Assembly: GCA_004794655.1 (NCBI GenBank)
Contig: SMMW01000125.1
Coordinates: forward strand, 1,201,501-1,265,500
Length of the DNA stretch: 64,000 nucleotides
From: Marisa cornuarietis
Taxonomy: Eukaryota; Mollusca; Gastropoda; Architaenioglossa; Ampullariidae
Direction of reading: 5' to 3'
Part shown: piece by piece, positions 1-64,000 of the stretch
Numbering within the stretch: the first letter of the stretch is position 1
Layout: each line of letters opens with the position of its first letter
Notes under the pieces: model-generated
What the model was told of the DNA's origin: nothing
Databases searched by the model: none
Seen by the model: the letters and a program-made list of their open reading frames with translations, nothing else
Translations under genes and position numbers: made by a program

Positions 1-1818
1 CCCACCGTTTGTTGGGATGTCTCTAGTTTCAGTTTCCGTAATTATATGTTTATATATGAATGAATTGTTAGTCGATTGCCAAAGCCCTATAACCTGGAGG
101 ACCACTGGACCACTCTTAGTCTGATCTCTACCTCTTGATCTTTCCGACATGGGTGACTTTGCCAGGAGCTAGTGCTCCCGTTGGTATAGTTGTAAGGGTC
201 TTTGAGACATGCAAGCCCCCTGACCGCAGCAAAGTGGTGTCCAACAGAGGGAAAAAAATGTGCACACCAAGACCTACAGTATACATATATGCACACCAAA
301 ATGTACAATAGATACATATGCGCACCAAACACTTCAATATCTACATGTGCACAGCAAACCTAAAGAATATTCTTACGGAGCCACACATATTTAAAACAAA
401 GACAAAACTATTTTTACTGAAAAAAGCTCTTTTACTGTAAAAAATAACTATATGTATAAACAAATCTTTGAATTTTCCAGTTAATAACATACAAATTTAA
501 ATCCCTTTCTAGAAGCTGACTTTCATGACATGCATACCCATTTCCCAGTTGATACCCTCTTAAGGTCTGCAGTGTTGAACCACTGACAGGAACAGTGTCC
601 GCTTTCACAAAGAATCATATGACTTCAATCTTTTGATCCATGATGAGAGGCCTTCAGTGCTACAACATTCCATAATCAGGGTCAACACACACTCAATTGG
701 CAATAATAGGTGAGTGCTGTGGTCATACAACACAATATAATCACAAAATGAAGTTCCAGTAAGGAACATTTAAACCTGTACCTGAGGAAAAATAATGTGC
801 CGTGCTTAACTCTCGCTGTTGGTGGATGTTAGCCATCCAAGGTTTTCAGCCCTTTTATTTCTATCTTTCAAAGTGATGGGACATTTAACCTCCACACAGC
901 CCTTCCCACAGCACTCACAATTACCGTACATCATGACTGGCACCAAATACAGGGTAATCAGTATTTTAAACCAGTCCTGTGTTAAATATTTGAAACCCTT
1001 TGTGAACCTTCACCTGGACATCTTTATACAAAAGCTTGACTCTTGTTACAGTTTTCTGACCCCACTATGTTGTTTCTTAGTAAAAAGCAACTGGCGTACA
1101 ATTTTATTTCAATTACTGACAAGGCTGGCTGGTCTACAGATATAGGACAAACACTGTGCATGTTTAAGGCTATTATTCTTCCAGCCGTCATCTTAAACCA
1201 CTAGAAGGATTTGTGTTGGTCACAAGTTTTTGCCTCTAACAGCTTTGCTTAATCTGATGAAACAGACACATCAATATTGCTGCAATCATCATGAATAAAA
1301 TCTTCATCCTTATTAATTAATGACTGATCAAATAACAATGATAGGTCTGGTGGCAAACCTACCATTGTTTCTTTTCATTTAAAATTACTTGAATATTTAG
1401 TAATGGACAAAATTACAGAGCTAGAATGTTGTTGGTGTAATTTAGAAAAAAAAACTCATCCTGTTCTTGTTTTGTCAGAGAGTTCACTGTAACTACAAGG
1501 TGGTTGTTGTGATCAAATGTCATGTTTCATGTGCAATGGGAAAACTGGACTGATCATCTGCAATTATAATCTATTGGTTTCAGTGGAGTACTCGGACTTA
1601 CAGAGGATATACATAATGTGCTAATATTCACACAACAACTGTCGACATTTGCAGCACCAGTCTCAAAGTGTAGAAAGTTTTTGTTTAAACGTTAGTGGGA
1701 AAGTACTCTGGGATCATTCTCATACCACATCTGTGTAATCTGTAACAGCCTTTTCTTAATTATAACTTTGAAATTCTGCATAAAAATAAATTGTACCTCA
1801 CCATCAAATATGAAAGCT
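1..1818. other. Unassigned sequence, no gene recognised
   Basis: I see no coding exon with a recognisable domain here. Only short chance reading frames are present and the sequence is AT-rich. The stretch around 90-240, read on the minus strand, gives a short peptide without family resemblance that I can name. It is probably intergenic or old repeat sequence. Confidence 0.4.
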
Positions 1819-2016
1819 CTAAGAGAAGGATCTGCGAACAAGGGAATCTTGCTCTGTTCTAGCACTTAAGGCTGGTTGATCTCCATAAAGTTTAACATCA
1901 GGATTATCATCATGCTCATTATCCTCAGGGTCTGGGAGCTTGAAGTACACAGCCATGTTGTGCATTATTATAATAATTATGCATGTCATGATGATGACCA
2001 CAGCTTTGGACTGTAG
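1819..2016 (-). pseudogene. PIF/Harbinger (HARBI1-like) transposase, C-terminal exon
   Basis: The minus-strand reading frame contains a helix ending in MHNMAVYFKLPDPED followed by an acidic tail and a stop. This is the layout of the HARBI1/PIF-Harbinger transposase C-terminus, where a conserved 'LHN' precedes an acidic DPED-like stretch. A splice acceptor (ctgcag on the minus strand) lies just upstream at about 2017. The catalytic part of the same transposase lies on the same strand at 7946-8360, on the far side of the LINE inserted at 2434-7830. The two pieces therefore appear to be one Harbinger relic split by the LINE. An intervening block of the DDE domain was not found, so the copy looks dead. 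Confidence 0.6.
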
Positions 2017-2419
2017 CTGCAGATAGGCAAAAATAAATCAGCTGTTATATGCTTTGCATATTTATAAAATGACATGGGCACGCAACAACTAAAGTGGCTA
2101 AACCTAGCAACTGACAGCCACCAATATCAAAACTGAACAGCATACATGAGATAACGCTTACATGTAAATACAGAAATAGATAAGTTATATATTTCTTTCT
2201 GGGCAACATGGCTTGAAGGTGTGAATGTATAATACATACACAAGCTTTAGTGAAGAGACACATTGGTATGCAAAATATGTGCAGACTTGCAAACATGTTC
2301 ATTACTTTCTGCTCTTTGCTATTTGTGTAAAATAAAATAGATGTATTAATTTATTAACATGTTAGACACTAACTTGAAATGATACAAAACATAGGGTAAT
2401 TATAATAACTCTCTCCCTT
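2017..2419. other. Unassigned flank between Harbinger relic and LINE
   Basis: AT-rich sequence with no recognisable exon. It would be intron or interior of the Harbinger relic before the LINE landed. Confidence 0.35.
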
Positions 2420-2433
2420 TAAGTGGACACAGC
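2420..2433 (+). repeat. LINE target-site duplication, left copy
   Basis: The 14-mer taagtggacacagc occurs here and again, identical, at 7831-7844. The two copies exactly flank the LINE. A perfect 14-bp duplication is typical of APE-type non-LTR insertion and points to a fairly recent event. Confidence 0.9.
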
Positions 2434-2603
2434 GGGGTGAACACGGTTCATAGCAGCTGTTCGGACGTCTTTTGAAGCGCTCCCTTGTTACAGCGATTAA
2501 TTGCAGTTATTTTGTGTTTAATCGATCAGCCTAAAGCTAAGTTCTTGCTTTTCTGATAAAGCAAAGTGTACAGATTCTTGTGGTTAAAAAATTGTGATCC
2601 TAT

Positions 2604-3591
2604 GTGACCATGCCAGTTCACATTTTGTGGTTTCGTACTTCGTGCGGACTCTTCCTGACTACATTTATTCAGTTCATGGTCAAGCGTGCGCAGTATGCAC
2701 TCTGTATGAGATTTCGAAGGATTACAGTTCGCAACAAATTTGATGTTGTGGTGTTTGTTTTCGTGGCCTCGTACCTTCTATGTTGCGAAGATATAGAAAG
2801 TAATCCAGGACCCACCGATAATACTGACGAAACGGAGCGTCCTTGTGATAAAGATATACAACAAATGTTGACCGAGATGTTTGAACATCAGCAAGAAAAG
2901 ATTCACGCTGGTTTTGAATCCGTGAAACTGCAGTTAACATCTGTACCGGAAGCTCTTAACGGGCGAGGAACAGATATTGTCGAGCTGCGTGCCAGAGTTA
3001 CGTGCTTGGAGGATGACTTATGTGGAGTGAGGGAAGAATGTCAGGAAACAACGAGTTTACTCACAGACATGGAAGGCAGATTACAAGGGTACATACAAGT
3101 GGGAGACGATAAGATAGACAAGCTAGAGGCACTTTCGAGGAGGGACAATCTCAAGTTCTTTGGAATTCCAGAATCTGAAAACGAGACCTTCAGTGCATGC
3201 GCCCAAAAGGTGGTAGATGTACTTCAGGACACCGTCCCTAATAAGGTGTGGTCTGTGTCAGATATCGTTCGTGCCCACCGTTTAGGTCCCAGACAATACG
3301 ACTGTACCAGCAAGCCTCGCCCTATGATCGCCAAATTTCTCCGCTGGTCCGATAAAATGCATGTGTTAGAGCAAGGCAGACCCAAATTACGTGAAATGAG
3401 AATCAAAAATAGCTCGTGACCTCACGACTCGACAACAACAAGTGTTAAAGGACCATCGCAGTCAGGGACTATATGCATATTATAGAGGTGACAGATTAAT
3501 TGTAGAAGGGCCTACACGTCACCACGACAACACGGAACTACACGCTAGTGAACCAGCAGCAATTAAGGGACAATCCACACAGCACGGATAG
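2604..3591 (+). CDS. LINE ORF1 protein (2A, coiled coil, RRM-like), frameshifted
   Basis: This is the nucleic-acid-binding ORF1 protein of the LINE. Residues 46-61 are hydrophobic (VVVFVFVASYLL) and lead directly into the 2A motif at residues 63-70. Residues of about 85-175 look like a coiled coil rich in E, L, K and Q. From about residue 178 an L1-ORF1p/RRM-like block begins (RRDNLKFFGIPES), continuing to AHRLGP and the RPRPMIAKF segment. The frame closes at TGA 3417-3419, but the next frame (3421-3591) continues with LTTRQQQVLKDH and YYRGDRLIVEG, the usual end of the ORF1p C-terminal domain. One extra A in the run at about 3403-3408 explains the break. The protein is probably non-functional in this copy unless the A-run is an assembly error. 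Confidence 0.8.
2787..2813 (+). other. 2A ribosome-skipping motif (EDIESNPGP)
   Basis: The codons read E-D-I-E-S-N-P-G-P, matching the 2A consensus D-x-E-x-N-P-G-P. It follows a hydrophobic segment, as in other 2A sequences. In known 2As the ribosome fails to form the Gly-Pro bond, releasing the upstream peptide and continuing translation. Here it would release about 69 N-terminal residues from ORF1p. In some sea-urchin 2As the upstream hydrophobic region doubles as a signal sequence; whether this one does is unknown. Confidence 0.85.
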
Positions 3592-4216
3592 CCGTACTCA
3601 CCAAACAGGGGGAACCCCCTCTTCAACCCAGCGGCCAGCAAAAACCTTCGCTGCAGTAGTTGGTCAGTCAACAGAGAATGACTCTGATAGGTTAGACGAC
3701 GTCATCACTCACTCCAGCTCGGGGACCCCAACCACCGACTACGACAAAGGCGAGTGCCCACCTGACAGCTACGTGCGAGGCTCGCCCCCGCGCCCCGCAC
3801 AGGCTTGTCACGATCGAGTATCCACGCACGGATTACCCGTGCAGACCAGCCATGGAGAAACCAACTCTGGAGGAACCGGCGGCTATACACCTACATGCGG
3901 GGTTACCCCAACCGTAGACAGAGCGGCGCCAAGTGCGGCAAATGGACCTAAGAGCAGAAAAGTTGGCCTTGACCGCGGCGTTCGACCGCCGGGCAGTGCT
4001 GGGGGACCCGGTCGGCCTGCAGCCCGACTGCGACGGCAGCAACCTCAATGTGACATGTCGGTCAATGCCAAACAACAGCAGCTGCCAGCAGCCTGGACCA
4101 GACAATCGCCACAATCATCTAGTGCTAGCGAGAAAAGTAAACCCAAGTCCAACAGACGTAACGGGGAACGCACAGGAACAGGAACCCCTACCACGAGATG
4201 AGGCTCAGGCCCGGCC
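3592..4216 (+). other. LINE inter-ORF region, low-complexity reading frames
   Basis: Two overlapping open frames (3548-4201 and 3933-4232) give P/S/T/G/R/Q-rich peptides with no domain I recognise, apart from TFAAVV early in the first. The second overlaps the start of ORF2. This is either the disordered end of ORF1 reached by another frameshift or a poorly conserved spacer. Confidence 0.5.
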
Positions 4217-5353
4217 ATGTGTGATACAGTAATAACTGGGTCACTACTTGATAATACCATGGCTAGTCATTCTGTAACTTTTAACAAGCCACCGGAGAGA
4301 CGCGTGAGTTTCCTTACTTATAATGTAGAAGGCATTATGCGTATTTTTGAGCCTGATATGAGTCCTTACATTTCTAAATTCGATTTAGCACTTCTGGTTG
4401 AAACGTTTTCAGTAGCGTTGCCAACTTCTAGTTTCCGATATCACGACGCATACATAGCTCCCGGCATAAAGCTGTCACCTACTAATAACGCGCGGCTCTC
4501 TGGCGGTGTTGTATTTCTTGTCAGAAAGGAACTAAGAACCTACGTTGAACAAATTAGTACTGAATATGATAATATAGTCGTACTTAAAATATCTAGACAC
4601 CTTTTCGGTGTACCTAGAGATATCATGGTGTTAGGTGTTTACTTGCCACCTATTGATTCTCCTTACTATAATGACACAGAAATCACTAATGGAGTGTCCC
4701 TGTTAGAAATGTGCCTGCTTGATTTATTTGAACGTTTTGGTGACCATTTTCTGATCATACTTGGAGACTTTAATGCAAGGGTAGGAAAAGAATGTCCTGA
4801 TGGGGATTGCCTCCCTTGTGATGAAATAGATGAAATCTTTGATAACAGTACTATGTCCTTTGGTAGGCGTTATTCTAAAGACGAAACTGTCAATGTGTTT
4901 GGTAGATATTTATTGAGTATTTGCGAACAGTTTAACCTGTCGATCTTAAACGGTTCTCTTAACGGGGACTCTTGTGGAGAATTTACCTACATATCAGCCA
5001 CTGGCTGTAGTGTCATTGACTATTGTATTGTTTCAAGTGAACTCCAAAATCTCTGCTTATCTCTTAAAGTGGTTAGTAGATATGAATCAAAACACATGCC
5101 AGTTGAAATGATGATGTGCGCGTCTTGCAAAGTACACGTGCCTTCCTATGCAGTTCCTTGTAGTTATAGAATCACAAAGTATATTTCAGATGAAAATAGA
5201 CGTGAAGAGTTTCTTACACTTACCCAGTCAGAGTATGTTAATCAAAAGGTTAATGATGCTACTCACCTCATTGACTCGGATATTGATACAGCTATTAGCA
5301 AGTTTAACGAGGGACTTCTAATAATGGGCCGGTGCATGAAAATGTTATCATAG
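4217..5353 (+). CDS. LINE ORF2, AP endonuclease domain
   Basis: This is the N-terminal part of the ORF2 polyprotein, which nicks target DNA to prime reverse transcription. Visible exonuclease-endonuclease-phosphatase motifs in order are FLTYNVEGI near the start, LLVET, VYLPP, ILGDFNARVG, SVIDYCIVS and SKHMPVE, so the active-site Asn, Glu, Asp/Asn, Asp and His are all present. The frame ends at TAG 5351-5353. A PWFDNECKEKRKQ segment typical of the endonuclease-RT linker continues in another frame from about 5342, so a frameshift lies at about 5330-5340. A second shift lies in the A-run at about 5440-5455, before the RT frame. Confidence 0.85.
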   Translation: MCDTVITGSLLDNTMASHSVTFNKPPERRVSFLTYNVEGIMRIFEPDMSPYISKFDLALLVETFSVALPTSSFRYHDAYIAPGIKLSPTNNARLSGGVVFLVRKELRTYVEQISTEYDNIVVLKISRHLFGVPRDIMVLGVYLPPIDSPYYNDTEITNGVSLLEMCLLDLFERFGDHFLIILGDFNARVGKECPDGDCLPCDEIDEIFDNSTMSFGRRYSKDETVNVFGRYLLSICEQFNLSILNGSLNGDSCGEFTYISATGCSVIDYCIVSSELQNLCLSLKVVSRYESKHMPVEMMMCASCKVHVPSYAVPCSYRITKYISDENRREEFLTLTQSEYVNQKVNDATHLIDSDIDTAISKFNEGLLIMGRCMKMLS

Positions 5354-5510
5354 CAGGTAAAGAAAAAAGCCACCCATGGTTCGATAACGAATGTAAGGAA
5401 AAAAGGAAACAGGTGCGTCATTGCTTGCGGACGTTTAAAAGAAAAAAAAAACAGCGGTCACTAAACTCCATTATACAACAAAAAGAAAGCTCTACAAAAC
5501 GTTTATAAAA

Positions 5511-7751
5511 ATGAAGAAAGAAAAATATAAAAATAGTTCCATAGAAACCCTCAAGAACCACAATAAAGATACTAAAGCTTTTTGGGGGACAATTAAAAAA
5601 TTCCTCTCGAAAAAGTCAACTCTAAATAAAATTAGTAAAGACGAATGGTTCAACCATTTTTTAAAGGTGTTTAACGATCTCCCGGGTGTAGACCAGGATA
5701 AAGACCTACAGCCTGATCTCGTTACCCATGATCGTGATTTGTCGGTTTTATTTGTTAACGATGGGGTTGAGGAGGACGAAGATGATAGTTCACTCTTAGA
5801 GCTTGACTCGGACATTTTAACAAGTGAAATCGTAGAAGCCATTAATGCCATGAAGAATGGTAAAGCAGCTGGGCCGGATGGATTAATAGGCGAGTTTTTT
5901 AAGAACTCGTCAGCCCTAGTAGTACCATTTTTGACAAAGTATTTTAACAAGATATTTAGTAATGGTGTGTACCCAACTTCATTGACAGAAGCTTTAATTC
6001 AACCGCTTTACAAAACGGGCGAGGTAGATAAGCCCGATAACTACAGAGGAATTTCACTTTTAAATATTTGCAGCAAGATTTATAGTTACATTCTAAATAA
6101 AAGACTAAGTAAATGGTTAGATAAATACGAAAAAATCAACGATGTACAGGCAGGCTTTCGAAGAAATTATAGCACTGTTGACCACATTTTTACCTTATTT
6201 GCGTTAGCCCAGAAGCAACTTGTTAGCCGAAAGAAACTGTATGTGGCATTTATTGACTTTCAAAAAGCATTTGACTCAGTTATACGGGAAAAACTCTGGA
6301 GAATACTGAATAAGAACAAGTTGAGAGGAAGAATGTATAACGCTATTAAAGGAATGTATAATAGCGTCAAAGCTAAGGTAAAAGTAGGAGGTGATGTAAC
6401 AGAATCTTTTCTATGTCCCAGGGGCTTCAAGCAGGGTGAAATTTGTAGCCCTGTTTTATTTTCACTGTTTATTAATGAGTTAGCAAAAGATGTAATTGAC
6501 AGGGGTAAACATGGAATACAGCTAAATCCAGATATCTTAGAAATATTTATTTTGCTTTTTGCAGATGACGTGGCATTAATTTCGGATACTGTTACTGGTC
6601 TGCAGAACCAGCTTAATGTTCTAAGAGATACATCATGTAAATTAGGTTTAGTAGTTAATTTAGATAAGTCTAACATTGTAGTATTTAGAAATGGCGGTTT
6701 CATTTCCTCCCATGAGAAATGGGTATTTGGAGTCCAAAATATATCAGTTTTATACATGTATAAATATTTGGGTATCTACATGTCCACCCGTTTGTCCTTT
6801 TCACATGCTTTAAATGATATGGCTAGTCGAGCCAAAAAGGGTGTAGTTGGAATCCTTAGGGCGTTATGGTCTATTGGTGAACATGCTCCTGATGTTTTCT
6901 TAAAACTGTTTGACTGTCAGATTCTTCTTATGATGACGTATGCAGCAGAGGTATGGGGAGTTGTTGCCAATCTCAAATCAGTAGAAACAGTCCACACTTT
7001 CGCTTCAAAAAGATTTCTGGGAGTCCCACTACAAACCCCTAATGCCCTAGTTTATGGAGAAACATCAAGATACCCCTTACATGTGACTGTATCTGTAAAA
7101 AGTATTAAATATTTGCTACATATTTTGAGCATGTCTCCAAGCAGACTACCACATAAAGCCTACAATATGTTGTTAAACATACATGACCAAAACAAGATAA
7201 CTTGGGCCTCTTCTATATGTTTTTTGTTGTATCGCTATGGCTTCGGGCATGTCTGGCAAAACCAAAGCGTTGGAGACCCTGAACTATTTGTTACAATTTT
7301 TAAGAGGAGACTCCAAGACTGTTACCAACAAGAATGGCATTTTACCATATCTTCCAACGAACGGTATCATTTCTATAATTCATTCAGATCTTCTTTTAAT
7401 GATAGTCATCATCTGTACTACCTAAGAAATGCCAACATTAGAAGTGCTTTCATCAGATTTAGAACAGGTGTTTCTTCAATAAAAGTTCATACCTTTAGGC
7501 ACACACGCAATACGTTATCTTCTGACTACAACTGTCCATTTTGAACAGATATGGAGGAAACTGTACTTCATTTCATGTTTATGTGTCCAAGGTATGCTGT
7601 TTTTCGAGAGAATTATATACCTTCAAAATTTTATAGAAATCCTTCAATGTTTAAGTTAACATTGCTACTTAGCAGCAGTAGTAGGAAGATAATATGTAAC
7701 ACTGCACTTTACATCTTAAAGGCATTAGAATCCCGAAACGATGCTCTGTAA
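5511..7751 (+). CDS. LINE ORF2, reverse transcriptase and C-terminal Cys/His motif
   Basis: RT motifs occur in order: NGKAAGPDGL, NYRGISLLNICSKIY, VQAGFRRNYST, AFIDFQKAFDSV (first catalytic Asp), GFKQGEICSPVLF, LLFADDVALIS (the catalytic DD) and VVNLDKSNIVVF. After the thumb region the frame reaches NCPF followed by TGA at 7542-7544, then continues in the same frame with HFMFMCP to 7751. The stop stands where the second Cys of the usual CxxC...H...C motif is expected, so a single nonsense change cuts off the nucleic-acid-binding tail. This is the C-terminal part of the same ORF2 as 4217-5353. Confidence 0.85.
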
Positions 7752-7830
7752 CTCCAGATGTGCAAAGTCATCATGTCACCTACCTGTTAAGGGCCGATGG
7801 CCTAAACAATAAAGTTTGTCTTGTCTTGTC

Positions 7831-7844
7831 TAAGTGGACACAGC
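7831..7844 (+). repeat. LINE target-site duplication, right copy
   Basis: Identical to 2420-2433 and directly follows the ttgtcttgtc 3' tail of the LINE. Confidence 0.9.
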
Positions 7845-7924
7845 ATTCAAATATAATGTAAAAACATTGTTTCCAAAACTTATGGCTCCAATATAATTTA
7901 GCATGACATACCTTAATGTTTCTT

Positions 7925-8360
7925 TGAGGCAAGGAAAGTATTTTTTCAGCACACCTTTGCAGTGTCCAATTGTTTGCTGAGTTGAATACAAGTTTCTGTT
8001 ATATATTCACCGTGCAGCATCATTGTTGGTGCCTGTATTTTTATTTGGGTGCCATCTATGCACCCAAACACATTTAGAAATTTGGATTTCTGCTTGTCTG
8101 CATATCTTTCTGCCTCGGCAATTTTGCCCACCTAATTAGTCGATTTTTTAGAGCCTTAGAAACACGGTGAATTATTCGAGAAACCGTCGACTTATGTGTG
8201 CTAATCGTACCTCCTGCAACTATTTGAAAACATCCCGATGCATAGAGTCGAAACCTTTCAAACAATTCAGTCATCGAAAACATCGAGATGGTTATAGTCG
8301 TGTCTCACGGCTCGATTTCGCCGTACATTTTATTGTAGTTCACGATAACGATTTTGAGCC
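7925..8360 (-). pseudogene. PIF/Harbinger (HARBI1-like) transposase, N-terminal and DDE part
   Basis: On the minus strand, the frame at 8074-8283 reads LFERFRLYASGCFQIV and HKSTVSRIIHRVSKAL, the helix-turn-helix-like region of Harbinger transposases. The frame at 7946-8131 continues with FLNVFGCIDGTQIKIQAP, which holds the first catalytic Asp of the DDE_Tnp_4 domain. The two frames overlap and switch near 8125-8135, so there is a frameshift. Immediately upstream (about 8308) an in-frame TGA interrupts the N-terminal extension. The piece ends before the 5.4 kb LINE, and the C-terminal exon lies beyond it at 1819-2016. HARBI1-type genes can be domesticated, but the frame damage argues for a dead transposon. 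Confidence 0.7.
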
Positions 8361-8649
8361 ATAAAAGCCATTTTGAAAAGGGAAATAACTTTCACCTACA
8401 AAAGAAAAAGGTTTCACATCATCGTCCTACATTTTTTCTCCAAAACTTATTAACGATACTGACTTGCTACAGACGCTCATAGGTTAGTCACTTGCTAGTC
8501 TGTTGTTACGCCTACCCCCTGGTTGGACTAAAGTTACGCCCGAGCTACGGACTAAACTTCGCTTAGTCGGGAGCAATGCAACTGTCGTAAAATTAGTCTG
8601 GTACTATACCCTTGCTACGTCCGGACTAAGGCTTTACGCCCGAGCAATG
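8361..8649. other. Unassigned spacer with an internal short repeat
   Basis: No gene seen. The motif tacgcccgagc recurs at about 8534-8545 and 8635-8645, each followed shortly by gactaa-type or aatgcaactg sequence. This suggests part of a small repeat or non-autonomous element of unknown type. Confidence 0.35.
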
Positions 8650-9275
8650 CAACTGGCCCCAGGTCCTGTACAGGACGACCAGTCCAGTCTTTGACGTTCG
8701 CAAGTCAGTTCTTTCTCTGACCACCGCGGCGTCGACTACACTACAAGGTGCCTTGAAGGATAGTCTTCGTTAAGGTGTCATGCCGGGTCACATGACCAAA
8801 GAAGACCAGCTTACGTCGCTTGACTGTTGATAGTAGAGGTTCCTGGTGTCCTACGAGTGTGGCAATCTTGTTTCTTACAAAGTCGTTGGTTTTATGTTCT
8901 TTGTATGAGATCCGGAGCAGCCTCCTCAGACACTTGTTGTAGAATGCCTGGATTATCCTTTCTGTTTCGGCGAGTCCACGTGTCGCATCCGTAGAGCAGG
9001 ATCGGCACTACCAGGGATTTGTACAGCCTGTACTTGGTAGTGAACCTTATCTTGTGGCTATGCCAGATACTATCTAGCCTGGCCATTGCTGCTGTTGCTG
9101 TTGCGATCCTGATGCGGATATCTTGCGTGGAGCTGCCGTCCTTGGAGAGAGTGGCTCCCAAGTACTTGAAGCTGCTGACCTCTTCGAGCTGAACCCCGTT
9201 CATATAGATCTCTGCTTTGCCGTTGTCATTGATCATAACTTTGCTCTTTTCAGTGCTGGTCCATTCCATATGCAT
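8650..9275 (-). mobile_element. RTE-like LINE fragment, C-terminal part of reverse transcriptase
   Basis: The minus strand reads STEKSKVMIND, SSFKYLGATLSKDG, IRIRIATATAAMARLDSIW and LYKSLVVPILLYGC, typical of the RT thumb region of RTE-type animal LINEs. After a frameshift near 8940-8950 it continues as NKCLRRLLRISYKEHKTND and RRKLVFFGHVTRHD, ending at about 8650-8760 with a degraded C-terminus containing a stop. It is 5'-truncated and lacks the catalytic RT core. No target duplication was recognised. Confidence 0.75.
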
Positions 9276-9580
9276 TTGAGCTGTCTGTCAGTCTGTTGGT
9301 GAGGTTTATGCATCTTTCCTGATGATACATTTATTTATAAAAAAATTAATTTAAATACTAACAGAAGGCATAAGAATTCATTTTTCTAAGTTTCGTGTCT
9401 TTTATGGCATTTACAAGTTCAATGAATGTAACTTTCAGGGGGAGTTATGCACTGGGACAGGAGAGATATGGAAGAAATGACTCCCCTGAGTCTTTGAAGG
9501 TCTTCATACAGAGTATAAACTCAAGCTTTACTCAAGAGACAGTCACCTGACAGGAAGATTCAACCACTAAAGATGCTACT
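9276..9580. other. Unassigned spacer
   Basis: No exon or repeat recognised in this 305-bp stretch between a LINE fragment and a transposase-like fragment. Confidence 0.3.
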
Positions 9581-10190
9581 GTGGATTTTGCAAAGATGGA
9601 CATGACTGAAGACGGCCAAATGATTGTGGCCATTTGTAGCCCACTGATTTGCAGTGTGCATCGCACCTTAAAACACAGTGGGGAAATAGTGTTCATAGAT
9701 TCTACAGGAAATATAGAACACACTGTTGTTCGTGTGTTTCTTCTGGTAACTCACAGCTGTTTGGGTGGATTACCACTTGGTGTGACAATCACATCCAGTG
9801 AATCCACAAGCACCATTACAGCAAACCTAAAGTTGCTCTGTTCTGTAATTGGCCCCTCTGGGTTTTTTGGCAAAGGTCGTTGTTGTTGTTTATTTAGTTG
9901 GAAAGTGCTTCCACCTTGCGGTGATTTCGCACTATGGGGGGAAAGGGAGGGGGGAGGAAACCGGAGTACCCGGAGAAAACCCCCGCCGCCCAGCCCTGCG
10001 AACAGGTGTCACATACAGAGAGTGTCCCGAGACGAGATCTGAACCCTGAGCCGCTCACTGCAGTGGTGACAAGCGAGTGTTTTAACCACTACACTACCGG
10101 GGGCCCAGGTCAGAAGGGACCTCTCTTATTTATAACTGATGACTCTAGGCTTAGGGCATCTGCCTCTTGTAACTGTTATTCTAAACTAGA
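9581..10190 (+). pseudogene. Transposase-like (MULE/DDE-type) fragment interrupted by a SINE
   Basis: The frame 9581-9870 encodes HSGEIVFIDSTGN and a GGLPLGVTITSSES block. This resembles a DDE-like core found in many invertebrate transposon-derived proteins, where a 'FxDxTG' strand precedes 'G-x-PLG'. Reading breaks off at GPSGFFGK and resumes at about 10109 with KGPLLFITDDSRLRASA, exactly across the SINE at 9879-10106. Removing the SINE rejoins the sentence, so the SINE landed in an existing transposase fragment. The ends run into unrecognised sequence. Superfamily assignment (MULE-like) is tentative. Confidence 0.5.
9879..10106 (-). mobile_element. tRNA-derived SINE with ttg/caa-repeat tail
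   Basis: Read on the minus strand, the 5' end gives a tRNA-like head (ccggtagtgtagtggtta) and a B-box-like gggttcagatctc (plus-strand 10034-10046), so a pol III promoter is likely. The 3' part contains gtgcgaaatcaccgc and ggtggaagcactttcc and ends in a caacaacaac repeat. A short direct repeat aggtc (9874-9878 and 10107-10111) borders it. The same 3' sequence ends the LINE fragment at 59887-60835 and the tiny insertion at 24551-24620, so this SINE probably borrows that LINE's machinery. Confidence 0.75.
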
Positions 10191-10194
10191 TTGA

Positions 10195-11621
10195 ACTTAA
10201 TGTAAATATTGGCTTCAGTTGGGGATGATACAGACTGGCAATCAGCAAAGCATGTCAAATTTGTTGTGAAACAATGAGTCGCTGTCCTATAATGCATATT
10301 GTGTACAGAAGTAGATCTGTGAATGCTTTGTGTGTGTGTGTGTGTGCATACACACATGAGGAAGGGAGGGAAGAGAGAGTGTATATGCCTGTAGCTGTCT
10401 GAAGCAGTATGTCTAAATATGCATATAATTGTCTCCTGTAAATTGTATTTTGTACAACTAAAGGAACTGACAATTAAGCTTTATCGTTTGTTACTAAAAA
10501 AAAACTTTGTTACAGATGTACAAAACTAATGATCAAGGGACTAAAGCTAGTCTGTCTTATTTTTTTTCAACACATACATGACAGGTTGATGATAAAGAGA
10601 TGTGGTGTAAACTGAAAAATATATATATCTGTATCTTACTTCCTGTGTTTATGTGAGCTTTGGAGGAAAGAGGATGAGAGGGTGAAGATGACTTCCAAGA
10701 TAAGTAGTAAAATTAAATAGTTGTCATATATATGTGAAATACCTGAAAATACATTTTACATCCAAAGTTCTTAAGAAGCAAGTTAATTTTTGTCTACTTT
10801 GAAAATAAAGATGCACAATCAGTATTGTTATCATTTCTGTGCTGTTAAGCATTTACTATCAATATTGGAGCCATCAAATGGTACATAGTTTGCTGTTCCA
10901 CATCTGCGACTAGTTTCACATCTTTGTTACTTTCGTTGTCTTCAATTCGTTCTTTCAGTGTTGTTGCAATGTTCATCAGAACATGCCCCAACTTTCTCAT
11001 TTAATTTTACTATTAGCCTTGAAGGAGAGTGTGGTTAAATTCGAAGGTTTGGATTAATTAGTATAAAAGAAATCTTTACCAAAAACAAAAAAATCTGAAA
11101 TTTTGATCACAACAGCACGAACATCTCTTCAAAACTTACCTTTTAAATTCTCACTCTCAGATTTTTTAATTAGCACACATCCATCTCGGCCTTTATTACT
11201 TTTATACCAACAGTATTTTTTTGAATGAGAGCTGTGGTCGCGCGAGCTAGCGTTTGTTTTGCAATGACGAGGTCAAGGTTTGTTATTGTAGCAACGAGTT
11301 CGCGCATACGTAGAGCAAGTCAGTGCAGAAAGCGTGTGCTAAAAAAATAGTCGCGGCCCACCGCTCTCGACAACAAGTCTAGACAAACCCTTTTTATTGA
11401 ATGCCTCCATCGTATTTCTGTGTTTTGAAAATATGTCTTATTAGCTATTTGCATACTACACTACTGACCATTTATTTAAGCTTCACTATTTTTAAATTGC
11501 TTTCTTATAACTTTCTAATAACGTTCTAATTACTTTCAGTTTAGTTTGCAATACATCTGTCAGCTAGAAATATCGACATATTTGGCTCATTTCTCTTCAG
11601 AGAGAGGGTTTTTCCCTACAG
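10195..11621. other. Unassigned sequence upstream of the first nuclease-helicase copy
   Basis: No gene recognised. A short (GT)8 run lies at about 10331-10346. I looked for the KH-like and NERD exons that precede the exon at 30998 in the intact copy and did not find them here. The sequence just before 11622 does not resemble the sequence before 30998. Confidence 0.4.
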
Positions 11622-11869
11622 GACCTGTGTCGGTGTCTGGGAACAAGAGACGCCGCCGACATCACTGGTGTGTGTCTGTGCTCTGATCAGTTGTCTGACC
11701 CCAAGACCCCGTGGGACGTCAGTAGTCACGTGCTGAGGGAACTCGGACACTGGTGGCAGCGACGTGTGGCTGGGGCTGGACCTCGCACTCACAGAATGAC
11801 TGGTCACGTGTACAAGCGTCTGGTAGCCCGGTAAGTGTTGGCTTGGTCTGGTATCATAATTCTGAAAAG

Positions 11870-11873
<4 letters not shown>

Positions 11874-11907
<34 letters not shown>

Positions 11908-11926
11908 GCGCGCGCACACACACAAG

Positions 11927-11984
<58 letters not shown>
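11874..11984 (+). repeat. (CA)n microsatellite with cg interruptions
   Basis: A long CA tract interrupted twice by agcgcgcg. It lies in the intron after the first exon of the truncated copy. The intact copy has a CA tract at the equivalent place (31285-31343), so the repeat predates the duplication. Confidence 0.9.
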
Positions 11985-11985
<1 letters not shown>

Positions 11986-12099
11986 CCTGCACTTGGTATC
12001 TACGTATATTTACCTTAATAATTACACGACTGAACTCATCTAATGAATCCATTTTATCATCGCCTACGACAGCATGCAAGAGGTCATCGTCATTCCACA

Positions 12100-13762
12100 C
12101 ATCTTGATCTACCTTCTAGTATTAAGATCAGCAGAAATGATAAAAGAAACATCACTATAGCTACTGACAAAGTCTGAAATTGTCACGAACCCGCGTCCCA
12201 CTGTCAACACACACAGACTGAAGACAGGTACGGACACGCGTTCTTTCATTCAACAAATCACGAAGATCTCTACGTGGGCTTATATTCTCTCTTGTCTAGA
12301 TCCTTGTTTACTTTAGAGGGGAGCACCAAAATACACAACTTTTGAATAATGTTACATATCTAAAAAAATTTCAACCACTTTCCAATTCAACATATAAATA
12401 TCATATAATTACTAACTATATAAACCCTTGCAATCACCTAGGTTACTCTAAGAAATGTACTTCATCCAGTAAGCAACAATAAATACCAGATCAATGACAC
12501 ATGTGACTCTCCACTCTCCAATCTTCCAACTTCAATAAACAAAAGTCTTTTTCCGTTAAATCCAGTTACCTTTAACTTTCCAATCAACAGTTTCTTCGTC
12601 TTTCTGTTTCAATGATTTGCTTGTCTGGGGCCATTTTGGTTTCACCTACGGCCTTCTGCGTTCCCACCGAAAGCCAGTCTCTTCGTGACGGTTTCTTGCG
12701 CCATTCGTCGCTTGATTTTGTTTTTTGTGGACTGGAGATCTGTACAGTCATGTTTTATCCACATTGATCACGGAAAAGTTGACAAATTTCTCATCTCCAA
12801 ATCGACTCCCAATCATAAATAGCCTCAAATGCAATCGCTCTGTTTCCAATATCCATTTTCTGTCCAAAGTCTTTGACGAGGAGGTGCTGGTCAAGCTCCT
12901 GAACCATTTCTTCAGCTATAGTACACTTGATCCTTTCAGTCGGCTTATCGTAAAAAATCATTATCACATCGCTAATCCTCTTGATTTTAAATTTGCAAAG
13001 CAAGACTTCAATCAAGTATGAAAAAGAAAAGGGAACGGTTCAGTTTGGTGCTTAGATAGTGAAAATAAAAGTAGACTAACAAAAATAACAACTCCTCGCT
13101 CATCATTTATTCTGTCACGTGTAGTTATCGTTCGTTATGAAAGTTTGCGCATTCAAATGAAAAGAGTTTTATCATGAAAATGATCGGGCATACGTTAAGT
13201 ATAGCTAATAACTGAGGTCATGGTACTGCTGATGACGAATGAGATAATTTAGAATATTCTGTCTCTGTACTTCTCCTGTCTCACATCTCTCACTGAACAT
13301 CATAAGACATCATAGACTTGAGGTCAGTTAGTATTTGTGTCACTGAACTGTCGTCTGCTTCATTTTATAGTAGAAAATTAGGAAAATGTCAGCCAACAAT
13401 GAAATCAGCTTTTTATGGTTTGGCTTTCATCTTCCTACACATTATTACATTTTTCTTTCGAGCAGAATCTCAATAAGAGACGTTGTAAGTGCATATTGTA
13501 AGAATAACCTGTTTATTTCAATGGTTTTGCTATAAACATCTTGTGTTCTTCCGTAGGTGCCTCATTGCAGGCTACAAACTTGATAAATTATTTTTTTCCT
13601 TGATAGTCTTTTTTGTACTTTGCTATTTTTCACTGTCAGCAGATCATGCTATACATGGCAGTAATAAGGAAGTGTTCCTCTGTTATCATAAATTAGTGAG
13701 AAAAAACAATTTGACCCTTTAGGATTATCAGAAACGACAGTTTTTTTTAAAAAAAAATCTAG
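12100..13762. other. Intron of truncated copy with a faint LINE remnant
   Basis: Most of the stretch shows nothing. At about 12800-12970 the plus strand reads SVSNIHFLSKVFDEEVL and LLNHFFSYSTLDPF, resembling the 'ISNLPFLSKVLE' region of jockey/CR1-type reverse transcriptases. It is interrupted and short. From about 13260 to 13700 the sequence is similar to 33490-33900 of the intact copy's intron. Confidence 0.45.
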
Positions 13763-14226
13763 CTTCTGTGGTCCGGCGACAACAGTGAGTGTGCCATGTA
13801 CATCTCCTCCACGTGTGAGTGTCAAGACCCTGGGTCAGGCCGTGTGGTGTACAGGAGAGTGCTATACTGCTGTAATAACACTCTTCCCGGAGCAACTTCA
13901 CCTGCTCAACACGGCGCCTCCCACACTCTTTGTCACCGGACCGCCCGGCACAGGTAAAACCGTGGTGCTGCTGATGACGGGTATAAAATGGCTACGATGT
14001 GGTCACCACGTCTACATTGTGAGTACTTATAGTGGGAGTCGTGCAGCGTGCATCATGTTGTACCACCTGTTGCTGCAGACAGTAAACACACAACAGTCAG
14101 CAGGTGTATCACCCGGTCAGCCTCACCTCCTGCTGTATGATCTTGATGAAGGTAAAGACGAGGAGAAGGCTTGTCACAGGCGGCGAGCGGAGGGTCGTTG
14201 TACGTCATCGCTGATGAAGTGAGGGG
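13763..14226 (+). pseudogene. Walker A exon of the truncated copy, frameshifted
   Basis: The exon begins after tctag and restores the split Arg codon as in the intact copy. It keeps LFVTGPPGTGKT (P-loop) and GHHVYIVST. After DEGKDEEKA it departs from the intact copy because 10 bases are missing. The Walker B ADEV is encoded only in another frame. Confidence 0.8.
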
Positions 14227-14566
14227 GTGAGTAGTACAGCGTGTGATGTGATGATAGACACACAGGTAGATGGCGCTCGCTTGTATCTCATAATCACCAC
14301 CAGGTGTGTAACAGGTGATAATTCCTCAATGGTTGTCACACCTGATGGAGGTGTTGTGATGCAGGTAAAAGTAGATTTGTTGTTACATCGGCTGTTACAC
14401 AGATTGTGTAACAACACGTGTCATTATTTTCATTTACATAGTGTATGTAATGACGTCACTAATCGATGACGTCACACACTACACACAAACATAAACACAC
14501 ATATTAGTGACAGTACACAGTGTAACACGTGTATCTGACCCTCTGTAACACTCATGTCTGTGACAG

Positions 14567-14922
14567 TGGAGACTTACAGACTTTGTGTGACAAGCTGCTG
14601 ACACAAGTTCCTCGTCTCCATCTTTGGGCGGCAAGTTGTTACCATGGATACGCACCCGCCGGCTGGCAAGTGGAATATTTAACCAGACCCCTCCGCTCTC
14701 CACCGGCCGTCGTCAGGGAAGTTGAGCAGGACAGCTATATCACTGAGTACCGTCGTGTCCAGCCGTACAGAGAGCGTGGTGTGCCCGACCACACAGACGG
14801 CCCGCCAGTCAGACGACTGTGTCACCGAGGTCAGGGTCACTCAGGTTACACGCTAGGTGACTGTGTCACGTGCGGTCGTGAGGTGGCCAGCTTCCTACAC
14901 AGTCTCCGTGTTGGTGTTACGG
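14567..14922 (+). pseudogene. Middle helicase-like exon of the truncated copy
   Basis: The exon encodes GDLQTLCDKLLTQ, LHLWAASC, YLTRPLRSPP and CGREVASFLHSLRVG. It is open, with an acceptor gacag before 14567 and donor gtaggt after 14922. It is nearly identical to 34769-35121 apart from a short variable region (EYRRVQPYRERG against DGVVQSYSERG). Confidence 0.75.
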
Positions 14923-15246
14923 GTAGGTGTGGGTATTGTGTAGTGTAACGTCTGTTGACAGGTGAACAGTTAACAATGTTATAATAACAAGCAGGTGAGA
15001 AACAGTTTTGTTAAGAAAATAGTGTGTTAGTCACGTGTGTCTGTCATGTCATGTCTGTAGCACTATAGTATTGTACTTAGTTATTTCTTTATTTTTGCGG
15101 AGGGTAGTTCGGTCGATCAGCTCCCAGGACTGTCTCTTCCCACGCCGGCCACAATAATAGTCAACCTTGAAATGTCCCGCGAGTGTCTACTGGTGTCTAC
15201 ATCCCCTGTCACCTGACCCAGTTGGTGTAGCAAGACCCAACGACCC

Positions 15247-16026
15247 AGCAGGAATCAACGACTCACCGTGGTCTGCGCATGCGCTTAAGATCACAGTTCA
15301 TGCTTGTTTTTACAGGTCACTTCCTGTAAGACTCGATGTCCTGGGACTATATAGGACCGAACTTTCTTTCACTGATCGCGAATCGCAAGTGAATTGTCGT
15401 CTAAACGTTCTCATCGCAGATCACAACTCGCAAGTATCGCTCGTACATCGTGCTTACGATAGCTGTGTCTTGTAAACCTGTAGAAGACAATTTAAACACC
15501 ACAAGACCCAGTGTCTGCATATGGAAAAAAAACACACAAGGAAACATTAGTTCTGCCAGAGACAAAACCACGAAAATGTCGGCTAATCGATCGAGGAATA
15601 TGTTCCGCAGAAGACATCCATTCATAAACATCACAAGAACCAGTGTCTGCCTATGGTTCAGACCATACATTCTTCGTTCGATAACACTGTGCGAGCGAGT
15701 GTTTGATCGTCTGCTACAGAATAACTAAATGTCAAATCGAAATTACATAAAAAAGCAAAACACGTACAACTCATGCTTTATTACGCGTTGGTTTCAACAA
15801 ATAAAACCCCAAATATGTCTGCTAATCCATCGACAGACATGTTCCGTAGAACTCATTCTTAAACACCACAAGACTCAGTGTCTGCCTATGGAATGACCGA
15901 GATGTTCTTTCTTCTTGAGTCATCAGCTCTTGCTTTACCGTAAGACCCGAGGTCTACATAAACAGCGCATGCTCAGGAAATTCAGGCTACGCATGCGCAG
16001 ACCACGGTGAGTCGTTAATTCTTGCT
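15247..16026. mobile_element. Non-autonomous element with about 37-bp terminal inverted repeats
   Basis: The left end (15247-15284) and the right end (15989-16026) are near-perfect inverted repeats sharing acgactcaccgtggtctgcg and a following catgcg. The interior has no transposase. It carries repeated blocks of roughly 130-240 bp spacing: cagtgtctgcctatgg-type motifs at about 15510, 15640 and 15880, each preceded by a taaacatcacaag-like stretch. No clear target duplication was found. It sits in the last intron of the truncated nuclease-helicase copy and is absent from the intact copy's intron. Confidence 0.6.
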
Positions 16027-16132
16027 ACATTGGCACTTGTGTGAAGGTCATGAACAGACAGTTCGGGATGGGGGGTGTATATGCACTTCAGGTTATTACA
16101 TGCGTACACACGCGTACATATATGCATGCGCG

Positions 16133-16170
<38 letters not shown>

Positions 16171-16544
16171 TATGCACCCACTTACGATCTCAAGGACTCA
16201 AACACAAGCACACTTTACAGGTGGACACACACTTACAAGGTCAGGAAGTTTGGCCTTGGACTAATGGGGTGGGGGCCACTGTCGTCGCGGGGCTGGGAAA
16301 GGTTGAGGTTACGTACCCGACCGAGGAAACAGGTCGAGGGTAGTTTGTGGAACGTTCCACGGGGATGGGATAAGTAGTGCAGATTGACAGTTGAGGCAGA
16401 CTTTTTGAGTTTGGTAGTAAGAGTGGAGAGATGACAGGCCAGCCGCCGAGTGAAGCTCAAATAAACATCTACAGTGATGCGGCAAACATTATCTTTGTGT
16501 GTTTCTCGTGCCACTTGCCCCCCCCCCCAATAATTCATCAGTGA

Positions 16545-16700
16545 CAGACGTGTTGTTACATGTCACCATGTGATGATGTCACTGTTTATATCCATGTGTC
16601 TGTCAGTGTGTACGTAGTCATCAGGGACAGACGTGTTGTTACATGTCACCATGTGATGATGTCACTGTTTATATCCATGTGTCTGTCAGTGTGTACGCTG
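16545..16700 (+). repeat. Tandem duplication of about 77 bp
   Basis: The segment gacagacgtgttgttacatg through gtctgtcagtgtgtacg occurs twice here, and once at the matching place in the intact copy (about 37950-38025). The duplication happened after the gene copies split. It precedes the last exon by about 50 bp. Confidence 0.75.
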
Positions 16701-16749
16701 TGTCTCCGACATGTGACTTACACAAGAAACTCACTTTGAATTTTAACAG

Positions 16750-17093
16750 AGAATGTCACGACAACAGCCACGACCGTGACCCCCACCAGCGGCGGCACAA
16801 CACCACCCAGCCTGCAGTGGAGAGACGTGCTGGTGTTGAACAGGGGTAACGTTAGGGACGACTCGGGTATGGTGGAGGCGCTTAAAGAAGCGGGTATTCC
16901 AGTGCGGGTGATGAAGGATGATGACATTGAAGACGTGGCCACGGCCCGCAGTGACGTGGTGTGGGTGGCTGATGGAGGTCGTGTTCAGGGTCTGGAGAGA
17001 AAAGTCGCCGTCTGTCTGAATGAGATAGATTCAGCCCGACTTAACTACATGTCCCGCTGTACGTCACAACTTGTGGTTGTCTCCCTCTCTTGA
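16750..17093 (+). pseudogene. Last helicase-like exon of the truncated copy
   Basis: It starts after taacag and encodes LQWRDVLVL, EAGIPVRVMKDDDIEDV, ARSDVVWVADGG, GLERKVAVCL and MSRCTSQLVVV, ending in TGA. The frame is intact and in the same phase as exon 8 of the functional-looking copy, but it cannot be reached in frame because of the upstream deletion. Confidence 0.75.
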
Positions 17094-17114
17094 CGAGAAA
17101 CTGCGAGTCATCTG

Positions 17115-18600
17115 ACGCTTGTTAACATTTACTCGCCTTAAGAGATCTTTGACAGAGGACTGGGCAATCACCAACCCATGCTCAGGGACCAGAGACTGTT
17201 TTAGTGTTGAAACATTGATGGAGAAGTCATGTTTCTCAAAGCGGACATAAAAAGAATTAAGCACGTTGGGAAGATCACACTCATCAACGCCTGCAAGTGC
17301 CACTGGTTTTATTAGAGCGTTTTCTTTGTGATAGACAGAGGACATATTCTTAGTACCATGCCATGCTGCTCTGAGGTCGCCACTACTGACCTGCAGCTCA
17401 CCTTTAACCTTGTACCTTATCTTAGCCTCCACATTGGCATCCCGCGCCTCCCTGTTCGCTACTGTTTTTGTAATGTGCAGTTCCCGTTTAAAATACACGC
17501 TTCTTGTTATTCAATACAGATTTGAGTTCCTTTGTCACCCAGGGTTTATTATTAGGATAGATCACATTTTCCGTAGATGGTATGACTGTGTCAATATAGA
17601 AAGTGATGTAGGAAGACACAAAATCAGTCAAGCTATCTAGATTGTCACATCTGGAAAAAACCTAAAGCTCGTGCCAGGCTTCTCTTTGCTGATTTTTCTT
17701 CTGCTTTTAACACTGTGCAGCCTCACTTGTTAGCGGAGAGTCTAGTCTCAGACTTCCATCTCCCCCACCAACTAACTCTCTGGATTCTGGACTTTGTAAC
17801 AAACAGACAGCAGAGAGTTTCTGTTAACGGTCTTCTCTCAGACCCTGTTGTCACCTGTACAGGTTCCCCTCAAGGCTGCTGTTTGTCTCCACTACTGTTC
17901 ATACTCCATACTAACAGTTGTAGAAGTACTACTGATAGGAGCTTTCTGATAAAATTTGCTGATGACTCTGCCCTCCTGTCACTTCTGTATGATAATGAAC
18001 ATGTTCACAGTGGCGATCTTCCTGACTTTGTCCGGTGGTGTGACGAACACTTGTCTTGGATGCCTCTAAGACTAAGGAAATGATTTTCGATCATTGATAA
18101 ACAAGCCTGAGACAGTCATTAGTACTATTCATGATGATGCCATCGAGGTAGTCGACTCTTACAAATATTTAGGTACCATCTTCGACAACAAGCTTAAATG
18201 AAACATCAACACTGACATGATCCTCCGTAAGAGTCAACAACGTCTGTACCTCCTACGGAAACTCAAATCTTTCTCTGTCAGCTCTGTCATCCTCACTCGG
18301 TTCTATCAGTCCTTCATTGAAAGTCTCATCACTTTTTCTTTCATCTCCTGGTTCCACAACCTCTCCCTAAGGAACAGGAATAGTCTTGTCTCCCTTGTTA
18401 ATCTCTGTTCCAAAATCACCGGAATCAGGCAGAGGGACTTGGCAGCTTTCTGTCATCAGCAAATTATTAGGAAGGCCTCCAGTATCCTCTCTATTTCTGA
18501 TCATGTGTTGACATGTGAGTTCTCACTCTTGTCATTCTCTCTATTTCTGATCATTTGTTGACAGAAGTAATAGGCACTTGAAAATGTTTGTACCTTTTGC
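17115..18600. mobile_element. Twin-primed (5'-inverted) jockey-superfamily LINE
   Basis: The left part (about 17115-17645) is in minus orientation. It encodes the linker upstream of the RT: IYPNNKPWVTKELK, LRAAWHGTK, VLNSFYVRF and VKDLLRRVNVNK. The right part (about 17650-18600) is in plus orientation and encodes the RT core and thumb: LLFADFSSAFNTVQPHLLAE, RVSVNGLLSDPV, STGSPQGC-like TGSPQGCCLSPLLF, KFADDSALLS and YQSFIESLITFSFISWF. Both belong to the same Rex1/CR1-like type of protein. About 100 residues between them are missing. A 5' segment inverted next to the 3' segment with a junction deletion is the signature of twin priming. Frames are broken (stops at 18081 and others), so it is dead. 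Confidence 0.65.
18485..18565 (+). repeat. Short tandem duplication in the LINE 3' end
   Basis: The block ctctctatttctgatcat with following gttgaca occurs twice about 52 bp apart. It lies in the degenerate 3' part of the LINE coding region. Confidence 0.6.
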
Positions 18601-19904
18601 AGCGGAGCTAATCCACCATAGTTGACTTGTCAAGTGTGTGTGCATGGGTATGTGATGCTGTAGTTGTGCCATAAGAATAATTGTAGATGTAAGATATCTT
18701 TAATAAGACAAGTGGAAAGTTGGTTAGGATATTGTTTTGTTACAAAGCATCTCTTGCCTTATCCTTAGCTTGTAGGCAGCATCTTTCGGTCCCATAACTG
18801 AGCACACTTTGCAAATTATAATTGCCCATTGGAATTGATAATATTGGTCATTTTTCATTTGGATTTGAAAGAGTTTACTAAATACCTTCAAAGCTGGAAG
18901 GCGGCCATCATCAGGTGTCCCATCTCACCTAGAACTGACTAATTCTCTCTCTCTCTCGGTCCACCCATTCTTCTCGTAGTTTTGTCACAGGGCCAGCCAG
19001 CGACAGCAAAATGTCGGGACTCGAAGCTGTCATCGTGGGATTTCCAAAGATTACGTGACCAGGACTCGGGTTATCTCCCACCCACACCCTATGTATCGCG
19101 TTTTTAGAGGAGAAAGGCGCCACTTGTTGAGCGAAGTAAACCTGTCAACACGTTATCAACCTGTGGAAGTGCGCATGTCACCCGTCTTTAAAAGGGGTGT
19201 GTGTGTGTAAATGTAATCCCCTAATCTTTTCAGGACGTTGGGGAGGGAGGTGCAAGAGACCTCACTTTTCTCGGGGCCAGCTTTAGGTGAGGGCGGACCA
19301 CAGCCGTCTAAACCTCAGGCTACAGAAGCTTTTGGACAAACAGTGAGAACTTTTTTCATTTTTAAACACAACAGATCTTGTGAACAGTCTTTGTAAGGAG
19401 TACATATCACATAACCCATCTCTTCGTCAACGGTAAAAGTGTTTCCTCTGATGTGAAAAGTCATTACGAGGATCTTAGTCATGTGATTGTTGTAAAGTCG
19501 CCAAAAATCAGGCAAGTATATAATATGGTTGGTAGTGTGTATGATTTTGTCAATGGAGGGATTAATATGCTTTGTATTGTGCAGCGGTTCTGCAATTATA
19601 ACGTTTGTATTCCTAGTGATGTCAGTATCTATGCAGTACTGTAGTAGAGAAAAGTACAAAATTCGCCATACAGCTCAGCCCACACTACTTAGTCGTCGGC
19701 TATCCATTCCCACAGGAGAGCTGCTGAATAGACAAGGTAAGGGAGGTGGGCAGACTTTTCCAGTAGTTGGAACAGATGACCTTAACCTTTACCATGTAAT
19801 TATGTAGACTTTCTATCTATGCTTCACAAATTGTGTACAGACTGTTCTACGTGTCACCATATATCACAGTTACTCATGCAGACTTTCATTCGTCACTATA
19901 CATA
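18601..19904. other. Unassigned sequence before the minisatellite
   Basis: No exon with a recognisable domain. Opposite-strand frames at 19315-19659 and 19453-19807 encode peptides I cannot place. The last 50 bp already contain degenerate versions of the minisatellite unit (catatatcacagttact). Confidence 0.35.
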
Positions 19905-22900
19905 ACAACTACCTGTAAAAACAGGATACATAGGGCACTATACATGACAGCTACCTGTACAGACTGGATACATATATCACTATACATAGCAGTTACCTGT
20001 ACAGACTAGATACATACGACACTATACATAGTTACCTGTAAAGACTGGATACATACGACACTATACATAGTTACCTGTACAGACTAGATACATACGGCAT
20101 TAAACATAGTTACCTGTACAGACTGGATACATACAACACTATACATAGTTACCTGTACAGACTGGATACATACTACACTATATACAACAGCTTTCTGTAC
20201 AGACTGGATACATCTGGCACTATGCATAACAGTTACCTGTACAGACTGGATACATACAACACTATACATAGTTACCTGTACAGACTGGATACATACTACA
20301 CTATATACAACAGCTTTCTGTACAGACTAGATACATCTGGCACTATGCATAACAGTTACCTGTACAGACTGGATACATACTACACTTTACACAACAGCTT
20401 TCTGTACAGACTGGATACATATGGCACTATACATAACAGCTACCTGTACTGACTGGATACATATGGCACTATACATAACAGCTACCTGTGCAGACTGGAT
20501 ACATACGATTCTATGCATAATTACCTGTACAGACTGGATACATACTACACTATATACAACAGCTTTCTGTACAGACTGGATACATATGGCACTATACATA
20601 GTTACCTGTACAGACTGGATACATACTACACTATATACAACAGCTTTCTGTACAGACTGGATACATCTGGCACTATGCATAACAGTTACCTGTACAGACT
20701 GGATACATATGGCACTATACATAACAGCTTCCTGTACTGACTGGTGTAATAAGACGTACGCACACTTACCTTGCACGCGCACGACGTATATTGCAAACAT
20801 ATACACCCCACTCGACGAGCCCCCGTAGATGGGAATGAAGGTGAAGAGATTTCTCGTTGTTTTGAAAAATGAAGGACTCACTCTCTTCTGTCTGTCTGTC
20901 TGTAAAACCGTCCCCTTTCTTCTTTTTTTTACGTCATTTTTCCCAAAATTGCGACAAACAAATGACGCACACAAGACGTCAAACACATTCACACTCGAAA
21001 CAATACAAGAACTACCCTTAACCTATTACAACTGGATACATATGGCACTATACATAACAGCTACCTGTACTGACTGGATACATATGGCACTATACAGAAC
21101 AGCTACCTGTACTGACTGGATACATATGGCACTATACATAACAGCTACCTGTACTGACTGGATACATATGGCACTATACATAACAGCATCCTGTACTGAC
21201 TGGATACATATGGCACTATACAGAACAGCTACCTGTACTGACTGGATACATATGGCACTATACAGAACAGCTACCTGTACTGACTGGATACATATGGCAC
21301 TATACAGAACAGCTACCTGTACTGACTGGATACATATGGCACTATACAGAACAGCTACCTGTACTGACTGGATACATATGGCACTATACATAACAGCTTC
21401 CTGTACTGACTGGATACATATGGCACTATACAGAACAGCTACCTGTACTGACTGGATACATATGGCACTATACATAACAGCTACCTGTACTGACTGGATA
21501 CATATGGCACTATACATAACAGCTACCTGTACTGACTGGATACATATGGCACTATACATAACAGCTACCTGTACTGACTGGATACATACGACACTATGCA
21601 TAATTACCTGTACAGACTGGATACATACGACACTATATACAACAGCTTTCTGTACTGACTGGATACATATGGCACTATACATAACAGCTTCCTCTACTGA
21701 CTGGATACATATGGCACTATACATAACAGCTACCTTTACAGACTGGATACATATGGCACTATACAGAACAGCTTCCTGTACTGACTGGATACATATGGCA
21801 CTATACAGAACAGCTTCCTGTACTGACTGGATACATATGGCACTATACATAACAGCTACCTGTACTGACTGGATACATATGGCACTATACAGAACAGCTA
21901 CCTGTACTGACTGGATACATATGGCACTATACAGAACAGCTTCCTGTACTGACTGGATACATATGGCACTATACATAACAGCTACCTGTACTGACTGGAT
22001 ACATATGGCACTATACAGAACAGCTACCTGTACTGACTGGATACATATGGCACTATACAGAACAGCTTCCTGTACTGACTGGATACATATGGCACTATAC
22101 ATAACAGCTACCTGTACTGACTGGATACATATGGCACTATACATAACAGCTTCCTGTACTGACTGGATACATATGGCACTATACAGAACAGCTTCCTGTA
22201 CTGACTGGATACATATGGCACTATACATAACAGCTACCTGTACTGACTGGATACATATAGCACTATACATACCAGCTACCTGTACTGACTGGATACATAT
22301 GGCACTATACAGAACAGCTTCCTGTACTGACTGGATACATATGGCACTATACATAACAGCTACCTGTACTGACTGGATACATATGGCACTATACAGAACA
22401 GCTTTCTGTACTGACTGGATACATATGGCACTATACATAACAGCTACCTGTGCAGACTGGATACATACGATTCTATACATAATTACCTGTACAGACTGGA
22501 TACATACTACACTATATACAACAGCTTTCTGTACTGACTGGATACATATGGCACTATACATAACAGCTTCCTCTACTGACTGGATACATATGGCACTATA
22601 CATAACAGCTACCTGTACTGACTGGATACATATGGCACTATACATAACAGCTTCCTGTACTGACTGGATACATATGGCACTATACAGAACAGCTTCCTGT
22701 ACTGACTGGATACATATGGCACTATACATAACAGCTACCTGTACTGACTGGATACATATAGCACTATACATACCAGCTACCTGTACTGACTGGATACATA
22801 TGGCACTATACAGAACAGCTTCCTGTACTGACTGGATACATATGGCACTTTACATAACAGCTACCTGTACTGACTGGATACATATGGCACTATACATAAC

Positions 22901-24180
22901 AGCTTCCTGTACTGACTGGATACATATGGCACTATACAGAACAGCTTCCTGTACTGACTGGATACATATGGCACTATACAGAACAGCTACCTGTACTGAC
23001 TGGATACATATGGCACTATACATAACAGCTTCCTGTACTGACTGGATACATATGGCACTATACAGAACAGCTTCCTGTACTGACTGGATACATATGGCAC
23101 TATACATAACAGCTTCCTGTACTGACTGGATACATATGGCACTATACAGAACAGCTTCCTGTACTGACTGGATACATATGGCACTATACATAACAGCTTC
23201 CTGTACTGACTGGATACATATGGCACTATACATAACAGCTACCTGTACTGACTGGATACATATGGCACTATACATAACAGCTACCTGTACTGACTGGATA
23301 CATATGGCACTATACATAACAGCTTCCTGTGCTGACTGGATACATATGGCACTATACATAACAGCTTCCTGTGCTGACTGAATACATATGGCACTATACA
23401 TAACAGCTTCCTGTGCTGACTGGATACATATGGCACTATACATAACAGCTTCCTGTGCTGACTGAATACATATGGCACTATACATAACAGCTACCTGTAC
23501 TGACTGGATACATATGGCACTATACAGAACAGCTACCTGTACTGACTGGATACATATGGCACTATACAGAACAGCTACCTGTACTGACTGGATACATATG
23601 GCACTATACATAACAGCTTCCTGTGCTGACTGAATACATATGGCACTATACAGAACAGCTTCCTGTGCTGACTGGATACATACTACACTATATACAACAG
23701 CTTTCTGTACTGACTGGATACATATGGCACTATACATAACAGCTACCTGTGCAGACTGGATACCTACGACACTATACATAGTTACATGTACAGACTGGAT
23801 ACATACTACACTATATACAACAGCTTTCTGTACAGACTGGATACATCTGGCACTATGCATAACAGTTACCTGTACTGACTGGATACATATGGCACTATAC
23901 ATAACAGCTTCCTGTACTGACTGGATAATATGGCACTATACATAACAGCTACCTGTACAGACTGGATACATACGACACTATATACAACAGCTTTCTGTAC
24001 TGACCGGATACATATGGCACTATACATAACAGCTACCTGTACTGACTGGATACATATGGCACTATACATAGTTACCTGTACAGACTGGATACATACTACA
24101 CTATATACAACAGCTTTCTGTACAGACTGGATACATATGGCACTATGCATAACAGCCTTCTGTACAGACGGGATACACTA
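19905..24180. repeat. Large minisatellite, 42-bp unit (some 39-bp), roughly 95 copies
   Basis: The unit is about 42 bp: gactggatacatatggcac, then tatacataacagc, then tacctgtact. Variants include tacagaacag for tacataacag, ttcctg for tacctg, and a shorter 39-bp form with catagttacctg. Because 42 and 39 are multiples of 3, long open frames run through it on both strands (plus 20829-23381, minus 21026-22771 and 22850-23902) without any coding signal. A variant block at 21581 recurs at 22460, exactly 879 bp away (20 units of 42 plus one of 39). A rarer variant (catatagcactatacatacc) recurs about 501 bp apart near 22251 and 22752 (11 x 42 + 39). These show segmental expansion. Confidence 0.95.
20741..21028. 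other. Non-repeat spacer inside the minisatellite
   Basis: About 285 bp of unrelated sequence interrupts the array. It contains a tctg repeat (ctgtctgtctgtctg at about 20888-20904), a T-run and two acgtca motifs. Repeat units resume at once on both sides. It may be a transposon insertion or a remnant of the sequence before array expansion. No coding domain is seen. Confidence 0.6.
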
Positions 24181-24540
24181 TACATCGAGTTTACTTGTAC
24201 ATACCAGCTGAACATGCAATTATGTATCACGATAGCTAGTACAGGCTGGCTAGACGTGTCATCATACATCACACTTACTTGTACAGACTACGTGCACTAT
24301 TATAGATGACAACGGTACAGGCTGGCTATATACTTCAACATACATCACAATGGTATATTATGATCATATACCTCTTCATTCGGCACATCAGCCTTTACAG
24401 ACTAGCTATATACGTAAACATACATCACAATAACTTGTAGAATCTAACTCTTTACCTCTGTCGACAAATGCAGACTGATAGATGCTTACCTCTCACTGTC
24501 ACTAGTAACGACTGGCTATATATAGATCTCGCGGTAAATA
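24181..24540. other. Degenerate edge of the minisatellite
   Basis: Scattered fragments of the unit (tgtacagact, acaggctggctatata, catacatcacaat) continue with strong decay to about 24440, as expected at an array edge where homogenisation stops. Confidence 0.5.
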
Positions 24541-24550
24541 ATGAACAGAT

Positions 24551-24620
24551 CCCCCCCTCTCCACAGTGCGAAATCGCCTTTCGGTGGAAGCACTTTCCCT
24601 TTCAAAGACAACAACAACAA
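24551..24620 (+). mobile_element. Tiny 5'-truncated retro-insertion of the SINE/LINE 3' tail
   Basis: This 70-bp insert holds gtgcgaaatcgcctttcggt, ggaagcactttccctttc and a caacaacaac tail. It is flanked by perfect 11-bp duplications aatgaacagat at 24540-24550 and 24621-24631. It therefore inserted by target-primed reverse transcription and is either a 5'-truncated SINE or the extreme 3' end of its partner LINE. Confidence 0.8.
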
Positions 24621-24630
24621 AATGAACAGA

Positions 24631-24720
24631 TAATAATAATAATAATAATAATGTGAGCTTTTATAGCGCAGTTCCCCAGCAAAAACCAGGCTCACCGCGC
24701 TTTACAAAGAAAAATCTGTC
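24631..24720 (+). repeat. (TAA)n tract and 'tatagcgc...cgctttac' repeat end
   Basis: A short taa repeat is followed by tgtgagcttttatagcgcag and, after a spacer, by cgcgctttacaaag. Similar 'tatagcgcttta' sequence lies at 28969-28990 and, in related form, at 59320-59345 next to an att repeat. It looks like the terminal part of a dispersed repeat family, which I cannot name. Confidence 0.45.
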
Positions 24721-26279
24721 AACAAGAAAAGAGAGAAAAGTGCCCTTGAAGCAACCAGCAAAAAATTAAAATCATAAGGGTAATTTCAACACACACGTGG
24801 ACAAATAGACACACGGACACGTCAACATGAATAGAAACATACATAGGTTTCTCTACTTTTTTTCACATGTACAGATAACTTTTCTCACACATGCACATGC
24901 TTGTTGTTGAACATGTTAGTATTACTAGAGGAAAAAATAACCTTTAAATTGATACCAAAAACATGGGGACTAAAGCATAGTGCTCTAAAATCAACTATAT
25001 TGTGATATTGTGAGATATATATAAATCAGATATTGTGAGTATAAAACTCGCACATTAGAAGTTGTGCAAAATGTGATAAAGAGAAAAAAGAAAGGATCTT
25101 CACAACTAATATTTTAATGTGACCTCATCAACATGCCCGTTTATCAAGCGACACAAGTGATATGTACATATCAGTACATCTCGCTGTAGTGAGAGAAGGA
25201 AACATCTCTACTTACAATATACTTAGCAAGACAGCAAGACGTGATGAGGCTTTTCTCTATAATAATAATAATAATAATGACTATAGTTAGGGAATATACA
25301 GACACCTGATATGAACGCGAGCAGTCAGTGATAACAGCTAGGAGTGATATGCCCAGGAGATCACGTGATAAACCAGTGGACTTGTTGCACCACTCGAGCC
25401 TCACATGGGTGAGAGGTTGACGGCGAGACAGAAAACAAAGACGAGGTCAAAGGAAAAGACTCGTAGTGTTGAGGCTTTATCAGAGATTGTCCGCGTTTCC
25501 TATTGAAGTGTTTCTTGAAACAGTGTTTATCTCACACGCTAATACCTTCTGAATACACCGTTTGGTACAATAACTTGTGTAATATTATTCTGCACCCGTC
25601 TAAGAAAAATAATATATTTGCCGATTCATGTACCTGTATGTGAATTAACACCTAATCAAATTCCCTAGCTCTGGAGTGCTTACAGACTAGTTTGTGAAAT
25701 GTTTGGAGTGCTTTGTTAGAAACAAAGCTTGATAACGGCATGTTTCACAATATTAGCAAACAAATAAGTAAATTTCCTATTCATCTTAATCATGAGAAAT
25801 AGGAAATGACTAATCCACGCATAACTGACTGACAAACTACAAACAGAAACCGATATGGTGTTGTATTGAGTTCTAAGAGAAATGTAGACACCGAACTCTC
25901 GAGGTTTACGGTGCAGCCACTGATGTCTTGGTGCCGGTCAACTGTCGTCACAATAACAAATGGCGACAACAGCTGCACATCAACTGTTGTGACTCATGTT
26001 GAAACTCAATTGCCCCAAGTTTGAAGGGACGTATAGTTTGTTATCTCTGTCACAGCCTCTGCGTTCTCTCAACGCCTGGACATTTGCGCGTTCTTTTCGT
26101 TTTAAACAAAACAACTCCTTCTTCTTTTTAAACATATATACATTTAATTAAATGAACAAAATATGGCAAAATACTTAAAAGAAATACTAAGGTATCTAAA
26201 TATCAAAATAGTCTATAAACAAGCACAAAGTCACTTTTCGATGATCCACAAACAAATATTCTAATCCACAAACGCTTCT
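24721..26279. other. Unassigned sequence
   Basis: AT-rich, no domain-bearing exon seen. A short aat repeat lies at 25259-25278. Confidence 0.35.
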
Positions 26280-26575
26280 CTTAATATGGTGCCGTCTCTC
26301 GGGACTAGCCACCCAACATCATACAACAAACGCTGCCTCTAGGGGTCAGACGTTGAACAAGAAATGGCGCTGCCTCTTGGGGACGAGCGACCCAACCTTT
26401 TCTTTATTGACGCCGTCTCTCGGAACAGGCGTTATACACATGGCGCTGCCTCTTGGGGACTAGCGACAACAATACAGTTAACTCCAATTAACTTCAGACT
26501 CCATTCCAGGCTAACTCCAGATAACTCCATGCTAACTCCATTCCGTGCTAACTCCACGCTAACTGCGCCTATAAC
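26280..26575 (+). repeat. Short tandem motifs (ggcgctgcctctnggggac; taactcca)
   Basis: The phrase tgccgtctctcgg or ggcgctgcctcttggggac recurs about five times between 26288 and 26465, often followed by agcgacccaac. It is followed by a run of ctaactcca repeats at 26480-26570. Neither belongs to a family I recognise. Confidence 0.6.
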
Positions 26576-27140
26576 AAAATTACAACAAAAGAAATTACTA
26601 ATACTTATAGATCTATGTCTCTAAAAAAAAATACAGGAAACATTCACCTTATGCAAAATAATCCGAGCTGCTAACAAAAACACAACAACGCACCTTTCTA
26701 TGAAGACGCAGCCTTCACTTCCCCACAGGCAGTGTCTCGGCACTTGCCGTGTCTCTCTGAGAAGTGAAGCGCTGACCGGCAACAGTTAACTTAATACTCT
26801 TCGACCTTTCTTCTCTCACTGTCTAAAAAAAAATCCCTATGACTCATGCGCCAGGTGCGATTTAGGCATCCTCGCTGTACTGGCTATTAGCCTCCATGTC
26901 ACCCCTCTGTGACAATCTCTCACACCGTCCAACATGCGGCCGATACGAACACTTGGCTGATAAAGTTACTGACATAAAAAACATTTAAGAGAGCCTGTAG
27001 ACACGTCCATGACCTGTTTTTTACTTTGATTAGAAAAAAGTGGCAGACTCTTACAAACGTGGCAAAGACTTGTCTTTTTGTCTCATATACTGTCCCCAGA
27101 AGCACAGGAAGATGGGTTCCATGTCATGAGCATATTGGCT
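26576..27140. other. Unassigned sequence
   Basis: No gene recognised; probably repeat-derived intergenic DNA. Confidence 0.3.
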
Positions 27141-28110
27141 GGTTGTGACATATTGGTGTCGACGCCTCAGGCTTGTCAACAAGCCGCCCTAGACACCAAC
27201 TGAGCCGATTGTTACCTACCCATCAGAGTTATCATATGACACCAGACCCCACTCAGCTCGCAGACATCCAGCCAGCAGATACAGACCTTGACAGTTGCAC
27301 AGAACCGCCAAGCCTGGAAGAATTGACAGCAGCAATCAAGGCAATGAAAAGTGGCAAAGCACTAGGGGCAGATGGAATAACAGCAGAGATGTTGAAAGCA
27401 GAAGTGAATGTGACAGCTCCCATGTTGACTGAAATCTTCAGGCAAGTTTGGGAATCAGGACAGATACCCGATGCGTAGAAGACAGGGCTCATCTTCAAGT
27501 TACCAAAGAAAGGAGATCTTGGAGACTGCAATAACTGGAGGGGTATCACCAGCAAGGTCTTCAGCACGATTGTTTTGTCAAGACTGACGGCAACCATTGA
27601 GAAAGACCTCCGGCCTCAGGAAGCAGGATTTCGCCCTGGGCGATCCTGCTCTGAACTCATTTTCACTCTGCGTCAGATTCTGGAGCAGAGCAACGAGTGG
27701 AACACACCACTGTACATCAACTTCATCGATCTGGAGAAGGCTTTTGACAGCATCCACCGCGAGTTCTTATGGAAGATCCTGAGGCATTACAGTCCCTGCG
27801 AAACTTGTCCAGGTCGTTGCAATGCTGTACAGCGATTTCAAATCTCAGGTGGTCTGTGACACGGAGATCACAGCCCCCTTCAACGTCAGTACTGGGGTGA
27901 AGCAGGGCTGCATTCTGTCGCCGTTCCTCTTCATCCTGGCCATGGACTGGATCATGAAGAATTCCACCGACAAAGAGAGGAGAGGGATCAAATGGACAAT
28001 GACTATGACAGCAACAATACTGCTGGAAGACTTGGACTTTGCTAATGACATTGCCCTGTTGTCACACCGCCAAAGACATGCAGGAGAAAACAAAATTCGC
28101 ATTGCATCTC
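27141..28110 (+). mobile_element. RTE-like LINE fragment, reverse transcriptase
   Basis: The plus strand encodes PPSLEELTAAIKAMKSGKAL, GADGITAEMLKAEV, a stop at 27476-27478 where a Trp is expected, KLPKKGDLGDCNNWRGIT, QEAGFRPGRSCSE, INFIDLEKAFDSIHREFLW, a frameshift at about 27790, then STGVKQGCILSPFLFILAMD and LDFANDIALLS (FAND in place of the catalytic FADD). It is truncated at both ends and dead. The same RTE-like type also occurs at 41095-42305. Confidence 0.8.
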
Positions 28111-28128
28111 ACATCTAAATACCTTTTG

Positions 28129-28167
<39 letters not shown>

Positions 28168-28320
28168 GAGGCTTTGTACTGTAACCCACATTTTTTTATT
28201 TCGCATTGCATCTCACTTCTGAATACCCATTACAGGTGTGTGTGTGTGTGCTGAGGCTTTGTACTGTAACCCACATTTTTTTAAATTTAGCATTGCATCT
28301 CACTTCTGAATACCCATTGC

Positions 28321-28378
<58 letters not shown>

Positions 28379-28449
28379 AGGCTTTGTACTGTAACCCACA
28401 TTTTTTTATTATTTTGCATTGCATCTCACTTCTGAATACCTATTGCAGG
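28093..28449 (+). repeat. Tandem repeat with variable (GT)n tracts
   Basis: Four imperfect units read gcattgcatctcacttctga, then atacccattgcaggtgtgtg..., then ctgaggctttgtactgtaac and ccacatttttttatt. The (GT)n tracts inside differ in length (longest at about 28323-28374). The last unit ends about 110 bp before the proposed start codon of the nuclease-helicase gene, so it lies in its promoter or 5' UTR region. Confidence 0.85.
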
Positions 28450-28558
28450 TCATTTGGTCTCCTCACAAACATAAAAGTCTGTGGGTTTCCTTTTCTAACA
28501 GGTGACAGTCGCCGACTCCGACAGACTTTGTTTTGTTTAAGAGAAACCACTGTCAGCA

Positions 28559-31285
28559 ATGTCTGGTCATCAGCCGTCTACTTCACAGCAGGTGAGACAA
28601 GTAGGGGCAAGACGAAGCACGAACTGGGCTTTGATTTTGACATCAGGGGAGGGAAAATGGTGAGGAGATCACAACCAGAGCGGGTTTTAGGTCCAGAATT
28701 GAATAGCACAATATGTTACATATGCCACATTTGTTGATTCTGCAAAAATGCAAAAATATTACTAGTCTGCAGATAAGATTATTGTTTTAAGAGAGACAGA
28801 AAGAGCGAGGACGTTTGTATTCGTGAGTATGTATGTGTGTACGTGTGACTGTACTTGTGCTAATGTATATTTTGTACTGTGTAGGCAGGAAAGTTTGTGA
28901 TAGTTGTGTATGTTTTGGTGTGTTAGGTAAGTATAATGCCCGATACAGCTTTAAAACAACATAATGAGTCGCTTATATAGCGCTTTAAAATACTCCTCCT
29001 CGCCATCCTCCTCCTCCTCCTCCTCATCATCATCATGGAAAAGTGAGGCGCTGATCTTCTCTTTGGGGGAAAGAGCAATGGATTTTCAGATTTGTCCATT
29101 CAGCCCTTTGCTACTTTTTTTACTGGCCAAGAGAGTTTATATCGTTCCTAGTTTAAATTTGTACTCCATAAAAGCACTAATATTTTTATTTTCTGTTTAT
29201 TCTTACTGATATAAATATCACAGAAGAAGCGCCGTAAAAGAGGCGGTGTCCACGTCCAAGTTTACCTGTACGCCGTGAGGGATGAAGATGCTGCAGTACT
29301 TACAGGTACAGGTAAGCTGCTTTTAAGAAGCCACCTGATTTATTCGTCGAGTAAATTTATCGCTTTGATGCACTTGTCAAAAAATATGTTGACACATGTG
29401 TCAAAATAGAACAATAAACACAAACTAAATATTTGTTTAATAGGAAACACCCGTCCTCTTGATGAGGTGAAGAAGAAGTCAGGCGCTGACGTAGAGTTTT
29501 ACCCCAACTCATCAGCTGTACCAGGTATGAAGATTGTCATCATCCGCGGTGTCCGTTCCCAGATTGAAGCAGCAGTCAAGATCTTAAGTCAGCTGACTAG
29601 TTCACAGGTTTGTTATATACTAATATGTTAGCAAGGTGCAACATTACAAGTCCAACAATAGGTAAATCTAGTAGCTGTCTACAAACACTATAAATCAGTA
29701 AATAATTTAAAACTGGCAATTTAAAATAAATATTTCATTCCTACCAACTTTGATATTCTTGTCCAAAATAAACACTTAAGGTTTTAAAGAGAGAACTTCA
29801 GCATAATAATCTAACGGTGATGTGTCTATAATGTAATGATGTTGACACAGGGGAGATTATCAGACCAAGCCCAGACATTCTGGCTACTGTGGGTTGAGGC
29901 CGCGTTCCCTGATCTCGACTCTCGCGCCTACTTCCTGCCTCCTGTCTACATCAACCGCGTGCCGATGACCAGACAGTCGACTGCAGGTCAGGATGTTCTC
30001 GTCCTTCAATCAGCACCTGGACAGGCTGGTCAGTCTCACCAACAGCCGACGAGTTCATCTTCTGGCCTTCAGGACAGTGACATCAGAGACGATGCAGCCA
30101 TGCAACGGATTTTTGTCTGTCTTCAGAAACTGTGTGAAGAGAATAAAGATGTGATGGTTGGAATGACTCAGCTTCAGTTCGGACAGTACCTGGGTGAACC
30201 TTGTTACGCTTCCGCCGCTACCCAGCTACCCCGACCCTCCAACCTTCCTCCATCTCTACCAGGTAACTGGAAAGAGGGAGACTTTGATGTTCTTCTAATT
30301 CACCGACAGTACGGACTGGTAGTCTGTGAGGTGAAGACATTTGGTGACAACATACAAACTCTAAACATGTCACAGCAGGATGTAGACAACAACATTAGAA
30401 AGAAAATGAAAGACGCCGTGTCACAGCTGGACAAGGCGGAGGCCATGTTGTCTCACCTGGTGTCTGACATATCTCCCGGTCTGCCCGTCACTAAGGTCAT
30501 CGCTTTTCCTAACCTCACAGTTTGTCAAGTTCAACAGGTCATCTCCGGCGACACTCAGCTGACTCAGGTTAAAGTTCATTCTTTCCCCTTTACATTCTTA
30601 GACATAAACACCATTACACCGCACGGTGTCAGTTTTGACTGACATATTTTTACTTTTATTTCTTATTTCTTAGTCCAACAGTATCAACTAGACGATATGG
30701 TTAGGATTACAGTTATGATACTGTTTGTCGTTGCTTACTAGTAAATGTTTACTTTAGTAATTCAGCATGGACCTCGCTAGTGATGCACAATATTGTCTTC
30801 TTTTCAGTCATAGAATCCCCTATAGACGGCATGTTGTAGAAATAAAACTGAATAGTGTCAAATATAAACGAGAATGTTGTCAAGTCTTTCAGCACCTAAC
30901 CAGTGATTAGCAACTATTTGCAAACCAGGCTACTGCGTAAATAACAGTTTATAACAGAGATGTCAGTTTCTTGTTAAACTGAATGAACTTATTACAGGCC
31001 CTGTGTCGGTGTCTGGGAACAAGAGACGCCGCCGACATCGCTGGTGTGTGTCTGTGCTCTGATCAGTTGTCTGACCCCAAGACCCCGTGTGACGTCAGTA
31101 GTCACGTGCTGAGGGAACTCGGACACTGGTGGCAGCGACGTGTGGCTGGGGCTGGACCTCGCACTCACAGAATGACTGGTCACATGTACAAGCGTCTGGT
31201 AGCCAGGTGAGTCTTTAGGAGCCACAGCAAACACAGATTCATAAGTAAAGGACAATGGTAGCCGACAGCTTGAAGACAGGTTCGT

Positions 31286-31345
<60 letters not shown>

Positions 31346-34300
31346 GAGACAGACTTGTAGAGTTTTAAAGCAGATGCGCTCATACCTATGTCGAGAAAAA
31401 ACTGTCAAGTAAGGTCTATAATGGTATAAGGTGTATAATGAAATAAGGTATACAATAGTATTAGGTATATAATGCCAACTCTTCCGATTAAAAAACAAGA
31501 TAGAAATGTACATTGGTAGCCATTATCCAAATAGCACAAATAATATTAAATGTGCTTAAATATTTTTTCAGTCGAACTTACTGAGTGTTTTTTATCTTAA
31601 AAAAAATCAAGGTGCTTATTCAAAAATATAAATGCAACGTGACAGCCCGGTCACCACTTGTGGTAACCACACGAACGTGAACTTTAGTAGTCTGTGGTCT
31701 CTCATGCTAAGATTTCATTAACATAGTTCTGAGTTCATCCACGAAAGCAGCTACCTGACATTTTGTGACTACAACGAAGTATATTTTGCTTAATTATAAT
31801 AAGGTCCGCCTTTAATACTTATTCTTGCTTTACCATAATTTTGTTTGCATAAATTTACAACATTTCTCTGTTCGGTTTGTCATTGCTGCCAGAAAAGTTT
31901 TCAATAAGAGATTTTCTTCGGGAACTGATATTTCCTCGCAGAACTGGTGAATGCTCGAATCTTTTAATTTACTTGCCATGACTGATGTCTCTCATATCTT
32001 ATCAAGGAGATTTTGTGTCACTGAAAATCTTGACAACTTGAGATGATTAGTAAGAGTGTGAGTGTTGTAACCATTCTCACACAGCCTTTACAAACAACAG
32101 ATAAAGTTGATGTATTTCCTTGAAATGTTGTTATTCGCAAACTCACGATAATGAATCCCAGACACTTAATCCCCGACACTTAATCTCCTAGACATTTGAT
32201 CCCCAGACACTTAATCCTCAAAATGAAATTTCAACTCAAGAAATTATGAAGTGAAAAATTTAATTATGAAGTGAATAAAAAATTTAATTATGAAGTGAAT
32301 GAAAAATTTAATTATGAAGTGAATGAAAAAGTTAATTATGAAATAAATGAAAAATTTAATTCAAATTCAAATAATTATTTTCATGTAAACATCAAAATAA
32401 GTTTGTAATTAAAATAATACTTAACTTCAACATTTATAACATTAGGGGCATTTTTGAGGATTAAGTGTCTGGGGATTAAGTGTCGGGGATTAAGTGTCTG
32501 GGGATTAAGTGTCCGGTCACCCACGATAATAACGTTTTAATGTCATGTGGCACAGTCTGGCATAAACCACTGTTTGTCAGTCTGGCATCATCTCCTGAAA
32601 ACTGACAGTTGGTAAGGGAGTGAGTGAACACGGGGCAGCCCCACTTCACTTTCCCGCCTCAGTGTATCCTCTTTATAAATATCTTTGGTCACAGAACTTG
32701 TTAAAGTATACAAGTTGTTTAATGTGAGCCCCCTTTATAGAATACAAATCATAGCATCTGATCATATAAAAGTCGGTAGCTAGTCTTCAATACTATTTCC
32801 ATATGTACTGTCATAAGGGAGCTCTTTTTAAAGTGTAAGTTGTGCTGCTCTAGGTTTCCAGGAAAACAAAATGGCTATTTGATGTAAATACACCAAAACG
32901 TTTCGCTGACACTCATTAAAACAAATTTTGAATGAAAGACCAAGCAGTCCTTCTCCACAACCAGCAAAAAAAGGATAAGCAACTATATTGTCGAGGTCTT
33001 TCTACCCTGTGTATTCAACTTCATGCTTCTCTCTATTTAGTTAACAAGTTCACTTAAAAGCAAGAATTCATTTGAATGTGAAATAAAAAGAAGAGAGAGA
33101 GAGAGAAAGAAGAGACGTAAGCATAGAAGGAGTAAAAATAATAAAGATTAGAAGTAAACATGGAAGTCAAATCAAGCTCTTTCCCCCTCTCCTCTACCTG
33201 TCCGACATTACACAGTAACAGTACTATTGTTATGTCCATCACAACAATAACTTTTCACGACCAGTTGTGGAAGTAGAAACATCCAACCGTTAATACAAGT
33301 TGACAGCCAGAGAGAGGAAACTGACTCTCAGTCACAAATGAGGAAATTTAATTATTTATCCTGACGGTCATCATCATCGTACGGTCGTCACCACTACAAA
33401 TAGTCACAAGCTAAAGACAAAGTGTAAACCAGATCACATTAACGGATACCCCTATTATTGTTGATCATATGTCACATCATGTACAATATTCTTTCTCTGT
33501 ACTTTCTCTCTATCTCACATCTCAATAAACAAAGACAGCCAGTCTTTAAGATGTTGATCTCATAGACTTGAGGTCAGTTAGTGTTTGTGTCACTCAACTG
33601 TCGTCTGCTTCACTTCATGGCACAACATTAGGAAAATGTCAGCCGACAATGAAATCAGCTTTTTAAGGTTTGGCTTTCATCTTGTTACACATCATCACAT
33701 TTTTCTTTTCACCAGAATCAGAAGGATGGGAGGTATCGTCAGTAAGTGACATTGTCAGTGTAGTTTGTAAGAATAACCTGTTTATTCCAACGGTTTTGTT
33801 ATAAACATTTTGTGTTCTTCCCTAGGTCCCTCACTGCAGGCTACAAACTTGTTAAATTATGAAAATATCTTTTCTTGTAATTCTGTGTTGTATTGTTTAT
33901 TTATATATATATATGTGAAGTATATATTATTATTGTTTGTCTGAACTAGATTTTGTGGTCCGGCGACAACAGTGAGTGTGCCATGTACATGTCCTCCACG
34001 TGTGAGTGTCAAGACCCTGGGTCAGGCCGTGTGGTGTACAGGAGAGTGCTATACTGCTGTAATAACACTCTTCCCGGAGCAACTTCACCTGCTCAACACG
34101 GCGCCTCCCAGACTCTTTGTCACCGGACCGCCCGGCACAGGTAAAACCCTGGTGCTGCTGATGATGGGCATAAATTGGCTGCGATGTGGTCACCACGTCT
34201 ACATTGTCAGTACTGGTGTTATGAGTCGTGCAGCGTGCATCATGTTGTACCGCCTGTTGCTGCAGACAGTAAACACACAACAGTCAGCAGGTGTATCACC

Positions 34301-37300
34301 CGGTCAGCCTCACCTCCTGCTGTATGATCTTCATGGCGGTAAAGACGAGGAGAAGGCCGTCAACGACTTGTCACAGGCGGCGAGCGGAGGGTCGTTGTAC
34401 GTCATCGCTGATGAAGTGTGGGGGTGAGTAGTACAGCGTGTGATGTGATGATAGACACACAGGTAGATGGCGCTCGCTTGTATCTCATCATCACCACCAG
34501 GTGTGTAACAGGTGATAATTCCTCAATGGTTGTCACACCTGATGGAGGTGTTGTGATGCAGGTAAAAGTAGATTTGTTGTTACATCGGCTGTTAAACAGA
34601 TTGTTTAGCAACACGTGTCATTATTATGACGTCATTTACATAGTGTGTGTAATGATGTCATTAATCGATGACGTCACACAATACACACAAACATAAACAC
34701 ACATATTAGTGACAGTACACAGTTTGACACGTGTATCAGAGCCTCTGTAACACTCATGTCTGTGACAGTGGAGACTTACAGACTGTGTGTGACAAGCTGC
34801 TGACACAAGTTCCTCGTCTCCATCTTTGGGCGGCAAGTTGTCGCCATGTATACGCACCCGCCGGCTGGCAAGTGGAATATTTAACCAGACCCCTCCGCTC
34901 TCCACCGGCCGTCGTCAGGGAAGTCGAGCAGAACAGGTGGATCACTGACGGTGTTGTCCAGTCGTACAGTGAGCGTGGTGTACCCGACCACACAGACGGC
35001 CCGCCAGTCAGACGACTGTATCACCGAGGTCAAGGTCACTCAGGTGACTGGCCAGGTGACTGTGTCACGTGCGGTCGTGAGGTGGCCAGCTTCCTACACA
35101 GTCTCCGTGTTGGTGTTACGGGTAGGTGTGGGTATTGTGTAGTGTAACGTCTGTTGACAGGTTAACAGTTAACGGTGTGATAATAACAAGCAGGTGAGAA
35201 ACAGTCTTGTGAAGAAAACAGTGTGTTAGTCACGTGTGTCTGTCATTTTATGTCTGTAGCACTCTAGTAGTGTACTTAGTTATTTCCTTAATTTTGTAGA
35301 GGGTAGTTATATAGATAACAGGTCACAGGTGTCCATCGTGTCGACAGGTGGAAATACTGGATTCTACCCAGCAAGTGATAGGAGCAGGCGGCCACTCAGT
35401 GCCCTATCCTTGTGTTATAAGCGCATCAGCGTCATGCCTAAGGATGTCGTCGATGTAAATAACAAAGTAGACACCCTGCTTCTAGTCTGTCCAGACACAT
35501 TATTCGTCAAGAGAGCCAGTGATAGCGGACACTAACAGTCTGAGAGCCTACACCAAGCAGTGTGAACGCATGGCAGGGCGGAACTTCACCACAACCTTGC
35601 CGTTGTGTGGGATGATCCCCCATGTGTATAGAGAGGCGACAGGTGCAACAAATGGACGGTTCTACCTGGTGCCCTTGTTAACATCTGATGTAATACTACC
35701 ACCTCACATGGATGTTTTGGAAGTGTGTACTATTTCCATCTAACAAGTGCCTTAGTCTCGAAGGGTCGCCATCGCAATGTTCAATACACCAGTACACATG
35801 ACCCCTGACCGCTGCAATCTTCTCTGTGAGCTGAGGGCGCCATGTCTTACTGATGTTCACTTTTCTACCTTGCCCCAGTTTTTTCATCCCAGCTTTTTGC
35901 AACATGCTACCTCTCGTTAATGTTTCTAACATCTTTAGCTTTCACTAATTTATTAATTGCCACCGAGTTGCAGACGATAATATGTCCGTTAGGACAGTCA
36001 AAGATGATTAGCACATGCCCATCCATTTTCCCTTCAAGCAAAGAGGTGCACGAGACTGAATGAGCATGCACGTGATCTACAATGTCCTTCACCTTTTCGT
36101 ACTCACCAACAAATAAAGAAACATGGACGGTGGGGCCGCTTTTGTAGATGGTGACTGGACACTCTATGTGTTACAGGCGTCAATTGTTGTAAAAGTACGA
36201 ACATTGCACCCAAACACAGATTCTACTTTATGTCAGTCACCAGGTGAATAAACTAAAGATGTTTAATATTGTAAAGAATGATATAAAGAAAGATAAACAA
36301 AAGAAATGAAACGAGTTTTAAAATTCAGTTGTGTTTGTGTTATTTCCGTCGTTCATCCTTCTCTCCTTTATTTTTCTCTGTATTTATTTTAGGGAGAATA
36401 CATTCACTTGTCGGTCCTAACCCAGACAGTATGTTCAGTTGAAAAACTCTTCACCTCAGCTTTCTCAACGCCAACAGCAAATACTCGGCCAAGGAAGACG
36501 TTTTATTGCTGTGATCTCCACCCTGCCTCAGGGTCGGGATAGCAATTAGTGAAGACTGACCACGTGTAAGTCTGCATCGCCGTCTTCTTCGCGAGGATCA
36601 TCTTCTCTCATGATTGGTCAAGTATACTACACACTCACTTCCGACCACTCTGCTACCTGGCTACATCCAATCGGTGCTTTACTTGCACATGATGGACAGG
36701 TGGTCACTTTTACCTATCACTGCCCACTGCACCCTCCTTTCTTATCCCCCCACTTCCCAACACTAACGTGATCTGCGACTGTGGCGCCATCCCGTGTGGC
36801 TTCCTATTGACTCCCTGTGTCCGGTAGGTGGCAATAACAACAAGCGCTGTTGTCCTCCACTAGGTGTACCACAGTCTTACAATTAACAAGCGTATCATGA
36901 CCTCCGGTCACCGCTGGTCTCTCCTCTCAGTATTTTGCCAAGAGGTTAGGGGTTAATCACTGACTTAATCAGAAGCCTTTTGGGCATCGGATCTAACTCG
37001 CAAGTTGTTGGTTTAGCTTTTAGAATAACCGCTTTCACATCGGCCTCAGAGACTGGTAGGAACTTGGTCATGGAGCATCCTGGGAGGACATCACAGGAGA
37101 TGCTGTCAAGCGCCAACAAAAAGTCTAAAGATGAACGAATGTCTGATATCTTGCTGGTGAAATAATCGCTAAAAACGTGCGGCAGCCTTGAAACAGGGTA
37201 GACAGTGGGCAGTGGTGTTGTCGTGCGAAATCCAGTCTTTTGATTGCAAACGGCAAATAGCTTCATGGAGGAGGTCCAGTTAATTATCTGGCCCTGAAGG

Positions 37301-38491
37301 TAAGATGTTTAGCCTGGTAAATACATATTACGAACGTTTCTTTCCGCGGGGTCATAAATCTGTCGTGGATTATGAGTCCAGTCTTCCGCTAAACACGTTA
37401 ATCAACCACTCTACACACAACACAGTCAAGTTGATCAACAGAGGGTGGATGAAGCAGCACCCTCTGCAGCTGTTGTTTGAATGCCAGTCTATCAACATCG
37501 TGTAACGAGCGAGTGGGTCTAAAAACTGACATTTGCGATCAAGTTGGATCAGCACACAGTAGTGGTTGGATGACAGGTCGTGGGAAACATCAACTGACTA
37601 CGTTAAATGGTCATCAGGTCGATGTATGACCCAGTCCAAAAGACAAAAGGTGTGCAGCATTTCTGACATTTTGACAGTGTCAGGATGAGAACTGTCTGGA
37701 TAAGGTTTAGAAGAGGAGACTTGCACAGTGGCTGTGAATGTTCACAGTACAAAGCACGATGTCAACCGCTGATGAGCGATCAGAAATCTTAAGCTTCAGG
37801 GGTAAACGTTCGTGCCTACTCGGCTTGATGATTCTGTTCTTTCAAATGGAAATTGAAAGAAATATTTTTTTCTTTTTCTACAGTGATGCGGCTAACTTCA
37901 TCTTTGTGTGTTTCTCGTGCCACTAGCCCCCCACCCTACGTAGCCATCAGGGACAGACGTGTTGTTACATGTCACCATGTGATGATGTCACTGTTTATAT
38001 CCATGTGTCTGTCAGTGTGTACGCTGTGTCTCTGACATGTGACTTACACAAGAAACTCACTTTGAATGTTAACAGAGAATGTCACGACAACAGCCACGAC
38101 CGTCACCTCCACCAACAGCGGCACAACATCACCCTGCCTGCAGTGGAGAGACGTGCTGGTGTTGGGCTGGAGTTACGATAGTAACAACTTTAATATTGTG
38201 AAGGGGCTTAAAGAAGCGGATATTCCAGTGCAGGTGAAGAACTTGAATGACATTAGTGACGACTCGGGTATGGTGAAGGCGTTTAAAGAAGCGGGTATTC
38301 CAGTGCGGGTGATGACGGATGATGACATCGAGGACGTGGCCACGGCCCGCAGTGATGTGGTGTGGGTAGCGAGTGGAGATCGTGTTTATGGTCTGGAGAG
38401 AAAAGTCGTCGTCTGTCTTGAAGATGATTATTATGCCCAATTTCAGTACATGTCCCGCTGTACGTCACAACTTGTGATTGTCTACCGCTGA
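28559..38491 (+). CDS. KH-like/NERD nuclease/SF1-helicase-like NTPase, 8 exons, about 817 aa
   Basis: The proposed exons are 28559-28591, 29224-29311, 29444-29607, 29851-30567, 30998-31206, 33950-34423, 34769-35121 and 38076-38491. All junctions have AG/GT signals, the phases match at every junction, and the sum is 2454 bp with one stop, so the gene appears intact. Domains in order are a basic KKRRKR stretch (residues 12-17, possible nuclear signal), a KH-like fold to about residue 95, a NERD-like nuclease domain (96-334; D239/D241, E255-V-K257), then a P-loop NTPase with Walker A GPPGTGKT (463-470) and Walker B ADE (to 559), and helicase-like C-terminal motifs (GLERK at 785, SRCTSQL). NERD plus SF1 helicase is known in bacterial DNA-processing and anti-phage proteins; an animal version with a KH-like part is unusual. 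Its role in nucleic-acid defence is inference. Upstream non-coding exons are not excluded. Confidence 0.75.
29224..29607 (+). CDS. Exons 2-3: basic stretch and KH-like domain
   Basis: Exon 2 (29224-29311) begins KKRRKRGGVHVQVYLYAV. Exon 3 (29444-29607) carries RPLDEVKKKSGADVEFYP and KIVIIRGVRSQIEAAVKIL. The order helix, 'SGA-x-V', strand, 'I-x-G', long helix is that of a type I KH RNA-binding domain. The GxxG loop would be formed around the exon junction (TGTGN). The match is by pattern only. The phase is 0 in, 1 across, 0 out. Confidence 0.55.
29851..30567 (+). CDS. Exon 4: NERD-like PD-(D/E)XK nuclease domain
   Basis: This 717-bp exon encodes 239 residues. GRLSDQAQTFWLLWVEAAFP opens a helical region. 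A Ser/Gln-rich linker follows, then WKEGDFDVLLIHRQYGLVVC and EVKTFGDN, giving the Asp...Glu-x-Lys signature of the NERD/Mrr-type nuclease fold. A helix (KKMKDAVSQLDKAEAML) and a strand (VTKVIAFPN) follow, as in the fold. The reading frame stays open to 30642, but a gttaaa donor at 30568 gives the phase-0 junction needed for the next exon. Confidence 0.7.
30998..31206 (+). CDS. Exon 5: Cys/Trp-containing linker exon
   Basis: The exon encodes [20 protein letters not shown] and [16 protein letters not shown], ending in LVAR with a split codon completed by the next exon. It has no domain I recognise. It is the most widely copied piece of the gene: a 209-bp version lies at 11622-11830 and a relic at 40792-40905. 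Confidence 0.7.
31285..31343 (+). repeat. (CA)n microsatellite
   Basis: A nearly pure CA tract in intron 5, at the same relative place as the tract at 11874 in the truncated copy. Confidence 0.9.
32153..32521. mobile_element. Foldback/MITE with iterated 'gacacttaatcccc' ends and 9-bp TSD
   Basis: The left end holds iterated gacacttaatcccc units. The right end holds their inverse (ggggattaagtgtc, about 32455-32515). Both arms are about 70 bp. The 9-mer cacgataat flanks the element at 32144-32152 and 32522-32530. The interior (32247-32360) is a tandem of roughly 23-bp units containing aaatttaattatgaagtgaa. There is no coding capacity. A 9-bp duplication fits Mutator-like elements best, but the family is not certain. 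It lies in intron 5 and has no counterpart in the truncated copy. Confidence 0.75.
32530..33949. other. Rest of intron 5, no gene seen
   Basis: No further exon fits the phase. A (GA)n-like stretch lies at about 33090-33115. The last 450 bp align with the truncated copy's intron. Confidence 0.4.
33950..34423 (+). CDS. Exon 6: P-loop NTPase / SF1 helicase core with Walker A and B
   Basis: It starts after aactag and completes the Arg codon. FPEQLHLLNTAPPRLFVT precedes GPPGTGKT (Walker A), then GINWLRCGHHVYIVS (typical strand after helix 1) and GGSLYVIADEVWG (Walker B, DE). A Gln in the FPEQ motif before Walker A is usual for SF1 helicases, where it contacts adenine. The donor is gtgagt after 34423. 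Confidence 0.8.
34769..35121 (+). CDS. Exon 7: middle helicase-like exon
   Basis: The exon encodes GDLQTVCDKLLTQVPRLHLW, AASC, then QVEYLTRPLRSPPAVVREVE and CGREVASFLHSLRVGVT. The 'L-W-A-A-S-C ... L-x-R-x-L-R-S-P' pattern resembles the region between motifs III and IV of SF1 helicases. The donor is gtaggt. Confidence 0.7.
35330..36100 (-). pseudogene. Transposon-derived protein fragment in intron 7
   Basis: Minus-strand frames at 35907-36092 and 35696-35932 read HVLIIFDCPNGHIIVC and then KTWRPQLTEKIAAVRGHVYW followed by CIEHCDGDP and HFQNIH. The 'W...I..H-x-Y-W-C ... H-x-x-N-x-H' layout recalls a Cys/His region of transposon-derived proteins common in aquatic invertebrates. The two frames overlap, implying a frameshift. 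The plus-strand frames at 35329-35743 gave nothing I recognise. Confidence 0.35.
36100..36945. other. Intron 7, unassigned
   Basis: No exon or known repeat recognised. Confidence 0.3.
36946..37300 (-). mobile_element. CR1-like LINE fragment (RT N-terminal region)
   Basis: The minus strand encodes TVYPVSRLPHVFSDYFTSKI, SDIRSSLD, FLPVSEADVKAVILKAKP and TTCELDPMPKRLL. This matches the segment just before the RT core in CR1-type LINEs ('LP..F..FF..KI..IR', 'CELDPIP'). It is short and truncated on both sides. It lies antisense in intron 7. Confidence 0.65.
37301..38075. other. Rest of intron 7, shared with the truncated copy near its 3' end
   Basis: From about 37870 to 38075 the sequence parallels 16460-16749. 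A potential acceptor (tctacag at about 37882) begins tgatgcggctaacttcatct, conserved in both copies, but every frame from it soon stops. It could be an alternative terminal exon or just intron. Confidence 0.4.
38076..38491 (+). CDS. Exon 8: C-terminal helicase-like exon with internal 75-bp duplication
   Basis: After a Thr-rich linker it encodes LQWRDVLVLGW, then two tandem 25-residue blocks (GLKEADIPVQV and AFKEAGIPVRV, bases about 38207 and 38282 on), DIEDVATARSDVVWVASGDR, GLERKVVVCL and YMSRCTSQLVIV, then TGA. The last two phrases resemble SF1 motifs V and VI. Other copies have only one of the two blocks, so this copy gained a 75-bp in-frame duplication. Confidence 0.75.
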
Positions 38492-38591
38492 CGACGAACT
38501 GCTGGTCATTTGACGTCATTTCCTCATGACGTGTTACACAACAACTAGTGTCAACATCAACATCCTACTGTCTACACACTGATTTTGCATG

Positions 38592-38592
<1 letters not shown>

Positions 38593-38630
<38 letters not shown>
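38593..38630 (+). repeat. (GT)n microsatellite
   Basis: About 16 GT units just downstream of the nuclease-helicase stop codon. Confidence 0.9.
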
Positions 38631-38631
<1 letters not shown>

Positions 38632-39305
38632 AAAGTGTATGTGACTCTCTGTGTGGCGCAGCTTGCTATAAACTACTGTCTGTTAGTTTGAAATTATCCC
38701 CGAAGACTGATAGTCGATAAGGAAGGGTGTGACCACTGAAATGCTGGGTAGCATCGCTTTGCTTTCCCGCCTCAGTGTCTCTCTTTACAAATGTCTTTTT
38801 TCACAGCGCTTGATAATATATACTAACCGTCAAATGTGAACCACATTAATAATATAAAAGTGGATTAATCATTAGCTATTTATCAATGCTATTTCTCTAT
38901 GTGCAGGTAAGATAATGGAACAGTTTCTTTGATACGTGAATTTTCTTTTGACTGTAAAATGTCCTACGAAGAATCTTCGTTAATCTGCTATAGGTTTTCA
39001 CTCAAATAAAACAGATATTTGACATAAATATGCCAGAAGGTTCTTTTCACAAACATTAGAGAAACACATATTAGAGACAAACAGTCCTTCTCCGCGCATT
39101 AACAAAAAAGGACGAACGACTACATCGTCGCTAACTCCCCCACCCCACCCCCCCCGTAACTGTAGGATCATTCTTCTATCTAGTTAACAAGTTGACTGAA
39201 CTCACTTTGACACCGAATACGTTAAACGCAAAAAAGCAAGAATTCATTTAATTATTAAAAAATAAAAAGTAAAAAGGCAGATGGAGAGTAAAAGCAAACA
39301 ACAGA
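38631..39305. other. Spacer downstream of the nuclease-helicase gene
   Basis: No new gene. The part from about 38650 to 39290 resembles 32540-33100 of intron 5 (similar gtctggcat/ctgaaaactgac and 'cacagcgcttg' phrases), so it is an old duplicated block. An aataaa lies at about 39004. Confidence 0.4.
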
Positions 39306-39740
39306 CAAACCATGTGTCTGTCAGTGTGTACGCTGTATTTCCGACTTGTGACTTACACAACAAACTGACTTTGAATGTTAACAACGAATGTCACAACAGC
39401 CACTACCAGAGGTGACACAACACCACCCTGCCTGCAGTGGAGAGAGGTGCTGGTGTTGTATTAGCAACGAATTAAGGGTGACTCGGGTATGGTGGAGGCA
39501 CTAAGAGAAGCGGGTATTCCAGTGCGAGTGATGAAGGCTGATGACATTGAGGACGTGGCCACGACCCGCAGTGATGTAGTGTGGGTGGCGCGTGGAGATC
39601 GTCTTCGTGGTCTGGAGAGAAAAGTCGTTGTTTGTCTGTATGATGTTGATAATCTTGTCCGACTTCGGCTGATGTCCCGGTGTACTTCACAACTTGTTCT
39701 TGTTACCCCTGTTACCTGTAGCCGGCTGTTACCCGATGCA
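39306..39740 (+). pseudogene. Relic of the last nuclease-helicase exon (third copy)
   Basis: It aligns with 38020-38490. The acceptor taacag has become taacaa. An in-frame TAG at 39462-39464 follows DVLVL-like coding. Downstream it still encodes EAGIPVRVMKADDIEDVATT, RSDVVWVARGDR, GLERKVVVCL and MSRCTSQLVLV. It has one EAGIPVRV block, like the truncated copy. No other exons lie next to it. Confidence 0.75.
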
Positions 39741-40790
39741 GTCTCGTGTCTGTCTCTCGTACATCAACACCTGTCTTCATTTTTATATTTTCCTCTCTAT
39801 CATGACTCATGACGTTATACACATGACACAATCATATTTTCTCACAACAGTCTATCGTCTGAAATAAAATCTCTTCCTGATTCTCGTCAATTATCAGTTC
39901 ATCTTGATGATATCATGTTAGTGCGTGCGTGCGTGTGTTTGTGTATGTGAATGTGTGTGTTCATTCGAGTTCTAAAGAGGTGTGGTTTGGCTGGTGTATT
40001 AAAGTATTAAAAGGGTTAATGCAAGCACTAAAGAAAGAAGAGCCTTTCCCTGGAAACGAACACTTCGGGTTTCAAGCTATTTATCATGAAGAGAATGAAG
40101 AAATAAGTGATACTAGAAAGTCTTGGCATATCGCTTTGCAGACTCGGGTGTTTTGCTATCTAGTCTGTAGTGAAAACAGAGAAATGCAATATTGTATTTA
40201 TTAGAATATTCGGGAAACGTTAAACATAGAGCATTTAAGTTAAAAAGCTAACAAAACTTAATCAAATGAAAGATCATAGCTCATACACACACCCCATACA
40301 CTCACACAAAACACCCACGCTTTCTCTATTTCCCCTCTCTTACACACGCGCACACACACACATGCGTGCGTACACACCATTAATTAAACATCCCCTATCT
40401 AAGGTCGCACATCTCACTCAAGCCAATCAGAAAGGAAGTATTTACCATGTAGCTTAGACATTATGTAACTATTGTGTGGTTGTGGCATTTGAAGACAGAG
40501 GAAGACGACATAGTAAAGAGAGAGTGTGTGACGGCCAACCATTTTGCAGAACTAAACTTTTTGGAAGTAAAAACAGCTTTTCATAAAAAAAGTGTAATTA
40601 AAGTAATTAAAATTACACTAGCACTAATGTTTACGCAAATAAAAAAATTAATAATGGGACATAAGTCTTTCGCTTCATATTTCCCAGATATATAGCCTCC
40701 CTTAGCAACCTCAAATAGTCAATAAATATGAAAATTGTCAAACTTATATAGAACGTGGCAAATATCAATAAAAGATAACACTACGTCAGG
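39741..40790. other. Unassigned spacer
   Basis: No gene recognised. Short frames (39929-40204 and others) have no domain. A CA-rich patch lies at about 40285-40365. Confidence 0.3.
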
Positions 40791-40791
40791 T

Positions 40792-40905
40792 ATCTGACCC
40801 AAAACACAGTGGGACGTCAGTAGCCACGTACTTAGGGAGCTCGGACACTAGTGGCAGCGACGTATGGTTGGACCTGACTCTCAAAGCATGACTTCACTCG
40901 TGTCG
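40792..40905 (+). pseudogene. Relic of nuclease-helicase exon 5 (fourth fragment)
   Basis: The sequence tctgaccc..acacagtgggacgtcagtag..cacgta..tcggacacta.gtggcagcgacgt follows exon 5 with about 20% difference. The codon for one Trp of the HWW pair is TAG (40849-40851). Splice signals are lost. With the relic at 39306-39740 it suggests another decayed gene copy. Confidence 0.7.
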
Positions 40906-41094
40906 CCACAACCTTCTTATAGGGCTACACGCTGCGTCATAGGCCGATGTTATTTTCTTAGAGGTAAGAGCGGGTATGATCGAGTTTTGCGAGAGGAGCG
41001 TGGTGGGGCGTGACGTAGAGTTGTGTGCCGTTAATGAACTGATAGGGATATTTTAGTTGTTTTTTTTTTTGGGGGGGGGGCATCGGTTGATATT

Positions 41095-42305
41095 AGTGTC
41101 GGGTATGGAGCAGACGAACAAGCAGGATTTCGCCAGGATAGGACCTGCATTGACCACATTGCAGCCCTCCGTATCATCTTGAGCAATCTATCGAATGGTA
41201 ATCCCGCCTTTATATAACTTTGTGGATTTTGAAAAGGCCTTTGACAGTGTAGGCAGGGACGTCATCTGGAGGCTGATGAACCACTATGGTATTCCTCCTA
41301 AATAAACATTATCCAGGGATTGTAGGAAAAGTCATCCTGCCAAGTAATCTACAACGGCAAACTCACGAAACCTTTTGTAAAGAAGACTGGTGTAAGACAG
41401 GGTTGCATATTATCGCCGACAATCTTCCTGATGGTCATAGACTGGATTATGCGTAAGACAACCCAAGACAACTACACCGGTATCCAGTGGAACCACCAAA
41501 CAGCTAAAAAACCTGGACTTTGCAGATGACATTAGTCTCCTATCTCCTCGGCAGCAGCATGCACAAACCAAACTGAGCAAGCTGGCAAAGGAAGCAGAGA
41601 AGACCGGGTTAAAGGTCAACAGAAAGAAGACCAAAGTGATGAAAATCAACAAGCAGAAACTTCCTATCCAACTTCAAGGAGAGAACATCCTGGAAACAGA
41701 CCGTTTCACATATCTGGGAAGCATCGTCAGCAAGGACGGTGGAGCTGACGATGACATCAGAAGCCGCATAAACAAGGCTAGGCATGCTTTCAACAGCCTA
41801 CGTCCCATCTGATACTCCCTAGCATTATTCCTCCGCAGTAAGACCCGCATCTTCAACACCAATGTGAAGGCAGTCCTACTGTATGGCTCTGAAACATGGA
41901 GAGTGACAAACACCATCAACAACAAGCTCCAGACCTTTACCAACCGATGCCTTTGCAATATTTTGGGAATAAGATGGCCTAAAAAGATCTCCAATAGCAG
42001 CTTGTGGAGAAGAACTAACTAGATATGGCACTAGTCAAGACATCAAAAAGCGCAAGTGGGGCTGAATAGGACACACCCTGCGCAAACCAGCTGACACCAT
42101 TGCCAGGCAGGCACTTGACTGGAACCCTCAGGGGAAGAGGACAGTTTTGAGGCTAAAACAGACTTGGAGAAGATCAGTAGAGAGCGAGGCAAAGGCTGCC
42201 GGAACCACATGGGCCCAACTGAGGGGGGGGGAGGGGCTGCCCAAAACCGGGTCCGCTGGCGAGATGTTGCGGCCCTATGCTCCTCAAGGTGTAACAAGGA
42301 ATAAA
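41095..42305 (+). mobile_element. RTE-like LINE fragment, RT to C-terminus, degenerate
   Basis: Pieces in several frames spell a known order: EQAGFRQDRTCIDHIAALRI, GVRQGCILSPTIFLMVIDWI, FADD-region remnants, YLGSIVSKDGGADDDIRSRI-type phrases and VRWRDVAALCSS at the end. Stops and shifts are frequent. It belongs to the same general type as 27141-28110. The end at about 42305 shows no clear tail repeat. Confidence 0.7.
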
Positions 42306-42401
42306 ATAAACTAAACATGCCATGAATACAATAATTGATATGAAAGAGGGCATGAGTTGATTGCTCTCTCTCTCTCTATATATATATATATGTGTGTCCG
42401 T

Positions 42402-43149
42402 ATGCTGAACAAGTTAACATTCTTTATGTTTGTTTCACTGACCCTGACCATAATGAACACAGCTAATGATTACAGTTTGAGGTCGACAGTGACAGCGGAC
42501 TTACCAGCCATGAATACAACGATTGGTAAGAAAGCAGGGCTAGCATTTTACTATTAATAATTCATTCGATTCTTCTTTTTATGTATGTGTTTATTACGTT
42601 TGGACTCAGTGAGCAGTGTGTATATGAAATGTATAAAAATGTCAGTATGTTTGTATTGGCCTATGTATAGTCTCGGTGCTCAGTGTGTACATGAGATGTA
42701 TACATATCTCAGTATGTGTGTAAATGTTCGTGTTTAGTGTCTGTGTCCAGTGTGTGAGTGTAAAATATTAAATTTTGAGGGAGAGGGCGATTGTTTTGAA
42801 ATAAACATTTAGGTAAAAACTATTTTTTTTAGACTTGACTTAGGCCGTGACTAAAGTGTGTGTAGATGGTAAAGAAATGCTGATTTTGTTAGACGTGTGT
42901 TTGATTATGTGCAAAAATATTTTATGCTCTTTTAAAGTGTAATTGTGGATAAAATAAAAGTAATTTCCTTTATTTTCAGGTCATCTTGAGAAAGTAGTTT
43001 CTTTCCGCACTGTCATTATTCCAGACAGTGATAGGATTGTTGACAGTGCAGTTGTCATATGTGACATCGTGGATGAGAACCTCGACGATGGTTACAACTC
43101 TTCCATCGTCTTCTCCTTTAAGGTCAAGTTTAGGCAAATCGGACTTTAA
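42402..43149 (+). CDS. Small secreted protein with truncated C1q domain, 2 exons, 97 aa
   Basis: Exon 1 (42402-42525) encodes a signal peptide (MLNKLTFFMFVSLTLTIM) and ends in AMNTTIG. Exon 2 (42980-43149) follows tttcag and reads HLEKVVSFRTVIIPDSD, then VDENLDDGYNSS, before TAA. The phase-1 junction is open. The second exon aligns with roughly the first third of a C1q domain (compare RLEKVVMFRATL and ENVGKGYNPDTG in the gene at 61087). The remaining strands of the jelly-roll are missing, so it is either a decayed paralogue or a short secreted protein. A TC/TA-rich repeat (42364-42391) lies just upstream. Confidence 0.6.
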
Positions 43150-44684
43150 GTTTGGAAACTATAAGAGGAGAGTGTGGTTCACAATATAATTTTCCTTTAG
43201 TGTTCACTTCCGTTGGTACTGATGCAGTTGAAGGGAGTACAAGCTTAACATGCACTGGAATTCTCGCCTCAGCATGAAATATATATTTTTGTGCCATCTG
43301 GAACTCTTGCGTGGGGCTTTTATACATTGTCAAACAATGACCAACGGGTTTCAAGGTGTCCATGTCGATCATTTCGCCCTGAGCTTGAAATGGCTAAACC
43401 CACAATAAGAGTCTTAACATCATTATAGGTGCTGAAGACATTTTTGCAAAGTCATTAAACCTTATAGCGTGCGAGTGTTTTTTCAGCAAAGTTCATTCCA
43501 GTAAAAACAAAACAACAAAACACCCGTGACTGTTTGTTCACATAACTGGATTATAGCCAAACTAGTGTGTCATAAAAAGCAAGAACAATAAAATATGGCA
43601 GAGGATCGTTGTTTGTTTTTAACAAAACAAAAATAGAAACTGCAGCCAACATCCACAGGTACGTCTGCTCAAGCTGTCAGACACACACACACACTTTCTC
43701 TCTCACTGGTATGCTCATATTTAACATGTCAGATACACTCACGCACGTTCAGACTGATGTATAATAAGATGTATACAGGTAGACATACAGAGGCTTGCTT
43801 AGCTAAAGCAGCTGTCAACATTTCTCCAAGGTGTGCGAGCCAACTACCCTCAAGTGAAGTGAGCAGTCGGCTGCCCAAACAAAACATCAGTCGGGTGCGA
43901 CTTCTGCCATTTGTTTTGTCACAGTTATCTTCTACTTTTCTCTAAAAAAAGTCTGTCTTTATGTCGCTTTCTAGAGACTGATTTGTACTCAGCTGAGTAA
44001 ATAGCCGGCCATAGGACTGAAGGTATAAAGAAGTTTAGCTGCCTTCAACTCCACTCATTCTGATGCCTGTCGTCTGCAAGTGTTTTCAGAATCTAAAGGT
44101 GTGCAGATCAGGGGAAGGTGAGTTGTTTTCATTATGAAAGCTTGGTTCCTGACTACCGGGTGCTGCTTCCAGTTGTTGTCAAGAGAAGGAAGTTGACCGT
44201 CCCTCCATCCATTTCAAGTAACAGCTCCTGCTTCCGTCTTCTTTGTGTTAATCATTTCGCATCTTAATGTCCAGGTTACCAGTTGAGGGAGGACATTTTA
44301 GTTCTTCCAGATCGATATGTCAACATATATAGATGTATAATGCGAACCAGCGTTTTCTGCTATTGTTGAAAAGTATAGGTGTAAGTGTGCAAGAAGGCCT
44401 GACCAGGCTGAAAAGTCAAAGTGTATTTGTGATATTGTATGAGAGAATTCGACAGCCTGAAAGCATGATGCTGTAATATGGTGGTAAGGCATTCTACAGT
44501 AATGTACTAAATCATGATACAGTAATTTGGCGAATAATAACTAAATTCTTTCTCAATTAATGACAAGCTGCCAAATGCAAATGCTCATCTCCCTAAATCT
44601 TAGCCATAGAAAAGTGGTGATTAATTTAGCAAAACAAAGGGTTACAAAAACCTATTTCAGAGACATCTTCAGTAGTTTACGGAA
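43150..44684. other. Spacer between C1q-type genes
   Basis: No exon recognised. I searched for the missing C1q half after 43149 and did not find it. A minus-strand frame (43130-43372) is open but unplaced. The region would contain the promoter of the large C1q gene; I see no clear TATA box. Confidence 0.35.
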
Positions 44685-44769
44685 ATGGCCATCGTTCATC
44701 TGGTACTGTTGATGACTTGCGCCTCATTCTCTAACACTGATGCAACAGAGAGCAGAAACATCTCCACTG
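44685..44769 (+). CDS. C1q gene exon 1: signal peptide
   Basis: It starts at ATG in ggaaatgg and encodes a hydrophobic leader followed by NTDATESRNISTG-type residues. It ends after one base of a codon at gtaagt. Confidence 0.8.
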
Positions 44770-47700
44770 GTAAGTTTGGAAATGTGTATGTATGCTGGTA
44801 TGTAAGACTGGTGATGTGCATGTATGATGGGTGGTATGTCTGATGACAAGTATTGTAATATGTATTGTAATGTGTTTGTGAGGACACTATGGTAATATGC
44901 ATGCAAGATGACATATATATTTATATAAGAATTGTAATATTATGCATGATGCTATATACATGTGATGATAACTACAATAATGTACCAATAGTATATTGAT
45001 GTATGGTGTTATGTGAGCAAGGTGACATATATCTATATATGGTGATAATGTATTTTAAGTAATTAACATGTGTATATGTGGGTGGATGGTGAGTGTGTGT
45101 GTGTTTTAGGCCTTTTTTGAGTAAATGTACAGGTATATATTTATAAGTGTATATTTTAAAAAATCTGTATGTGTGTAGGTGGGTCTACCTGCAATAATTT
45201 GCTTTTCAGTGTGTGTGTATGGGCATGCGTTAGTGCACTTATTTAAAAGCCCTGTAAATATCTGTGTATGAGGATGATTGGCTCTAAAATTTATGTGAAT
45301 CTGTAAAATGTTATTTTGTGAATTTGTTTATATCAGTATATATGTGCATATTTTTATGTTTGTTAGCATATGTGTTTTTCACTGTCTGTAAGCATGTGTG
45401 CTGCCTGCATGTAGGTGTGTGTACCAGCATTTGTACATACAGGTAAATGTCTGTGTAAGAATGTTTGTGTGTGTGTGTGTGTGTGTTTGTGTGTGTGAGA
45501 TGTTAGACAATGACAATCAATGAACTGCTTTTGATGACGACCATGACTTTGGTGTTTAACAGATGAAGTTGACATCAAAAACAAGACAGGTAAGAACGGT
45601 CATGTGGTTACTCAGTGTCTGATGTTATGTGCATTATGTGGGTGTTTAGCTACCAATACTATCAATATATCACTGGTGTGTAATGGTACCTGCACATGTA
45701 TATTTGTGTGTTTGTTCTGTGTGTTTATCAGTGTATACTTTTTTTGGCATGCATGCAAATGTCTTGGTGAATCTCAGTGTATGTGTATGTGTGTGTCTGA
45801 GTAAGAAGGAAAATGTCTACAAATTTACTTTTACTGATTATGACGATGAGACTGCTAATAATGTCACCTGGCTTGAAATGATTAACATTGGGTGGGGGGT
45901 GGTGTGTGTGTATGTGAGTGTTTTCTTGTGTGTAAGAATGTTTTTGTATGTAGATCTTTTTGTTGTTTTAAGTCTGCAGATATGCGTTTGTAAATTCTTA
46001 ATATGTTTTTCTAATTTTTTTTAAATGGGGGAGAATTATTCAGCATAGCCTTTTTTGGTGTTAAACAGATGCAGCAAGCACTGAAATCATAGAGACTGGT
46101 GAGAACTTCCACTTATATTTTAAATATCTGTGAGCGTGTGTATGTATGTGCATCAATAGGTCTTCCTGCAATTATTTGTTTTTCAATGTGTGCAGGGGCA
46201 TGGGTTAGTGCATTGATATTTAAGGCCTGTAAATTTCTGAGTATGTGAGGATAATGCACAATTAAATTTAGGTATCCCGATAAGCGTGTATCTAGGTGTG
46301 TTTAAATGTGTGTATTTATATTCCATTTATATTTATATATGTGTATGTCTTTTTATGTATCTATGTGTTTTTCTCTGTTTGTAAACGTGTGCTGCCTGCA
46401 TGTGAGTGTTGGAAAGTGTCTGTGTGAGTGTGTGTGTTATGGAAGACAATGCCAATCAGTTAACTGCTTTTGATAATGACCGCCTTTTGATTTTTGTGTT
46501 TAACAGATGAAGCAGACATAAAAAATGAGACAGGTAAGAAAGGTCATGTGGCTGCTCAGTGTCTGAGATGATGTGGGTGTTTATCTAATAGATCATACTT
46601 AACATCTTTTGACCAAACACCATCACCAATGAAGAACTCCACCGAAGAACTGAAACCGAATCCATCACCACGCAGGCTCAACGAAGGCGTTGGCGATGGA
46701 TTGGACATGTGCTCCGCCAGCAGACAGCAGACCTCTCCAGAATCGCCCTACGATGGACTCCAGACGGCCGAAGAAAACGAGGTCGCCCAAAGGAAACCTG
46801 GAGAAGAACAGTGGAAAGGGAGATGAAAGGAAAAGGCTGGACATGGGGTCGCCTGGAGCGAGTTTCAGCAGATCGACATCAGTGGCGGGCACTGGTTGAG
46901 GCCTTATGTGCAACTAGCACGAAGAGGATTGATTGATTGATTGAATATCTAATAGATTGCTATCAATGGATCTCACATTGTTCTATACTTGTACCTACAC
47001 TAGCTAGTGCATTTGTGGGAAAAGCCGATGGCCGACTGGTGTCAAAACTGAGAGCACGCTGGTTTGATTTCCGATAAGCCATAGCGAACTTCCCCCAGTT
47101 GACCCAGCTTGCGGGAATGGGTACCTGACACCATAGAGGGTTGGGGAGGGTAAAACAGCAAGGGAGAGGAGATGGGCACCGCCCTCATATAAAGCTGGCA
47201 TCTGTGTGTGTTTTTTGTTTGTTTGTCAGTGTGTGATGTTCACCTTTCTTTGTGCATGTAAGTGTTTTGCTGAGTCTGAGTGTGTATGTGTTTGTTGGTG
47301 TGTCAATAATGGCATTTCACTGTTACTGACCCTGATTTTGGTATTAAACAGATTCAGGAGGCACTGAAATCATTCAACCTGGTAAGAACTGTGTGAAATT
47401 TCTTGTGTCTGTGCATGAGTGTATGTGTGTTTAACTGCTTTTGTGAGTGTCTGGAAATATTTATGCGATTGTCTGTGTGTATTGTGTGTATGTGTTTGTG
47501 AGAGAGAATTGTGTTTCTGTTTTTCTGTCTCACTGTGTGTTCCTATATATATTTATAGGCATGTCAAGTGTGTGAATGTTAACTGCTTTTGATGATGACC
47601 TTGTCTTTGGTATTTAACAGGTGAAGCTGAGAGAGAAAATGAGACAGGTAAGCAAGATCACTTGATTTCTCAGTGTCTGATGCTATGTGGGTGTTTATCT

Positions 47701-50700
47701 AATAGAATACTTTGAATATGTCAGACATAAGTATATAATGGTACCTACACATGTGTATATGTGTGTGTTCTGTGTGTTTATCCACGTATGCACCGTTCTT
47801 TGTGCATGCATGTAAGTGTCTTGGTGAGTCTCAGTGTGTGTGTGTTCAATACACAATGTCCACAAATCTACTTTCACTGCTTATGACGATGAGGCTGCTA
47901 ATAATAGTCACCTGGTTTTAAATGAATAGCATTGAGTGTGTGTGGGTGTGTATGTGTGAGTTTCCTTGTAAGAATGTGTATGAAGGCCTTTCGGTTTTTT
48001 TGTGTCTGCAAACATCAGTTTGTAAATTCTTTATAACTATTTACATTTTTTTGAGGGTTAAGGGAATTAGTAGTAATGACTTTGTGTTTTGGTGCTGAAC
48101 ACAGATGCAGCAAGCACTGAAGTCATAGAGACTGGTAAGAACATTCACTTAAATTTTAAATATCTGTGAGAGTGTGTATGTACGTGTTAATGAGTCTACC
48201 TGTAATTATTTGTTTTTCGATGTGTGAGGTGCATGTGTTAGTGCACTGACTTTTAAGGCCTGTAAATTTCTGAGTATGTGAAGACGATGCACAATTAAAT
48301 TTAGATATTCCGATGAGTGTGTGTTTCTGAGTGTCTTGATATGTGTGTATTTATATGGGAATTTATATATATATATATATATGTCTGTTTGTGTATGTTA
48401 ATATATGTGTTTTTTCTCTATAAATGTGTGCTACCAGCATTTGTACATGCATGTAAATTTCTGTCTGGGGATATGTGTGTGTGTTATGGAAGACAATGCC
48501 AATCAGTTAATTGCTTCTGATGATGACCTTGACTTTGTTATTTAACAGATGAAGCTGACATCAAAAACAAGACAGGTAAGCAGGGTAACCCAGCTGCTCA
48601 GTGTCTGAGGTTATGTGAGTGTATATCTAATAGATTACTGTCAATATATCACATATTGGTATGTAATCATTATTGTACCTACACTAGTGCATTTATGTAT
48701 TTGGTGTTCGTGTTTGTCAGTGTGTGCGCAGTCCTTTGTGCATGCATGTAAGTGTCTCATTGAGTCTGAGTGGCTGTATGTGTGTGTGTGTGTGTGTGTG
48801 TGATGGGTCATGTCTACAAATCTACTTTTACTGGTAATGACCATGAGATTGGTCACCTTGCTTTAAATGAATGGCATTGTGTGTGTGTTCATGTATGTGT
48901 GTGTGTGTATGTGTGTGTGTGTGTTGATGTGTCAATAATGCCACTCCACAGTTACAGTTATTTACCTTAATTTTGGTATTTAACAGATTCTGGAGGCATT
49001 GAAATCATCCAACCTGGTAAGAATTTTGTTTAGGTATGAAATATCTGTGGATTGTTTCTGTGCATGTTTGTATGTGTGTTTAACTGCTCTTGTGAGTTCC
49101 TGAAAACATTTATGTGTGTGTGTGTGTGTGTGTCAGTTGACTGGAACTCATGATGACCTTGACTTTGGTGTGTCACAGGTGAAGCTGACATTAAACACAA
49201 GACAGGTAAGTGTAATCCTTTGGTTGTTGTGTGACAGGTCGAAGTGACTCTAAATGGCTGTGAGGGGTGTGAATAGTTTGGTAATTTTTTTGTTGAATAT
49301 TACTGATGATGATGATTTCACTGTTTATATGTGTGTTTGTATTAATTTAATTTAAAGTGTATAATAGGTAATAGTTAATAGGTATAAAAATCTTTGTGCG
49401 TGTGCGTGTTTCTTCATCAGAATGGACGTGCATGAGGACCTTTTTGTTGTTTTATGTCTGCAAACATCAGTTTGTAAATTCTTTATAACAATTTATATTT
49501 TTTTAAGGGTTTGGGGAATTATTAGTAATGACTTTGTGTTTTGGTGCTGAACACAGATGCAGCAAGCACTGAAGTCATAGAGACTGGTAAGAACTTCCAC
49601 TTATATTTTAAATATCTGTGAATGTGTGCTTGTACTTGTCAATGAGTCTACCTGTAATTATTTGTTTTTTAATGTGTGTTGGTACATGTGTTAGTGCACT
49701 GATTTTAAAGGGCTGTAAATTTCTGGGTATGAGAAGATGATGCACAATTAAATTTACATATCCCGATAAGTGTGTGTTTATGTGTGTATTTATATATGCG
49801 TTTATATATATATATATATGTCTGTTTGTGTACGAGATGTGGCAGAAAAGTAATGAGACTATAGCAACACTGCAAGTGATCTGGAAGGGGAAACGTCCAC
49901 AAAGAATTTGTTCCTCCAGGACAAACTGTCTACCAAGTATTTTTTTATATAGATATCCTTGAAAGCTCAGAAAAAGGGTCATTTGCATGAGACCAGACAT
50001 TGCAGACAAATGGATGCTCAATCATGACAATGCCCCATGTCACACTGCCCTCTCAGTCACAGAATTTTTGACATCAAAAGACATTCCTGTGGTTCCCCAA
50101 CCCCCCTATTCACCTGACCTCAGCCCCTGTGACTTTTTACTTTTTCCTAAACTGAAAGACGTCCTCAAAGGATGTCATTTCGGGACTTTAGAAAACATCC
50201 AAAAGAGTGTAAGGGACATGGTGAAGACCATACCGGTTGAAGACTTCCAGCGCTACTACCAAAAGTAGAAACAATTAAATGTCTCCATCGGTGTGTAGCT
50301 GCCCAAAGGAACTATTTTGAAGGGGCCAACATTGATGTTTGAAAAAAATAAAAACTTTGGTTAATAAAAAAACAGTCTCATTACTTTTCTGCCATACCAA
50401 ATATGTTAAGATATGTGTTTTTCTCTGTAAAAGTGTGCTACCTGCATGTCAGTGTGTATACCAGCATTTGTACATGCATATAAATTTGTGTGTGTTTGTG
50501 TGTTTGTGTGTGTTATGGAAGACAATGCCAATCAGTTAACTGCTTCTGATGATTACCTTGACTTTGGTATTTAACAGATGAAGCTGACATCAAAAACAAG
50601 ACAGGTAAGCAAGGTAACCTGGCTGCTCAGTGTCTGAGGCTATGTGAGTGTTATATCTAATAGATTACTGTCAATATATCACATATTGGTATGTAATCAT

Positions 50701-50935
50701 TATTGTACCTACACTAGTGCATTTATGTATTTGGTGTTTGTGTTTGTCAGTGTGTGCGCAGTCCTTTAAGCATGCATGTAAGTGTCTCATTGAGTCTGAG
50801 TGGCTGTATGTGTGTGTGTGTGTGTGTGTGTGATGGGTCATGTCTACAAATCTACTTTTACTGGTAATGACCATGAGATTGGTCACCTTGCTTTAAATGA
50901 ATGGCATTGTGTGTGTTCATGTGTGTGTGTGTGTT

Positions 50936-50981
<46 letters not shown>

Positions 50982-51172
50982 TGTGTTGGTGTGTCAATAA
51001 TGGCACTCACAGTTACAGTTATTTACCTTAATTTTGGTATTTAACATATTCTGGAGGCATTGAAATCATCCAACATGGTAAGAATTTTTATTTAGGTTTG
51101 AGATATCTGTGGATTGTTTCTGTGCATGTTAGTATGTGTGTTTAACTGCTTTTGTGAGTTCCTGAAAACATT

Positions 51173-51214
<42 letters not shown>

Positions 51215-52824
51215 TGTGTGTGAGTTGACTGGAACTTGAGATCATGATGACCTTGACTTTGGTGTTTCACAGGTGAAGGTGACATTAAACACAAGACAGG
51301 TAAGTGTAGTCCTATGGTTGTTGTGTGACAGGCTAATGTGATTCTAAATGGCTGTGAGGGGTGTGAATAGTTTGGTAATTTTTTTGTTGAATATTACTGA
51401 TGATGATGATTTCACTGTTGATATGTGTGTTTGTATTAATTTAAATTGATGTGTAGGTATAAAAATCTTTGTGTGTGTGTGTTTCTTCATAAGAATGCAT
51501 TTGTATGAGGACCTTTTTGTTGTTATGTGTCTGCAAACATCAGTTTGTAAATTCTTTATAACAATTTATATTTTTTTGAGGGTTTGGGGAATTATTAGTA
51601 ATGACTTTGTGTTTTGGTGCTGAACACAGATGCAGCAAGCACTGAAGTCATAGAGACTGGTAAGAACTTCCACTTATATTTTAAATATCTGTGAATGTGT
51701 GCATGTACATGTTAATGAGTCTACCTGTAATTATTTGTTTTTCGATGTGTGTAGGTGCATGTGTTAGTGCATTGATTTTTAAGGCCTGTAAATTTCTGGT
51801 TATGTGAAGATGATGCACAATTAAATTTACGTACCCCGATAAGTGTGTGTTTATGTGTGTCTTTATATGTGTGTATTTATATGTGCGTTTATATATATAT
51901 ATATGTCTGTTTGTATACGAGATGTGGCAGAAAAGTCATGAGACTATAGCAACACTGCAAGCGATCTGGAAGGGGAAACGTCCACAAAATAGAATTTGTT
52001 CCTCCAGGACAAACTGTCAACCAAGTTTTTTTTTATAAAGACATCCTTGAAAGCTCAGAAAAAGGGTCATTTGCATGAGACCAGACATTGCTGACAAACG
52101 GATGCTCCATCATGACAATGCCTCATGTCACACTGCCCTCTCCGTCACAGAATTTTTGACATCAAAAGACATTCCTGTGGTTCCCCAGCCCCCCATATTC
52201 ACCTGACCTCAGCCCCTGTGACATATTTTTTTTTCCTAAACTTAAAGATGTCCTGAAAGGATGTCGTTTCGGGACTTTAGAAAACATCCAAAAGAGTGTA
52301 ACGGACATGCTGAAGACCATACCGGTTGAAGACTTCCAGCTCTACTACCAAAAGTAGAAACAATGTCTATCGGTGTGTAGCTGCCCAAAGGAACTATTTT
52401 GAAGGGGCCAACATTGATGTTTGAAAAAAATAAAAACTATGGTTAACCCTCTTGGTTCGAGATAAAAAAATAACATTTCAATAACTGGCTTCTAACTGAA
52501 GACTGTGAAGATGACAGTGGGTGAAGTTTGTTTTTTTATTATTGCTGCTCTGAGATAAACATTAGACCAAGAAACCTATACATTTTTGGAAAAGAGAAAA
52601 GTTGAACTTTGCAATAAAAAGTAATGAAAATCGCCTTGCCTGTGCTACCCGGCAAAGCCACGATCGTGGCCTTTCAAACCAAGAGAGTTAATAAAAAATC
52701 AGTCTCATTACTTTTCTGCCACACCTTGTATGTTAAGATATGTGTTTTCCTCTGTAAATGTGTGCTACCTGCATGTCAGTGTGTTTTCCAGCATTTGTAC
52801 ATGCATATAAATTTCTGTGTTGGG

Positions 52825-52865
<41 letters not shown>

Positions 52866-53856
52866 GGAAGACAATGCCAATCAGTTAACTGCTTCTGATG
52901 TTGACCTTGACTTTGGTATTTAACAGATGAAGCTGACATCAAAAACAAGACAGGTAAGCAAGGTAACCCGGCTGCTCAGTGTCTGAGTCTATGTGAGTGT
53001 TATATCTAATAGATTACTGTCAATATATCACATATTGGTATGTAATCATTATTGTACCTACACTAGTGCATTTATGTATTTGGTGTTTGTGTTTGTCAGT
53101 GTGTGCGCAGTCCTTTGTGCATGCATGTAAGTGTCTCATTGAGTCTGAGTGGCTGTATGTGTGTGTGTGTGTGTGTGTGATGGGTCATGTCTACAAATCT
53201 ACTTTTACTGGTAATGACCATGAGATTGGTCACCTTGCTTTAAATGAATGGCATTGTGTGTGTTCATGTGTGTGTGTGTGTGTTCATGTGTGTGTGTGTG
53301 TGTGTGTGTGTTCATGTATGTGTGTCAGTAAAGGCACGCCACAGTTACAGTTATTGACCTTGATTTTGGTATTGAACAGATTCTGGAGGCACTGAAATCA
53401 TCCAACCAGGTAGGAATTTTTATTTAGGTTTGAAATATCTGTGGATTGTTTCTGTGCATGTTTGTATGTGTGTTCAACTGCTTTTGTGAGTTCCTGAAAA
53501 CATTTATGTGAATGCGTGCATGTGTCTATGTGTGTGTATGTGTCTATGTGTCTATGTGTGTGTATGTGTCTATGTGTCTATGTGTGTGTGTGTGTGTGTG
53601 TGGTAGACAGTATGTGTCAGCTGACTGGAACTCATGATGACCTTGACTTTGGTGTGTCACAGGTGAAGCTGACATTAAACACAAGACAGGTAAGTGTGGT
53701 CCTGTGGTTACTGTGTGACAGGTCGATGTGACTCTAAATGGCTGTAAGGGTTGTGAATAGTTTGCTAATTTTTTTTGTTGAATATTACTGATGATGATGA
53801 TTCCACTGTTTATATGTGTGTTTGTATTAATTTGAATCAATGTGTAGATATAAAAA

Positions 53857-53907
<51 letters not shown>

Positions 53908-56900
53908 TGACAATGTCTACCAATCAGTTTTTATTGATTATGACCTTAAGGTTGCTAAGAAAGATTCCCTTGGTCTTGAATGAATCCTATTGTGTATGCT
54001 GATATATATGTTTGTGCGATACATGCATGTATCTGTGATTACTCTTTATCTGTATGTGAACTTTTATTGACATGACCCTATAGTAATAAACATGTTCTTA
54101 ACATTCATGGCTTTTCCAGACGCAGTTTGTAGCTGTTCCAACGTTTTACAGTCAGACCCATTTGATGAAGAGGCTGTCATTCTTAAACTTAAGCTAGGTT
54201 AGAAAGACTCTATTTATTTCTTGTAGATATGTATGTGTATATGTTTTGTACAAACATATAGCAAGGAAGACTTCAACACATATTGTCCCAAAGACAATGT
54301 CTTGGTAACATCTTCCATGATGATGTTATTTTTAACTTTGGCTCTGCTATTTCAGTTTAGTGTAACATTCAATCAGTTGACTAAGTTACATAAGGTCAGC
54401 AAAATTTGTTGCACAGTGTGGCGCATATCTGTTGCTGTAACTTCTAACTCTGTGGCACTGGTGATGATTTTTGATTTCGTAGCTATGACCAGTTCAAAAG
54501 AGCACACTAAGTTGAAGTCTGCACTCCGCGTCTTAAGACGAGTGGTGACAAGAGTGCAAGCAGCATCTGGTAAGAACTGTTAAAAAAACTTGTTTCTCTC
54601 TGTGTTTGTGATTGTTAATCAATCTTGTGCGTGTATTTTCACTTGTGAGCTAAGAGGATTCAGGTCAGTGAACATCAGATGACCACACCGAGACTTCCAA
54701 AACAAAAAGAGAGAAGGACTCAGGCTGGACATTGTATATCAAAGCTTTTATTGGTCATCTTAGGAAAGTATGGATCTAGAAGATAGAAGAGAAAAAATAT
54801 AAATAAGAGCATGTGTAGATTTTACACTGTGTAAAGTATAAGATGCTGTGAAGTGTAAGATGTATAAAGTGTAACATAGTGCAAAGTATAAAATGGTGTA
54901 TAGTCACAAAAACCAACATCATCTCATTCAGCTCACTCCATTTGTTTCTGTCTTGCTCTCACTCTGTCTCACACATTGTCTTTCACACACACATTCTCCT
55001 CTCACTTCCTCTATCTTTGTTTTTACAGCAGATCATGAAGGAAAAGCAATCATGAAGTATTAAACTTACAGTATATGTAATTACAATATATATATATATA
55101 TAGTTTATGTATAATTACAATTTATGCACAACACAAATTTCTGGAGTGGAAAATTTCTGTTTATCTGAATCTGTGGAATATTTCCTTTTCTCATGAATTC
55201 TTGAATTCCCCCTAGGATGTAATTCTGTTTGAACTGAAGAGTGATGCGAATGATATCAGTATATAAATATTTGTTGTTCTATTTAGGTACTATGAGTGTT
55301 TACCTATTGATAATGTCACTACATGTGTGTGTATATATATATATCTTGCTCTTGCTAGGTAGTATGCCTTTTCACCTATTGATGTCATTATATAGATATA
55401 TTTATATGTTGCTCTAGGTAATATGCCTTTTTACCTATTGATTTTGTGCATGCTGATAGTCATCTTTATTTGGGATGAAACTGTTATCTGTATATAACCC
55501 TTAGCTTTTCCTGCAGTGATTCCTGTGTTTTAAGATTTTGGTTGTCTTCAAAGAAGTAAATGATTGTGCCTGTAAAGGTGTGTGCGAATGTGTGTGAAGT
55601 GTAAGTGTGCATGCATCTATATATGAGTCTATATATATCTGATGCCTCTATGTGCATATCTGTATGGTTAATCTGTATGTGAACATAAGTGTGTGTGTGT
55701 GCATACACAAATCCTTAACCTTCTGGCTTTCCTGGATACAGATTCCATAAAGGCTTTGACCTCCAGACTTGACACACTGCAGGCAGCTGTTGATGGCGTA
55801 AAAGCTCAAACCAGTGAGGCACTTTCTACAACTAAGTGTAGTGTAATATGTGTGTATGTGTGTGTGTGTTTAGGGGGGAGTTGTATGTGTGTGTGTAGGT
55901 TCATAGCCGTGTCCTGGGCAAATGACAAGGGTGTTTTCCTGTGAAGTGAGAGACTGATGTCATGAACACAAAGATAGGTAAAAAATAGTAAACTGTTTAT
56001 AAATTTAGGTCAGAAATGGTAAACTGTTGATAGAACTTTAGCATTTCCATCCCATGCTCTTTTTTTCTTCTTGTCAATCCACTATCCTGTGTATTTTGAT
56101 GTCAGGTTGTGGTAATGAATCCCAAGTGTGAATGCAGCACAAAGTAGAAAGACCTCAGTAGTACTTCTCCATAGCGCCACCTATCAGCTCGCTACAAGAG
56201 CTCATTTATGGGCAGACAGAAAGAAATGGATGAGCGTGTGTTGTTTATATATCATGGATGTCAGATATAATGCATATAACTGTATAGGTGAGTGGGGGGT
56301 GAGAGAGGGTGGTTGTGGACACTCACAACCTTGGTATGGAGAAGATTGATGACCTTGACCTTGGTTTCACACAAACAGATTCGCTATCACCCTTGACCTC
56401 CAGAATCAACACATTTCAGGCTGATGTTGACGACTTAAAAGCAAAATCAGGTAAGAAACTTAAAATTTTATATCTGCGTTTATTTGTTTGTGTGGGTGCA
56501 TGTGTCCTTGTGAATGCATTTATTTGTTGTAGTAAATGAGTTCATCGTAGTTAATCAGAGTTAACTAATGTATCATAGTCAGTGTATCAAGATTAACTGG
56601 TGTATCATAGTTGGTGTCAATTATGACTTTCTTCATAACTTCAATGCTGACAGGTGAAGTAGTGGATCTCAAACTGACTGTCAGTAAGCTCGTACAAAAC
56701 GTCGACACCATGAACACAACGATAGGTAAGTAAGGTCAAGGTTTTGTCAAATTCACATGCATGGATAGACAAATGGTGAAGAGCTTGTAGACAAGATGAC
56801 ATCAGAAACAGGTGTGATACAGGACAAGTCCGGTGCATATTTTTTTCCCCCGATGATTGAGTAAAGCTCAGTGTAAGATTTCCCAGATCTTGCTGAACAT

Positions 56901-57755
56901 ACCTCTTCAGTTCTCGAGATACATGCCTCTTGCGATGGATAGGAAATTATCACATATTTAATTTAGAGTAATTTTTATGTATTGAAGCATGAAAGTCATA
57001 AAACAAATTTATTTACAATTTTAATGTATACTGCTTCCCTTAAATTATGTGTGTGTGTGTGTGCATGCGTGCAGGGTCATTTTTATATATGGAAAGATAT
57101 TTTGATCACTTATATGACCAGCCTCAAGCTCAGTAGAACTCATAAGAACTACAGCTCTGCTCTTTCTTCTGATATCCTCATTTTCATGTGGTGAAGATGC
57201 CTTACTAACATTCAAAACTGCTAACATTTTCATTTTTTCATCATAATATCTCCCTACTAAAATTGTATTTATGTTTTCACTTGAAATATCCAATATTTTG
57301 TTCAGAAACAGATCCATTTAGAAGCAAAAAACAAAATTTCATATTATCTCTTGTCTACAGGCCTTCTTGATCAACACATCTATTTTATGACCACCTTTAC
57401 TAACTTGACCTTAAGACTTGAGCCTGGCCTGGTGGTGTTTGACCTGGTCCTGACCAACACAGGTGATGCCTACAATGTTACCACCGGGGTCTTCACGGCG
57501 CCTCGTCATGGGGTCTACATCTTTTCTGCTCAGTCTTTCTCACAAAGCTCTACTGATGCAAACTGGGATTTCTATGTCAATGACCATCTGGTGCTACGTT
57601 CCAGGCTTGTCACAACGACTGACACCAGTCACAACTACGTGGTCCCTGTGACTTTACAGGCTGGCGATCACATCTACATCAAAAGCCGTAAAAGCTTTGG
57701 CATTTACGGAATCAATCACAGCTTTTTCAGCGGATGGCTGATCAAAGCCTTTTAG
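44685..57755 (+). CDS. Secreted C1q-domain protein with microexon-encoded stalk, about 437 aa
   Basis: Exon 1 (44685-44769) gives a signal peptide (MAIVHLVLLMTCASFS) and an NIS sequon. Then come 17 microexons (45563-53689), helical exons 54120-54197, 54483-54569, 55742-55813, 56379-56450 and 56654-56725, and the C1q exon 57361-57755. Every internal exon is a multiple of 3 and every junction is phase 1, so the whole reads through (437 aa if the one microexon with a broken acceptor is skipped). The three 72-bp exons are similar to one another (LTSRLDTLQAAVD, LTSRINTFQADVD) and suggest a coiled coil for trimerisation. C1q-domain proteins of molluscs are often pattern-recognition lectins; that role is inferred here. 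The gene is convergent with the C1q gene at 61087-64000. Confidence 0.8.
45563..45589 (+). CDS. Leading A microexon (27 bp)
   Basis: Encodes DEVDIKNKT in phase 1; acceptor aacag, donor gtaaga. It is the only A exon outside the four-exon blocks. Confidence 0.8.
46069..47647 (+). CDS. Microexon block 1 (B 46069-46098, A 46507-46533, C 47352-47381, A' 47621-47647)
   Basis: The block encodes DAASTEIIET, DEADIKNET, DSGGTEIIQP and GEAERENET. All four have acceptor AG and donor GT and are phase 1-1. Both A-type exons keep a sequon (NET). A LINE tail (46594-46945) has been inserted in the intron between A and C. Confidence 0.8.
46594..46945 (+). mobile_element. 5'-truncated RTE-like LINE tail with 12-bp TSD
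   Basis: The insert encodes ITTQAQRRRWRWIGHVLR, then RIALRWTPDGRRKRGRPKET and HQWRALVEALCA, the very C-terminus of an RTE-like RT, and ends in an attgattgattg tail. The flanks tatctaatagat (46582-46593 and 46946-46957) are perfect duplications. Sister units of the microexon array carry the undisturbed target. Confidence 0.85.
48105..49205 (+). CDS. Microexon block 2 (B 48105-48134, A 48549-48575, C 48987-49016, A' 49179-49205)
   Basis: The block encodes DAASTEVIET, DEADIKNKT, DSGGIEIIQP and GEADIKHKT. It is the shortest and has no transposon, so it shows the empty sites: the mariner target TA at 48394-48395 and the LINE-tail target tatctaatagat near 48625. Confidence 0.8.
49557..51299 (+). 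CDS. Microexon block 3 (B 49557-49586, A 50578-50604, C 51048-51077 broken, A' 51273-51299)
   Basis: B and A match block 2. The C exon at 51048 has lost its acceptor: aacag has become aacat, and its last codons also changed (QP to QH). Skipping it keeps the frame because its length is 30. A' encodes GEGDIKHKT. A mariner copy sits between B and A. Confidence 0.8.
49833..50401 (+). mobile_element. mariner copy 1, internally deleted
   Basis: TA dinucleotides flank the element (49831-49832 and 50402-50403). The terminal inverted repeats share tggcagaaaagtaatgagac. The interior keeps the second half of the transposase (49987-50268): HDNAPCHTA, then PPYSPDLSPCDFLLFPKLKD. The spacing between these two Asp residues is D34D, the mariner signature. 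The N-terminal helix-turn-helix and the first Asp are missing, so it is not autonomous. Confidence 0.9.
51630..53689 (+). CDS. Microexon block 4 (B 51630-51659, A 52927-52953, C 53380-53409, A' 53663-53689)
   Basis: All four exons have intact splice signals; the C donor is gtagga. It encodes the same peptides as block 2 with small changes. A mariner copy containing a piggyBac-type MITE lies between B and A, at the same place as in block 3. Confidence 0.8.
51918..52728 (+). mobile_element. mariner copy 2, paralogous to copy 1, carrying a nested MITE
   Basis: It has the same ends, the same internal deletion and the same place in its block as copy 1, so it was copied by the tandem duplication. 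The transposase remnant has an extra frameshift at the PPY region (cccccata). It is longer because of the 241-bp insert at 52447-52687. Confidence 0.9.
52447..52687. mobile_element. piggyBac-type MITE with TTAA target duplication
   Basis: The insert is flanked by ttaa at 52443-52446 and 52688-52691. Its ends are short inverted repeats (ccctcttggtt and, inverted, ctctcttggtt). Copy 1 of the mariner has a single ttaa at the same point. TTAA targets and ends beginning CCC or CYC fit the piggyBac superfamily. It has no coding capacity. Confidence 0.8.
54120..54197 (+). CDS. C1q gene exon after the stalk
   Basis: Encodes DAVCSCSNVLQSDP and DEEAVILKLKL. Two Cys (CSC) could form interchain bonds below the coiled coil. 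Acceptor tccag, donor gttaga (weak). Confidence 0.65.
   Translation, partial: TQFVAVPTFYSQTHLMKRLSFLNLS
54483..54569 (+). CDS. C1q gene helical exon
   Basis: Starts after cgtag and encodes a basic amphipathic helix (KEHTKLKSALRVLRRVV). The 87-bp length and phases fit; the acceptor is not strong, so the 5' edge is the least certain in the model. Confidence 0.55.
54598..55741. other. Intron with a threefold repeat near its end
   Basis: No exon found. Between about 55262 and 55445 a unit of about 60-80 bp (taggtantatg..ttacctattgat) occurs three times. TA repeats lie at about 55088 and 55332. Confidence 0.5.
55742..56725 (+). CDS. C1q gene: three 72-bp coiled-coil exons
   Basis: Exons 55742-55813, 56379-56450 and 56654-56725 are each 24 codons, phase 1-1. 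The first two clearly share ancestry (DSIKALTSRLDTLQAAVDGV against DSLSPLTSRINTFQADVDDL). The third reads GEVVDLKLTVSKLVQNVDTM and ends NTTIG, a motif also found before the C1q exon of the neighbouring paralogues. Confidence 0.75.
57361..57755 (+). CDS. C1q gene last exon: C1q domain
   Basis: After ctacag it encodes LRLEPGLVVFDLVLTNTGDA, the YNVTTGVFTAPRHGVYIFSA strand typical of C1q, NWDFYVNDHLVLRS, LQAGDHIYIKSR and the closing HSFFSGWLIKAF. Length (about 130 residues) and the G-x-F-x-A-P, G-x-Y-x-F and F-S-G-W-L motifs match the C1q family. Collagen repeats, present in vertebrate C1q, are absent; the helical exons take their place. Confidence 0.9.
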
Positions 57756-57879
57756 ACATGACCTAATTTTCTGATACAAGTCTTTGAAAACTATATAAGT
57801 TGTGCAAAATGTCTGAGCCTGAAAGGATGCACTAAAGACACAGGAAGTAATGGTTTTATCACCTAGACCAGGAAGTTAT

Positions 57880-58115
57880 GGCACAATTAAAACACAGTCC
57901 AACTATTAACTCGTTTAACTGTCTCACTTACTGTTGCACTAACTCACAATGTCTGATTGACTTTCACTTACTGTCACAGTATTTACCACTCATTGTCAGA
58001 CTGACTCACATTTGCTATCAGACTAACTTACAATACCACACTAACTTGCACTTATTGTCATACTAACTGAAACTTGCTGTAGCAGTAACTCACCATTCCT
58101 CACTAACACACTTTT
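57880..58115 (+). repeat. Degenerate short repeat in the 3' UTR region
   Basis: About nine loose copies of a 20-28 bp phrase like actaactcacacttactgtc follow the stop codon. Confidence 0.6.
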
Positions 58116-58149
58116 TATCACAATAGCTCAGTACTTACAGTATGCATTC

Positions 58150-58155
58150 AATAAA
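58150..58155 (+). terminator. Polyadenylation signal AATAAA for the large C1q gene
   Basis: First AATAAA after the stop, about 395 bp downstream. Its use is inferred. Confidence 0.5.
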
Positions 58156-58159
58156 AGAT

Positions 58160-58950
58160 CATGCCTCACTCAATAAGAAGGATTAAACTCTGATACAGAT
58201 ACAGAATTTGAGGCTTTGATGAAAAAGTATTCTTTGAGGCTCAGAAATGGCGACAGTTTGTAACAGTGATAAAATACAGAGAAAAATGTGCACATGGAGT
58301 TAAATCCTAATTAAAATCGAATGTTCGATGATGACAAAACTGCCTTGGCTGAAATTTTGCAAAACGAATGAAGGGAGAATGTTCAGCAGTGCAGCAGTGC
58401 AATGCTATCTTAGAATGCCTTTATGTCTACAAGTCTCTTATGCCAACACAAAAGCATGGCTCCGCTCACACGAGAATATTTGCACACACTCACACATGCA
58501 TTCATAGACAGGGTGCGTTTTTCAGAGAGATGCAGGGAAGAGAACTGGCAAAGTAGGCAAAACAAGTAGCTTCACAGAAATGAAAGCAGAGCTCAGCAGA
58601 CTTGTATTAAATGCAAGCACAAGCAAGAAGTGAGTGCAGAGATTGACTGATTGACTAACTGATTGACTAGGAAGAAAGGGAGGTAAGAGTGTATAATTAT
58701 CATGCATAGATAATCAGGTATTGCAATCAATCTTTACCAACATGATTGTTTCTGATTTTGAATTCATAAAGTAGACATAATGACAGGTTTCATTTTACAA
58801 TATTTTCATGTGCTGAAGCTAACAGTGTATAAAGTTTCGCAAAAGGTTCATATTTTCTTTCAATATATCTAACTATTAGCTTCACAGCATAATACACAAT
58901 GCAGTTCATCTTCTTCAACTGCTTTATATACAGGACACATGAAGTCCTCT
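58160..58950. other. Unassigned intergenic sequence
   Basis: No exon or known repeat seen between the two C1q genes in this part. Confidence 0.35.
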
Positions 58951-59358
58951 ATAGAATATTTCTTGAAACAAAATAACTCACTGCAATGTTTGTAATAAAC
59001 TCTCTTCCTTTCCATATCCGCCACCTTCCTACAACTGAATCTTTCAGATCTGCACTGAAAACGCACCTCTTCCTTGAGCATTACTCCTAACACAGTCCAC
59101 ACAATGCTCGTCCTTCTTAACCCCGCCCCCTTCCCTCTTGCTACTTTACCCATCTTTCTCGCAGAATCACTATATTTCTCTGTTCCTGTTACTTGATGCC
59201 TTTTGTTTTCTGTTTTGTCAGTACTGTCGTTTTCTTTCGTCCCCTTTGTTCTGTATCTACTTAGTCCATGTCTCTTCCTCGTTTTAAGCGCTAAGAGCAT
59301 GCTCTCTATGAGTGTGAATATGCGCTATAAAAATCTTCACTATTATTATTATTATTAA
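58951..59358 (+). mobile_element. CR1-like LINE 3' end
   Basis: The plus strand encodes LPTTESFRSALKTHLFLEHY before a stop, the usual last residues of CR1/L2-type ORF2 ('SFKxxLKTHLF'). It ends in gaatatgcgctataaaaatc followed by an att repeat (59341-59357), the usual tail of such elements. It is strongly 5'-truncated. Confidence 0.7.
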
Positions 59359-59873
59359 TACCCATTCTAAATTTAGCCATGATACTCTGCTACTGAAACT
59401 CGAAAGTTCGCTGTTAGATATCTTTGAACACTAAGGAAAATGTCATGTGGAGAAAAACAAGCAGAATTTGTCACTACCATTAATATGACTATTCCAATCC
59501 TGTCATCTGCACACAATCATTTGAATTGCAGACAAAGAAAGAAAAAAATGACAAGGTTACATTTTATTTCCTCACTGTAATTTATTTTTTTCTTTTGAGC
59601 ACCAGTCATAGAGGAGAGGTGTGCACTGTTTAAACGTGTTCTTTCACTCAAAGATCATAAGTCTAGTCCATAGAAAATATAGTGAGGAAGTACACGGTGC
59701 AGAAAGCAAAATAAATAAAAAAAAAATGTGGGGTCTGCAGAGAAGAAGCAAAATTTTCAGTGAAGTGGAGCATAATTAATCTAAGATATGCAGATAGGAT
59801 GGGCAAGACAGACTAGATTACAGAGACCGTTAGTAGGCAAACTGAAACACAGGCATATAAAGAACAATCCAGA
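59359..59873. other. Unassigned sequence
   Basis: No feature recognised. Confidence 0.3.
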
Positions 59874-59886
59874 ACATTGGTAACAA

Positions 59887-60835
59887 TTAACCCTAAAGTC
59901 ACCACCCTAAACATCTCTATTTCACCAGCAGAGAGAAAAATAGCTATAAAACCAGCAATAAAAATAAGGTGGCAAGAAAAATACAAAAATGAAGGTATAG
60001 GTACTAGAAGACTGATAGACGACCAGCCTAGTCTCACCTTGATGTACCTAAAGTCAATCAGGTCGGACCAAACTAAAATAACCAGAATGAGGCTTAGTGG
60101 AGAATATTATAAAATGTATAAAGACCCACCTTCATGTGCCTGTGGGGACAGACTTAGCACCCCGCATGTACTGTTGGAATGCAATGAAAATAAACCAAAG
60201 AGAGAAGAACTAAAACATTTCCTAGATAAGTATAGACTGGGGCTAAACCTCAGAAACTGCCTCAACCCACCTAAAGAACTATGGAACAGTATACTGTCAC
60301 TAGTAGTAGTAATAGCAACAAGCCACCCAAACTCTAGTCTAATATAAAATAAGAATAGGGGTAAACAGGATAACATAGCCATCCACACTGAAAAAATAAA
60401 ATAAAATAATAATTAAAAAAATTGAGGAAGAGCAATACATGGAACCCAACAAAGAAACACAATACACCACCACGGTACATGTGGCAGGACCCCTAAACAC
60501 TGGCAACAAACGGCAGCAGCACCAGCAGCAGCAGGAGGAAAGAGGGCAGCAGCACTGTAACGACCCATGCAAACTTGGCAGATCAACAATGGATAAAGAG
60601 GGCACAAATACAGTACACCACCCATGCAGAATTGGAAAACCTTAACACCATGAAAAATAGAGGGCACGTACAAAAGTGAAACCACGCATCAGGCACCACA
60701 AAACAGCAACCCTTTCCCCACATCTCCCCATACCCTCACCCACATCCCCAACACCCACACTCCCCAAAGACCCCATCCCCCACAGTGCGAAATCACCGAG
60801 AGGTGGAAGCACTTTCCCTTTCAAAGTCAACAACA
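59887..60835 (+). mobile_element. 5'-truncated LINE with SINE-like 3' tail and 13-bp TSD
   Basis: The open frame to 60347 encodes a LINE ORF2 C-terminal part ending in CACGDRLSTPHVLLEC, a Cys/His motif of the kind found after RNase H or RT in I-like and related LINEs. About 400 bp follow, then gtgcgaaatcaccgagaggt, ggaagcactttccctttc and a caacaacaac tail. Perfect 13-bp repeats acattggtaacaa lie at 59874-59886 and 60836-60848. So the whole 949 bp inserted as one unit, and the tail shared with the SINE at 9879 belongs to this LINE. Confidence 0.8.
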
Positions 60836-60848
60836 ACATTGGTAACAA

Positions 60849-61086
60849 CCCTACAAAGACACAGGTTAAAGGAAGAAATCATAGGGGACAAAAATCCACA
60901 GCCTAAATAAAAAAACAAACTGCAGTCTTCTCGTGCTAGTGAGGTGAAGGGCATGAACTTGGGTATCACCAGTGGTGACAGTGACAGGGACAGACGTTTT
61001 TATTTTTTGAAAATCAAGATAAAGTAGGTGCTTGTTTTCCTGATCAATGGAGAGCTTTTGTTAGTTATATTGTTTAGTGTATCTCT
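60849..61086. other. 3' flank of the minus-strand C1q gene
   Basis: Contains a minus-strand AATAAA-like signal (plus-strand tttttatttt at about 60998-61007) about 80 bp beyond the stop codon. Confidence 0.45.
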
Positions 61087-61502
61087 CTACCCCTCGTAAG
61101 ACTTCACAAGCCACCCAGAGAAGAAGCTCGCGCGATAGCCCCAAGTTTTAGTTGGCAGTCTGCTGGAGATTAAGACCTTGTCTTGAACATTAAGAGATGT
61201 GACATACACCGACACCAGACTTTGGTCAGACGACGTCTGGCTCCTCGATCGCATCGCCTTGTAGCTTTTACCAGATCTCTCGTAAATATACAAATCCCAG
61301 CTGAGGTCTTGTACCCCATCAGAGAAACTCTGAACCGTGAAGACGTAGAGGCCGTGGACAGGCGCCGTGAAGTAGCCTGTGTCAGGGTTGTATCCCTTGC
61401 CCACGTTTTCCATGACATAGTCGAAGACCACAGTCCCGGCAGGAACCATAACTCTATCTTTAGATAAAGTAGCACGAAACATGACTACTTTCTCAAGACG
61501 AC
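61087..61502 (-). CDS. Second C1q gene last exon: C1q domain
   Basis: Acceptor tttcag at 61503-61508 on the minus strand. About 138 residues with the C1q motifs G-Y-F-T-A-P, G-L-Y-V-F and F-F-S-G-W-L. Confidence 0.9.
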
Positions 61503-62889
61503 CTGAAATAAAGAACACTGTTTTTAATACCAGTATTTTATACGAAAACAACTTTTTCTCATGCATTTAACAAAGCCAACTTGTCTTTAGCGTTTTTCAC
61601 CAAAAGATTTAGAGTTGGTATTTAATTGTTTCGTAGTTGCCCTCATAGAAAAATTTTGTTCTAAACTGTTTTCAGGGATCTGGTACGGTCATGGCTAGCT
61701 ATTTCATATCCTATCTCTCATGCATATACCGCACACCAAGGCCGACCACATACACAACCCCCCCCCCCACACACACACACTCTCACTCACACATTAACCC
61801 ACACATACATCTAGTCTCACTTTACAGTAACCACCCACACACTAAATATAAACATGAACTTCACCCTTTATATGTAGCAATTACCAACACTACTGAAAAA
61901 CATGCACTTCTAGACTTTAAATATACCACCTACACACATACACTAAACACACACACACTAAACACAAGCATGAACACACAATACGTACCATCTGCACACA
62001 AATCACGAACATGTTTCGATGTACTCACATTTACAGATCATGGTACATAAATAAGTGCCTACAAATATACAAATATACAGTCGTTATTTGTCCGTACATA
62101 CAACCAGCGAGTGTTCCAACAACAGAAATGTTACTGTTCTTACCTATCCTCGACTGCAGCTCCCGTATCTCTCCCTGGTTAGCGTCAAGTGTCGATTGCA
62201 AAGCTGTAAAATTCTCCTCCGCTACCCTCGCATCTAAGAGATCATAAACTTTAATTTTTTTTGTCATATATCATCACAAAGAAATTCTCTTTCAAATACA
62301 CAAAAACAAAAGCACAGGGAAAACACAAACAGACACACTCACACCCACTAACTAAATATAAAAACATATTATTATGATCAGATGGCAAATTGATTTTGTC
62401 AAAGTCACATACAAATCATTTTGAATTAGTGCCATAATGGAAACATCTCTTTCATATTGTGAATTTGAATTAACAAGACTTCTCATAATTGAGTATTTGA
62501 CAATTCTGTACACCAAGGCCAAGATTCAACAAGGTTGAACATATACAAACAAGTAAACGCACCTACACGTGTCGCCTACACACACTGAGCACAAAAAGGT
62601 ATGGAAGTGAGTTCATATTATACAATGGTGGTATATAAATGTATGAATACAATATACGCATGTCCACAATCCTTGATGTCATGTAGCAACAAAACTTGAA
62701 CTTTTATTTAACCGATCTTGGACTGCATGGCGTCGATACTTCCCTGGAGAGTGTCAACCGTCGATTTTAAAACCGTAAAATTCTCCTTTGTTACTGCCAC
62801 ACCTTAAATATCAAGCTCATTATTCTTTATTCTGTATTAGAATGCATTATCAAATAATTCCATTTCAGACAATTATAATTGCAAGCACA

Positions 62890-62937
<48 letters not shown>

Positions 62938-64000
62938 AACATGATGGGACATGTACACACAGGTCTAACTCATACAAACAAGTAAATGCACATGTACTCT
63001 AAAGCTTTACATGTACTGCTTACACATTCGAAACATAAACAGGTATTGATGCATGTTTACATTACTCATGGGGGTATATAAATAGGTGCATACTTATATT
63101 TATGTATACAGTTATTTGACCATACTTTCAACCCATAAATCCTCCCAAACAGAAACATTTTTTTTCTTTTTTTGATACCAATCTTGGACGCATGGCATTT
63201 GTCTTTCCTTGATTAGCTTCAGTCGTGGATGTTAAAGATTAAAATTCTCAATCATTACATTCGCACCTAAAAGCTTAAGGTCAATATTTTTTCTGTTTTA
63301 GAATAGGTTAACAAACAAATTTTTTTTCACATACATAAAAACAAAAAAATAGAGATGCGCACGCACGTACATATACACTCAAGTACACCAACTAATGAAA
63401 ATCTGAATTTCAGATTTCCAGTCAGGTGATTTGGTCAGACACTTACTGATCATCTAGCTTTAGTTTCACTAAAGACAGGTAATAGAACCATTTTTCGTTA
63501 AATGTGCGTTTGAATCAATGACTGCTCATGGGTGAGTATTTCATGACTCTACTTTCTTGCAAACACTTGACAGTTTATGCGTACCTCATTCACACACTAA
63601 AAACATACATGCATCCATAGTCAAACACACTTGTGTCTATACATGCACCCAGCAAGCCTCCCAGCAAACCTGTCTCACACTTCTTACCAATCAGTTCTTC
63701 CAAGACTTTAATCTTCCCTTCTTGAGTGCGTAAAGCAGCTTCTAATGTCCACAGGGTTGCATTCCATTCTTGAGATTCTGGAAGGTCCAGATCACATATT
63801 ACAAGTCTCTACTGTCTCTCAAAACACACAGTCACACGAACAGTACCACACAAATTACAGAAATGTACAAACACAAACACTTACTCAAATACACACACGC
63901 ACACAAAAACTTGTTCTCTCTCTTTCCTACCAATCGTTGTATTCATGGATTTGAAGTTCGTCGACTGCTGATTGGGTTCATCGAGGTGAAGGCGAAGGAC
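61087..64000 (-). CDS. Second C1q-domain gene (minus strand), 5' end beyond the window
   Basis: Exons in coding order are 64000(+)-63931, 63768-63688, 62802-62713, 62233-62144 and 61502-61087. All junctions are phase 1. The two 90-bp exons are homologous and helical (KENFTVLKSTVDTLQGSI and EENFTALQSTLDANQGEI), each with an NFT sequon. The first visible exon ends SMNTTIG, as in the other two C1q-type genes. The last exon is a full C1q domain: VVFDYVMENVGKGYNPDTG, YFTAPVHGLYVFTVQSF and FFSGWLVKSYEG. The gene is convergent with 44685-57755 and is closer in its C1q start (RLEKVV) to the truncated gene at 42402. The signal peptide exon is outside the window. Confidence 0.8.
62887..62940 (+). repeat. 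(CA)n microsatellite
   Basis: A CA tract in an intron of the second C1q gene. Confidence 0.85.
63179..63266 (-). pseudogene. Decayed 90-bp helical exon (now 88 bp)
   Basis: It resembles the exons at 62713-62802 and 62144-62233, with acceptor tttag and donor gtatca still present. It has lost 2 bp and reads into TAA after GAG AAT TTT AAT CTT. Including it would break the protein, so it is probably skipped. Confidence 0.7.

Follow-up and report, generated by a model that had tools for sequence, protein, structure and literature searches.

The exon architecture considered here has published counterparts in schistosomes. In the SmPoMuc genes of Schistosoma mansoni, as the available part of the report presents them, a signal peptide is followed by nine-residue repeats specified by a 27-bp exon; this exon lies in genomic repeats of about 1 kb, arranged in tandem and separated by microsatellites, with up to about 20 copies per gene, and variable repeat number, predicted glycosylation, splice variants and trans-splicing are all reported (PMC2576457). 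Antigen 10-3/MEG-4 has alternatively spliced 27-bp exons and 81-bp repeats (PMC4015677), and the excerpts available for the schistosome MEGs describe runs of short exons, mostly multiples of three bases in length, together with exon skipping (PMC4015677, PMC3961193, PMC10526429). In the Ampullariidae the C1q family is expanded and forms tandem clusters, as summarized in the accessible text (PMC13336756), and Nanopore long-read transcriptomics exists for Pomacea canaliculata, by the same kind of partial account (PMC13365339).

The window analysed, a stretch of 64,000 nucleotides (64 kb) from Marisa cornuarietis, carries on the plus strand, at 45563-53689, an array of 17 units that measure 27 or 30 bp each and follow the pattern A(BACA')x4. 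The first-pass annotation had taken a tandem microexon array of this kind to be undescribed, which was too strong: SmPoMuc was published with tandem 27-bp exons (PMC2576457), so that the architecture is known, and antigen 10-3/MEG-4 (PMC4015677) likewise precedes the present case. The snail A and A' units resemble SmPoMuc in being tandem 27-bp exons that encode nine-residue repeats, with N-X-T present as a motif only. The SmPoMuc repeat is a single exon, however, whereas the snail array alternates 27- and 30-bp units, and SmPoMuc is a mucin of a snail parasite for which the accessible text mentions no C1q domain, whereas the snail protein has one. The resemblance to the schistosome MEGs lies in tandem short units with lengths that are multiples of three, all 17 of them phase 1-1 in the snail; microexons make up as much as 75% of MEG coding sequence, in contrast to about 34% of the snail gene (453/1314 nt in a 16-unit model), and in the available portions of the MEG reports, antigen 10-3/MEG-4 included, a C1q domain again goes unmentioned. 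With molluscan C1qDC proteins the Marisa protein shares a C1q domain placed after a helical part, and it differs from them in its microexon stalk. No description of a microexon array in snail or C1q genes was found in the literature searched, at the level of titles and abstract openings. What is new here is the snail C1q setting, the lineage-specific amplification of blocks and the sense-biased UG tracts in the introns; an architecture described for a snail parasite is thereby encountered in a C1q-type recognition protein of the snail itself.

The best explanation of the locus, to which we give a probability of roughly 0.7, is a working gene for a secreted C1q-domain protein, with a stalk built from tandem, frame-neutral microexons that have multiplied by duplication and can be skipped. 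From its N-terminus such a protein would comprise a signal peptide, a disordered acidic stalk able to carry N-glycans, a coiled-coil-like helical part and a C1q head. Since every unit is frame-neutral, exons could be skipped or lost with a change in stalk length and glycan number only, and stalk length may in turn bear on binding. Three other explanations are weighed below where the evidence touches them, and they are compatible with, not exclusive of, the preferred one.

The gene model and its seventeen units

All exons of the model lie on the plus strand and all junctions are in phase 1, giving 447 residues with 17 units and 437 with 16. Exon 1 (44685..44769) carries the start codon and a signal-peptide-like segment and ends in phase 1; the N-terminus reads as hydrophobic, and in the P. 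canaliculata relative discussed below a helix is predicted at residues 2-27 with low confidence. The array lies between this exon and six downstream ones, which are exon 19, four short and probably helical exons and the C1q exon. Exon 19 (54120..54197) has 26 residues and is phase 1-1, and its counterpart is missing from isoforms X3 and X6 of the relative. Exon 20 (54483..54569; 29 residues) is probably helical, in keeping with a helix in the low-confidence model of the relative, and exons 21 (55742..55813), 22 (56379..56450) and 23 (56654..56725), of 24 residues each, are coiled-coil-like. Exon 24 (57361..57755) supplies the C1q domain and the stop codon. The identification of a C1q-domain protein from the letters is borne out by Pfam, in which the spliced model matches C1q with E 3.4e-14 (53.6 bits, the curated cut-off being 23.7), and by a search of PDB sequences with the C1q exon, which returned 24 matches at E <=0.001, headed by cerebellin-1 and complement C1q chains. 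Classical complement C1q has a collagen-like region before the head, whereas no collagen family was detected by Pfam at E <=0.01 in the snail model or in the P. canaliculata relative (P0001).

The A units, of 27 bp, are found at 45563..45589 (A0, DEVDIKNKT), 46507..46533 (A1, DEADIKNET) and, with the shared translation DEADIKNKT, at 48549..48575 (A2), 50578..50604 (A3) and 52927..52953 (A4). The A' units have the same length and lie at 47621..47647 (A'1, GEAERENET), 49179..49205 (A'2, GEADIKHKT), 51273..51299 (A'3, GEGDIKHKT) and 53663..53689 (A'4, GEADIKHKT). B and C units are one codon longer, at 30 bp: B1 (46069..46098, donor GTGAG) reads DAASTEIIET, and B2 (48105..48134), B3 (49557..49586) and B4 (51630..51659) read DAASTEVIET; C1 (47352..47381) and C4 (53380..53409, donor GTAGG) read DSGGTEIIQP, C2 (48987..49016) reads DSGGIEIIQP, and C3 occupies 51048..51077. 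A scan of 44000-58000 for an AG, 27 or 30 bp open in phase 1 with a final G, and GTRRG recovered 16 array units and one match within exon 20 (54543-54569). When further units were sought on both strands of the 64-kb window with up to eight mismatches, three matches appeared at positions other than those of the array units, at 14070, 34257 and 45669 (minus), none of them with both splice sites.

Of what had been claimed of the array at first sight, the number of exons (17), their lengths (27 or 30 bp), the pattern A(BACA')x4 and the uniform phase 1-1 are confirmed. The further claim of a separate AG and GT for every exon held for the donor, which is present in 17/17 units, and failed for the acceptor, which is present in 16; the exception is C3, where AT stands in place of AG and which is for that reason missing from the scan. 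C3 is probably skipped, or else an AG inside it serves as acceptor for an exon of 21 nt (GIEIIQH), which also stays in frame; skipping it leaves the frame intact and yields the 437-residue product.

Over all 17 units the stalk has 161 residues, of which 46 are D/E and 16 K/R, with a pI of 4.2 and six N-X-T motifs, these being found in 6/9 A/A' exons. The 38-residue module was rightly called acidic from the outset (pI 4.3, 10 D/E against 4 K/R), and the N-X-T motifs make N-glycosylation of the stalk plausible. A structure model of the P. canaliculata relative, computed from a five-row alignment, has a low overall confidence (mean pLDDT 51.9), with a stalk at pLDDT 23-34, then helices at about 50 and then a beta fold; it is relied upon here for the C1q head alone. 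Foldseek found 223 matches to this model in the PDB at E <=0.001, and the 50 of the 223 that were listed are C1q-family domains.

The Pomacea canaliculata relative and the question of skipping

The closest relative found is P. canaliculata LOC112575859, an uncharacterized C1q-domain protein. Searches with the whole model (7994 candidates scored, those sharing most words) and with its C-terminal part (1388 candidates) led to the identical three records, isoforms X2, X3 and X6, and to none other among the candidates scored; the three clusters concerned hold 4, 3 and 1 member sequences, and it is these three isoforms that were examined. When the relative is divided at the Marisa exon borders, its alignment to all seven non-array segments is free of gaps, with 21/28 identical residues for exon 1, then 20/26, 17/29, 20/24, 17/24 and 18/24, and 105/131 (about 80%) for the C1q exon. 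Its own exon borders are inferred from protein, the isoform differences supporting those of the exon-19 counterpart and of one unit only.

Divided by protein alone, the stalk of LOC112575859 resolves without remainder into nine units of 8-10 residues, which in order are DEADFENAT, DSASPEIIQP, DEAVINET (the one unit of 8 residues), DEADFENAT, DSASPEIIQP, DDAVIKNET, DAASTEVAET, DEADVKSDT and DSGHTEINKP, and which by best score are of types A C A A C A B A C. In X3 the stalk comes to 84 residues with four N-X-T motifs. The relative thus has the protein layout of the Marisa gene outside the array, both the A and the B/C types of unit and an acidic stalk with N-X-T motifs, and it differs in having nine units, ACAACABAC, in place of A(BACA')x4, with no amplified four-unit block. 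On this division the two lineages have amplified different units, ACA in P. canaliculata and BACA' in Marisa, so that the array would turn over while the 27/30-bp format stays.

The isoforms bear directly on skipping. X3 contains a single 9-residue A unit, DEADVKSDT, that X6 lacks, and X2 contains the 26-residue exon-19 counterpart that is absent from both X3 and X6. All three are gene models from a database; isoform models in RefSeq are built on RNA-seq. Because a single whole A unit is all that separates X3 from X6, frame-neutral skipping is already present in public gene models, which lends support to the initial proposal that units can be skipped without a frameshift; in Marisa such splicing would be expected by analogy.

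It is possible, though clearly with less than an even chance, that the units are instead spliced constitutively, tandem duplication having produced a long repetitive stalk and skipping being functionless noise. The AG and GT of 16/17 units fit constitutive splicing, the difference in stalk length between the genes (161 residues in Marisa, as given above, against 84 in X3) needs no regulated splicing, and predicted isoforms can themselves be noise. It is less easily squared with P. canaliculata models in which a whole A unit, and likewise the counterpart of exon 19, is either present or absent; the loss of the C3 acceptor suggests that loss of a unit is tolerated, and is compatible with constitutive and skippable units alike. 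With this architecture, stalk length and glycan number could change through splicing and also through the number of blocks. A direct and cheap test is offered by two related genes that differ in block unit, together with a parallel format.

Duplication history and constraint on the units

The units of the array resemble one another across types by more than chance. A profile of A/A' units with their flanks matched 7/8 B/C units (five with E <=0.002 and two at 0.018 and 0.039, B3 being unlisted), and a B/C profile matched 9/9 A/A' units (seven with E <=0.0041 and two at 0.028 and 0.063). The idea that the two types are unrelated is rejected on these reciprocal matches, and because the profiles cross-match all units appear to be homologous and to descend from one exon. 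The A/A' profile also matches two places outside the array, 56347-56373, just upstream of the exon 22 acceptor (E 0.0079), and the end of exon 1, at 44684-44786 (E 0.0048); a trace of the source of the first microexon is a possible interpretation of both.

Introns A0-B1, A1-C1, A2-C2 and A'1-B2 cross-align at 71-75%, and the four-exon block is therefore probably two copies of a 30+27-bp exon pair. Against such a step, B-A and C-A' introns align at 61-65% only, and introns A'3-B4 and A'4-exon 19 align with A-type introns at 50-62%; A'3-B4 and A'1-B2 are 72% alike. The introns thus lend the pair step weak support. The repeating unit of four microexons recognized in the first-pass annotation thus stands as far as the order (BACA')x4 is concerned, although the unit itself is probably composite. 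The array would accordingly be envisaged as having grown by tandem duplication through unequal exchange: one exon would have become, probably by way of a pair, a block of four, and this block would in turn have been multiplied to four copies.

Judged by their introns, blocks 2-4 are young: the A-C introns are 95-96% identical and the other within-block introns 88-94%. Among the exons of these blocks A2, A3 and A4 are exactly alike, as are B2, B3 and B4, and the C and A' exons are 0-3 and 0-1 bases apart, respectively; as these are recent copies, the likeness of the exons is partly a matter of youth. The B3-A3 intron holds an insertion at 49834..50396 (plus strand, ends approximate), which we take to be a mariner-like element, with 21-nt perfect terminal inverted repeats, an apparent TA target and a partial DDE domain (DDE_3, E 3.5e-06, 27.4 bits, just below the cut-off of 28.6). 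A copy stands at the same place in block 4 (51919..52728, plus strand), agreeing with the block-3 copy at 516/556 aligned bases and carrying extra sequence that brings it to 810 bp against 563 bp; the corresponding place in block 2 is empty.

Over the unit trees, parsimony places 28 changes at 57 exon sites against 213 at 196 flank sites (conditional binomial p about 1e-5, a contrast that misalignment of flanks may inflate), so that by this count the exons have changed less than their flanks. The splice dinucleotides account for 1 change at 8 sites, which is the C3 acceptor, and donor positions +3 to +5 for 2 at 6. Within unit types, 13 chained comparisons showed no length change where the flank indels would predict 3.4, a modest difference.

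These patterns weigh on the suggestion, which we hold to be unlikely, that the array is decaying, in which case blocks 2-4 would be functionless intronic duplications of recent date and splicing would use block 1 or a few units only. Decay would find a natural place for the lost C3 acceptor, for the insertions lodged in block-3 and block-4 introns and for a retrotransposon-like stretch at 46613-46933 in the A1-C1 intron (recognized by eye, with Pfam match absent). Yet frame, length and GT donor are kept in 17/17 units, and the A and B exons of blocks 2-4 are unchanged while the introns around them differ by 4-12%, a point that is limited by the variation among the C and A' exons. That near-identical repeats were misassembled and the number of blocks inflated is more improbable still, for all the likeness of blocks 2-4 and the fact, given in the accessible text on SmPoMuc, that repeats of such kind prevented assembly (PMC2576457), in view of an AT confined to C3, the extra sequence in the block-4 insertion, TG tracts of differing lengths and within-block introns of blocks 2-4 that are 88-96% identical.

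UG tracts, splicing control and the rest of the window

Throughout the gene (44685-57755) runs of TG are biased towards the sense strand, with 26 (TG)5+ tracts against 1 (CA)5+ tract, and 18 against 0 in the array alone; the region 1-44000 has 6 against 7, and 57756-61095 has none of either. The contrast between gene and 1-44000 has a Fisher p of 6e-4, which serves as a guide only, since duplicated blocks do not supply independent tracts. In 11/17 units the acceptor is preceded at 46-83 nt by the end of a (TG)4+ tract, and by type this applies to 5/5 A, 3/4 C, 3/4 A' and 0/4 B units. UG repeats close to splice sites are bound by TDP-43, which can favour either skipping or inclusion, according to the available part of the source (PMC3985631). 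By analogy, and more speculatively, the UG tracts upstream of the acceptors may promote skipping through a TDP-43-like factor.

Two forms of RNA pairing were also considered. A (UG)n-(CA)n hairpin within the array is ruled out, the array introns being without a (CA)4+ tract. Docking intron pairs of the Dscam kind are unsupported by the inverted repeats of 44685-54200, where 32 pairs were found; the 25 longest, which are those listed, are mostly transposon ends or AT-rich stretches, and a few pairs of 16-24 nt at 79-88% remain.

A bolder extension of the preferred reading, and one that we regard as doubtful, is that the gene is a host-side counterpart in the snail of the schistosome polymorphic mucins, combining a germline microexon array, expanded independently in each lineage by different block units, with stochastic skipping driven by sense-strand UG tracts ahead of the acceptors and with allelic variation. 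Were this so, one gene would give rise to a population of lectins that differ in stalk length and glycan number, and alleles would differ by UG tract length and block number.

A second C1q-domain gene lies at 61096-64000 on the minus strand, convergent with the array gene and running off the window. It is best matched by a fragment of 142 residues that has no name (67%) and, among named P. canaliculata proteins, by one at 37%; the latter figure, with the roughly 80% identity of the array gene's C1q exon, argues for a species other than P. canaliculata or for a paralogue. Array-type units were not found in 61096-64000, where upstream exon-like pieces can be made out by eye; the plus strand there carries 0 TG and 3 CA tracts, so that this neighbour is UG-rich in its own sense direction. 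Elsewhere in the window, 2598-7541 holds ORFs that resemble those of non-LTR retrotransposons and contain endonuclease and reverse transcriptase domains, and at 20004-24177 a 42-bp satellite is repeated about 100 times, both strands having long open frames. Three ORF fragments at 16740-17090, 38066-38488 and 39465-39809 are alike by eye, sharing an ARSDVVWVA-like stretch, and have no Pfam matches. The segments 13759-15109 and 33946-35308 form a 1.36-kb duplication, 93.6% identical, in which a P-loop ATPase is weakly matched at scores under the Pfam cut-offs, and an ORF at 29821-30639 contains a NERD nuclease-related domain (E 9.8e-06).
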